From: Ceratodon purpureus
Lineage: Eukaryota > Streptophyta > Bryopsida > Pseudoditrichales > Ditrichaceae
DNA length: 64,000 bases
NCBI GenBank assembly: GCA_014871385.1
Contig: CM026430.1
Coordinates: forward strand, 17,339,433-17,403,432
Direction: 5' to 3'
How positions within the stretch are numbered: the stretch's first letter is position 1; every line of letters begins with the position of its first letter. The notes beneath the pieces are model-generated. The model was not told the origin of the DNA. It did not search any database and saw only the letters and a program-made list of their open reading frames with translations. Made by a program: the position numbers and the translations under genes. Of this stretch, positions 1 to 64,000 are shown piece by piece.

Positions 1-636
1 CCTGGCGTCCGTTGCTTTTCTTTACCTCGGGCTCTGTGTCTGGACTCATTCTCACTCTCTACAGGACCGCTCTCTCGCTCTCTCGCTCTCTCTCTCTCTC
101 TGGTCATTTGGTTATCGGCATCTTTGACTCTTCCGATCTCACTTACTCCCTTCTCCTGTCGAGTACGGCACGCCCGATTGGCTATTCATTGTCTGAAGTC
201 ATCACCAATTTAGTCTTGGACTTCTTTCAGGGTTTCAAGTTTATGATTTCGTGTCGATGCTCCTCGTCTTTGCTGCAATACAATCATATCGACGAGGATT
301 GATGGGTTAGAGTTGAAACAAATACTTGTTTGGAGTTTTGGCCATTTCTCGCAATTGAGTGGAAGCGCCACCGTCATCATGGACTAAGACATGTGCGAAG
401 TCAGAGGCGGCGAGCCCTGCTTCCTTCTAGGCTGAGTTGAATGCCTTCCTCAATTCATAGCACCTATCCCCATTACTATAGGTTGTTCTTTTGGAGCCGA
501 GTCTTCAGTGTTTGAAATATTGGTGCGTTTAACCGAATGCCATGGATTGACTCGGTGCTTTAAACAGCTGACGAGAAGAGAGGAGGCCCGCGTATCTCTT
601 AGTACAGCTGAGGTTGCTCGGAGAGAGAGCACAGCC
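1..636 (+). promoter_or_regulatory. Promoter and 5' leader of the HEN1 gene
   Basis: This stretch precedes the HEN1 start codon and shows no gene of its own. It holds a CT-rich run (about 69-102, CTCTCGCTCTCT repeats) of the kind common in plant 5' untranslated regions. The HEN1 frame stays open upstream to about 508, but that part lacks family similarity, so I treat it as leader. I cannot place a TATA box or transcription start with confidence. Confidence 0.35.
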
Positions 637-3600
637 ATGGCCACTGCGAAAGCGAAGCTCCATACGGTCATGGCCAGGACAGGCAAGAAATGCCGTTATG
701 AAACTTGGCAGTTGCCGCAATCAGAAGCAGGATCCGTTGCTTTAGAAGGGCATCCGGAATCTGGACTTCTTGAGTTCAACAAGCAGGATCCAATGTTCGC
801 ATGCAAGTTACACTTACCTGATGGCGTTACAATCCAGTCCAGCAATTTTCGCCGTAAAAAGGATGCCGAGCAAGATGCTGCTTTACATGCACTGCAGAAG
901 GTACGAGTTGACACCTCATCATTCCTGGTTTTATATTCACATGATAAAGACATCTATGACCTTTGTTTGATTGTTTGTTTGTTTGTTTCTACTTTCCTGT
1001 GCCTACAATTCTCGGTGTTCAAAATGACATCACCGAACAGGGATACTGAAAGATCCTCCAATTACCGTTCAATGAAAGACTGGAAATACATCCTATTGTG
1101 ACTTTCTTTTCTTGCTCTCTTCTGTCTCTTCTTTGTTGCTTAAGCTCTCCTTTGCTTTCTGTAGCTTTCATGTTCATTACGTATTGACTTACGTTATAGC
1201 GCTAACTTTGGATTGAGGTTAGACTGGACAACCTAGTTTTCTTGAATGACACTAATTTGGCAACCTTGCAGATGGGAATATTGTATGAACCCGGAGCCTT
1301 GCAGGCAACTGCCAAAGAATCATGGGAGGGTCTACTTCACAAAGTTTCTTTGGCCTTCACCGATCAGGTTTTCCTATCTCGATTCTGTTATGTGGAGGTG
1401 TTTTAGGATCTGGCTACTAGGATTGATTAAGTGGATATATATTTATTTTTTTGGTGATGTTGAGTTTTAAATGAAGGTGTCTGTTTGTCCCCTTAGTTTG
1501 GTCCGAGCCACTTGATCACAAGGGTTTAAATAGGGTTAGCCTAAGAGGCAATTCCAGTTCATCTCAATACGCAGGTCGATCTCTTCTTGAGTTCTCTTTC
1601 GGGGAGTTTTGGAACACTGTTGTCTGTTTAGTTATCTGTACTACACTAGGAGACAGGCGGAGAAGGTTGGGTTGTTGAAGAAGAGATAATTCGCTCTTAT
1701 ATATGTCCTTTTGAACTCTTGCCGGATAATTCATTCTGAAGGAAAAGATGAGAAATATAGGACTGTCGATCCTGAGGCAGAATAGGACCAGGGAGTTTGA
1801 ACTAATATATAATGATCGTTTTAGAGTTTTTTGTGTAGTTTGACTCTGAGTCATGGTGGGAAAGCAATGGCCATGGGCTTTAGATCGAGAAGTTGTACGT
1901 TTGGGATACCATCTTACAGTTGGTTTATGTGGGCAATAATGAAATGGCAGCACTTGCTTAATTATGCGTCAATTGAAAGTTTCATTTGATTGCAGATGGT
2001 GCTATCTTATAAGCCACTGGCGGAACACTTCAGGGCAGCTGTGCAGCGTAAAGGCTTAGGGTTTGGGCATGTTCCACTGATAGTGTTGACAGTGCTAGAT
2101 GCCAAAATAACATCACAGTGTAAATCAGTTGACCAACTTGCAGAAAACAATCCTGCTTACGCTGCTGCCCTTGTTTCCAAGGCAGCAGCTGCATGTTCAT
2201 CTCTCAAGGTTTCAGACGATGGCCTTTGGATCGGTCGCTCTGATCCATTCTCCCCTGAACTCGTAACAAAGTTTTTAACTGATCGAGAGGACCGAATTCA
2301 TTCACCACTCCCAGATGGTAGCGATGTCTTGGAAAGACTTGAAGCAACAGCCCCATCGATGATGTCAGCTTGCAATGGAGCTCTATCATTTAACGCAGTA
2401 TATATTTCTGCTTGTGCTGATAAGGAGTTGAGCACAATCAGTTTGCCTGCAACTCCGGATGTTTATTATCTGGATGCTATAGCGCATGAGCTGGGTCTGC
2501 AAGATGCAGGCCACGTGTTTATGTCAAGGTACATGTTGTCCTATTTCATTATTGTGTTATGGATAAGTTTCACAGTGTTGATATGTTCAATTGCCAACAG
2601 AGATTCTCGCTTGCGTTGCTACCTTTGATTTTTGCATGCACTGACTGAAATTGCCTTAAACCCTATTTTGGAGGTGGTCATCCTTGTTGCCGAAATCCAG
2701 TGGCTATATGAGTATGAGTGCAGTGAATGCCTCTGTATAACCCTCATACAGTTTTGAATGTGAATTTTTTGTCCTTCAAGGTGTCTAGCTCTCATGAAGA
2801 GTTCCTCTGGTATCATGATTCAGGCAGATTGCCAAGGCACCTGATGGATCTCGCTTATTCTGGGGAGTACCAGACAGATTACCCCGAGTCAATATTTCAG
2901 AAGTTGAGCTAGTGAAGCAATTTGAACCATCGAAGAATCATCCTGACCTCTGTTCCAAGGATGGTCCCATGGAAGCTTTGCGCAATCCTGGAAGACTGAC
3001 CCTGAGGAATGAGCGAGCAAGTTTTCTTGTGGGTCATGCTGTTCATGGTGATGCTATTCTTGCAACTGTTGGGTCCACTTGGGCATCTGAGGGGAGATGC
3101 ATCTATAATAACTTCACGTTGAGTTGCTTTCATAGGTACGATTCTGTCAAATACGGAAAAGCAGTTCATCACTATTTGCAAACGAGAGATTCCTTGAGGC
3201 CTGGGTTATCAAACATGTGAATAAACTCGTGAAATTGTCATTTATGTAGGTTGATGTTGGGGAGAACCCCATGGGGAGCTTACAAGCTAAGCAGACGATC
3301 CCTCTTAGTGGCTGACCTGCCGAAGGTCTACACTTGCAGGGCGCACTGGCAGGGTGCTAGTCCAAAGTCTCTTCTAGCAGATTTTTGTCAGCAGCATCGC
3401 CTCCCTGAAGCACAGTACACCTACAATGATTCGCAGGATTCTGTCGACAGTATTTCAAATGTAGATCTCTTGGAGGAAGGGCATATGAGGGATTCAGTGT
3501 TTATGAATGACAGTGCTTGCTCAAAGCATCATAGTCCCGGGACTAGTAGGCAGGGGCCGTTTCAATGTAGAGTTCAAGTTGGTTCCGCTGCTAACGAAGC

Positions 3601-5917
3601 TCGGATAAATTTTCAGTCAGATGGGTTTTTCCGAAGCCGCCATGATGCAGTCCAGAGTGCTGCATTGAAAGCTGTGACTAGTTATGGACGATGGGCTGGA
3701 ACAGGATGCCTTTGCAGCTACATTCGAAACCAAGATTGTTGCAAGGCAAGTGGAGATTTTATGGACATTGTTTCAAGAGATGGTACATTTTACAAGTCAG
3801 ATGAGAGCATTGGACAGTCGGAGTTTCTGGGGTCTCAAGTTATTGCTGAAGAAGATATACTCGGCGATCGGCCTCCTCCAGGGTCAATGGTATGTGTAAG
3901 CTACACCATAAACTTGATCGATGAAGGATCTTGTTATAATGGAAGTAGCTCTCAAGGTACTCCATCAAATGAATTAGAGTCTCAATTAGACTTCAAGTTT
4001 GAGCTTGGTGTTGGCGCTGTAATTAGCCAATTTGAGTCATGTGTCAGCAAGGCAACTGTTGGCCAAACTTTGCAATTTTGCATATCTGCGGAGGCACTTG
4101 GTGTGTTATTTGCAGCCAGCTGCGATTTTGACGAAAATCGGCCAGGTATGTCTCTAACATCCCCGAATTACCTACTTTCATCTTTTTCATGTTGCTGCTA
4201 AGATGCATATGAATGGGAAGTTGTACACTGTATAGTAGATCATCACTGTGAGTCTCGGACATGATTGGTTTCACATGTTGTGGCCTCCTTTAGGTTTGGT
4301 GCTTGAGTATACTGTGAAGCTTCTTAAATTTGAAGAAGCATTGGAGGAGAGGATAGAGTCATCACATTTTTCACCCCCACTTTCCAAGCAGCGGATAGAG
4401 TATGCTCGCACCATGATAAATGCTTTAGAAGCGAAGACGCTGGTACTGGTCCACAACTATGGCTTACTGATGCCCATATTTTTAATTGATGTATACTACA
4501 TCTGAAGTATTTCTTTATTATGTTGTGCTTATTGATCATCTCTGCAACCACCTTGTATGATGTGAGGCAGGTGGATTTGGGATGCGGGTCTGGAAGTCTA
4601 TTGGAGGCCCTTCTAAAAGAGCCAAACACGGTGGAGCACATGATCGGCATCGATGTATCTCGAAAAGCCTTGATTCGTGGTGCTAAGGTCTACATAACCC
4701 TTGTTAACGAATTACTTGTATTCCCCACCAAAATTGTTCGTTAATTCTTTTAACCGATATTTGTCTTTAGTTGGTATGAAGGCTGTGTATTATCTATTAT
4801 TGCACGATATCCACAACCATTGAGCTCCTGGATGATTTAATTGTAGATTTACTGAATAGCATGTTATTGTCGACTGTTTTTCTCTTTCTTTTTTCTGTGG
4901 AGGGTATTACAGACATTGAGCGCTACTTTAGCGAAGCCGAATGTAGCTCATACCATCAGAAGTATCACTCTCTATGAAGGCTCTATCTCTGCTATCGATC
5001 CAGGTCTTCGCTCCCCAGATTTGGCAACCTGCATTGAGGTCAGTTAATCTGAAGCCCTTGTATCTTACATTTTTTTTAACTTGTCAAGTACTCTATTGTT
5101 CTTGGTATTGCCACTGCATCGGAACTTTTTTTGGTGTTAGCAACAAAGTATTTACGTGGTTGGAAGAGCCACTTAATTTTGGCGAGCATTATTTGCATGT
5201 CAATCATATCAGCCGATTAGTATCTTAATCTATCGGTGTCTTTTGTTATGTGCTAGAAGTGTGGGTGTAGAATCACACAAATGTAAGCATGGCATAAATT
5301 GTCGTGCTTGGTCTAAAACTTGAACAATGTTTATGAAGGTGGTGGAGCACATGGATCCAGAACCTTTGAGCATGTTGGGCGAAAGTATACTTGGAAAACT
5401 AGTTCCAAAACTATGGCTAGTCAGCACACCGAATATCGAATACAATCCTATCATACGCGGCCTGGAGTGGGACCCTGAAAGCAACAGCCTTAATAAAGGT
5501 TCCCAGCAGAGTTCCTCTGAATCCAAGAAGATATTAGATGTTGAAACACCAAATCTCAGAAACCATGATCACAGATTTGAATGGACGCGAGCTGAGTTCC
5601 GAGAGTGGGCCTCCCGTCTTGCTGCGCAGTATGACTATCAGGTCAGTTTTGCAGGTGTTGGAGGGGATGGTGAGGACGATGAGAACAGTCCCGGCTTTGC
5701 CACACAGATTGCTGTTTTCGCACGTAATGTAGTAGTCTTTCCCGAATTTTGTCAATCAGCAAGTTGTAGCCAACATGACGATTCTAAGAGAGTGCTTAGT
5801 ACAACTGACGTGGATGAGTCAAAAGCCGAACTAGAAACTAGAGGAGCTGCTGCTGTCTCGCCGTCGAAGGAACTGTGGCAGTGGAACTTACCTGGACCCC
5901 CTGCAGCAATTTTGTAG
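637..5917 (+). CDS. HEN1: Small RNA 2'-O-methyltransferase HEN1 (9 exons, 1023 aa)
   Basis: HEN1 methylates the 2'-OH of the 3' nucleotide on both strands of miRNA and siRNA duplexes, protecting them from uridylation and decay. Exons read by frame and GT-AG borders: 637-900, 1272-1367, 1996-2528, 2824-3135, 3250-4145, 4294-4442, 4571-4687, 4913-5038, 5339-5917. All phases agree and no stop interrupts. Residues 1-88 form the first dsRNA-binding domain, about 505-546 the second, and about 610-700 the PPIase-like domain. The methyltransferase has the SAM motif VDLGCGSGS at 751-759. Its metal-binding set is E831, E834 and H835 (split by the exon 8/9 border) plus H907 or H909 in NHDHRFEW. The ATG at 637 is chosen because MATAKAKLH leads straight into the dsRBD. 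Arabidopsis HEN1 is 942 aa, so the length fits. About 80 C-terminal residues after the catalytic domain look poorly conserved. Confidence 0.95.
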
Positions 5918-6974
5918 AGATATGGTTGCCTCCAAATAGCCTCGTTCCTAGCCTGGCAGATCGGAATAGAGCGACAACGCCAAGTCCATGACCCCGCCCC
6001 ATTTTTTGAGTAATGGTTTTTCAAATGATTACCTCAGAACTTTTGCATTAGATATTATTGAGGGACGATAACAGTGGTTTGAGTTCAGAAATTTTGTTTG
6101 CATGTAAATTGTACACATCCACAAACAAAAAACGTTTTTAATGCAGCATTAATTTCCATACTCAAAACCACATGATGTTGAATACTCTCCAAAAGAAGCA
6201 GTTCATTGTCTACCTACCGTATTCAGAAGCCCCATTCCCGCACTTGCACAAGGAGGGTGTCTCATGATATAGAACAAATCGAGGAAATCTAAATCCCAAG
6301 ACATTTACTTTTACTTTGGTAGTGATAAAGTCTTAGAATGTAATGTTTTTCTAAAATATCAAATTCAACATTTTATTCTTACCTTGCATCTATGGCCCGT
6401 TACTTCTCAATCCATCATCTTGTTCATAATAAAGAACATTATCTTAAAATAAAAAAATTGATTGTTAGCGTTAGGCTGAGTAGCTCAGTTAATCATTTTT
6501 GTACATACTCATTGGCACTACAATATCTCTTCCCTAGGATTTCACTTCTATTAGTGTTGTCACTTCTTTAATGACGTTATGACTTCAATGTCTAGATAGT
6601 CATGAATAAATACTTAAGCTTAAGATTGGACTCACCGCATACAAGGCTTCATTTACATGTTTCTTCCTAATTCTATATTTGTTCACATATGTGCCATTGT
6701 TATTATGCCATCATTCTTCGTAATGCTATATAACATTCTTGGTACTCTATCTTGAAATCTCTAAGTTACCTTCAATTTATTCTCTCTCCCTCACACCCGT
6801 CCATGGCATTTTCTTCCCGCATCCATGGCCTCCTTGGTGGTCCTCCTACCATTGAAACAACTTCTTCCCACATACACCCGCTTTGATTAGCCATGCCACT
6901 AAATTCAAAGATGCTCAAGGTGCACCCAACATCCTTTCTGTAGTGTGATGACTACAGGCTTGCTTAATGTTTGT
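5918..6974. other. HEN1 3' flank, no gene seen
   Basis: AT-rich DNA after the HEN1 stop. AATAAA-like hexamers occur (for example near 6427), but I cannot pick the poly(A) site. Short open frames here have no recognisable content or codon bias. No repeat structure is obvious. Confidence 0.5.
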
Positions 6975-6978
6975 TTAA

Positions 6979-7922
6979 CCCTTTAGTGCTCGGATAGTTT
7001 CTAGGCGGAAGTGGTTTCTCAGGACCCCAGCGCCTGAATCATCTGCTGGGATCGGACAGAGAAGTGGTTTCAAAAATCTGATTGGTGCAAATGGGAGGGG
7101 ACTCGGTGATCTGTTGCGTGGTTGAAATTTTTTGGAGTGTTTGGCATAGTGATGACAGAGATTGTTCTGTATTTGGGAACAAAATTGAAGGCAAAAATGT
7201 GCATACGGTTTAGGGGCCGCGGAAGAATGGTAGGAAGCAGGTGTTACAAAAAATTCAAAAATCTGGCACCGCCTTGGACACAGAAGCTAACACACTGACT
7301 GAAGCCTTGAGAAAAGATTTGCAAGAAAAATATTTTTTTCGAAATTGATATTGAATTCTTAGTGCTGAAAAGAGACTAAGGTATACGGTCTGAACCAAAA
7401 CTTCGGAGACTGAAATGGATTAGATACACATTGAATTTCGACAATCGGAATGGTCATAATGCTCCCTCTATAACATGAACTTGCACAATGCCTAAAAATC
7501 GGAGTGCATCACCCAAACTTGTTCGGAATCAAGCACAATACATTTCGGCAGGTGTACATGAGCTTCACACCGTAGATTTCCTTAGGCATCCTCATCTCCC
7601 ACTCAAAAATCGACACCTGGCTAATCTTTCCGGTGACTGCCAATCCAAAGTGCTTCTCAATGTGTTGTAGCACGAGTTTGCATATGTAACTTTCTCATCT
7701 TTTGCCCCCAAAGGCTGATTTCTTTTCTACCAGATTCCGTATTTCGTGGTATTTGAGTGACTTGCACTGCTCCGATTTGGAATATTTTTGGCTCACCGTG
7801 TAGCTCAGAACCAAGCCCCAATCCGTCCCGGTTTACGTGAGAGCAAGCGATCACTTCTCCGGCAGTTATTCCGCAAAATGGTGCCCCAGCGACCAGAAAA
7901 TGGTTGCTTGGGCACTAAAGGA
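6979..7922. mobile_element. Short piggyBac-like non-autonomous element, TTAA duplication
   Basis: The left end reads CCCTTTAGTGCTC directly after TTAA (6975-6978). The right end, reverse complemented, reads TCCTTTAGTGCCC directly before TTAA (7923-7926). The ends match at 11 of 13 positions. TTAA duplication plus C-rich CCCTTT ends is the signature of the piggyBac superfamily. The 944-bp interior has no transposase and no convincing gene, so it would be a MITE-like derivative needing a transposase from elsewhere. The short TIR with two mismatches is the weak point; a chance pairing is possible. Confidence 0.5.
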
Positions 7923-8035
7923 TTAAGAAGTGGTACATGTGATCTGTTTTGAATATTGGAATTGAGTTTTTATTTAAAAACTCATTTATTGTTGATCATA
8001 GTAATTATCCAGTGGTCGTAGTAATGGTTGTATGA

Positions 8036-8459
8036 TTGTTGTGATAAGGTAGAAGGACCTATAACCGACCACTTAAGGTTTTTAGCATATGTTTTTGAGG
8101 CGAATAATTTGAAAAGGATTTTTCCCATATACAAACATAAGGTTATTGTTGAATGCAAAAACTTTTGGAATTTTATTCCCAATATTGAAATAGTTACAAA
8201 TTTTTTAAATTAAAAGTTAAAAACCACCCATAACTAATATGTAGGCCCATCTAAAACCGACCACCATGACACCAAAACTTGATCACTATACTATTACCAG
8301 AATATTCCCATATGATTCCCTTTCTACCAATCATGCTTGATACTTTCTTCTAGATGTCCCAAGATTTTAAATCTAAAAACTTGTCGGAATTGGAGAAGTC
8401 TACTGCTCGGTTATGGGGACCCAGTCAACTATGGGTGCCTCTACCTTAATCAAGTAGGG
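8036..8459. repeat. Dispersed repeat family, copy 1
   Basis: About 420 bp that matches 31,540-31,960 in the same orientation. The clearest block starts at TATGTAGGCCCA (8240 and about 31,735), continues through AAAACCGACCACCATGACAC, and runs on to ATGGGTGCCTC. The first half is more diverged but keeps the ACCTATAA-CGACCA motif. No coding capacity is recognised. It may be part of an old DNA or LTR element. Confidence 0.7.
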
Positions 8460-8829
8460 ACAGTTTCAAACTATTTCATCAATTTTGTTGTTACTTTTAT
8501 TGTAATGTACACGTATATGACATCTTATTGTTTTGCTAACTTGCATTCAAATATATTGAATGTCTTATATTGAATGTTGATGATGCAGTCCACAAATTTT
8601 TGAGCCCATTACAAATTTATTGTTTGTTTCTATTATTGGAAAACGGATTACTACAAGTTAATTTGGACTTGATAAAGTTTGTATGGAAATTGAATTACAA
8701 GGACAAAGACAGGAGACTTAGAAAGGAGGTAGACGTATCATCTGTATTCTTCAAACCAATTGAGTGTAGATAGACTGGAGTGAGGAGGATGTTCAATCAC
8801 TTGAACGCATTGAGATTGGCGACAAAGTT

Positions 8830-9060
8830 GGACTAAGGTATACACACCTATGAGGGATCACTTAAGAATTTCAGCATAGTAAATCTTGGGTTTTCCATAA
8901 GGAGTTATTTTTCGTGCGTAGTATCATAAGGTTCATGAAGAATGAGCATTTTTTCAAAATTAATTTAGTAAAATTCAAATTACTACAATTTTTTTTGTTC
9001 AAAAGTTAGGTTTAGCCATAACCGACATATAGGTGTACCAATGACCGACAATACTCAGAT
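8830..9060. repeat. Dispersed repeat family, copy 2 (diverged)
   Basis: A weaker copy of the repeat at 8036-8459. It opens with ACTAAGGTATACACACCTAT and ends near CCATAACCGACATATAGG, matching the first half of copies 1 and 3. It lies in direct orientation about 400 bp after copy 1, which may reflect a tandem or nested insertion. Confidence 0.45.
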
Positions 9061-10300
9061 TAGTGAACAAACATATGACTACTTGATTGTGTCACACTCA
9101 CAGAGGCATTCTATTGGAGGATGCATCCTAAATCTACTGTTCATCAATTATCGGTTACTAGTTTCTCATTGCTCTGGAATGGGAAGCCTACATATCAGTC
9201 ATGGGTTCATTAACCCTCATGGGTGTGTATACCTTATTATTATATTCCTTGTTTCAAATCTTCTTTTGGGTCTGCCAACAATGTTCTAGACAACAATCGT
9301 CATTTGTAAAATGCAGTTGACAATAACCTTGAATATGCTTTATCGGGCAATGAACATAGTCATTTTTTTAAGCCAATGAGCTTGCAAGGCTTTGTAGTGG
9401 ATTAGATGTACTCATGAATCTTCATTGCTTAGACATTTTTTTGTAAAGCAATTATCACAATCTTTAGGTTGCAATTTTGTGGACTTCTATACATTTCATT
9501 CAAGAAAACATATAATACATTAAGTTCTGGCCACATGTTTTGAAGTAATAAGCTCCTATTTGATGATCCCACTTAGAAGAAGAGAAACTTTGGTCTCCGT
9601 AGGAGACCGACCCGAATTAGGTGTGTCTTCTATCCACCTCCAATCCAATGCTCACATGACAAAAATATGGAAGTAAAGATTTACTCCCCCATTTTTGACA
9701 ATAAATAGTCTAGTCACAAATGACCAGTAACAAGAGACCATAATAATAGACTTTATATTTCATTTGTATATAATTTTGGTTACCAAGTCATGAGCTCATT
9801 GTTGGTTGTGGTGAGCATTTGTCATATGTAACCGATCCAAGTTCCAACCGTGATGGACTCGTTTGAGCAAATTGTGAGAGATGAAGTGGCCTGGTACTGT
9901 TGAATGAGCAATTTCAGGCAAGAAAGGAGTTGTACCAACCAATAGTCCACCATGGGTGACAAAAAACATTACAACCTTGCTAATAGTGAATAAAGTAGAT
10001 TTAGCTACTAAAAACTTTTTAGTTTTAACTATGGAGGGTCTAATTTTTGAGGTAACAATTAGTGATTTTCTATTCTTGTTTTGTGGAAGAGGATAGACAT
10101 ATCAAATTGTATAGCGATAGTATTGATATTTTTAAAGGTATTTCTAATCGTAGGCATAGGTATTTTGACGTTAGTTTCAAGTAAATTCATTATGAGAATA
10201 TAACAATGGGATTTTTCAGATGAGATAAGTAGTTCTCTAATTTCCCATATTGCTTTATTTTCTCTTTTGATGTGAAGTGAATGTATATGTTGTTGTTTGC
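9061..10300. other. AT-rich intergenic DNA, no gene seen
   Basis: Between the dispersed repeats and the 10.6-kb transposon. I see no reading frame with recognisable content and no array. Small palindromes occur, such as GGTCTCCGTAGGAGACC at about 9592, without a known role. Confidence 0.4.
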
Positions 10301-10304
10301 ATGT

Positions 10305-10323
10305 AACACCGGTTCCGTTAAAA
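10305..10323 (+). repeat. Left terminal inverted repeat of the 10.6-kb transposon
   Basis: AACACCGGTTCCGTTAAAA, preceded by ATGT. It pairs perfectly with 20,882-20,900. The bases just inside (ATCTATATGCCC against GTGTACATAGCC) remain partly alike. Confidence 0.85.
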
Positions 10324-10821
10324 ATCTATATGCCCCTATATAAGTGCACTTACAAGAATTTTGAGTCTTTCATTTTTTATTGGTAAATTCTCATCAACAT
10401 TGTACATGTTTTGATTGATAATTTTGTTGATAATAAGTAGCAAGGCTTTAATTGATATTCCTCCAATAACATTCCTATAATTTGAGAATTTTATTTTTTA
10501 CAATGAGAGAATTATAAGAACAATACATCATATCATTCTATTATGGTAAAAATCATTTAGATTTACTACTTACATAAAGATGCAAAATCTTGGATTTCAA
10601 AAATGAACTGGGAAAGAATTTAAAGTGTTGAAGTATAAACATGATTGTAGTAGTTTTGTCCGGGAATAAAAAGATTTAACATTAATACAAATACGAAATA
10701 GATGATATCATCCATGGACTCTATTTAACTCCATGATCATCATCACTTCCATTACAAAGTTGTAGATTAAGGATGTGCCTTAATCTATTAAGTAGATATA
10801 AAATCACACAATACTAATGTC

Positions 10822-13800
10822 CTAATTTTCTATAGAAGTCAAATGAAATTGGAAATGAAACATTTCGTTGTTGGGAATTTTCAATTCTTTCTCAGTTCTC
10901 ATACCACGTACATTAGTTAAAGTACGTGTTCCAACTGTGTTATACCATCCAGTAAATATTGAGTCAATAGGAATCCAAGTATTCTCCTCTCGGGAAGGTT
11001 CCCATCCTCAATGTATACAATTTGTATATTGATTGTGGAAATATCCTTCTTCATCATGTAGTCCAATAGGCATTTTGGGCTGATACCATAGAACCTCAGC
11101 AGTTCCATCTTCAGAAGCTTGTTGGTTTAATGATACTACTTTTGCAACAAAAAAAGGAATGCCTTTCTCTCGATCGTCGGTCTCAGTCTCCAACCCAACA
11201 ATCATCCCTATTTTCACATCTTGGTGTGGATCAAATGACGGAAATTGATCGACAAGAATAGCATTGGGAATTGCTGGATTTCCTTGAGTAGGTGGTCGTC
11301 GTCCACGTCCTCGCCCGCGCCCTCGTCCTCGTCCTTGCCCTCGTCTTCGCCCTTGTTCTATCCCAGGCTCTCGCCGCCTTCTTCCTTGTCCACCCATTTC
11401 TTGTCCTCCATCTCCAAGTTGACCACTTTCTACTTCTTCTGTTCCAAATTCATCCCTTTCTTGACATCCTCTTCCTCGGCCTCGTATATTAGATCTATTA
11501 CCACGTACACGATGTCCTCTTGGCATTTCGGATCGAGGTCCAAAAAAAGATGTTACCATCACTGGGGGAAGTGATTGAAGAACATCATCAATCGCAGTAC
11601 TAGACAATGTTGACCTTTCAGGCAAAGGAGCATTTGCGGGCTCCAAATTGTTTATTATCGGCCAAAATGGTGCACGTGCTGCTTCAGAGTGATTGCTTTC
11701 AAGAAAATCTTTCAAGTATGAAATGAGCCACGTAGCTTCTTCAATAGCTTGAAGATTCTTTTCCACATTTATGTGTCTTGCAATATACCGCTCCTTTAAG
11801 GAAATGAAGTCGTCAAGAGCTTTAACTTCCCTTTCATCATGATTGAAAATAGGTGCCAACATTGGTTTCAGTCGGACATCGGGTATTGCTTGAAGACAAA
11901 TGTGTCCATTGTCAGGTTCCCATGAAGGAGATCTTGCATAATCCTTTTTTTGAACATGCGGTTTGTTATTTTGCATGTAAAACCTGAAATGATGAGGTTG
12001 GCTAATACCAACAAATGGATCTTCAGGCAAATACGGTGTAATAAACTTCTTCCAGTCTTGAATATATTCTAGATGTTCTGCAGAAATAAAGGGTTCTGTA
12101 AAGGTAGGGCGTGTTCGAATGATTTCTAACAATTCTTTCAAGGAGTCAATATCTTGTCGCTTCAAGGCTGAAGATATAAAACTAAAGCGTTGATCAATGT
12201 CTTCATGAGTATGGCCAACTATCAAAAAAGACAACTGGATTTCCTTAAAAAATCCAAGGGCTACTAATGTAGCACAGAGGCCAAGAATGTATACATTCTT
12301 GTTTTCTCTTCCACAATTGTCTGCTTGAATGCGTAGAATAGGAGGATACCGTCCACGTCGTTGTTTTACATCTTGTAAAACTTTCATGATGGATATAACT
12401 ACTTGATTGCTGTCATGTTTGTGATGAGAATCCACCCATACATGACAATATAAACCTATCCCATGAACAAGTACTCCACATAAGTGAGTTTTTACTTATC
12501 GAGACTCAATGCCTTTCACAGTCTGCTTGAATCTAGGCACATACGTGGTGTTCTGGTCCATACCATCTATGATGATACTCAAAACATCATCTGGACTCTC
12601 AACCGCAGCTTGTCTTGCACGAGTGTAGTCTTTTCGTTCCTCCATAGTCAGGTCTATGTGTATCTGATATTCTTGGGTCATAATAGCCTTCATAGCTTCG
12701 TTTGGTACGGATTTATACTTTCTTTGTACTCCCAACATACTTGGCATTTTGAAAACCGTGATTCAGATGGAACATGTACGTTTGTAAATTCTGCTTTCCA
12801 CATCTTCTTGAAAGTAGACAAACCTATCTTGGCTTCGCCCATACGTTGCAAAGAGTTGTTTGTCCATGTCCATACTTCGTGGCGTCGCACATTCATGGGT
12901 AGGCAAAACACTCCAACTTTCAAACCATCAAACTTTCGGATTGCATGTCGATGAGGTTGAGGTTCTCCAAACAATTGAATATATGACTCAAATATAGACC
13001 GAGCCATGCTCACATGAGTCCCTTCCTTCCTTCTTCCAATGTTTCCATGGGAAACATTGATTGCATCTTGATCTCGAATACTTGACATTATCTCGTTCAA
13101 TCTTGTAAGGCAATATCCAGTTGCTTTAGCAAAACAAGCATGACATACTTTACATCCGACCACCTTTGTTTCAAATTTGATTTCAGATTGTGCACTTGAA
13201 GACGAAACCATGAAGCTTCGAAGACAATTTAGAATCCAACGGGCTCGGTCTTCATACTTTGTCATGCTCAGTGCTTGATACCGTAGTGATAAAATATCGT
13301 GATCATCGATACTTTGAAGACATTTTTGGGCACAAAGTTTTCTGGCCTTTGCTTCTTGTACTGCATGTAAGGTCACTTTCTCTGATCTTGATAGTCCTTT
13401 CATACGAGGGCCTTTTGGTCTTCTTTGCTGGCGAATCTTGTGTATATATGGACGTCGAGGATCAGGAGTCGGCAATCCTTCCACAGTATGTTCAAACGAT
13501 GATCGACGGGAAGCGTGGGAGCCTTGAATATTTATCAAAGGTGATGAATTGACTTCCACAGTAGTTGCTGCTGATGGTACATCTAGATGGATAGATATGT
13601 CAAGATCCTTGATTTGAGATTGCGGCCATCTTATACACCTATGAAGGCATTCTCCCATAGTTTGAAGATGCAATTCGTGAACACGGGTTTCGGGAATCAA
13701 AACTCTTTGAATATAAACCACTTCATCATCCATAGAAAGTGGCTTATCATTTAATATATCACCCACGCCCATAGTACCCTTGCTTCTTTCGGCAACTGTG

Positions 13801-13970
13801 ATACCATAAATGTTTTGAAGAATGACCCCATTAGCAATTGTAGTTTGTTGTTGCTGCTGCATTGATTGAATAATGTGCTCATATTGACCATCCGTACCGC
13901 TTGTAAATCCTTCTGATGAAGGAAAGGCAACATCAACATCGTCCCATTCCCATCCGGTATCTACTTCCAT
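10822..13970 (-). pseudogene. DUF7869-type transposase-like gene, broken by a frameshift and two in-frame stops
   Basis: The frame runs from an ATG at 13,970 (MEVDTGWEW), just after a likely 3' splice site, to a TAG at 10,822, about 1048 codons. The N-terminal part has a Cys motif, CKVCHACF, and then the CQVCWEYKE segment. The core has IIDGMDQ, QADNCGRENKN and GHTHEDIDQRFS, which mark the DUF7869 family. The Asp/Glu spacing suggests an RNase H-like DDE nuclease (inference). After this come an RGG-rich stretch (11,290-11,520) and a BAH/Tudor-like tail ending VLWYQP. Three lesions are visible: a frame change where two frames overlap (12,690-12,747), an in-frame TAA (12,496-12,498), and an in-frame TGA (11,008-11,010) before WIPIDSIFTGW. 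Family similarity continues in frame across both stops, so they look like point mutations. Any product would be truncated unless the lesions are assembly errors. Confidence 0.75.
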
Positions 13971-14194
13971 AGAGTAGTCTGAATCCTTACAAGAGACTCT
14001 GGCACATATGAAAAAGAAGTAGCCACTCAATGTGAGATTTTAATGAAACATATCATAAAAATTTATTTAAATTCAACCTAATAGCAATTCATTACAAATT
14101 TCATTTTTATTCATTTTCTATAACTGAGTACATAAGATACATGCTTCCCTTGGACAAACCCTGACGCTTATCCAATTCTTCATTAGAGGCTTAG

Positions 14195-14800
14195 AAGTGA
14201 GACATATGTCTCCCACATCATCTGGAAATTATTTATTCATTTGATATAAAAAGGCCGTGGGGGAGACATATGCCTCCTCCACATACGGGCTTCCCCTGAA
14301 ATATTCATTTGAGTTAAGAGGGGGGAAGGTATATGTCACACCCACAGCCTTGCCCTCTTAACTGTAATGAATATTTTAGAGCAAGGCCGTTTGGGGGGAG
14401 GCATATGTCTCCCCTCCCTCTTAACTCCAATGAATATTTTAGGGCAATGCCGTTTGGGGGGAGGCATATGTCTCCCCCCCCCCCCTCTTAACTCCAATGA
14501 ATATTTTAGGGCAATGCCGTTTGAGGGGAGGCATATGTCTCCCCCCCCCTCTTAACTCCAATGAATATTTTAGGGCAATGCCGTTTGGGGGGGAGGCATA
14601 TGTCTTCCCCCCTCTTAACTCCAATGAATATTTTAGGGCAAGGCCGTCTGGGGGGGAGGCATATGTCTTCCCCCCTCTTAACTCCAATGAATATTTTAGG
14701 GCAAGGCCGTGTGGGGGGGAGGCATATGTCTCCCCCCCTCTTAATTGTAATGAATATTTTAGGGCAAGGCTGTGGGTGTGACATATGCCTTCCCTATTGT
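14195..14800. repeat. Tandem array of about 63-bp units with G-run/CATATG/C-run palindromes
   Basis: CATATG centres lie at 14,203, 14,267, 14,402, 14,465, 14,532, 14,597, 14,660, 14,723 and 14,782. In the regular part each is flanked by six or more G before and C after, giving a near-perfect palindrome. The spacer CTTAACTCCAATGAATATTT is shared. The units at about 14,262-14,340 lie in the opposite orientation to the rest, so the array contains an inversion point. It begins about 165 bp upstream of the DUF7869-type frame, in its promoter or leader. Open frames reading through it on both strands are artefacts of the repeat. Confidence 0.9.
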
Positions 14801-15500
14801 ACTTTTTATTAAAACTGTTAAATTAAGTCTCAACTTAATGAATTTAACTAATGCAACGGTGGTGAATGTGATTGGTTTTGTAATTTCTTTTCTTTGTATG
14901 TTATTTTATTTAATAAAAAGAGAGGCGGTGGGACATATGTTTAATCTTATTAATGATTCACTGATTTATAAAGAGAGAGGTATGAAGTAAGACATTTTTC
15001 ACTTGCCAATCTTGTTTTGCCATATTTCATAAAATAAAATTATTATGCTAAAAATAAGAATTTAAATGCATATGGAACAAAAGACATATTCAAACACTTA
15101 ATTGCCATAATAGAAGAAAATATTCTATGCTAACATAAAGGCAAAAAAAAATCCCGAAATCTTCAAAATTGTAGAATAGTCACAAAATCAATGACATCAT
15201 CGTTTTTCCAATCAAACCATGATGAATAACTCCTAAATAGTATGAATAATGGATTTTTGTTATATACATGGATTATACCCATTGATATGCTTAACATTTA
15301 CATATTTTTCTTAAAAAAAAAATTAGCCTATTTGCAATAGTTATAGAATTTTAAAGTTTTCCTAAACCCTAAACCAAATCCAGAATTTAAAAATAAAATA
15401 AAAATAAAATAAATAAATAAATAAAATTAATTTTCTTCTTAGATATTTCTCGTGCATCCGTGACTGCAACCTTTGTGCTTCCGTAACTGCAACACATGTA
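14801..15500. other. AT-rich spacer between the divergent genes of the transposon
   Basis: Very AT-rich DNA with poly-A/AAAT runs (15,390-15,430) and no recognisable frame. One further ACATATG lies at about 14,934. This is probably the outer part of a shared promoter region. Confidence 0.4.
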
Positions 15501-17043
15501 CAGACATACACCAACAGAACACAGTTCAAGAGAGAGACAAAAGCAAAAGCGAACCAGCACACACAGGACACTATAGGTCCACTTCAATACAAACGTACCC
15601 ACTGCTGTCCTCGACTCAAACGCCGCCACCGCTGTCTTCCACGCTTCGCTACCTCTCCCTTCCACGCCGCTCTTGCTTTCTCCGCAAGCGCTATTCTCGA
15701 AGCTGCAAGCTCTATCGCTGCACTGTTTTCGAAGCTACAAGCGCTGTTTTCGGAGGTGCTAGCTCTATCGCCGCCTTCGCTATCTCCGCCAGCCCGGTAT
15801 TCCACGCCGCCAGCGATCGAACTTGCTGAGGTCGTCGACAGGTCAAGTTTTCGACGACAGGTCAAACTTGCTCCGCCAGCCCTGCTATCGACGCCGCCAC
15901 CGAACAAAAGTGCTCAGCTCAGCTCGACGTCATATCTAGTCTCAACTAGGTAACTGCCTCTCAATCCTTGTGCTCTTTCTGTTCTGGAGTTCAGCTTCTG
16001 AGACAATCTCATCGGCTTCTTGGCTTCTTGGATTTTGATGAATGTATTGGGATTCTGATTTGGTGCAGGCTTGGAGACGCTTTCAATCAGCGGGTTCGGT
16101 ACTTAGCCTCCGTGCCGTGCTCTCAGCCTTGAAACCCTAGGTGTGCGTTCAAGTTGTCATCATCTGAGCAGTGGACCGTTCCTCTTGCGTAAATCTCAGG
16201 TATTTATCTAGGTTGTACAGGTTAGGGAAAAAGTTGCTCTCTTCTCGTGTGTTACTTGGGTTAGATATCTCCCACTCTCAAGCCTAGGAATGAGAAGCTC
16301 TGGATGTTTCCCACAGCAAATTTTCAGCGTACATGTTGCAAAGAGTTCAACAAATTAGTTTACTGTACTTGTTTGATGGTCTTCAAGCTTGGCCGTGAAT
16401 ATGTGGGGTCATGGGGTTTCTTTTTGGTTGAAGTGAAAAAATTGGAAGGTTTCAGAGGGATGCAATGAAATTACATGGTGTAGCAACGTTTAATTACATC
16501 AACTATTTTTCTTTACATACATCATCGCAATAACTACCTCCCCTCTCTTCTATTTCTTTCCAATTCTCATCAAAATTTTAATATATAATATACTTGAGAT
16601 AGGCACATGTTCCACTGTCATAGATTTTACATTTTATTCCGTACGAAGAGGGAGGTGGTGAGGCATATGCCACACCCCTTTACTATTTCATTTTTTAGCA
16701 CAAAGTCATTGTAGGAAAATGTGTGGGGGGGGGTGAGGCATGTGCCACACCCCTTTACTTTTAAAATCCTAGCACTAAGTCCTTGAAATAGGAGAGGAGG
16801 TGAGGCATATGCCACACCCCTTTACTTTTTTTATTTCTACCCATAAAGTCTTTGAAATAGAAGGAAGGGGCGGGTGAGGCATGTGCTACACCTCTTTTGT
16901 TTAAGGTTTTCAAGTAGCTAGTGGGACACCAACATTGCTTTCAAGTTTATATTATATAGCTTATTGTAAAAGTGAGGCATGTATTTTTTTCCTTTTGTGC
17001 CTGAAATACAAATACAACTTTTGTTTTCTATTTTGTAGGATTT
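15501..17043 (+). promoter_or_regulatory. Leader of the VDGQH gene with two likely 5' UTR introns
   Basis: Composition changes to GC-richer, CT-rich DNA at about 15,560-16,200, as expected of a transcribed leader. Good splice borders suggest exon 1 ending at 15,949 (ACTAG then GTAACT), exon 2 at 16,069-16,199 (GGTGCAG before it, CTCAG then GTATTT after) and exon 3 from 17,039 (TTTTGTAG before it). Open frames at 15,470-15,950 look like chance frames in skewed sequence. The second palindrome array lies inside the second intron. Confidence 0.5.
16655..16985. repeat. Second array of CATATG/CATGTG palindromes, inside a leader intron
   Basis: Four to five units of about 67-75 bp. Each contains GAGGCATATGCCACACCCC or the CATGTG variant (centres at 16,664, 16,739, 16,806 and 16,880, weaker at 16,976), followed by CTTTACTTTT and AAGTC-TTG. 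The GAGGCATATG core is shared with the array at 14.2-14.8 kb while the spacers differ, so the core is the conserved part. Confidence 0.85.
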
Positions 17044-20000
17044 ATGAGGCAATTTGCAATGCCACCGCCACGAGAGAAAGAATTTGTAAAAATGTCAAAG
17101 ACTCCAAAGCCTTCGGATGCTTTTAAAGATTATGGATGGTATCTTACACGAGATGACAAACGCGTTATTCTAAAAATCACTCATTATTCTTGGGGAGAAG
17201 GAAAGGTTTTATGTTCAAAGATATGGAAAAGAGGATGCTCTGTTCAAAAAATTGTGGCTCCAGCTTCTTCAGGGGAAGAGGGTACTTGCGAGATTTTTGT
17301 TATACCAAATGCAAAAACCGGTGTTACTTCTTTTGTTCTGAAAACTTCCAATATTATTGGAAGTTTAGATGATTTGGCTGGCATGAAAATTACAGGTCTA
17401 CCAAAAGCACGGAAATGGTGGACAGAGTTGAAGGAGACAAGGCAAAATCTTTGTACTTCTATGCTGAATGTATTCATGAGTTTGAGTGAAGCAGAAGAGA
17501 TGGAGTTGACTGACTTCATGGATGCTCATGAGCGTTTTGCCTCAGTTGGAGACAATTCAAATATTATAGGTTTGGAGAAGCCAAATCGTCCAACAGCAGA
17601 CAAAAAATGGTATGGAGCACTATCATTTCCGGAAGATCATTCTCAACATGAGGATTCACAGATTCATAATCAATCACTTCCTGTAGTTCCTGCTCCATTT
17701 GAATTTGGAGAGCTCCGTGGAGGAAATTCACGTTTTGAACTGACAACTGATGATCTTGTTGCATCGACTCAAGAACCCTCTCGAGCTATTTCCAAAGGAA
17801 AAGGAAAAAAACTTGTTAGCTCTAAGAAGAGTAATGAGAAATCTATGGGGAAGGAATTATTAGATCCCCCATCTCAAGATGAAATTGACAAAGGATACAT
17901 TTTTGGAAGGGATTTCTCTTTTATGGTTGATATTGATCATGTGAGAGCTCCAACGAATGGATTCACTAATCAACGCATCCTCAATGTGAAGAATGCAGAA
18001 AAAGTTTACAATGCATTGCGATCAAGGCAGTTGGTAGAAAATCATTGGATAACTGTACGTCCAATGTATTATAAAGACCCCAATGGCATTGTTGAAGGAG
18101 AAACTCATTTCAAAGGAAAGAATTCAAAACAAGAATTCTTGAAATGCTTAGAAGAAATGCCCGGAGATTCCCTTGACGAGAAAAGAGAATCATTTCTGAA
18201 AGGCACTGTATTTGAGCCAGTGGATGGACAACATATTGTACACGCTTGTAGTATTTTGGCAAGACGTGATCTCGAATCTCAATCACTTTTGAAGGAGGAG
18301 TACGACAGTATATTTTCAAGACGACCTGCCACGCTTGTTCTTTATGATGATGATATCACGTATTTATTTTCATCAACAAGATTGAATGACATTACAACAA
18401 ACAGAAAGTACCACAGTACTATAGGTGAAATGTTGGAGAAAGGAAGATTACTGTGGGATACTCTTGGTTGCCCAAATGCAGATGATGACAGAAAAAAAGA
18501 TTTTCTGCGTTGTTTGCCAGGAATTACAAGCCAACGGTTGGGTGTAGGTGAGACCTTCTACAAAGATATGAGAATCAAATTTCGTGATTATGTTTCTATG
18601 ATTACACTTCCAGATACATGTTGGGGAGCATTGAAGGCCATGTGTGATGCCTATGATAACGGACTTACTTTCAAGTCAAAGAAGCAACGAATTACAGAGC
18701 TTGTTAGTCCAACAGTCTACAGTGGGAAAAAGTCAAAAGCCTCAAGTGGAGACCGTCCAAGTATGTCTATTGGCTGGCTCCGACCTCTTCAAGGTTTAAC
18801 TGCGAATGAACACATCATGCTGTGTAAAATGGCAACAGCGGATTCTTTGGACACAGAGCAAGAAATTTATTTCGCCGGCGGAGATGATGGAAAATCATTA
18901 CAACATTGGTGTGAGGTAGCGAAACTTCGAGCTGGCATTCAAAATGCCTTCAAATGGTTGGAAGCTGGTCACGAAAATCTACTTGGTGAGAACAAGAATT
19001 GGTTACAAGTAGATGTGGAGAAGTTTGGAGGCAAGGATGCACTGGATTATTTTGCAAGGAATATTTCAAAAGGTCCTGATTTTCAGAAGCATTGGAGCCA
19101 TATCAATCCTCAAACTGCCTATGGTAAACAGCGCAAACATGTTGATTTGATTCCTCGCGATGTGATTGACCATCACATGCTAGTTTCACGCGGTGGTTTG
19201 GGGCTTTATTTCAATGGAAAAGCCATTCCACGGGAAGAAGATGGTGATTGGAAAATGAAATTTAATTATGAAGGAGCAGGTGGATATGGATTTCATACTG
19301 AAGTGAAGATTGGTGATTCCATTTTTAAAATCAATGAAGGTTCATTAGGAAGAAGTGCATTGTGGGTGTTTGACTGTCGATATGGACCTGAAGGTGGTTA
19401 TTGGTCTAAGGCAGAGTACTCATCGGTAGTTGAGAAGATCAAGATATGGATGGGAGAAGTCAAGAGATGGAATGCGCTTTTCATGCTACCAGCTGGAGAG
19501 AATGCAGAACACATCAAGAATTTGATGTGTTTGGATAATATTGCGGAATATTATGTTCAGGTTGGAATATATATCTTTGGTTCACAATCGGAGAGAACTG
19601 GTTTAGTTGTCAAAGATGGACCAAAAGCCGTTGCCAAATTCTCTCCACTTGGACAATATATTATTGTTTTACATCATCCTCCTAAATCATTTTTGGAGGA
19701 TAATTTTGCTAAAGATAAGCAAAATATTGCTTCGTATTATATTGAGTCAACACATGGATGGAATATATGTTCCAAGTTTCGGAACGCTCGTTGTCCAGCC
19801 GTTATTGAAGCCTTGATTAGTCACTTTTATCGAACAGATTGGGTGATAATCATGGAGGGATTCTCTCACATGATAGAAAATGTTAGTGGAAGAGTTGAAC
19901 AACTCATTCTTATGGAAGGAAATCCAGAAATGCATCTATGGCTTGAGAAGTGGAAAGAAGTTTATGTTGATAAGGTTCGAGAGCTGCTTCCAATTAAAGA

Positions 20001-20403
20001 TCCGCTTTGGTTGGACAAAGAAAGTGAATCACTTGATGAAGACAGTCGTTCTGATTCTGAAGAGGGTGATGAAGAAAGTTCATCACCAACAAATAAACGC
20101 AAAAGAAGTATTAATGAGGGAGTTCATCATCAAGGGAAGAAAAAAAAAATTGTTGAAGCTATTGGTGAGGAAGACTCCACCATTTTATGTACACATGATC
20201 CTCACTTACCATCTGCTGAAGTCCGCAACGAAGGAGATAATCAAGAAGCTGGCGGATCTAAGGTTGTTGGTCTTAATGAGGACGAATTAACTGAGGTTAA
20301 TAATTCTGTAGCTAAAGCAGCCCATTATGGAGAGAATGCTTTGATAGCTGAAAAGGATATTTATTCTTTGGGGCTAGGTTTTACAGAGTCTCAACAGCAT
20401 TAG
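17044..20403 (+). CDS. Unknown 1119-aa protein with a ParB/sulfiredoxin-like VDGQH region
   Basis: A single uninterrupted exon; the first ATG after the likely splice acceptor is used, and M17 is an alternative start. I do not recognise the protein as a whole. Residues about 285-440 read like a ParB/Srx-type nuclease fold: VDIDHVRAP, then QRILNVKNAEKVYNALRSRQ, then FEPVDGQHIVHA (390-401), where DGQH sits at the position of the ParB/DndB signature. A longer middle part (about 680-960) includes LVSRGGLGLYFNGKA, VLHHPPKSF and RCPAVIEALISHF. The C terminus is acidic, with a KRKR/KKKK nuclear signal at about 1020-1040. The order ParB-like then C-terminal domain resembles prokaryotic ParB-methylase fusions, but I see no DPPY or FxGxG methylase motif. 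It is the only intact gene of the transposon, so it is either an accessory factor or the real recombinase. Confidence 0.7.
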   Translation: MRQFAMPPPREKEFVKMSKTPKPSDAFKDYGWYLTRDDKRVILKITHYSWGEGKVLCSKIWKRGCSVQKIVAPASSGEEGTCEIFVIPNAKTGVTSFVLKTSNIIGSLDDLAGMKITGLPKARKWWTELKETRQNLCTSMLNVFMSLSEAEEMELTDFMDAHERFASVGDNSNIIGLEKPNRPTADKKWYGALSFPEDHSQHEDSQIHNQSLPVVPAPFEFGELRGGNSRFELTTDDLVASTQEPSRAISKGKGKKLVSSKKSNEKSMGKELLDPPSQDEIDKGYIFGRDFSFMVDIDHVRAPTNGFTNQRILNVKNAEKVYNALRSRQLVENHWITVRPMYYKDPNGIVEGETHFKGKNSKQEFLKCLEEMPGDSLDEKRESFLKGTVFEPVDGQHIVHACSILARRDLESQSLLKEEYDSIFSRRPATLVLYDDDITYLFSSTRLNDITTNRKYHSTIGEMLEKGRLLWDTLGCPNADDDRKKDFLRCLPGITSQRLGVGETFYKDMRIKFRDYVSMITLPDTCWGALKAMCDAYDNGLTFKSKKQRITELVSPTVYSGKKSKASSGDRPSMSIGWLRPLQGLTANEHIMLCKMATADSLDTEQEIYFAGGDDGKSLQHWCEVAKLRAGIQNAFKWLEAGHENLLGENKNWLQVDVEKFGGKDALDYFARNISKGPDFQKHWSHINPQTAYGKQRKHVDLIPRDVIDHHMLVSRGGLGLYFNGKAIPREEDGDWKMKFNYEGAGGYGFHTEVKIGDSIFKINEGSLGRSALWVFDCRYGPEGGYWSKAEYSSVVEKIKIWMGEVKRWNALFMLPAGENAEHIKNLMCLDNIAEYYVQVGIYIFGSQSERTGLVVKDGPKAVAKFSPLGQYIIVLHHPPKSFLEDNFAKDKQNIASYYIESTHGWNICSKFRNARCPAVIEALISHFYRTDWVIIMEGFSHMIENVSGRVEQLILMEGNPEMHLWLEKWKEVYVDKVRELLPIKDPLWLDKESESLDEDSRSDSEEGDEESSSPTNKRKRSINEGVHHQGKKKKIVEAIGEEDSTILCTHDPHLPSAEVRNEGDNQEAGGSKVVGLNEDELTEVNNSVAKAAHYGENALIAEKDIYSLGLGFTESQQH

Positions 20404-20881
20404 ATTTATGGATGTGTAATACATTGATGGCAGTATTTGTCATAACTGTAGGTTGGTTTTGTTTTGTAATGTGACACTTTTTATCATCTATAAATTATAC
20501 AATGTGTTATTTTCTAATGAGTATTCATTGATTTTTTTGAATATGTTCCATCTATGTAAATTTGACAATGATGTATTACCTCTATAATACTAGAACTACA
20601 TATCTACACTTTATTTCTACAAACAAAAATAATTCACAAATCAACTTCTACTTTTATATTACAAATATCAAGGAAAAATAAAATATTTCTTAATTATTTC
20701 AAATCTATATTTGATGATCAATTAAATTAGATAAGGCTTCATGGTCTTTGATGATTTCCATTGGTTCAGAATTATGCTGAATAATAAATTCATATGATCA
20801 AAAACATGTTTTGTGCCATAATATTATCAATTAAATGTTAAAAAATTATCTTAAAAAAAAACCGTACATGGCTATGTACAC
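20404..20881. other. 3' flank of the VDGQH gene up to the right TIR
   Basis: AT-rich, no gene. It would hold the 3' UTR. A small inverted repeat, GTACATGGCTATGTAC, lies at 20,864-20,879 just inside the right TIR. Confidence 0.4.
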
Positions 20882-20900
20882 TTTTAACGGAACCGGTGTT
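20882..20900 (-). repeat. Right terminal inverted repeat of the 10.6-kb transposon
   Basis: TTTTAACGGAACCGGTGTT, the exact reverse complement of the left end, followed by ATGT at 20,901-20,904 as the duplicated target. Confidence 0.85.
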
Positions 20901-21119
20901 ATGTGAGTAATACTTGAAACCATGTATCCAATGTGTATGAGTTAAAAATGGAGCATGTAATAGAAGGATATCTTTGTCTTCCAAAAAAGATTTATTTTCT
21001 GGCATTTCCCATATAAGTCCCGTACAAATTTTGATGAAGTATGATTTTTGTTCATCTATGATAGCCGAGATTTTCAAGATTCCACCCAAAAAAATTTGCT
21101 CCATCTTTTGAACTCTATA

Positions 21120-21382
21120 TACCGTAGCTTACTAGCATCTTTGTCCAAAAATAATTCTAAAAATAGAAAAAAATTAGAAAATTATGAAGTCAAAAAAACG
21201 AAATTAGAATAAATTAGTTTTTCCAATACTTTGTTAATTCTTAGCCATTTAAGGTCATTTTTACTGATTTTTGGCTAAAAAACAAAAATTAAGAAATTGA
21301 GTTTCCTCGTGACGAACATCATTTTTTCAAAATAATTAAATATTCGACTGTGCATGGACGAAGCTGCTAGTAGGCTACGGTA
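21120..21382. mobile_element. 263-bp MITE with TACCGTAGC ends and TA duplication
   Basis: The left end, TACCGTAGCTTACTAGCA, matches the reverse complement of the right end (TACCGTAGCCTACTAGCA) at 17 of 18 positions. TA flanks both sides (21,118-21,119 and 21,383-21,384). The interior is AT-rich with no frame. Size, TIR and TA duplication fit a Tc1/mariner-type or similar MITE; the family is not assigned. Confidence 0.7.
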
Positions 21383-21387
21383 TATAT

Positions 21388-22394
<1,007 letters not shown>

Positions 22395-25300
22395 TTATGC
22401 ACGATGGTTTGGAGAACGAGAACTGCGTTGGTGGTGGTAACCAAGATTTGCAGGATGGTTATGTACTGTAGAATTTGGTGGCGAGTGCGAAGATCTTAGT
22501 GGATGGTGGCGATGAAGTTGATTCCAATCTGACCTAAAATATTTTTTAGAATTAGTTTCATAATGAGATTTTTGTTTACTACAATGATCTCGTCCTCGTC
22601 CTCTTTCTCCTTGATCACGTGTAGGCACTCTTCTTGGAGATGCTCGTTCATTTTCTCTATAGCGGTGTTCAACCTTGCGGTACCTCTCACGCTCTCGGTC
22701 TCGCTCTTTTTCACGCATAAATTTTTCTTTTTCTTTTTCTTTATCAACATTCTCATAATTTGCTAAAATATCATCTTTATCACGCATTACACGTTCATCT
22801 TCTCTTAGCTTTTCTTTTCGAGCCTAAACAAAATCAGTATAAGGAATTATGTTACTTTGAATATATTATTAATTTTATTGCACTTTAGGTATTTATAAAG
22901 ACAAATATGAATGGTTTTATAATACTTTATATTTATCTCCTAGATTAATTCTAAATATACCAATTTGAATTGAATTTAAATATAAGTGATGAATGATATT
23001 TATAATAATTCAAAAAACTATTTTGTCTTAAGTCTATTTTTGAAGCAAGTATTTTTAATTATAACATTGAATTTGGATCAACATAGAAAATATTCAATTA
23101 GAAATATCTGGACTTCAATTGAGAATAATAGCGATATTACCTGATATTCAATCACATACTCTCGAACTAAGCCAAATCCTACGTGTTGTTTGCCAGTCAT
23201 ATGAGATTGAGTGCGTTCAGTGGCATCGTTTGCCACTAAGAAAGATCCACAAGTTTCACATAATGCCATTTTCTTTTCCTGAGAGAGAATAAGTCCCCTC
23301 TCATTATTGATTTGTTGTGTCATGATGGCCTTCTCTACATTCAAAACATCCACCTAGAACATAAAAGTAATTTAATTGTTGTATGTCAAAATATAAATAT
23401 AAATATATATTTGAATGATGTTTATTATGTACATGACTTACTATTATTTTTGACTACAAATGCTGATATGAAAAATCATGGACAATTGATTGTATAAAAA
23501 ACATGGATATTCACAAGAAAAGGCTGGCTGGAGCCTGGGGGCGTAGCAGCTAAGTGTCAATGAAATTCACCTTCTTCATCAAGGCCTCAGCCTCGTCCAC
23601 TTTGCCCTCCTCCCCAAAGGTTTCAATTTCCTCCAAGAACTTCTTGATGCTCTCTTCAATGTTCACAAGCTGATCAGATTTCTCGGTGGAAATGGGAATC
23701 AAGCTGGAGGTGTCCATGTCCTGCGCAAGTCTTTCTCGCCCTCGTCGAACCTTCCGATCCAAATCTTGAACCTGAAGGAAGTGTACAGGACACAACACAA
23801 CTTACTACGGAGTACTACGCAATGTCCATCTCATCCTCGTCCTCATCCTCATCCTCATCCGCATCCTCATCAATTCTGATCAGTCTCACTCCTCATCCCA
23901 TTACAAAAGATGACAACATTGTGTTTAGTCCTAAGTTATCACAAAGCTCCACTGATACTGAGACAGGGCTAAAACTGCAGGAGCATTATTTGGTGAGTAA
24001 ATTTCTATCCTTGTTTTTTTTTATTCAGCAAAAGCTTCTTCTTCTATTTAGTTATTCAGGAACTGCGTTTTCCAACTCTTATGCCTACAAATATAGAATG
24101 TCATAAAAAACGGTATTCAAAAAAGACATAGAATGTCTACTGTGTGCACCAATAATGAACCTTTAATAAAATTACATACTTCTTTTTTAGATCAAACTCA
24201 CCAATTTTTCACAAAATTGGAAAAGCTCAGCTTCAAAACGAGAGACATACATGTCATGCCGTGTCGACATGTCATAGCTGAAATACATGTCACATAGTCA
24301 TTTTTGGAACTAAATTGCAATTCCTTAAACAACACAATAACTTGCAAATGACTTCAAGAGAGTTGGTTACTTGCAACAAGTATAATAAAACTAAAAATTA
24401 ATTTATTAGTTTCAAATATAATCCATCGATAATATTCAAAAGCCAACATGTAAAGTATATGCTTGGACATATTAATCGTTTTTCATTTCAACAAGGTTTG
24501 AAAGCATCATATGACTCCAACTCCAGGTTCAATGAGTTGAAATATGAATCGATCCAATTTGAGATGTTTCATCAAATTAATCATTTCTGTTGTAAAACGT
24601 CTAATAAGCTTGTAGATTCTAAAGAACTTGATCTAGCACTTTGGAATTGATTCTACAGTCCAATGCATGTTTGGCATTCAAATGCTTATTATTTTATACT
24701 ATTTTCAAATATACAGATCTTGGTGGATATTCTACATATTTATGTAATGTATGGTTGAGGTGAAAACCATAATTAAATTTTGCAAAATACCAAAATTTTC
24801 TTTAATAATAAAAAATGAAAAAAATGAGTTAAAGAATTATATTCATGGAAGTTCAAAGAATGCAATTTTTTAAACCAAAAAAGTAGCTAAACTGAGTCCA
24901 ACTTTATTAATAAAGCTGGTAAAGATTGAGAATTTGTTCGTCAAAAAGTTTCAAAAGAATATATATTTAATTACCGAACTCGCAACAAGGAACATGATGA
25001 GTCTGCTTTGAATTTATCATGTGGCCTTCAAAATTGCAAATTGGTAGTCACCTTTCCTTAAGCTTGGGATCATGAATCTTTGGGCAGGGCCCTGCATGCA
25101 GCACATAACAAAGTGATCACAATCACGAGGATCAGGAATAAAATTCTAGGATGCTAATTTTATCTCAATTGCCAAAAAAATTATGGAATTATCTTTAAAG
25201 TCATCTTCAGTTCTTAGAAGATACCATGAGGTTTGTTCTATCGTATTATTATTTTTCAATCAAGATGGTTAGGAGGTATGGAAGAATATGGTGATATGGA

Positions 25301-26104
25301 CTAAATTTGGTGTGTATGAGTTTGGTGATCTCTAAACTCAAGAAAAACCAATTGTGTTGTCATTTCATCCTTGAAAACAAATCTTTCTTGACTTTAGAGA
25401 CCACTTAGCTTTTCCACGTCTATTAATTATTTAAAGTAGTAAGTAAGAATATGTTTAATCAAAACTCATATCATGAAAGCCAAATATTAGATGACTTTAC
25501 GAATAGCTCTAATATTTTAAAAATTACAATGAGTAAATCTGTGATTAAGTCCAGCTTGCTAAGTTTTGTACAATTCAATAGCAAAAGTTGGGGACATACC
25601 AAGGTCACTCTTGGTATTGACAAACAGTTCATGAGGGCAAAATTTGACAAGAAAGCAGCCACAGACCTCCTTGTCATCCCACCTTATCTCTCGATGTGCT
25701 TTTCTTTCCTCAGCTGTTAGGTCACGGGCTGGAAAACATACAGCATCCAGATTCAAACATTAACCATGATTGTGACAATATTCAGCGCGCAGCTCCCACC
25801 ACATCAAAATTATGGTTGAAATTGCATTAAGAACAATTATAATAACATAAAACAGCAAAGTCATGGTTCTGTGTCATTTTGTAGAAATAATAATATTTCA
25901 TTGATTATGTAACTCCGTGTATTGCTGTTGCAGTAGTTTAATAGTGTTGAGAAATTATATACAAATGTAGTACGGTAGTGTTTTTGTTACCAGGCTGTCA
26001 TGAAAAAAAGCAAATAGGAGTGAGTTCATGGAGCATATATATATGAATTAAGTTACACCTGTGCCCATAAGCTCGTCGAGTAAAGCTCGCTGAGCTTCCA
26101 CCAT
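22395..26104 (-). CDS. LUC7-like U1 snRNP-associated protein (7 exons, 377 aa)
   Basis: LUC7 proteins belong to the U1 snRNP and help choose the 5' splice site. Minus-strand exons: 26,104-26,059, 25,728-25,600, 25,091-25,052, 24,277-24,202, 23,771-23,571, 23,353-23,141, 22,823-22,395. All phases join cleanly and no stop interrupts. The N terminus MVEAQRALLDELMGT leads into the first zinc finger (EVCGCFLVKFCPHELF, CCCH type). A coiled coil follows (KVRRGRERLAQDM to EAEALMKKV). The second, C2H2 finger reads LCETCGSFLVANDATERTQSH. The tail is RE/RS-like (KERDRERERYRK onward), as in the family. The length is normal. The match to plant LUC7 is strong; the paralogue number is not resolved. Confidence 0.93.
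23829..23873. repeat. Microsatellite in LUC7 intron 4
   Basis: TCATCC/TCGTCC-type hexamer repeats inside the intron between LUC7 exons 4 and 5. A poly-Ser frame read from it on the plus strand is not a gene. Confidence 0.85.
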
Positions 26105-28940
26105 GATCTCCAAATCCCCTTATTAACTGATGACAACTTGAATAATAATATTCCCTAAGCTGGAGATGGGTTACTCAGCAGGAGTAAAGTTTCCACTACT
26201 AAGATTAGGTCTGCACCTGCACATTATACTTCTTAAATTACATACCTGAACCACAGTGCACACTCAGACAATTTTAAATTTAAAGTTGTTCAACAGTTCA
26301 ATGGAATGGCATGGCATGACATTGCATTGCATTGCATTATATTCTAACAATTATAATTTTGGAATTCACAGATATATGTCATTGCACACCAAATGTACAA
26401 GCTGTCAATACTATGGAAGTGATTTGTAAATTAGAACTTATCATTAGTCAAATTATCTTAACTATCTTATTTAATTCTAACAGAAATCCTTGACATATCA
26501 CACTAAAGGTTTTTTTAACTACCTTCTTTCCTACTTTTTAAGCACCATTACACACCCTAAAAAAAACTAAGGGCAATGAAAAACTCCTCAAATAATTTTT
26601 ACCCTAACTAACATTCTCAATGCAAGCAATTCATTCTAGTTTTTATTTAAATGCCATTTTTAAATATTTATTGTTCTAAACAAATTTATGATGATATTTT
26701 ATAGCTTTTACAACATTTACAGACTTGTTTTCAAGGTAACAAACTATTTTCATTTCGGCATGGATATCATTTTATTCATAATATTGATGCTACAAAATAT
26801 TGTCATATTTTTTGTACTCAATCTTATAATCTTACTCTATACTTTCTATTTTCCTTTTCTTTTTTAATTCTTTCGAAGAAAAATGAGTGTAAATTCAAAA
26901 TATTTGAGATAGAAGGGGGAAACTATCAAGCTATTTCTGGTAAGAATTAGTATTCAGCTTCTTTTTTCCAAATTTGAAAGAACCTGACCTTTAGTCGTTC
27001 GTTTTTTTATGTATCCTTACAACACAGAATATAATAAAACATTAGAGGTTAAAATTGAAAGAATTTTGAGTTTTATATAAAATGTAAGTATGAACCTCCA
27101 ACTTCCAAGTAAATTTGGAATCAATTTATTTTATTATTCCAATGGGTTTTTGTGGAATATTAGTGGTTGGACTAAGTACAATAAATTGAAACAAATGACA
27201 AAGATAAAGTATTTCAATGATGGTCAAACATGAATTTGGAACTGACATTCCAAGAGTTTAGGAAAAATAAATGAAAAAAATATTATGAAATTTACTTATG
27301 TTGTGTTTTTTTAGGTGTTAAAAAGGCATATAGGATCTTTGAAGGAGTAATCTCTATTTTTCCTTTTCAGATATTTAAAAGTCATGAAGATTTTATCCAT
27401 AAAGATTAAATGTTATTTAGAAGAAACCTAAATTAAAGGTTTAGTGAGATGGCTCATGCATCTAAATTATACATTGAAGTTTTAGCATCTAATTGAACAT
27501 AGTATTAAAAACTGATGATTAAAGAGGGAAATGTTTTTATAATGAAAAAGATTCATTTTGAAATGATGTTAAAAAATTTACATTCAAAAGTGACATCATA
27601 TGAACTTGGTCAAAATTTTCAAAAATAAATTTTAGCAAGATTTAGGACCCTAATCTCTAAAAGATAATTGTTTTAGAATGCATTGGATTTTTTTGAGATC
27701 CGAAGTGAATTCCTATGATATCAATTTTTATTGTGAATTTTTAATTTTTTTAAACGTAGAGAAATGCAAGAGCTTTGCGGAAGTATAATGTTTTCTTGCA
27801 CTAAAAATTGGAAAAATATATTTATGGTGGCTAAAGCATTTTTTTTACTACAGAAGTTGGGCAATTTCAAATGTTTTTACTACACCCCTCAATTACCTTT
27901 AAGATTTCTATACAAGTAACTAACATGATTTCTCTTTAGGATGTCCAAAAAAATATTTTTTTATTGAGAGGAAACATCATTCTACAAGGAATCAAAGTTT
28001 TCTCATACTTTTAATCAAGATTGAAAATAAGTTTTTTGTAATCACATAAAAGATAAATACTTTTCACATTTTTGCTAATTTTTTCTTAATTGAAGAATAG
28101 ACAAGAACCTTTGTTTTGACTGCACAACTTTGCATTTTATATTAATCTAGTTTAAGGGAAAATCAAAATGAATATTAGCAATTATATGAATCTATGTCTC
28201 TTTTATAAGTAATTTTACAATGCACCATTTCTTTGCAACTTCTAAAATTTGGTGTAGAAGTAATTACATCATGTACACTATATTATTTTGATATTTCCAA
28301 CTTATGTAATGTAAAATTTTAACACAAAATAAATTCAAAGTCTAATGATCATGTTTGAGTAAGATTTTTGAACAAAATGCCTATAGACTTCAAAACTCTA
28401 TAATCTTCCAATCTATGCGGCTTAATTTAGTGAGATTTTTTGCCGCACAATTTACAAGCAATCTTAAGCAAGATCTTACCATTGGAAATGCAAAAAAACA
28501 TTTTTTTTGGTTTTTTCACTCCTCACTTTAAAAATGGCACTCTCTGAGTGTTTTTGGTGAGAAATCGTCAAAGAATTTTAGGGATTATATTTTTAATTTT
28601 AGGACAATTTTACATTTTCAAGAAGAAATGTTCTACTCATAGAGCATAAAATTATTAGATTCCATAAATTTGTAGGGATTGAAATGAACAAGAGCACGCT
28701 TTACTAACGTGCTTTAGCAGTAACAAACAAGACTTAGTTTTCACCAAAAAACAACAAAAGTCAAACTCAAGGTACATCCTCGAATGACCATAGCTAGTAT
28801 GAAAAGTTGTCTTCTATTTATCTCTTTCGTTCATTTGCATAAGATTTTAAGCACCTTTTAGATTAATATTTGTAGAAATCTTTGTCTGTTTGAGTTGTTT
28901 TAGAAGACTAGAAATCAAAGATAATAGGGAACTTCTCGTT
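26105..28940. other. AT-rich DNA upstream of LUC7, no gene seen
   Basis: The first few hundred bases should include the LUC7 promoter and leader. A short TGGCATGGCATGACATTGCA run lies near 26,308. The remainder is very AT-rich, without a frame above background and without visible repeats. Old decayed elements may be hidden here. Confidence 0.4.
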
Positions 28941-30860
28941 TTTCTTATATTATTGACGCTTTGATAGTTCACGCACATTTGCAACCAACCGTCTTTCTTC
29001 TTTACAAATAAGATTGGTGCTCAAACTGACAATTTCTAATGACTAATGAAGTTTTTGGCTAGATTCTCATCCATATAGTTCTACAACTCCGTTAACTTCG
29101 TCTGCAAAAGATTGTAGATTGGGTCAAAAGGCGGTTGTCTTCCTTCTTGCAAGTCTATGACCAAATTGTATGGTCGGTGTTCTGGAAGCATGGTTGCATT
29201 TTTCTTTTGAAATACATCTAGAAAATCCTTATATTGCTCCAGTAGACTTGCTATCAAAATCTTCTCTCTACCAATTGGAGTTGTATAAATGAAAAAGAAA
29301 ATGTGCTTTCTTTGGAAAATTTTACAAACAATCATGCCAAATAAATAAGGGTTTTTGGTCTTGATATTGTTTAACAAGTTTATTCTCAAAGCGTTCGATG
29401 AAAAATTTATCCATAGCAAAATCTAATTTATAAAAGGGTTATGCATCTCAAACCATAAAAGACTAAGAATAATACGATTTGATGGTGCTCTAATAATGTC
29501 GAAAAAAATATAATTACAATGGGTTGTAAATGTTACTTCTATAGGTCTTGATATATGTTTAAATTTCCTTATTAGAAGAATCTTGTAACGCTCAACAAAT
29601 TCTATGTCTAGGAAATAAGCAATTGCTTTTGAATCTTGTAAGACTAAGGTTTTAAATTTTTTTAACCAAACGATAGAGGAATAGTAAAAAAATGGACAAG
29701 CTACATAAAAATGAGGAATCTGATTGTTGTTGCGGTATTGAATTGTTTAGCCGCATGGACCCTATTGTACTTGGGCATATTTGTTTTCCTGGATGATAGT
29801 GCTTTTGGTCTTAACAATGCATCAATTCTGTTTCTTGGGATAATTTCCAACTTGTGACCTTTGTCACCGCAATACAAACATATTTCTTCTTTCATACATT
29901 GTTTATTTTCTTCCAAGGTAAGGGATTTGATATGTACCACATCAATTTGGATGTCTTTCACCTTAGAATATGAACTTAAGGTACTAGCTAACATCTTTGA
30001 GCCATGGCAAGTGATATGCATTCTTGAGTGTTGGCCTTTGCAACATTGAAATAAATGATTATTGTACTTCAAAGCTTGGCTAATGGCTTTGTTGAGCAAT
30101 CTTAAATCATGAAGAGATGATAGAAAATCCTATGCATAATCACTCAAACCTCAATGAAATTGAATTATCAATGGTTTTTTGTCTTAATTTGTGTCGTGTG
30201 CCAATTGCCTAAAGTCTGATGCATAGATTGAGTGTGTTCCTTCTCAAAGCAACTGAAAGGCTTTATTATAGCCCATTGCACCTCATAATGTTTACCAAAT
30301 GCTTCCACAAAGGCCTCCAAAAAGGTCTCATATTTGTTCAAAATTAACAATCTCTTTGAAAACAAATAAACAAACCTTGATAGAGTTTGTCATGTAAGCA
30401 AAGATCCAACTAGTCCAACACGTGACTTCTCCGTTACGCATTGCTCATGATGCAATTATGTTATCAATTTGATCTTATTGACAAAACCTCTAAATTTTGA
30501 ACATATACCATCAAATTTGTTTGGAAGGCCAATTTGGGGTTCTTTTTTGTTTTAGAACTAATGGTTCTTGTCAAAATAGAGACAAAGTTGCTTCTTTTGG
30601 TGCTGAAAAATTGCGGATTGTACCTTTCAAATGTTTCATCATCATGAAGCCTTGCTATGAAACCTTTAATCTCCTTAGTTCTCTGTGATAACTTAGCAAA
30701 AACATTCATGATGACGTCCAACTTGGATTCTAAACCCTTCATTATACTAATATCTTCACCTCTGACCATTCTAAAAAAAGAAATATCTATATTTCTATAA
30801 TAAGATAATTTTGGTTTAGAAGATGATTCTTTACAAATGAGACTTGTATGCAAGTGATAG
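28940..30860 (-). mobile_element. Decayed Ty3/Gypsy retrotransposon, gag and 5' pol remnants
   Basis: Read on the minus strand from right to left. 30,853-30,464 resembles a gag N-terminal segment (LDVIMNVFAKLSQRTKEIKG) and 30,365-30,168 more gag. 30,099-29,701 contains a damaged zinc knuckle (CLYCGDKGHK, last Cys missing). 29,419-29,081 is the region before reverse transcriptase (QYKDFLDVFQKKNA, LPEHRPYNL, PPFDPIYNL). Near 29,030-28,960 the RT start PILFVKKKDGWLQMCVN is readable. Stops and shifts break all frames. I found no LTR pair or primer-binding site, so the limits are approximate and it is a dead fossil. Confidence 0.75.
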
Positions 30861-30869
30861 GTGGAGAGT

Positions 30870-31030
30870 GGAGACCGGATAATTAGAGAGCGGAGAGCAA
30901 AAAATTGAAAATAGATCCAAATATAGAATTTGTACTAAACATAGAAGTTAAAATTAGAAGATTCAAATTTTCTTGGAATATTATTTTTTAAGAAATATTT
31001 CATACATATGACCGTAGACCTACGGAGGTT
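30870..31030. repeat. Dispersed GAGAGCGGAGAGC repeat block, copy 1
   Basis: Contains AGAGCGGAGAGC followed by an AT-rich stretch with AAAATTAGAAGATTC-AAT and TGACC-TA-ACC. The same order of motifs occurs at 51,600-51,830 in the same orientation, so both are parts of one repeat family. Confidence 0.55.
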
Positions 31031-31284
31031 TTAGATTAAAAAATGCTTGTATATTCTCTAATACCTTGCTCTCTCATTTGAGTAATATTGGTTGATGTAA
31101 TCAATTTTTTAAAGGACCACTTTTTCTTCTTTTGAAGAAGATAAAGAACATCTAAATGATCAATGACCTTATTTCACGGGACAAAACACCATTTTCAGAG
31201 ATATATAATTTTGGGCTATGATTGACCCTTTATTTTTTTCGATTGATTTTTTGCTAACTCGTCACGATAGGAGTGAGTTACTTA

Positions 31285-31365
31285 GCGCTAGGATTTTGGA
31301 TGACGTTGTTGGTGTTGTTGTTTCACTTGCTGATGACGTAGGCCCGTTTCAACTATATGTGGAGT
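31285..31365 (+). pseudogene. Fragment of the 150-aa small protein encoded at 52.6 kb
   Basis: Translates as VVVSLADDVGPFQLYVEL, close to IVVSLADDVCPFQPYVEV at the start of the protein encoded at 52,583. The frame is lost on both sides. Together with the shared block at 30.9 and 51.6 kb, it shows that this small gene belongs to a mobile or duplicated unit. Confidence 0.6.
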
Positions 31366-31539
31366 TGAGACATATAGGTTTGCAGCCAGAGGTTTAATGT
31401 ATCAAGGAACCTTGAGGTCTGATTAGTTCCGAGACGACACTCTTCACCTGCACTAGACACTAGTTACACTATGGTGTTTGACGAATAAGAACCTGACAAT
31501 TGTACTTCATTGTACCACCAAATTTGTGTGCCTTAGGCT

Positions 31540-31960
31540 ATACTAAGGTCAAGGCACCTATAATCGACCAGTTAACAGATTTGCCACTGAGATTGGAGGT
31601 GTATAAGTTAAGGGAGATTTTTCCTTGAAGGGAAATAGGTTTAAGGAGGAATGCAACTTTAAATGTCATGTTTACTTCAATATTTAATTTACTATGAAAT
31701 TTGAAAGACATATTTTTTGAATACATATAACCAATATGTAGGCCCACCTAAAACCGACCACCATGACACCAAAACTTCATTACTCTGCTACTACCAAAAT
31801 ATTCCCATTTGATTCCCTTTCTGCCAATCATGCTTGATACTTTCTTCTAGATCTCCCAAGATTTTGAATTTGAAAATTGGTCGGAAATGGAGATTGGGAA
31901 TGGATAAGTCTATTGATTAATTATAGGTACCTCGTTGGCTATGGGTGCCTCGACCTTATA
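31540..31960. repeat. Dispersed repeat family, copy 3
   Basis: The best match to 8036-8459, in the same orientation, with long identical runs such as AAAACCGACCACCATGACAC and CAATCATGCTTGATACTTTC. Differences are scattered point changes and small gaps. Confidence 0.75.
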
Positions 31961-34295
31961 CCTTGTCAACAATACTCAATGTACTTTGTTTTACATCTAA
32001 AATACAATATGACTAATTACACAATTCTATAAAAAAATTCACATCTATGATAAAATTTATGTTTATAAAAAAATAAGATTTTTTCTTTACATTACATGGT
32101 TCTAGTATAAAAACTAAAAAAATAAAAATATCACAATCGCACTCAAACATAGGAAATTAACAAATTTTAATTTACATCGTAATAAAATTTATAAATATGT
32201 TAGTAACTTTTTATTTGATTCCAAATCGTATAATTTTTTCATATTATGATTTTTATTTTTTTTAAATTCCTAGAATAAATACAATGCAAAATCTTACATT
32301 TTGTATATTTTTAAATACACAAAAAGTTGTACAAACACTTGAACTTGAGTTGAATGAAGATTGGTTGAATGATTTACATACAATAGTGATGAATGCACAC
32401 CAATACATTCAAAGAATGTCTTTAAGTGCAAGACAAAGAGGACTTTGAAGAGAATTATTTAGAAAGAACTATTTATGTTTGGTCTCTTGAAAGTAGAAAA
32501 AAATAATAGATAAAGTTGGATTTTGAGTATTAATTGGAACCATTACATTTTTCTTTTGGTTCAAGACATTTTGAACTCATAGAAAAATTAAAATAAAGCA
32601 TGCCAATAGTTTTAAATATAGAAAATAAACAAATTGAAATAATAAATTTAGAATCATATAGTTTATATGAAGAATTAGATTCACAAAAAAATTCGAAATC
32701 AAGCATATGTGAAAAAGGACAATTTGTACAATTATACACTCAATAAGAGATGATGAATAATGAGGAAAATATAGTTTAATAAATCAAATTAATGTAGGTA
32801 TTAAATTTTTTGTAAACAATGAATTTTGAAATAAAATATCTACAAATACCAAATCTAAACTATAGGTAATCAGAATGTCTAGAGTAATCTGTTGAATATT
32901 AAAAAAACGGATATGGATGATTGTTGTTTAATAGATGTGATTATTGTGGATAATCAAAAAAATATTGAAAATAGTAATTTGAATAGAAATGACATCAACA
33001 GAAATTATAAAAATTTAGCAAACAACATTCAAAATAGTACATCAAATATTGAGGAAAAAATAAAAAATAAAAATAAATGTTATAGAGTTTGGAGCTTAAT
33101 AAAACTCTAAAAGCTTTGATGTTGGAATAAACAACAAGTGATGAAATCGTTTCAAGATTTTTACTAGAAATGCAATAACTATATTAGTATATTCACTAAA
33201 TGAACCGCCATATTAGAAAGATTAAAACTTGCATTATAAAAGATAAAGTTGCTACAATTAAAGTAAATGAATATGCTTTAATTAAAAAGGATGAAATTGA
33301 ATAGATTCCTATTATAAAGGTAAAAAAATGATGTATAATGAAATTTGAAATAAATCGAATTTAATTATAGAGCATAGATATATGATGTCAAATGAAATTC
33401 AAAATGAAAATAACTTGTCAGTTTCAAATTAAAAACGATCTTATACCAAATGGAAAGAAATGAATGGTTAATTGAAATCAATATTGAATGAACACAAAAG
33501 TATATTCCTTTCTTTTATTGCATCTGAAATAAAAAATATATGTCCATTGGATAAAAATTTGTCTCAAAAAGGTTCAACCAAATGTAAGTTGGTCAAAAAC
33601 TAAAATTAAAATAAGGATTCTTTTATTATATTTCTTAAAAAGATAAAAGATATTCCAATCTATCCATGTACATGTTGTGAAAGGTTGAATTTCATTTTAA
33701 CGACTACCGCATCTTATAGAAAGTTTATGAATAAGATTGATAATTCATAAAAATATAATTTTAAATTGACAATGAAAGAAAAAATACATGTATGTAATTT
33801 TCAATTAATAATTGTATAGTTCCTAAATACTGTGTTTCAAACAACCTTTCTAATTCTTTTTAATAGAATCTACCAAAAAGCTTACAACCTTGGAAGAAAG
33901 ATTAATATCTCTACATATTGCATTTGCACAAATCCATAAGTTGTACAAATATAGCCAATACAAATTATACGGAAGTATCATAATTCTTTGAGCAAAAATG
34001 AATCAAACTCAATCTTTACTTCTTACTTATCTGAAGATGGTACAATAATTGTAATATTACTAAAATGTTGTCTAGAATGTCATTTTCCCTGTATGTCAAG
34101 AAATATTTGACCAAATTTATCAATGTTGGCTTTAAAAGACCTAATGAAGATCCTCTTGACACACTTGAAGAGTGCAATATCAAAGGCGTGGGAAGAAGAA
34201 AACAAGCTGAGTAGTTCAATTGGAAATTTGGAATGTAGTGGAAGTCAAAGAACAAAGGTAAGTTTTATATGATTTCTTGCATTCTATGTGCGTGC
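31961..34295. other. Very AT-rich DNA with possible degraded TE coding remnants
   Basis: No intact gene. Around 33,640-33,690 a short frame reads KDIPIYPCTCCERLNF, which recalls the Cys-rich N-terminal motif of some Helitron-type proteins. Stops surround it and the match is too short to name. A 72-aa Asn-rich frame at 32,892 looks like AT-bias noise. Confidence 0.35.
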
Positions 34296-34654
34296 TATCA
34301 CTAGTGGAAATCAGTCACAAGTACACCGGAATGAACACCTAAAAAGGACCTAAACTGGGCCGTGAGGAATGGTGTAGTTAGGATCCATTTCGGTGTAAAT
34401 GGGCAGCTGACACACTCTTTCGGAGATTGCGCTGTCTGGTAATCGAACCCCTGTGGCCCCCACGTTTTTGATTTTACTCTGTATCCATGCACGGCATGTG
34501 CGTTTGTCGGGTAGCGAGACATTTACACATTGCAAAGAGTCGCGGTAACTCTCTGTTCGCGGATGAACTCGCGGATGTATAAGGTCGCTGTCCATCGTGA
34601 GGTGATTCATCGTGAGGTAAACTGGGTTCCAAGTTTCACCAAAGATATTTTACG

Positions 34655-34961
34655 CATACCCGGTGCTAGAGGTTTATGCCCTGACGAACAATAACCGGTG
34701 CTTCTATGCCGGATACCCGGTAGTTATGCCATACCCGGAATGAAGTTGAGAACACTGTGCCCCAGAGACGAGTTCCAATTGATGACCGGATCGTGTGGTT
34801 TATACTAGGGTTGTTACCCTAGTACTTACGCATTATTGAGACCCCTCACGTATACCCGAAAAAGAGTTCAAAAATAGAATTTAGGGTTTTCTTACGGATA
34901 TGTTCAATTCGGTCGGGTATCAATGGTGGTACCCTAGTACCAATCAGCTTTGGCCGGGTAT
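34655..34961. repeat. CACTA subterminal repeats (ATACCCGG)
   Basis: ATACCCGG occurs at 34,656, 34,713 and 34,731, with ATACCCGA at 34,852 and inverted copies at 34,913 and 34,954. One further copy lies near the right end at 50,605. Short motifs in both orientations just inside CACTA ends are the usual binding sites of the TNPA protein; that role is inferred here. Confidence 0.7.
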
Positions 34962-35218
34962 GTAATTATTCTGTTACCCCGTTTTATATCCGGATTTTGG
35001 TCCGTCACTACGGATATCAGTCGGATACTATTAATTAAATATATTGTAATGCTAATACAAGATGTGAAATATCATGCACCGCTGCGCTCTAGCTGAAAAG
35101 ATGAGCTCCAGAGTTACGATTTTCCATTATAAACAATTGAATACATATGATGGTTTAGGGAAACAAATTCGTATTACCCGCTGCTGACCTCTGATATGTC
35201 CTATTAAATGTCACTAAG

Positions 35219-38200
35219 TCATGCTACTTGTTTCTGAGGGATTACTTTGGGCTTCTTGTGTAATAGACGACTCTGCCATTTCACATATACGCTACTACCT
35301 GAGGACTTAACCATTGCTTGGTCTAGCATCGTAAAAGGCTGTCTGGTCTCTTTAAACAGGAGTGGTAAGTTCGGAACTAGAATTCGATGGATTTGCACCA
35401 TCTGCTGACCTTCGGAACAGTGGGATCCAAATTTTTGTGAGGGAGATTTCCAGCTCCTCCCGGTTCTTCACTCGGCAACGATCTTGGTTCCAGCATCGGG
35501 GTGAAGCACATAGCAAAGACAGTTCGCTGCAAGGGCGTCAGAGGTGACTCTTGGGAGGAGCCCTAAGTCAAATTTCGGTCTTGGTCCTCTAGGCGTTGGC
35601 TCTTCTACAGGACTGTTACTCTTCCATCTCGTGTTGATCCCGTCGGGTGCCATCCTTGGTGCAGGATCGGCAGTTTGGTGCTGGACATCGGTTGTGTTCA
35701 TCGCTTCTGCTATCCGTGGATCACCTGCTGATGCACCTGCTCTGTTGTCCACACTCTGGTGTGGCGAATGAGCAATCGCGTCCGTTCTAATTGAAGCTGA
35801 AACTTCGGTAGACACAGCAGCTCCAATCGGCATAGAATTCCGGAAGTTTTGTAACATGGTGTTCGGCGTGACTGGTATGGTATCGCCACTCGCCCATGAC
35901 GGAGACCGTGCAGCGTAGTTACTTTGAATCTGCACAGGAGGTAGAATTGCTGATGGTCGACTGAGATCAGTAGCGGGGTCAGTCATTGAAGGACCTTTAC
36001 TCGGCTGCATGTCCGAACTTTGGACTAAAGGAGGAGCATTGCTTACAACATGTGGATTCTGGTGTGGTGGAGCGGCGTTAGGGGCGGCGGTCACCGGTGG
36101 TTCAGTTGTCGGCGTCAACTCTCGCGCATGCGTATTCTGGGGGGTTGGCAGTTGAGGATTCAAGAACTTCAACAGCAGTTCCTTCACCTCCCTTATCTGG
36201 TCCTTGCTGCTAGATAGGTCGTTAGCCATCTGGATCACAGTACTTTCCAGTGCGTTTATTCTTGTGGCCTCCCTGATGGCATACGGCGGTGTTGCAGGTC
36301 TCTGGAATCGATAAAATCTCATCGTTAGATATGTTACGAAGTGGCTACCTGTGTACTAAGGAGCAGAAGGAGTTACCGCAACAACAACAAACCGAATTAA
36401 GATTAAAGATAACCTTCGACAAACTGAATTAGAACTGGGATCATTGCAGGTCTCTGGAATTGATAAAATCTCATCGTTAGATATGTTACGAAGTGGCTAC
36501 GTGTGTACTGAGAAGCAGAAGGAGTTACCGCAACAACAACAAACCGAATTAAGATTAAAGATAACCTTCAACAAATTGACTTAGAACTGGAATCATTCAT
36601 ATTAAAAAGTAAATAGCGTTTAGAGTACCCGGGGAAAACTTGGGGTCTGATTGTCTGGCCGAGGTCCTTGGGCGGAGGCTTGAGTTGTCACTTGGTTGAT
36701 GCCAGTGGTTGGAGTACTGTCCCGATAATCCGTAGATAGACTATTAGATTCGGTGTTGAAAGTCGAACCAGTGTGCAAGTTTCCTTGCCCCTCATGGCAT
36801 GGGTTGTGACTCTGCATTTTAAATGACAAATTCAGAAGATGAATACGGCAGTAATGAATTAGAGCAAAAGTAAAACATGCATAAAATTCTGTGTGGATAC
36901 ATTGCACGTACCCGAAACAAGGGAGGGGCTGCACCGGGATCAATGTTGTCGTTCTCAATGAGGTGAGCCTTCCGTTTACCTTTCCTCATCTCTATCATCT
37001 GAATAGACTCCTCCTTTCCTGCTGCACTCAACCAGTATTTCTTCCACTCTGTGAAAGCCTCTATCGGGCAACGGAGGTGCCTCCCGCCACTAGTTTCAAT
37101 GAAGTGCGCTTTCCATAACTTTCGATCATTTTTTAATGTATTCTTTAAGAATTTACCAAGATATTTGATATCTAATGGTCTAGAATAGGTGAACTGCTGA
37201 GCTAGTTTTTGAGCAATACAATCTACTTGAGAATTCCAATACTCTCGTCTTGCTTTGTAACTCCTTACTTTGTAATTCAAGGTTTGACGGGCAAAGAGGC
37301 GTGCTGCCCGATGCCACGGGCTTTTCAGGCCAAGAACAGTACCTGAATCGCTAACAGGTATGGAGATGTGCGGGTCACGATTTTGGGCATGTGCAGCCGC
37401 CATCTCCTTCAAGAAAGGTCGATTCATTTCACGAGCTGCTGTGCGGCGCTTGTTCAAAATGTCGTTCTGGGGATCAGAAGGAGATGTGATGCCCGTGCCT
37501 CCCCAATCTGAAATCGGTCCCTCTGGAGCACTCTGTAATGTCGGTCTTGTGTTGGCGGATGGGCATGCAGCATCCGACCCAGAACCTCCTCGATAGTCAC
37601 TGAGGTGGGTGGTACTTGGTGGTCGTGCATTCTCCAGCCATGGACCTTGTGCCGGTATGCTCCCGAAATGGGTAGGATAAACAACAGGGGGATTAGATAA
37701 GGGTACCTGACCAGTTTGGTAGCGATAACTCACATGTGAGTACTGCGGGTTGGCATGTCCAGATGATGTGGACTGTGTCTGAACCTACGAGCAAGGGGAA
37801 GTCACACACATGGATATACTTTGGCAGTTAAATACTAGGATAATTTTGTAGCGGTGGCATAATGGTCACAGCAAAATCTGTCATCTCTTAATCAACTCGA
37901 ACTAAAAACACATGTGGTTCACATTGAAAATCATACGGTTGTAACAGGTCGTACTCATTGAAGATGTAAAATTTTGACGCTGTACCTGCTACGATTTCGT
38001 GAACAAGTGAGTACTGCTGTACATGTTGTGCACACGTAGCAGAACTAGCATCTTCACAGTTAGGGCAGTGGTTGTATAACATGACAGTCGTCAAAGTCAC
38101 GACACAGGATAACGTGAGTAACATCTATACCGGACTTACTGGTCTACATTACGCAATAACGCATGAGTTTGCACCGGTCGACCTAAGGTTCATGCAACAA

Positions 38201-38488
38201 AACCAAACTGACGGTATCCACAGATAAGGTGCGATTCAAAATTCATTGCACTGGTTGAAGAAATACCTGGTGTTGCGGCGAATCGTCCAAGTACTGTCCG
38301 TCGATCATTTGGTAAGGGGCCACTCGAGGAGGAAACGCCATCGCTCTCTGTACAGGGAGGACACTACACGGCTCTGGGGACTCACTTCGATCCTTCACCG
38401 AAGAACAACTGCCTTCGGAAGAAGAGCTCGAAGGCCAGGGATCACCGCAGAAAATCATGTACCCTGGGTGTGCTAACGTGGAATCCAT
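35219..38488 (-). pseudogene. TNPA-like CACTA protein (Ptta/EnSpm, Transposase_24 type), one in-frame TGA
   Basis: Exons on the minus strand by phase: 38,488-38,267, 37,784-36,912, 36,811-36,629, 36,301-35,219. The total would be about 786 residues. Exon 2 holds the plant Ptta/EnSpm core: YLGKFLKNTLKNDRKLWKAH followed by CPIEAFTEWKKYW. The N and C halves are Pro/Ser/Thr-rich linkers. Exon 4 reads to TKIVAE, meets TGA at 35,468-35,470, and continues open in the same frame through MVQIHRILVPNLPLLF to SSVYVKWQSRLL, which resembles the family's C-terminal end. The stop is therefore probably a point mutation, and the truncated product would lack about 83 residues. TNPA-type proteins bind subterminal repeats and help TNP2. 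Exons 1 and 3 are inferred from phase only. Confidence 0.65.
36294..36597. repeat. Tandem duplication of a TNPA intron end (152-bp unit)
   Basis: GCAGGTCTCTGGAAT-GATAA begins at 36,294 and again at 36,446, and the two 152-bp copies differ at few positions. Each copy contains the exon 4 splice acceptor and first exon bases (minus strand), so there are two candidate acceptors. Confidence 0.9.
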
Positions 38489-38949
38489 TAGGGTTAGATG
38501 ACGGCGACCTGGATTATGTTTGATCCTTGTAGGAGGGCGAAAATAGTGCTCTAGAAAGCTGATAGTGGAGGGCTGTGATAGGAAAAAGAGCGTGAGTTCT
38601 AATCTCGATTATGTCGCTGTCGACATGACGTTGGTGAGATCCAGTTCAGACTATTTGCATAAGGCAGCGCTGAGCTCAGTAGCAAAAAGTGTGTCAAAGT
38701 ATCTGAGTAGGTCCAATTTTAGTGCACACGATCTGTTTGTTGTATAGATGTATGATATTCGGTCGGGTAAAAGTCGGCGCTGTGGGTGGGAACGGAGGGA
38801 ACATAGACTTCGTAGGAGCGTGTCCTAGAAGATAAGGACCTTACCTCATAAATGGTGTTCGCACTCTCACCCTTGGAGTCATTCTCTAGCGTTTAGAGCA
38901 CAGCTGCATTGTGGGAGCGGATTCCTGAGCGATAGATCAGAACGACGGA

Positions 38950-40143
38950 ATGGAGGAGTGGAGTCCCACTACTTTGTTGAGGACAGGTTTCGGCCAACTT
39001 GACGACAACGGGAATGTAGTTAGTGTATGGAATTTCGGCGATTTATATGAGGCCTTAAGAGATGTCGATTACCCGGAGCAGCCGAGGTTCGGTCCTGTCC
39101 TCCCTGTTCCTGTCGTTGAGTGTTCACGTAGTGAGACTTCAGTCGCCGTTGGTCTTCTATCGACTAATGAGGAGGTGGCAGTTGAAGTGCAATACGGAGC
39201 TGCTGGTCGGGATTGCCAGGGAATGACGATGGATTGACTTGGGAATTTTGAGGGGGGCGACGACGTATGTGGAGACATGCCAGAATTGGAGAACGCACAA
39301 AGGTTGCATCTAGTAGGCAATGCTCTCAGTACTGTTCGTTGTTGCCCTGGACAGACAACCTCCACAACGCCACGCATTGATGATCTCAACTTCATCAAGT
39401 GTCCGGTGTGTAGTATCCGACGGTACGAGAAGGTAAGAGACATTGGAGTACCTGCGAAAGTGTTCCAACATTTCCCTTTAATTCCTAGACTGCGACGAAT
39501 GTTTAGGTCCAGTGTTGTCCTCCCTCCATCTGCTACTGAGAATTCACAAAGTGCGACCCCGATGTGTGAAGAATTTGTCCCTCCTCGAAACGAGTTCACC
39601 CAGCCGCCCTATGTGTTAGAGCAAGGAGCGAAGTCGATTTCTGATTGTAGGAAGGGTTTATCGGGGCTGCATATGGAGGTTGGTAGCTGGACGGATTATT
39701 GCAGAGTGTCGTTGATGCTGGAGGCGCTCTTGATAACGGATCCAAAGCGGATTGTGAGCACCAGCGACGACGACTACGAGGATATGCCGGAACTGGAAAA
39801 CTCACAGGTGTTTGACGATCCGCATGGTTGGGTGCCTCGTTTGGAGCCGAGCACGAATGTGAAAGAAGTTCATGATCACGAAAAAGGAGGAACCGCTCCG
39901 GGATTATCAGATGTAGCCAATGTCGTCGTTCCCAGGAACCACACTGTCCATGAAGGTTTTTCGTTCACCTGTGAGGTGGCAGCGAACGCCTTTCTTGTGC
40001 ATGCAATGAGCCACATCTTGGAGTTGCCAGAGCGAATCAAGGATGACTTGATGATTCTGGTTAACGACATGTGGGGGGTATACTTCGGGAGCAGTGATAG
40101 GGGGGTTACTGGGATAGCGACAGATAAATCATCACTTCTTTAG
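38950..40143 (+). pseudogene. CACTA-internal frame with a second copy of the TNP2 zinc-ribbon segment
   Basis: One reading frame from ATG 38,950 to TAG 40,143, interrupted by a single TGA at 39,235-39,237; the part after 39,277 alone gives 288 aa. Its segment KCPVCSIRRYEKV through VPAKVFQHFPLIPRLRRMF is a diverged copy of SCPVCGANRYKQV through VPAKVLRHFPLIPRLQRMF in the TNP2 gene downstream. The motif DMPELEN occurs twice (39,274 and 39,781). The C-terminal half, rich in acidic and hydrophobic residues, is not recognised. No catalytic part of TNP2 follows. It could be a dead duplicate or a short regulator keeping the DNA-binding ribbon. The long stretch of open frame argues against very old decay. 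Confidence 0.55.
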
Positions 40144-40557
40144 GTAGCACTAGAAATTGCAGACGTGCACTGAATATCAGACTTTGAGTTCGTGAAATTC
40201 ACAAATGTATTGCACGTAGACGTAGTCCGTGAGTCATGTAGAGGTTCTGTAGAAATGACCGCGGACATTTGATCAGTTTGTTGTAATGTTCAATATGCCT
40301 TGATCAAAATCAGGGGCAATATATTTCAATTTAAATAAGTTCTAAGGCTAATTTTGTGTATACACTTGTTCCGTGTGTCGACCCTTCACAAATTCAGTCG
40401 TCCCAGTTTTCTGTCGAGCAGCCAGTTCATGGATGGATGAGGACTGTTATGCTTAACGTGCATCTCCCAGTATTTGTAGTCCGAGTAGGGCAAGTACTGC
40501 TTCTTTTTCGTTTCATCTCCTGGAGTGGTCTGTAACGCTTTGTTGTGTCAAACGGCC

Positions 40558-43500
40558 ATGGAAGAGGGGACGATACTGCCGCTCAGAGATCGAAGACGAC
40601 GGGATGCACGCGACCTGAAGCTAATGCGTCGGGAGGAAGAGTTGGCGGATCGAGGACGGGCAAGGAAGCGAATTTGTCCTTGCAACATCTGTATGGGACA
40701 GACGCATTCTCTCAGGTTTCGGGCCGTGGTTCGAGAGCACCTGAAAATCTATGGAAGGCACCCCTACCACAGGGGCTCAACTGAGGTGAGATATATTACC
40801 TCGAATTTTCATTTTATTTTTCTGCAACTTCAGCTTGGCAAATCAAGCAGCAACCAGCATAGCATCCACTAATTGAAGTGAGTTATTGGATTCATTTGTT
40901 TCAATGTTTAATGGTTTGTGTATGTCGTTAGGGTATTGAGAAGGACGACTCTGACGTAGAGTGGGATGGAGACATTGTTGAACAATTCGGCGTGAGAGGA
41001 GGGGTAGCTGGCCGGGAAGGCGTTCGGAGTCTAGACGAAGGTATGAGGATGGAAGGGCTCGTACAACACACCTTCCATGTATATGATCAACTAGTGGGAA
41101 ATGTCTACGACATCAGGGATGGTGAGGAAGTACTCGAGGCAGACAACGTCGTCCATATGGGTGGAGAGCAAGCGCAATATGATCCGGATAGAGCACCAGG
41201 ATTTCCGGAAACGGGTGAAACGGAGAGCGGTCCAGCAGAGGGAATGCCACACGAGGAAGAAATGCAGGATGATGACCTGCCGGCTATGGAGGAAACGAGG
41301 CCATATCAGCAGCAAATTCTAGAAGAAAGTGCGAGAACTCCACTCTTCGCAGGTTCAGGTCTGACCCAACTGGGAGGTACGCTTCTCATGTTGAATTGTT
41401 TGAGGACTCACAATGCCTCAAATACTTTGGTCAATGAAATATTTGCGATTCTCAGTAAGAGTATGTTGCCGGAAGTCAATTCTCTGCCAAGAAATGAGTA
41501 CCAGGCATCAAAAGTTTTGAAACAGTTAGGCCTTGCTTATGATACAATTCATTGCTGCCCTAGACCTCGAACATGTGTTTTGTTTAGAGGCAATGATTTT
41601 AAGGACTTGGTTAGCTGTCCAGTGTGCGGTGCCAATCGCTACAAGCAGGTAGGGAAATCTAGGGTACCTGCAAAAGTGCTGCGTCATTTTCCTTTGATTC
41701 CTAGGTTGCAGAGGATGTTTAGCACACCATTACAGGCGAGTTACATGACATGGCATTCGAGGCATCATAGCGAAGACGGGGTAATGAGGGGAGCTGTAGA
41801 CTCCCACCAGTGGAGATTTATAAATTGGAGATACCACGCTGAATTTGCTTTTGAGCCGAGGAATTTGCGACTTGGGCTGGCCACCGACGGGGTTAATCCT
41901 TTTTCGATAAAGCGTAGTACGTGGAGTACTTGGCCAGTTTTGTTAATGAATTATAACTTGCCACCTTGGATGACTACGAAAAAGCACTTCATTATGCTGA
42001 GTCTAATCATACCGGGGAAGCGATCTGTAACTGGAGAGAACTTTGATATCTACCTACAACCACTACCGGAGGAGTTGCAGATTTTGTGGAGAACTGGAGT
42101 ACCTATGGAGGACGCATCTATGTTTCAAGGAAGCCGGAGATTTAACATGAAAGCCATTCTACTATGGACAATGCACGATTTTCCAGCCTATGGAGTAGTA
42201 GCAGGCTGTGTTACTAAAGGATATCGTGGCTGCCCTGTATGTGGAAAGAATACAATTTCAAGGCGGTCATTATCTCTTCGAAAAAATGTATATGACGATC
42301 AACACAGGCGGTTCCTTCCTCTAGACCACGCATGGAGGGCAGCCGGACCCGAGTTTGATGGACTCGCTGAAGGGAGAGCACCTCCTGCGAAAATGACATC
42401 AGAGGAAATTTTGCGCTGGGGCGCCCTTCGAGAGAGCTGGGTGCATTTAGGAGCGAGCCCGGCTTCCACAGATCCTGCTCGCGAATCAGGGATCAAAAGA
42501 ATGTCTGCTCTATTCGAGCTTGAATATTGGAAGGTACCTGGCCTATGAAATTTGCTCATGGAGCTCAGTCTTATGAATTGTTTACACTGTGATGTTGAAG
42601 CCTCCGAATTCAATGTTGTTCACACGTTCCTTCGTAGAATTTTCGAAGCTAAAATATTTCTTGCGCCAAAACACTGGGTCAGCTTTCTTCAGTTCAGAAA
42701 CGGCGAATTCACTACATAGCTTTGAACTATAGTTTGCTTCGAGATCCGTGTCTCACTGCGCATACTCTTGAATTAACGCACTCAACCGTTTAGGCCATAG
42801 ATCTCTCTGCAGTCTTTTCGTACCTGTGAATTAATTCGAGTTCGGTCTCCATGACCACGTTGTTTTTTAGTAGAGTAAATATTCCTGTAGAGTAAATGCA
42901 GCCCCTGTCTTTTTAAAACAACTACACGACGTCTGTTATGCTTACAAGAGTGGTTGTTTATGCACATACTTCGATAATGCAACAGTGAAGACTGATAGGC
43001 GTCATTACATTCTCCTTTTAACGTCAAATCCCAGTGCTTGAATATTGCTCATGGAACGGCATTGTCCTATACCATTTCAGAATCCATACTTAAGTAGGAA
43101 CAAAGGACCAGATTTACTTGTAAAAATTGAACGTATCGACTCTTTAGTGAACAGTTGAGCAGTCCTCTAACCTGGTTCGGCCATGCTTCAATCTTGAGTA
43201 TTATCCAGGATATCTCCTTGTAATACCGGTCCTGGGTACATCATCCTCTTCCATGCATAATTGCGGTGTCACGTTTCATGTGATAAAAATTCATTCAGTG
43301 CATAGAAACCGATAACATTGACACCTGCGTTTTTATTTTTATGGTTGTGTCGTTAACGAGTTGTGCACTACTCTATAACCTTTTTTTTTTTTCAAATTCC
43401 AGTGCCCTCTACTAGTATGTACGCTTTTCTTCTTATGTTGATTTCCTTACAGAAGAGTCAATCTGGATTAGAATGCCTTGTATAGGTTGGACTCGGGAGC

Positions 43501-45696
43501 ATCGGGTCCTACCTAGTCAGGAGTTATTGTAGCTCGCGTAGTGTATTCAATTTTTATTACTCTATGTTTGGTTTCTCCACTTATCTCTTGTATAACCGGC
43601 CCTGGATACATTAGACTCTAACATGTATCATTACAATGTAAGCAATTTTATGCGAGTACAGTGCAGACAGTGTGTTGGATCTGGTACAAGGTTTCCTGAA
43701 TCACATCGAGGAGTCAGAATCATGTGTATAGCAGGTTTTTAGAGGTCCGTGTTGGTTTCAGATTTTTTCAACCATAGTCTGTCATATTTGTTGGCAGTTC
43801 TGATTTGAAACTATATTCACGCAGGAACTCCCCATACGCAACACATTAGATGTGATGCATATTGAAAGAAACGTGAGTGACAACCTTCTCCGACACTTGT
43901 TCGGAGACAAAGATACATTGGAGACGCGCAGGGACATGGAGGCAGTGGGCAAGATGCACAATCTGCATCTTGTTCTCGGTCCATCTGGCAATTATCAGAA
44001 ACCGAAAGCACCGTATACCTTCTCAGAATGGGAAAAAAATGATTTCCTAACGCGGGTCTCAAGTACAAAAGTCCCCTCAGGATATAGCGCCACCCTTACA
44101 AAACACATCGGAGAGAAGCGATTGCTGGGACTTAAAAGCCACGATCATCATGTATTGATCCAGCAGATCTTACCTGCGGCTATTCGGCATAGCCTTAGCC
44201 GGGGAGTGAGAGACACCATCATACGACTGGGGAACCTGTTCCAGCGAATCTGTGCGAAGGTGATACGAATTTCAGAAATTGAGTCCTTGCGAATTTCAGC
44301 TGCAGAGGTACTTTGTCTTTTAGAGGTACATTTTCCACCGGGATTCTTTGATATAATGACTCATCTTGTCATACATCTAGTGGATGAGTTGGAAATTTGT
44401 GGTCCAGTACATGCAAGGTGGTGTTATTCCGTAGAAAGGTATCTTGGAGTTCTCACAAAGTATGTGAGGGACAAGTCCAAACCCGAAGCCGGGATGGCTA
44501 CGGGGTACATGATTGACGAAAGTTTGGGGTTTTGCACCGAGTATTTTGAGCTGTACGAGCACAACAAGAGTAGGGTCTGGGACCCGGAAGAAGAGCTTAA
44601 AGACTGCGGAGAATGCCTCCTTGGTAAACCCAGACCAAAAACCCTTACTGACAGGGAAATTGAACAAGTTCATGAATACGTGATTACACATTCAGTCCAT
44701 ACTGAGGAGCTGCTGGAGTAAGTGAATCAGACTTAATTTCTGTTATTTTAATTATCATCCCGCATTGATTCAGTTCTGTTGGCATTCAGCATCTAGTAAT
44801 CACTGACCTGCTACTGCAACACCAGGGAATGGAAATACCAAGCTGAAGACTTCAAACAAAGAAGACGTGCATTTGCAAGTTCCCATAGACGGCCAAGGGG
44901 CACACCTATCCAGTATCCAGCAGAGTTAGCGGTTGCTTTTCCTAAATTTGCTCATTGGCTCAATGCTCATGTGCGTGACCTGAAGGAGGCCGAGTTCCCT
45001 GTATCCACTGAGCTTGATTCCCTACACTGCCCACCTTCGCAGCACGCATGGTCGTTTAACGCCATGTGGGCTTATGGCTCGCATTTCAGTTGTAATGATG
45101 AGACAAGGCCTTCAGCTGTGACCTTTGATTCGGGAATAGCGGCTATTCCCCCCTCTGCCACTTGCACCGAAATTGACGTGGGGATTTTAAAGAACATCAT
45201 ATGTGTGTCGTATGGAGGGATTCATCCAGTACTCATGGGGGGCTCATGGATAAAATCGCGTGACCAAGGAAGAAGAGTCGTGCGCAAGGATTCGCACGGT
45301 TTCTGGATCGTTCAGTACCATTGCCGCGATGTTTCTGAGTCTGATAATCCTTTTGTTTATCCGGCCAGTGTATCGCAAGTCTTTTTTGTCTCTGATGCTG
45401 TTGACTCCGCCTGGAAGGTGGTGTTGCGTCACGATCCACGATCCAGACGCATACAAGGTGATAGAGAATTTCATGTGTTTGGTGCGGCTGGTAGTATTCG
45501 GCCCACCCTGAGCACGAGGTCGGTGAATCACGTGGGGAGTAGCTCTGGACGCTCCCGTGCTGAGAATAGTGAAGCAGAGGAGGTCCCAATCGAGCGATTT
45601 AACGCCTACATCCGAGAAGAGGAACTACCTGACGACTTGGCTCATTTGGACGATACGCAATTTGAGGATGAAGTTGAGATTCAGTACGTCGAGTAA
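40558..45696 (+). CDS. CACTA transposase TNP2 (4 exons, 1197 aa)
   Basis: TNP2-type transposase, which cuts at the CACTA ends. Exons: 40,558-40,785, 40,932-42,533, 43,825-44,717, 44,826-45,696. Phases agree and there is no internal stop. Exon 1 has the N-terminal transposase-associated domain (CPCNICMG, VREHLKIYGRHPYHRGST). Exon 2 has the zinc ribbon (SCPVCGANRY, about residue 305) and the catalytic tnp2 domain: MTWHSRHHSEDG, LATDGVNPFS, GCPVCGKNT. Exon 3 opens ELPIRNTLDVMHIERNVSDN, directly joined to LEYWK of exon 2, and carries the DUF4218 region (LEVHFPPGFFDIMTHLVIHL, CYSVERYLGVLTKYVRDK). Exon 4 holds DUF4216 (about 1030 on, NIICVSYGGIHPV). The gene looks functional. The start is the first ATG in the conserved frame. 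Confidence 0.9.
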
Positions 45697-46492
45697 TGGA
45701 ATTAGGTGGTCGCTCTATCGCTGCGTATCAATTAAGAGGTGATCTGAGTCGGCCTACGATGTAGGTGAGTAACAGAACAGTCTTTGTATCTTATCTCTAC
45801 GTAACGGAGTTTTGAATTCCAAAGAGTTGCACTGGTCTCTAGGTAATGCAGGCGGGGGTCATGGTCAACTGACCATCGGAGATTATAATTTAATGTAATA
45901 AATTGATTGTGGTATAATCATCTTCCATTTTGGTTCGCAGCTGTGTACTTCACGGGCAGATAAAGGTGGCCCATATGCGTGGCCTGGGGATTATCAGCTC
46001 ATGACTCTCCGAAAGTAACAGCGGCATATCCATGACACTCATGAATTTTACGGGACCGGTGTGCTCTTTACATTGATATGTGTGTCCATTTATTTTGTCC
46101 AACGCCGACTTCACGTACACCCTGTGCAGGAAACGTCGACCCTGTTTTTGTAGGTTGTTCGTCTGCATTTTCGGTAAGTTTTTGACTACATATTCTCGTT
46201 TTTATTCAGTACGATTTATATATCCTAAATCACATGGGCAAGAAACTCGTAAGACTAAGCACCATCCCTTAACCTTCCTGCGTTAATATTTGATTTTTTC
46301 AAGGGGCTGCCTTCATATCATTGCGTTTGCTTCACTGATTGTTTTGCAGATCAGCACTCCGCAACTGTAAACATCGTATCCAACGTACCATCTCACAAAA
46401 TTCTCATCTTCAGGTAAAGTCCAGTATGGGCATCCAATAATCTCACTATGTTGTCGAGTACCGGGTGGCATTAGTCGCCCTTTAACACCAGT

Positions 46493-46704
46493 GGTAGTTA
46501 ATCTCATGATTAATTTCCTGCTTAGTTGGTCGCGGAACTGACTAATCCGAATTGTAGTGAGTGAGATTGAAGACGATGAATTGACACTTTGCCTATGATT
46601 TTACAGAAATTACTACCCGATTCTGAAGATCGTGGCGCCCTTATTGCACAAATCCACGTGATTCGATATGTAACTCTTTTTACACCTCCCTCCCTTTACT
46701 TGAT
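46493..46704. repeat. 212-bp segmental duplication, copy 1
   Basis: From GGTAGTTAATCTC to CCCTTTACTTGAT. It matches 47,739-47,950 with equal length and scattered substitutions; it is in direct orientation inside the CACTA element. Confidence 0.9.
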
Positions 46705-47738
46705 CAGTAATTACCGGTTGTATTTGCTTCCATCGTATTGCATTGCGTATTTTCTGATTGAATGTTTTTTTTTTCGGATAAGTTTGGATTGGTTGGATGG
46801 GATCTTTCCTCATTGTTTTGCTTGGTGTCAATTTGGAAGAGTGATTCGGGATGTTGATTTCTGGTTTCGGTCGGAGTGTTGCGGCAATGGTGGTGTTGGA
46901 TTGGTCGATTTTTGAGAATTTGGCTTGGTTGGAAGCCGTGAGGGATGACCGTGGTTACTCCAATCAGTCTTGCTTGAGTGTTGGATTAGCTGTGTGGGGC
47001 TGATTTTCGCGTTTGAAGCTGGTTAGTTTTGAATTAGTTCTGGCGTTTGTTTTTTGGAAATTCTGGGTTGTCGTTTTGGAGTATGGGTTTAAGGAGCTCG
47101 CGTAGTGTATTTTCTTGACTCACTGCATTTGCCCAAAGGGCACTGGGAGTTGCAATGTAATTGTGAAAGTTAAGATTGATTATGGTTTGCAGCTCCATGG
47201 CATTTTAAGCAGTAGGCCGGTCATTCAAAATCTTGAATTCTTTCAGTTTTGAAATGCTGGTTTATTTTATTTCTTTCATAATTTCCTATATGAATTTTTT
47301 AAGACATTGCATCTTTAATTCGCCTCGTCAGAAGCCCCACACGTATTAGACAGCGTTCTTTATGTATTGCTAGTAATGGAATGACATAGATGATAGGATG
47401 TTTCATAACGCAGGTCGATACCGTCAACATCAACAGCTTGCTTGATAGGCACTGTGAGCTCGGCAGGAGGTTCCCTACAATCCCAACGTGACGTCTTTCA
47501 ATCGTTTGCTCCTCACCAGACTGGGAGAATCCCTCGCACCCATCAGACTCCGGTGATTGCTACGTGATTCTCTGCCTGGAACTCATGTAAGTGGCTGACC
47601 CGATAGGTACTGTTGTTATCTTCAATACAAGTATTCCAGTTGTATGTTAGCTTTGAATGTTGATGTGTAATTATTTCCCACTGATTTACTCTTAGGATTT
47701 CCCGTCATATGAATCATCGGTTTCCCTTACTCGACCCT

Positions 47739-47950
47739 GGTAGTTAATCTCCTGTTTAATTTCCTGCTTAGTTGGTCGCAGAACTGACTAATCCGAATTG
47801 TAGTGAGTGATATTGAAGTTCTTGAATTGACACTTTGCTTATGATGTTACAGAAATTACTACACGATTCTAGAGATTGTGGCGCCGTTATTGCACAAATC
47901 CACATGATTCGATATGTAACTCTTTTTACACCTCCCTCCCTTTACTTGAT
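47739..47950. repeat. 212-bp segmental duplication, copy 2
   Basis: Second copy of 46,493-46,704, about 1.25 kb downstream. It shares CTTAGTTGGTCGC and GATTCGATATGTAACTCTTT. Confidence 0.9.
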
Positions 47951-48298
47951 AAGGGGTTCTTCTTTCTGAACACAAGGGCATTTATCTCAGTATGTGTTTC
48001 TGGAGTTAAGAGTACTTGCTCCTGAGATTGCACTGCATCTCAGAAGTAATGAGCCCCCTTTCGATCTGAGTATTTATCTGGAACTCTGCTTCTCTCTCGC
48101 TTGATTGTTTCATGTCCATCTGCTTTCTGTGTCCCGCGGCTTCGTGTTAGTATCCCTGACTTCATCTCGATTTGCTTCCGGATTCTCTCAATTATCTGGA
48201 CAATGTCATTTCCTCCGACCTCATCTATTCCCTGGTTTATTGTGATAATGCGACTGAACAATTCGGGACTAACCCCCACAGTGACACCATCAGAGTTC

Positions 48299-50255
48299 AT
48301 GCCAAGTCGCCGTGCACTTCAAGAGTTTTGTGGGCCGAAATCTAAACATGGTTTCGTTTTTGATGATCAGGGTGTCCCGGAGTATGGCCACTACGTGAAG
48401 GATTTGCATGCGCGCGTGCTCCAGCAGCCATGGCCACAGAATTCTGTTCTGTCTTTCCATTTCTCCCGGGGTTTGCTCGCTGAGGCCATGGGAGTTGCGG
48501 TTAATTGGGCCGAATTTGCGCATCGTCAGACCCACCCACATCAGTCTCGTAGCAGAGGACCACGCGTACTTCACGAATTCGCAAACCTCACGCAACCGCT
48601 ACCCCCGCTTCAAGTCATAACGCCGCTCTGCAACAGAGAGGTAAAGTATCCGTCCTTTTTTTCCCCTGATACTGTATGGAATTGTACTCGATGCTGCTCG
48701 TCGTTGTATGTGTTGACACTATATTATTCAGGGGTGGAATTTATCTCCATCGATTGTTAGTCCCTCACAGTCTAGTTTTGTTCGTGGTATGCACTCTGAT
48801 TTACCGAAGAGTGATGGTTATGAATCAAACCCCCGCTCCCTTGTTTTCCTTCTGCGCACCTATCTCTAGCGTAGAGTTCAACCCTTTTCTCACCTGTACT
48901 CGCAGTTCGTGAATCACGGTATCACATTCTGTCAGTATGTTTGTGGGCCTTATGAATTTTATTTAACACAGCTGTCGTTGTTGTTTGCCCCTCTTGTACT
49001 GCACAGATGAGTCCAATGCATGAGCACGGAAAGCCAACTCCAGCCGGCGATGTGTTGATGGGAGAACCACGATACATGAGTGGCAGGGTGGACATAGACA
49101 ATGCCGCTCCGGTCATTCCTCCGAAGGAGGATGTAAGATCCAGGGTACCTACATCTGCCCCGACTACCATTAGGGGAAAAATCAGGTCTCCAACGGGCCT
49201 TGTAAGACAGCCCGGATTAGGTGACCTTCCTGCCCGCTGACACTTCTCTTCGAAATCTCATTGGTCAATATTCTGCCCGCTGACAACAAAATTCGCCCCG
49301 CTGACAACAGGATTCGCTGACTACAGGATCCGCTGACTACAGGATCCGGTACTGTCCAATGGGGTGACAGCAGTGGGCACACGGTCGGTGACAGTGTCAT
49401 TACTGCTTGTATTGTCCAATGGGGGGGTGGGGTGGGGTGGGGTGGGGAAGGGAAGCGATTGGCTGGACCCCCCAAATGCCAACTGCTGGCACTGCTGGCA
49501 GCATTTGGCGACCTGCTGGCACAGTTGGTGCCAGCAGGTAAAGTGCACGGGCATGGCAAAACTTTTGGCACAGAAAACATGGAAAAGGCCCGTTGGAGAC
49601 CCCAAACTTCTCCTAATGCTACATTCGGAAGAGAAAATGTAATTCAGGGAAAGATGTGCATACTGTAACTCAGCTTGGAGAGGGCAGTGGTGAAGGAAAT
49701 ACCATTAATCCTGAAGGACGTTTCCTCCCTGTGGACGCCATAAACGCCCTCGTGCTGCTGCGTACCAGCATGACGAGTTCCATCGAAGCAGAGCGTTCAA
49801 CTCTCAATATGGCCCATCTTGGCGCAGAGAAATCAGCAGGAATCCTCCGACGCCGTCTGCGAGAGGAAAAGGGACACCTAAAATTCCTCGAAAGGAAGTT
49901 ACGGGAGAAGAAGGACAGCCACAACACCGCAGCAGAGGAGTACGCAAGAGCGCGGGCTGTTCTGGACGCAGCAAGATTTGACGAGGGAGCACCAGCAACG
50001 CGGGAGCAGAGAATGGCCATGAGAGCCTTCACACGTATTTGCGAGAAGCTGGTTGAGTCCATGGAGCAGAATTGTGGACGTACATACAACCGAATGCAGG
50101 CGTGGGAATTAAAGCTCAACAGACAAAACGAGCGGGTCACAAAAACGGTGGAGGAGCTCTCGACTGCAGAGTTGGCCGCGAAGGAGAAACGTCGAATTGT
50201 GGAGACATCCCTTAGTCAACTCGAGGCACTTACCGTGGTTCTTCGAGCACTATGA
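48299..50255 (+). CDS. CACTA-borne coiled-coil protein of unknown function (3 exons, about 349 aa)
   Basis: Three phase-0 exons with good borders: 48,299-48,640 (ends AGAGAG then GTAAAG), 49,007-49,132 (after TGCACAG), 49,674-50,255 (after AACTCAG). Exon 1 encodes MPSRRALQEFCGPKSKHGFV and is rich in His, Gln and Pro. Exon 3 is highly charged (LRREEKGHLKFLERKLREKK style, heptad-like) and should form a long coiled coil. An ATG at 48,248 in the same frame is an alternative start. I do not recognise a family. Its place between TNP2 and the right TIR fits an accessory protein of the element or captured host sequence. The gene model is inferred from frame and splice signals alone. Confidence 0.5.
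49245..49350. repeat. Short direct repeats in an intron of the coiled-coil gene
   Basis: Five or so variants of CGCTGACWACARRATYCG in a row (49,274-49,350), followed by a GGGGT/GGGGTGGGGT run (49,424-49,449) and a CTGCTGGCA-rich inverted segment (49,480-49,540). All lie inside the intron 49,133-49,673. Confidence 0.7.
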
Positions 50256-51034
50256 TGAGCAACTCTTAAACCTTCACAGTGATCGCGATCTTCACAGTCC
50301 CATCTGCAGATAGTACACTCACTAACGACGTAGAAATATGCGCAGCACAGCATTGCTTTAGTGCGATGCCAGTGCAATTTTTTCTTTATCGAATTTTTTG
50401 AGTATCTCAAGTGTAATAGCGGTTTAGGACATTAGAGTTCAAAAATCCCCGAGGCTAGTGTAGGTGGAGGATGTGAAGTAAACTACAGCATGAGACTATT
50501 TGATTTTGTAAATACAAACTCTGGACTTCTACAGCCGTTATTGCGTGAACAGTGAACTTCAGAAGCACCCCGGATTCAACATATGAACAGTACAGTCAAA
50601 TATGATACCCGGCTGATATCCGTATGGACTATTTTTTCAGTCTGATGAATAGTTAGAGCTCACAGTAACTGCGAAGTCAGGCAATGTAACTCGTTTGGAT
50701 CCACCTCAGTCGGATGAACACTATGTTCGTGCGGATGATCCTGGTCCCACTTGTCCAATTTACCGAGTACTTTGACCCACCCTTTGGCAAAAACTCCCCA
50801 TTCGTGAAATACAAAAACCCGAGAAGGATACGGGTCTGACACATCGCATTCATTGGTCGTGACTTCCGGTACCTCGACTGCTCACCGAAATAGAAGTTAC
50901 CCAGCAGTGATCTAGAGCTGTGAACACCGAAAAAAACAATGAGCCAATGAGGACACAGTTCCAATAATAAGTGAACACCAAAGTCCAGTTTCGGTGTTCT
51001 TCTCTGGTGTAGTTGGAGCGTCTTTCCACTAGTG
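50256..51034. other. Right subterminal region of the CACTA element
   Basis: No gene. Holds ATACCCGG (50,605), an inverted GATACGGGT (50,828) and the TIR. The inner TIR zone (about 50,985-51,034, read inward) still resembles the left end at TACACC and GAACACC. Confidence 0.55.
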
Positions 51035-51599
51035 TATGAGGACACTTGTAACATTTGAGTGACTCCTCCACCAACACTTAGTAGGTCCCTGTATATTTGT
51101 AAGTTAGATGCTTTGATGTCCGTACATTGATTCAGTTCATTGCAGTGACCATTTCATATAAAATAGACCGTTTGTGCCTTCTAGTCATTAACTTATAATC
51201 ATTTTGTCTTGGTAAGACGATGATTGGAGTGTGTATTGCTGAGGGTTCCCTTGAATTTTCAACCCTAAATTAATCCATCGGTTTCAATTGTGTCCTTTTA
51301 AATAATCAAGTGGAAGCATCATTGACGTGTGAGTAAAGTTGTTCCTTTATTCTTTTGTCACAATCCACTGTTTGGAAAGCTTTTTGATCCAACCAGCCTA
51401 TGTCCTCTGTTTTCAAAAAGCAGTCGGTTTTTTTAGATTATACTCAGTATATCATATCTATGAATACTAAATGTAATTGTTTTCCAAACATTTAATTTGG
51501 TGATTTGCCTTTATCCTTGAAAATCTACCAACTATTTTCAAAATCCATCCAGCTCACTTGTAACTAATTGCCGGCTCTTCCTGGACAGTGGTGCAATCC

Positions 51600-51830
51600 C
51601 TAGAGGGTAGCTTGTACGTGAGCGCAGAGCGCAGAGCGGAGAGCGGTGAGCGCAGATTTGGAGAGCGGAGAGCACAGAATGGGGGACAGAACCTAAAAAT
51701 AGCACTTTGTTTACTAAAAATAAATCATAAAATTAGAAGATTCGAATATTCTTAATTTATTTTTAGAAATTTACTAATTTTAGTAATTTAATTGACCCTA
51801 TAACCGTGGACTAATTACAGTATTTTCATT
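51600..51830. repeat. Dispersed GAGAGCGGAGAGC repeat block, copy 2
   Basis: Starts with a run of GAGCGCAGAGC/GGAGAGCGG units (51,619-51,675), then AT-rich DNA with AAAATTAGAAGATTC and GACC-TA-AACCGTGGA. Matches 30,870-31,030 in order and orientation; copy 2 has more GC-rich units. Confidence 0.6.
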
Positions 51831-52314
51831 GAATTTGTAGTTCATTTTCTCTTTTCTTGGTGATTAAATTTTTCACGTGCACCAATTACTATGCTCCAGC
51901 TCCTTCTAACTGGTTCAGGCATACATTAATTCCCCTTATCTCCTCACATTTATATGCAAATTACTACTTAAAATGTATTGGTATTGAACCTCTGAACAGG
52001 GATCAAGTAACATTTAATTTCGTAACATTTTCTTAACATTGGTAGAATTCATCCACCATAGTCTACACGCCTTTTTCCTTTTTTTTATTTTCTTTTAAAT
52101 TTTTTGAAATTTGTCTTGTATTTTTTATAAAATTTTCTTTATTCTATCTATCTTGTTACAGGGGTCAAAAGCCTCCTTTCATTTAATTCTCTCCTTCATT
52201 TTATTTTCACAATCATTTTATTTTCACATTCAATTTGTTAATGTTCTTCATATTATTTTCAACCTTCATTTTAAATATTGCTATTCTTTTCTTTAATCTT
52301 TTTAATATCAATTT

Positions 52315-52346
<32 letters not shown>

Positions 52347-52497
52347 TTCTTTTTCAGTCTTTAATTTTAAAAAAATAAATTAAATGCTAAATGACCTCTG
52401 CTAAACCTTCATCTTTTTCCATTCGGTTTAAGAGGATGACAACTTCTCAATGAATGAATAGCCGATTATCAAGGGCGCCAAGCATCTTCTTCACAGA

Positions 52498-52505
52498 TAT
52501 TTAAG
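52498..52505 (+). promoter_or_regulatory. TATTTAAG box upstream of the 150-aa gene
   Basis: TATTTAAG lies 78 bp before the ATG at 52,583. The same octamer lies 60 bp before the start at 57,596. It is a plausible TATA-type core promoter shared by the two genes flanking the MULE transposase. Confidence 0.4.
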
Positions 52506-52582
52506 ATAAGAGTAGGGAATGTCTCTGCCTCTTTTGTGTTGGTGTTATGTGAAGCTCTTTTCCTTAGTGCGGGACAGCAGCT

Positions 52583-53035
52583 ATGGAAGACGTCAGAGAT
52601 ATTGTTGTTTCACTTGCTGACGATGTTTGTCCATTTCAACCATATGTTGAGGTGGAGGACGAAGAAGACGTGATGGCCAGCAGCCAAGGGCGTCCTTCGA
52701 CAACGGATGTTGACGTGCAACCGGATGTAAGAGCTGACCCTCCACGTTCAGAAAATTCGGATGAAATCATAGTGCTACAGAAAGACGCAGATGTGCCTTT
52801 GCAACCACATGCATACTCGAAGGTTGGAAAGATCCCAAGGGGAACCTATTCCAGGGAATCAGTTAATCGGAGGCGGGGAGGTGGGCCATTGCTGAAACGT
52901 TCATACCAAGGACACGCTGGAGTTGTGGGAACGAAAGTAAATGCGAATGTAGTTTGTCCTGTAGTACAGTCAGCGGCTGGCAGTCCTGCTGATAGTGTAG
53001 TGGGCAACCCTAAACGTGTTAGGTTCGAAGATTGA
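52583..53035 (+). CDS. Small acidic protein of unknown function (150 aa), TE-associated
   Basis: Single-exon frame with an ATG after the TATTTAAG box. An AATAAAA hexamer at 53,067 follows the stop, so transcription is plausible. The protein is acidic in its first half (VEVEDEEDV, ENSDEIIVLQKD) and basic later (NRRRGGG, GNPKRVRFED), probably disordered and nuclear. No domain is recognised. A fragment of the same coding sequence lies at 31,285-31,365, so the gene exists in more than one copy. It runs convergent to the MULE transposase, only 255 bp from its stop. It may be a MULE accessory gene. Confidence 0.5.
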   Translation: MEDVRDIVVSLADDVCPFQPYVEVEDEEDVMASSQGRPSTTDVDVQPDVRADPPRSENSDEIIVLQKDADVPLQPHAYSKVGKIPRGTYSRESVNRRRGGGPLLKRSYQGHAGVVGTKVNANVVCPVVQSAAGSPADSVVGNPKRVRFED

Positions 53036-53289
53036 GACATCTAATAACAAGTATATGTTTGTTGTAATAAAAGATACATGTCAGGGGATACGAAGTATAT
53101 AGTGCACTTGTTCAAGATAGATTGTATTGAAATAGAATGCAATTAATGTGAACGACAAAGCCCTTAATATAATGAAAAAGTCAATACAGCTTCTATATTG
53201 CTGACTTAGTACATGGGATATTACTAAAATCATTCACTACGTGACAAATGGCCATTCTGGAAATGGCAGTTCTAAAGTAGGAGGGCTAC

Positions 53290-56200
53290 CTACTTCTTCG
53301 CCAAGGGGTGACGCAAGATTCCACTCTCTAGGAGAAGCTTGACCTCGTTGAAGCTAAAGGTAGGCGCATGGATGAAAAGCTCCGCTTCGGGATCACGGTT
53401 GCAGACCTTCAAGAGTATGTAGTATAGGTGCTTACAATACGTGAACAGAGTCTTGCCACGGAACGTAGTCATCGTCTTCTTGAATGCTGGGCAAGTGCAA
53501 CCAGGGTAAGAACTGATGGTAATCTGGTACCGCGTGATGTGAGGAGCGACGCCCGAATCCAGCCCAATGATGCAACCGTGGCCCGGCTCTGGTATCATGG
53601 TGACGGAACGGAGGCGCGCTTTAAGAGACTCGGAGGAGCCCATGGAGAGTCGCTGCGCTTGATTGGGACGAGTGGCAGTGCGCTTTACCATCTTGCCGTC
53701 TCTCTTCCCTGGGTAGCGGTCAGCGTCTGCAGGGACTGGCACCGAGCTGAGATTTGCAGGGGGCGGGGCAGAGGAGAAGAGGCGTCTTGGGGAGACAGGT
53801 TTCTTCTGCGGAAGTTGAAAGCCCGCTGCTTCGAGGGCAAGAATCTCAGTCAGTTTTAGGTTAGTACCTAGTTTCACTGGCCACACCTCTGGAATGGAGG
53901 GGAATTCCTGGTCCTTTGAGTAGTGTGCTACCCACTTGCGCTTAGAGCCTTTCACGCAACGCTCGATATCGTCGGAGCAGAAGAAGAACTCAGTCTTCTC
54001 CACTAGGTTCCTGCGATAGTTAGTCCAGAGCTCAGTGTAGGTCGGTGCAGCTGTGCAATGGGGCCCCCTGACGATTCTCTCAGTGCACTTCTTCTTCGTT
54101 TCAGCTCTTTGGGCCCAGCAGCACTTCGCAGAAAGTTTGTGAAGTCTCGAAATGTGCCACTCCTTCACGTCCACCTTGGTTTCTTCAACCGCGTTGACAT
54201 GGCGAATGCCGCCCTTGTTCACAGGTGAAGGTAAAGGGGAATCAACTTCCTGGGCAGGAGGTTGCGTACATTGTACCTCGGTGTCGTGTTCGGAGTCGTC
54301 TTCCACAATGACGGGCATCTGCATAGGGCGAGCCCTGACGGCACGTCTTGGGCCTCTTGGGCGTGAGAAGTTGGTCTTATCCGGGCGATGAGACTCTTCG
54401 TCAGCTCCGATAAGGACGTCGGCTTTTCGCTTCTGTGAACCGAAGACTTCCGCTCCTGGCATGATAGGCTGACGGGTGCAGAACTCATCCGCGCCTGGCA
54501 TATCGAGCATGGGCTTGTCGAGCAGTGTAGGATTTCCCCATTTCTTCGCGTTGCGTTCCGCCATCCGAAGCCTGAGTTCCTTTTTGGATGGTCCTGTTCC
54601 GCCGACGTCACCTTTGAGGAACTGGTAGTAGTTGACAACCTGTAGAAATGCCCGAACGAAATCGTCCACGGTAGCAACGTAGAGGTCGTTCCCGTTGTTT
54701 CCTGAAGCTTGGAGCCACTTGTTGTGAACTGTTTCGGCGAGGTTACAGGTGGGCATCTCTGTGAGTTCTTCTTTCGTGAATTTCTGTAGATTTGACAGTA
54801 GATGCCGTTAGATTCACGGATTAGAGTTTTGTAGGTTAGGGCTACGAAACCAATATCAAAAACATCAAAACAGAGAGCAGAGATCGTACCTCGGTCATGA
54901 ATCCCCCCCACTGGCGGAAGCGGTGGTGCCAGAATGACAGCCACTGATCGATTTGATGAGCCCGCTCTCGCCAACGACCCTAGTGGATGCCCACCATGCT
55001 CGCAACGCGTGGTATAGAGTTTCCGCCTCTGCCATGCTGGTCGCATTCTTGTACTGAGTGCACATCTTCTTGTGCTGTTCCCAGAGTTCTTCGGGGAAGT
55101 GCTTCTGCGTATACGCCACCATGTTCTGAGTCCAGTGTAACAAGCACGACCTCTCCCGGTCCTCCATTGGGTCCTCTTTGTTGCCATTGCCGTAAAGGAT
55201 TCGCACTGCATTCCAATTCGCCTGTGCGTTATCCGCCATGAACCCCTTGAAGTTCGGCGCTGCAACGCCATTGATCTCCATGACCAGGTTCAGGTTTTTC
55301 CAGAAGACGAGCTGGGCCTCCGTGTCCTCGGACTGCATGTCGCAAGTGGCGATTGTCATCACGCGGCAGTAGGTGGCGTCGTACACATGGCACGCCATCG
55401 TCGACCAATCTTTGACGCGTTTGACATGGTCGAACATGATCCATGCGTTCTCCAAATCGCCACCAGCTTGCATACGGCTGACCAAGTCGACACCACTGCC
55501 CGGACCGACCTCCGACATCTTGAAGACAAAGACTTTGTCACGCATGGATCCCTGACCAGGAAACCTATTCTCCTGGACATACGCCCAGAGACTGTTACCA
55601 CGAAGCTTGGTGATACCGTCCATGATTCCGTACCTTACGAATTTTTTGAAGGTGGCGACTTTGTTGCGGATGTTGGGCGACGCCATGTCTTTGCATCGAT
55701 CCAGAACAGGAACCAGCTCCTCCATCGTCAGTTTCCTCGGTGGTGCATCCTCGGGCTGTAGAAGGTAGCTCCCGATGAGGAGTTTGCTCGCCTCCAAGAC
55801 AACGGCGCTCTTTGTTGCTTTGTTGTTCATCTCTACCTGCTCTTCTATTAAGCTACTAATCTCTGCTTTAGAGTCTCTGTAGTCTCCTACTTTCACTGGA
55901 TGATCATGTGTTCCTATGTGAATACACGCTCTAGTCTGATTCGGTTTGCCCACAACGTAATAAATCTTAGCCTCGCATGTAGCTACACATGATGGAGGTT
56001 CTTTACATACCTTGCACACCAGCGTGGAGTCAGATGGAGGAGGCTGGTCCATGACAAAAGCTTGCAGGGTACAGCCTTCGAACTCAGTCTCGTTGACCTC
56101 GAAGATCTTGGGAACACGCTTGAGGAAGTCACACTCCTGGTTGCTGCAGCGGAGCCATCCGACGCAGGTGGAACTTCGAAAAGAGAGTCCGAAGTCGTTT

Positions 56201-57054
56201 TTGATGTTTGTTGTGATGGTCTTCGTCCACAAGTGTCCGTCGTATTGTTTGTCCATTCCCTGCATAGACTTGGCGGCGAGCTTAGAGGATCCTGCAGTAG
56301 CTGGGGGCAACTCAAAAAGAACCGGACCATCAAACTTCGCAGGCAAGTACTCTACTCTGTCGTGTCTAATAGTGGAATAGTCTATCTTCTTTAAAATGTT
56401 TTTGGACCCACGCGTCTTACCAATCTCTTTAAGGAGCGGAACAATGCTAACTGTGACCTGGGACAATGGAGGAGACACATTGGAAGGAGGAGCATCTGCA
56501 TGGACCTTAGGCACGGACTTGAGGGGACTGACTTCGTCATCAGAAGAGAGAGATATGACGGTCGGAGGAGGTTTCTCTACATCTGAAGTCTCGGTACCAG
56601 GCTCGACTTTGACTTTGACATCACGAGGTAAGGGAGTCTGAATTGTGCAAGTAGAAGAGCGACGGGGGGTGAGGATCTCAGTGGATGCAGCCATGAGAGA
56701 ATCAGTAAGACCATAGACTCTATAGGATCCAGGGAGGAGTCTCCACTGCAACATGTTGTTCTCATCTCTCACCGAAGGTTGCCCGAGAGTGTGGGTAACC
56801 TCGGCAGTAACGTCATCAGAGATCTCCTCCTCTATACTGATGGAATCCTCACGAAAATGGAATCTGAGATTGAGGCGAAGAGAGGACACCGTAGCTAGAC
56901 CATCGTCATCTACGCGAAACCTAAGAGGGATGCCCATGCCTTGGGCGTACAGACAGACCATCCCCATATTCGCAGGCAAGTCAGGCAAGAAGGGAGAAGT
57001 GTGACTGTACTGGCGAAGCAATATTGTGAGAGGAAAGTGAGAGGAATAATGCAT
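53290..57054 (-). pseudogene. Mutator-like (MULE) transposase with SWIM zinc finger, one frameshift
   Basis: Two exons on the minus strand: 57,054-54,890 and 54,783-53,290. The first gives an open frame of 719 codons, with a zinc-binding start (GWLRCSNQECDF, about 297-309), CKVCKEPPSCVATC, and RACIHIGTHDHPVKVG (about 373-388). The transposase core follows, with YDATYCRVMTIATCD (D at about 558), GFMADNAQANW (D at about 606) and CLLHWTQNM (about 631). Near 54,975 the conserved frame shifts: IDQWLSFWHHRFRQWGGFMTE-like coding continues in another frame to the donor at 54,890. Exon 2 (KFTKEELTEMPTCNLAETVHN) runs to the SWIM finger CTCPAFKKTM and YCKHLYY. The single shift probably kills the gene, unless it is an assembly error. 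A start at MGMVCLYAQG is an alternative. TIRs and the 9-bp duplication expected for a MULE were not found. Confidence 0.8.
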
Positions 57055-57528
57055 CGCTGTTGATCATTATATTGAGGTCGGAATGTCCATGACAGCAGGT
57101 GGAGAATGATTCATTCTGTTAAGTAACGAATGTATGATTTAAGAGGGACGGCGCTAACTATTTCGAATGTGACTTTTTGCTGGCCGAATTATAGCAGGTA
57201 AGATATTAATGACTCTACTTTAATAATGTCAATCGTGGCGCAGATTCTATTAGTTATGAAGTTTGGTAAGATTGGATTGAGCCGCCTTTTAAATTCTACA
57301 TTTAAAATAATGAATAAAAAAAGGAGCATGCTTTCAAGTGCTTGATTCTAATGTTTTAATTTATACTGTGCCTGGATTCCGACTATATATTTAAAGGTTA
57401 ATATTGTAAACTACACTTCACAATAGAACTGTCATGGACACTCTTAATATAAAGAGAGTATAAAATGTGTATCGTGTTAAGATGCTATATGAATTTAGGG
57501 TTGTATCCAAATAGTTCTTCCTTATAGG
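57055..57528. other. Divergent promoter region between MULE transposase and the 260-aa gene
   Basis: AT-rich, no frame. It must hold the MULE transposase promoter (-). The + strand gene's likely TATTTAAG box lies just beyond its right edge. Confidence 0.45.
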
Positions 57529-57536
57529 TATTTAAG
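57529..57536 (+). promoter_or_regulatory. TATTTAAG box upstream of the 260-aa gene
   Basis: Same octamer as at 52,498, placed 60 bp before the ATG at 57,596 in a GC-poor setting. Confidence 0.4.
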
Positions 57537-57595
57537 CGGGCAGGAAGTTCGTTAGAGAGTCTTTTTGTGAGAGAGTCAGTCCTTTGGTAAGACTC

Positions 57596-58562
57596 ATGAA
57601 GCAGAGTGAAGGGCCATCTCCCTCCACTTATGTCACTCCTAAACCTAGACGAAAACGAGGTGTTACAGATTTTACGGATAGAAGAGCGAGGAAGAGGAGA
57701 GAGTCACGTAAGAAGGTATGTTTGAAAGTTGACCATTTGAATGCACCCGTTAAAAGGAGAGGAGAAGGACTGCCTGTAGCTTTGAAGTTCTCTAGCATTC
57801 GCAAAGTTATTCTAGACTCAATAGAGGAGGAGAAGGAACAATTCTTTGAAAGCACCGTAATCGGTAATCACGAGCAGGAACTGGAGGTACTTGTAAGTAG
57901 AGATGCACGTGAGGCCATGACGGAAGAATTAGTCTTTAATTGTAGTCAAAGAGTAGAGTCACCGCAACCTTCTTTTACATTCAATGAATTTTCGACTGGG
58001 GAGCCGGATTCTCAATCAGATCTATATCTCAACTCCGAGCAGGTAAACTTTTCTACACCTACTTGACTGCAGTGCATTCGTTTAATTAATTAAGTGTTCT
58101 AAAGAGTAGAAGCAATACTAATTACAAAATGTATATCAATTTTGGGAATGTACCGAATGATCTGCCTAATCTCACGTAAATGCCGCGGAACTAAAATGGT
58201 TGAAACTTTTTTAAAAATATTTGTAGAGTAACCAGAGGATAAGGGTGTTGGGAGAGTCGAGTAGAGGTTCAGTGGGTGGCGAGCTCGACCATCTGATTGC
58301 GATTGCGAGGAGGGCGAGGAGTGACATACTGGGAGCAGGAGAAGGGGGCGAGGCTATGGCCGCGAGGGAGGAGCAAGTGAGGGACGGGCCGGTACAGCTC
58401 GACGGAGAGGAGGCCGCAAGGCAGGATCTTGAGATGGCGGCGGAGGAGGTCGGAGAAGAGATGGAGCAGCTCGGGCTTCCCATGGACTCGAATGAGGAGC
58501 AAGAGAGGACGGACGGGGACGACGGGGAGGAAGACCGCGAGGAGGAGGTACGGAGCTTGTGA
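57596..58562 (+). CDS. Charged unknown protein next to the MULE transposase (2 exons, 260 aa)
   Basis: Exon 1 57,596-58,042 (ends GAGCAG then GTAAAC), exon 2 58,227-58,562 (after ATTTGTAG), both phase 0. The start MKQSEGPSPS follows a TATTTAAG box. Exon 1 encodes a basic region (TDRRARKRRESRKKV, a likely nuclear signal) and an acidic part. Exon 2 is GC-rich and strongly acidic (RTDGDDGEEDREEEV). No known domain is seen. The gene is divergent to the MULE transposase and probably belongs to the same element, or is a host neighbour. The abrupt GC rise in exon 2 is odd and could mark a captured fragment. The alternative is that exon 1 runs on to a stop at 58,066. Confidence 0.45.
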
Positions 58563-59039
58563 CAGAACTTTTTGCACATCTTGGCTGTACGGATCTTGGG
58601 TTATGAGTTGAGGCTGTACGGATCTTGGGTTATGAGTTGAGGCTGTACGGATCTCGTTGTGCGGGTCGTTTTAGTTTGACTTGGAGTCAGTCCATGTTGA
58701 TAGAATGCGTAATGAAGTGTTGGGTGATTAAGAATTGGGGGTTTGCTTGTGTGTTGGTGTCCTTGCCTGGCCTCATGCATTTGGGCTTCCGATTGGTGGT
58801 TAGTCGTAGCATGACATTTGGGTTTGGAGTTGGGGGATTCCGAGGGTTGGGTATGTGGGCTGTAGCAGTCAGTTGGGTATTCGGGTTTTGGAGTCGTGGT
58901 TTGGGGTTACATTGACAAGCGGTATGAGCTTAAGGTGACATTGATAAGCTTAATCTCGAGCTGCTTGCAGCCCCGTGGAGAGAATGTTTGCTTGCTCTTG
59001 GAGTTCTTGAAGCTTTTTGTTTCGGATTTAAAACTGTTC
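58563..59039. other. Spacer before the satellite, with a 29-bp tandem repeat
   Basis: At 58,583, 58,612 and 58,641 the unit GGCTGTACGGATCTTGGG is repeated with a 29-bp period. The rest is G/T-rich unique sequence. The 96-aa frame at 58,625 has no recognisable content. Confidence 0.6.
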
Positions 59040-62000
59040 CGTTCGTAGAAGCATTCCTTGATGGTCATGTGCTAATTCCTTATCGCTGCCGCAGCCTTGG
59101 GCTGCTCTAATCAAGGTCTGAGTGGGCTTTTTTTTTTAAAATTTTTTTTATTTTTTTTGAGTTGACGACCCCCAAACCTACTGTCGTCACAGACAGTAGG
59201 TCGGGAGGTTTTTTAAAATGAGAGAATTTGTTTGCTTACGAAGCTCCCTCCTTCAAGAGGAAGCATGCCTTGATGGTCATGTGCGAATTCCTTCTCGCTG
59301 CCGCAGCCTTGGGCTGCTGTGATCAAGGTCTGGGTGGGTAATTTTTTTTTAATTTTTTTTATTTATTTTTTAATTGACGACCCCCAAACCTACTGTCGTC
59401 ACATACAGTAGGTCGGGAGGTTTTTTAAAATGAGAGAATTTATTTGCTCACGAAGCTCCCTCCTTCAAGAGGAAGCATGCCTTGATGGTCATGTGCTAAT
59501 TCCTTGTCGCTGCCGCAGCCTTGGGCTGCTGTGATCAAGGTCTGGGTGGGTTTTTTTTTTTAATTTTTTCTATTTATTTTTTAATTGACGACCCCCAAAC
59601 CTACTGTCGTCAACGACAGTAGGTCGGGAGGTTTTTTAAAATGAGAGAATTTGTTTGCTTACCAAGCTCCCTCCTTCAAGAGGAAGCATGCCTTGATGGT
59701 CATGTGCTAATTCCTTCTCGCTGCCGCAGCCTAGGGCTGCTGTGATTAAGGTCTGGGTGGGGTTTTTTTTTTAATTTTTTTTATTTATTTTTTAATTGAC
59801 GACCCCCAAACCTACTGTCGTCACAGACAGTAGGTCGGGAGGTTTTTTAAAATGAGAGAATTTGTTTGCTTACGAAGCTCCCTCCTTCAAGAGGAAGCAT
59901 GCCTTGATGGTCATGTGCGAATTCCTTCTCGCTGCCGCAGCCTTGGGCTGCTGTGATCAAGGTCTGGGTGGGTTTTTTTTTTAATTTTATTTATTTATTT
60001 TTTAATTGACGACCCCCAAACCTACTGTCGTCAACGACAGTAGGCCGGGGGCACTTCAAAGAATTCGGGGATGTAATATTTGTTTGTTTTTTTTTTTTTT
60101 GTTGGTGACATTGTGTGATAATGAAATGCATAATTGCTCATCTAATTGTTAATTAAAATCTGATTTTTATTTTATTTTCAGTATTTTTTTGATATTTTTT
60201 TTTTTATTTTGAATTTTTAAAAAACCCCAAACCTACTGTCGTCAACGACAGTAGGTTTGGGGCACTTCAAAGAATTCGGGGATGTATTATTTGTTCGTCT
60301 TTTTTTTTATTGTTGGTGACATTGTGTGATAATGAAATGCATAATTGCTCACAATTTGTTAATTAAAACCTGTATATTCTTAGCTTTTCGGTATTTTCTT
60401 GAATTATTTCTATTTTTTTGAATTTTTTGAAAAACCCCAAAGCTACTGTCGTCAACGACAGTAGGTTTGGGGCACTTCAAAGAATTCGGGGATGTATTAT
60501 TTGTTTGTCTTTTTTTTTATTGTTGGTGACATTGTGTGATAATGAAATGCATAATTGCTCACAATTTGTTTATTAAAATCTGAATTTTCGTAGCTTTTCG
60601 GTATTTTCTTGAATTGTTTCTATTATTTTGAATTTTTGAAAAACCCCAAAGCTACTGTCGTCAACGACAGTAGGTTTGGGGCACTTCAAAGAATTCGGGG
60701 ATGTATTATTTGTTCGTCTTTTTCTTTATTGTTGGTGACATTGTGTGATAATGAAATGCATAATTGCTCACAATTTGTTAATTAAAACCTGTATATTCTT
60801 AGCTTTTCGGTATTTTCTTGAATTATTTCTATTTTTTTGAATTTTTTGAAAAACCCCAAAGCTACTGTCGTCAACGACAGTAGGTTTGGGGCACTTCAAA
60901 GAATTCGGCGATGTATTATTTGTTTGTCTTTTTTTTTATTGTTGGTGACATTGTGTGATAATGAAATGCATAATTGCTCACAATTTGTTTATTAAAATCT
61001 GAATTTTCGTAGCTTTTCGGTATTTTCTTGAATTGTTTCTATTATTTTGAATTTTTGAAAAACCCCAAAGCTACTGTCGTCAACGACAGTAGGTTTGGGG
61101 CACTTCAAAGAGTTCGGGGATGTATTATTTGTTTGTCTTTTTTTTTATTGTTGGTGACATTGTGTGATAATGAAATGCATAATTGCTCACAATTTGTTAA
61201 TTAAAACCTGTATATTCTTAGCTTTTCGGTATTTTCTTGAATTATTTCTATTTTTTTGAATTTTTTGAAAAACCCCAAAGCTACTGTCGTCAACGACAGT
61301 AGGTTTGGGGCACTTCAAAGAATTCGGGGATGTATTATTTGTTTGTCTTTTTTTTTATTGTTGGTGACATTGTGTGATAATGAAATGCATAATTGCTCAC
61401 AATTTGTTTATTAAAATCTGAATTTTCGTAGCTTTTCGGTATTTTCTTGAATTGTTTCTATTATTTTGAATTTTTGAAAAACCCCAAAGCTACTGTCGTC
61501 AACGACAGTAGGTTTGGGGCACTTCAAAGAGTTCGGGGATGTATTATTTGTTTGTCTTTTTTTTTATTGTTGGTGACATTGTGTGATAATGAAATACATA
61601 ATTGCTCATCTAATTGATAATTAAAATCTGAATTTTTTCTTTATTTCAGTATTTTTTTGGTATTTTTTTTTTATTTTGAATTTTTAAAAAACCCCTAACC
61701 TACTGTCGTCACAGACAGTAGGTCGGGAGGTTTTTTAAAATGAGAGAATTTGTTTGCTTACCAAGCTCCCTCCTTCAAGAGGAAGCATGCCTTGATGGTC
61801 ATGTGCTAATTCCTTCTCGCTGCCGCAGCCTTGGGCTGCTGTGATCAAGGTCTGGGTGGGTAATTTTTTTTTAATTTTTTTTATTTATTTTTTAATTGAC
61901 GACCCCCAAACCTACTGTCGTCACATACAGTAGGTCGGGAGGTTTTTTAAAATGAGAGAATTTATTTGCTCACGAAGCTCCCTCCTTCAAGAGGAAGCAT

Positions 62001-64000
62001 GCCTTGATGGTCATGTGCTAATTCCTTGTCGCTGCCGCAGCCTTGGGCTGCTGTGATCAAGGTCTGGGTGGGTTTTTTTTTTTAATTTTTTCTATTTATT
62101 TTTTAATTGACGACCCCCAAACCTACTGTCGTCAACGACAGTAGGTCGGGAGGTTTTTTAAAATGAGAGAATTTGTTTGCTTACCAAGCTCCCTCCTTCA
62201 AGAGGAAGCATGCCTTGATGGTCATGTGCTAATTCCTTCTCGCTGCCGCAGCCTTGGGCTGCTAAGATCAAGGTCTGGGTGGGTTTTTTTTTTTAATTTT
62301 TATTTTTTATTTTTTAATTGACGACCCCCAAACCTACTGTCGTCAACGACAGTAGGTCGGGAGGTTTTTTAAAATTAGAGAATTTGTTTACTTACGAAGC
62401 TCCCTCCTTCAAGAGGAAGCATGCCTTGATGGTCATGTGCTAATTCCTTCTCGCTGCCGCAGCCTTGGGCTGCTGTGATCAAGGTCTGGGTGGGTTTTTT
62501 TTTTTTAATTTTTTCTATTTATTTTTTAATTGACGACCCCCAAACCTACTGTCGTCAACGACAGTAGGTCGGGAGGTTTTTTAAAATGAGAGAATTTGTT
62601 TGCTTACCAAGCTCCCTCCTTCAAGAGGAAGCATGCCTTGATGGTCATGTGCTAATTCCTTCTCGCTGCCGCAGCCTAGGGCTGCTGTGATTAAGGTCTG
62701 GGTGGGGTTTTTTTTTTAATTTTTTTTATTTATTTTTTAATTGACGACCCCCAAACCTACTGTCGTCACAGACAGTAGGTCGGGAGGTTTTTTAAAATGA
62801 GAGAATTTGTTTGCTTACGAAGCTCCCTCCTTCAAGAGGAAGCATGCCTTGATGGTCATGTGCGAATTCCTTCTCGCTGCCGCAGCCTTGGGCTGCTGTG
62901 ATCAAGGTCTGGGTGGGTTTTTTTTTTAATTTTATTTATTTATTTTTTAATTGACGACCCCCAAACCTACTGTCGTCAACGACAGTAGGCCGGGGGCACT
63001 TCAAAGAATTCGGGGATGTAATATTTGTTTGTTTTTTTTTTTTTTGTTGGTGACATTGTGTGATAATGAATTGCATAATTGCTCATCTAATTGTTAATTA
63101 AAATCTGATTTTTATTTTATTTTCAGTATTTTTTTGATATTTTTTTTTTTATTTTGAATTTTTAAAAAACCCCAAACCTACTGTCGTCAACGACAATAGG
63201 CCGGAGGCACTTCAAAGAATTCGGGGATGTATTATTTGTTCGTCTTTTTTTTTATTGTTGGTGACATTGTGTGATAATGAAATGCATAATTGCTCACAAT
63301 TTGTTAATTAAAACCTGTATATTCTTAGCTTTTCGGTATTTTCTTGAATTATTTCTATTTTTTTGAATTTTTTGAAAAACCCCAAAGCTACTGTCGTCAA
63401 CGACAGTAGGTTTGGGGCACTTCAAAGAATTCGGGGATGTATTATTTGTTTGTCTTTTTTTTGATTGTTGGTGACATTGTGTGATAATGAAATGCATAAT
63501 TGCTCACAATTTGTTTATTAAAATCTGAATTTTTGTAGCTTTTCGGTATTTTCTTGAATTGTTTCTATTATTTTGAATTTTTGAAAAACCCCAAAGCTAC
63601 TGTCGTCAACGACAGTAGGTTTGGGGCACTTCAAAGAATTCGGGGATGTATTATTTGTTCGTCTTTTTTTTTATTGTTGGTGACATTGTGTGATAATGAA
63701 ATGCATAATTGCTCACAATTTGTTAATTAAAACCTGTATATTCTTAGCTTTTCGGTATTTTCTTGAATTATTTCTATTTTTTTGAATTTTTTGAAAAACC
63801 CCAAAGCTACTGTCGTCAACGACAGTAGGTTTGGGGCACTTCAAAGAATTCGGGGATGTATTATTTGTTTGTCTTTTTTTTTATTGTTGGTGACATTGTG
63901 TGATAATGAAATGCATAATTGCTCACAATTTGTTTATTAAAATCTGAATTTTCGTAGCTTTTCGGTATTTTCTTGAATTGTTTCTATTATTTTGAATTTT
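59040..64000. repeat. Satellite of about 210-bp units, two unit types sharing one palindrome; continues past the window
   Basis: A palindrome recurs every 209-214 bp, 23 times, from about 59,178 to 63,806. Its arms are CCTACTGTCGT and ACGACAGTAGG around CA. Type A bodies (59.0-60.0 and 61.7-63.0 kb) carry CTCCCTCCTTCAAGAGG and GCCGCAGCCTTGGGCTGC. Type B bodies (60.0-61.7 and 63.0 kb on) carry CACTTCAAAGAATTCGGGG and GACATTGTGTGATAATG, and alternate between two subtypes. The two bodies are unrelated apart from the palindrome and T-rich tracts. In A the central bases vary (CACAGA, CACATA, CAACGA) while the arms still pair. No coding sequence. A centromeric or other heterochromatic satellite is likely. 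Confidence 0.95.

Follow-up and report, generated by a model that had tools for sequence, protein, structure and literature searches.

Layout of the locus

The window, the whole 64-kb stretch of DNA that was analysed, holds at 10305-20900 a unit of 10,596 bp with inverted terminal repeats, two genes and two arrays of palindromic cores (Table 1). The genes are divergent, that on the left coding for a DUF7869 protein and that on the right for a protein with the motif VDGQH. They end 517 bp (left) and 497 bp (right) inside the element ends, in agreement with the approximately 500 bp given by an earlier reading of the letters (the sequence-only reading).

Table 1. Features of the element and its flanks (window positions)
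Feature	Position	Strand	Details
Left target-site duplication	10301-10304	none	ATGT; read from sequence
Left terminal inverted repeat	10305-10323	+	19 bp, perfect
DUF7869 gene, putative DDD/DDE transposase, pseudogene in this copy	10822-13970	-	By homology; ATG 13970, stop 10822-10824
Open frame with Pfam DUF7869 (PF25273)	11008-12495	-	E 1.3e-54; motifs QADN, GHTHEDID
Left palindrome array	14191-14950	none	Core near GAGRCATATGYCTC; ~63-bp spacing; 11 cores, some degenerate; upstream of DUF7869 gene
Probable 5' leader of right gene	15420-17043	+	Predicted; plausible introns, splice sites judged by eye
Right palindrome array	16648-16897	none	Core near GTGAGGCATRTGCCACAC; ~74-bp spacing; 4 cores; upstream of right gene
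Right gene	17044-20403	+	Open 1,119-aa frame; motif EPVDGQH; ATG 17044, stop 20403
Right terminal inverted repeat	20882-20900	-	19 bp, perfect
Right target-site duplication	20901-20904	none	ATGT; read from sequence

Allowing up to three mismatches, the pattern AACACCGGTTCCGTTAAAA occurs just twice in the window, both times perfectly, and these two occurrences are the element ends. None of 100 shuffles gave a match at the same threshold, and the exact 19-bp inverted ends of the sequence-only reading are upheld. Similarity between the ends extends imperfectly to 30 of 38 positions, one flanking base included. The ATGT duplication claimed in that reading is likewise present on both sides; for random pairs of positions in the window separated by 8-12 kb, four bases agree by chance with a frequency of 0.0054. 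The letters also allow 18-bp ends with a TA duplication of 2 bp, a parse that we consider less likely. A pattern scan of viral contigs gave no copy of the 19-bp ends.

The two genes

The identification of the left gene as DUF7869-type is sound, but the gene is not intact. Its reading frame shifts once near 12.70-12.75 kb and is interrupted by in-frame stop codons at 12496-12498 and 11008-11010. The upstream frame of the gene (12690-14039) matches no Pfam family, and its single NCBIfam match, homeo_ZF_HD with E 0.032, is far below the cut-off.

An alignment of 77 DUF7869 homologues reveals three conserved acidic residues. The first aspartate of DGMDQ is present in all 53 sequences with a residue there, that of QADN in 55 of the 62 with a residue at the position, and the first of HTHEDID in 66 of 69. 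The DDD-like arrangement of these residues suggests that DUF7869 is probably the transposase of the element. Pfam itself gives DUF7869 no functional name and no published function was found in the literature searched by name. A Pfam scan of 36 of the 77 homologues matched DUF7869 in 34; 11 other families appeared as weak, single-member matches and no Pfam transposase family was among them. Nor did Pfam detect another transposase family in the three element frames scanned. The best matches to solved structures are weak and unrelated (E >= 0.15).

DUF7869 homologues range from Ceratodon purpureus to Branchiostoma. Protein scans of viral contigs gave no relative, and in prokaryote genome contigs one of 63 pattern matches is a relative (L001, 25% identity, aligned with 14 of the 77 homologues), probably eukaryotic contamination in a MAG.

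The right gene is more difficult to place. Its 1,119-residue product belongs to no family in Pfam, NCBIfam, PHROGs or PADLOC, and three relatives were found among the 8,000 best candidates scored per search. These relatives sit on contigs of 6,269 bp or less. The sequence-only reading had called the gene ParB-like; the motif and the open frame stand, the ParB assignment failed the profile tests. The yardstick was our own selected profile of 13 ParB-like sequences, from PhiCh1, three of four plasmid records and nine phage sequences chosen from 30 listed of the 83 records matched. Residues 290-480, a range hand-picked around the VDGQH motif, score 15.2 against this profile, a value exceeded by at least 5 of 50 shuffles, the highest of which reaches 21.95. 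The best local alignment of this range places VDGQH on DGEHR of the halophage PhiCh1 ParB-like/DNA methyltransferase (M.PhiCh1-I; L007), at a score inside the shuffled-profile range, while for the whole protein the best alignment shifts to near residues 913-933. With no Pfam match either, the protein was rejected as a ParB.

By eye, the C-terminal half of the protein has a layout like that of a beta-class methyltransferase, with altered motifs. The corresponding yardstick was our own selection of nine enzymes, E. coli yhdJ and eight phage methyltransferases taken from 60 matches listed of the 1,975 records matched. With hhalign, residues 690-1000 score 12.15, and 20 shuffles score 9.72-17.40. 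As hmmsearch and hhalign gave nothing significant, and there is no Pfam match, the protein was rejected as a beta-class (N6/N4) DNA methyltransferase and we do not claim that identity; no methyltransferase similarity was detected. Since the profile comparisons with both ParB and methyltransferases are not significant, the label ParB-like denotes one motif only. A literature search by motif gave nothing relevant among the matches listed, and in the literature searched ParB is linked to Sola or transposons in PMC12477816 only.

Palindrome arrays

The left array contains a 63-bp unit repeated 6.6 times (14353-14770) and the right array a 74-bp unit repeated 3.5 times (16648-16897). At up to three mismatches the window contains 12 matches to the core pattern GGAGRCATATGYCTCC; the two arrays account for 11 of them and the DUF7869 gene for one. 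No match at this threshold lies outside the element, with 0.44 expected for the window, and the claim of shared arrays holds. Palindrome pairing of the 15 array cores involves 9-12 of 13 positions in 11 cores and 6-7 in the other four; in 24 control CATATG sites from outside the arrays it involves 3-7.

Do the arrays bind a protein of the element? Bacterial ParB binds parS and, by analogy, the VDGQH protein might bind the CATATG arrays of its own element. Partner gene and centromere-like sites would then constitute a self-recognition device, paired with DUF7869 as DDD transposase. We regard this as a long shot. Tandem arrays grow by slippage, and ordinary repeat growth, without any product of the element as binding partner, would be an explanation independent of the superfamily question. 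The variable array spacing and G or C runs are consistent with such growth, as are the four of 15 cores whose palindrome pairing is no better than that of control sites. However the same palindromic core is retained in two arrays despite diverged spacers, and each array is upstream of one element gene, and we place ordinary growth a little short of an even chance.

Affiliation and proposed mechanism

Several known classes were considered and set aside. CACTA/EnSpm elements have CACTA-type ends, a 3-bp duplication and a tnp2-type transposase. Here the ends are AACACCGG, the flanks ATGT, and the element carries DUF7869 only. A Tc1/mariner element was rejected as well: the TA parse is possible, yet no matching transposase family occurs in the element frames or in the 36 of 77 homologues scanned. 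The same 36 homologues include no MULE family, and the flanking match of 4 bp falls short of the 7-12 bp duplication of Mutator-like elements given in the extract of PMC10741241.

The sequence-only reading knew of no named superfamily with these properties, a claim that is not well supported. In the parts of the papers drawn on here, Sola transposons have a DDD transposase and 4-bp duplications, occur in moss, and possess ends of 11-1124 bp and sizes mostly of 2-9 kb, some >15 kb (PMC10741241). Sola1 is recorded in Physcomitrella (PMC9033089). The 21.5-kb Sola1-1_Ec32 of Ectocarpus encodes, on the other strand from its transposase, a ParB-like plus methyltransferase protein of 1,104 aa (PMC12477816). 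Such precedents in DDD transposases, 4-bp duplications, Physcomitrella Sola1 and the Ectocarpus partner gene mean that a new superfamily is not needed. In the present element ATGT lies on both sides of the one copy, where the TA parse is also possible, and the ends (19 bp perfect, 30 of 38 imperfect) fall within the Sola range. On balance we consider 10305-20900 to be a complete copy, the single one known here, of a cut-and-paste DNA transposon that is large and probably falls within the Sola superfamily, where Sola1 is the nearest named group. Matched by description, the element would be Sola-like and of land plants rather than of a wholly new kind, a view we hold at slightly better than even.

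As far as the extracts of PMC9033089 and PMC10741241 go, the element shares with plant Sola1 the 4-bp duplication, short inverted ends and putative DDD-type acids, all by description, as well as a non-flowering plant host and a size within the printed spread. It differs in its second gene and palindrome arrays, neither of which those extracts mention for plant Sola1. Like Sola1-1_Ec32, as described in part of PMC12477816, it is large, with a second gene opposite to the transposase strand and a product of about 1,100 residues said to have a ParB-like part; the broken transposase also has a counterpart, as in giant Ectocarpus families the transposase is frequently pseudogenised. Compared by description, the sizes are 10.6 kb and 21.5 kb, and the accessory methyltransferase domain described there was not found by profile test here. 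The Sola2 elements with Fanzor1 of Dictyostelium and Polysphondylium, in the portion of PMC3627910 used, are alike in the 4-bp duplication, in ends of 12-21 bp (19 bp here) and in an accessory gene beside the transposase. Their duplications, however, are AT-rich (AWWT and the like) and the accessory protein is Fanzor1, not a VDGQH protein.

Might the element instead belong to a superfamily other than Sola, in which DUF7869 is a DDD/DDE transposase not yet recognised as such? The nameless state of DUF7869 in Pfam and in print would suit this, as would the conserved acids, the broad spread of homologues and the restriction of the ends to this one element in the window and viral contigs scanned. 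We nevertheless consider it unlikely, though credible, given that duplication length, DDD-like residues, size, plant range and ParB-type partner coincide with Sola, especially Sola1, in the printed accounts seen in part. A non-autonomous element, with both genes captured as cargo and an unrelated transposase recognising the ends, would suit the broken DUF7869 gene, and carriage of additional genes is common among giant transposons (PMC12477816, in part). Yet DUF7869 has many relatives with transposase-like acids, both genes fit between the ends and no rival transposase family accompanies them in the three frames; this appears distinctly improbable. That a chance inverted repeat surrounds non-mobile host genes is barely credible. 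One copy is known in the window, but no shuffle yields even a single end at three mismatches, a result on which we rejected this reading; the ATGT duplication on the flanks, and two genes that both fit between the ends, oppose it too. The ends, duplication and conserved acids instead support the earlier proposal that this is a single coherent mobile unit, for which DUF7869 probably serves as transposase.

For a Sola-like transposon, the DUF7869 protein, as DDD-type transposase, would bind the ends, excise the element and insert it into a target, where a 4-bp stagger would produce the ATGT duplication. The VDGQH protein may have an accessory role, recognising the CATATG palindromes that lie upstream of each gene and regulating either expression of the element or its chromatin state. 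With a disrupted transposase gene and an open accessory frame, the present copy could move only with transposase supplied by another copy.

Were DUF7869 to prove a Sola-type transposase, a single profile search could reassign to transposons many genes of 'unknown function', including those of Branchiostoma. Should the VDGQH protein read the palindrome arrays, the element would serve as a compact and testable example in which an accessory factor recognises its own transposon, an idea proposed for algal elements in the part of PMC12477816 consulted.

Elsewhere in the window, outside the element, there is a tnp2 gene. In keeping with a plant source, HEN1 domains lie at 1990-4198, a set that we take to be plant-type.

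Ends and target-site duplication

The sequence-only reading described a DNA transposon with exact 19-bp inverted ends and a matching ATGT duplication, and both features are borne out. A pattern scan allowing up to three mismatches finds the 19-mer AACACCGGTTCCGTTAAAA twice in the window, in opposite orientation and perfect each time, with a match in none of 100 shuffled controls. Counting one flanking base, the inverted repeat extends imperfectly to 30 of 38 positions. The left boundary reads GCATGT/AACACC and the right GGTGTT/ATGTGA, so ATGT is present on both sides of this one copy. The same letters can be parsed as a TA duplication with ends of 18 bp. At equal base frequencies that parse requires the additional ATGT matches to occur by chance, about 1 in 256, whilst the ATGT parse requires an accidental TA, about 1 in 16; a 4-bp ATGT duplication is therefore favoured.

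Features of the window
Feature	Position	Strand	Detail
Left-gene frames	14039-12690, 12762-12496, 12495-11008, 11007-10822	-	4 open frames
Left-gene coding unit	ATG 13970 to 10822	-	homology reading
Left-gene frameshift	near 12.70-12.75 kb	-	one
Left-gene in-frame stops	12496-12498, 11008-11010	-	two
Left array	14353-14770		63-bp unit x 6.6 (Tandem Repeats Finder)
Right array	16648-16897		74-bp unit x 3.5 (Tandem Repeats Finder)
Right gene	ATG 17044 to 20403	+	frame, 1,119 aa
HEN1 gene pieces	1990-4198	+	
TA microsatellite	21381-21505		about 62 units
CACTA/EnSpm-type genes	40932-45693	+	
Two long frames	53290-57063	-	

Gene content and palindrome arrays

Compared by eye, the four frames of the left gene fall in line along individual relatives, P0003 and P0010 among them, and on that basis it is read as one coding unit. 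Frame 11008-12495 matches Pfam DUF7869 (E 1.3e-54) and retrieved 77 relatives (P0003-P0079), three from Branchiostoma, in a protein search whose scoring was confined to the 8,000 candidates with the most shared words. In an alignment of all 77, the first aspartate of DGMDQ is invariant among the 53 sequences that are not gapped at that position (24 are). QADN retains its aspartate in 55 of 62 ungapped sequences, with 15 gapped, and HTHEDID its first aspartate in 66 of 69, with 8 gapped. Three kept acids are the pattern that a DDD transposase would show, judged from sequence, but further residues near these positions are likewise conserved. Among 36 of the 77 relatives scanned against Pfam, 34 match DUF7869 and none a transposase family; a profile built from those 36 matched no solved structure convincingly (best E 0.15). 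One search of the open PMC library found no mention of DUF7869. Another relative, split over frames, occupies 243-3091 of L001, a 3.2-kb contig catalogued as part of an Acidimicrobiales MAG, followed by a frame resembling, by eye, a Ulp1-type protease; the contig is probably eukaryotic contamination.

Searches with the right-gene protein (1,118 aa, from 17047; 8,000 candidates scored in each) gave P0001 at 62% identity, P0080 at 77% and the distant P0002 at 25%. EPVDGQH is invariant in all four sequences, and Pfam, NCBIfam, PHROGs and PADLOC assign the protein no family. The best local alignment of residues 290-480 to a profile of 13 ParB-like sequences of our choosing sets VDGQH on DGEHR. Its score, 15.2, falls within the range of 50 shuffles (maximum 21.95, at least five higher), a left-out ParB-like sequence scores 110.7, and a comparison using the full-length protein shifts the best alignment to about residues 913-933. 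The ParB-like label is therefore a lead drawn from the motif. Against nine methyltransferases the protein scores 12.15, inside 20 shuffles (9.72-17.40).

The 15 array cores comprise 12 CATATG, two CATGTG and one TATATG. Self-pairing reaches 9-12 of 13 positions in 11 cores and 6-7 in four, compared with 3-7 at the window's 24 CATATG sites outside the arrays; CATATG alone forces three pairs. As the arrays lie upstream of both genes, away from the element ends, they more probably serve regulation than end recognition.

Probable relation to Sola and state of the copy

We do not call the element a new superfamily. The strongest reason is Ectocarpus Sola1-1_Ec32 (PMC12477816), which carries, on the opposite strand, a gene whose 1,104-aa product is described as having a ParB-like and a methyltransferase domain; this argues against the earlier suggestion that no named superfamily has such features. 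Sola transposases are DDD enzymes making 4-bp duplications (PMC10741241), and members occur in the moss Physcomitrella (PMC10741241, PMC9033089). DUF7869 is a candidate homologue of the Sola transposases.

The putative DUF7869 transposase would act on the inverted ends and insert with a 4-bp stagger, and the right-gene protein may be an accessory factor that perhaps recognises the palindromes. No full transposase can come from the present copy. The left gene carries three lesions in approximately 3.15 kb; if neutral decay ran at the same rate in both genes, the 3.36-kb right frame would still be open with a chance of about 0.04 by arithmetic, which hints weakly at longer retention of the right gene.

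Neighbouring features

The HEN1 small-RNA methyltransferase pieces match Hen1_LCD, Hen1_Lam_C and dsRBD2, with FKBP_C below cut-off; this domain set is of plant type and points to a plant host. The two long minus-strand frames have no Pfam match; the shorter carries a Cys/His stretch resembling, by eye, a SWIM zinc finger, so perhaps a Mutator-like or similar transposase is encoded here. The CACTA/EnSpm-type transposon genes match Transposase_21 (tnp2) and DUF4218, with DUF4216 below cut-off. The TA microsatellite lies 480 bp beyond the element's right end.
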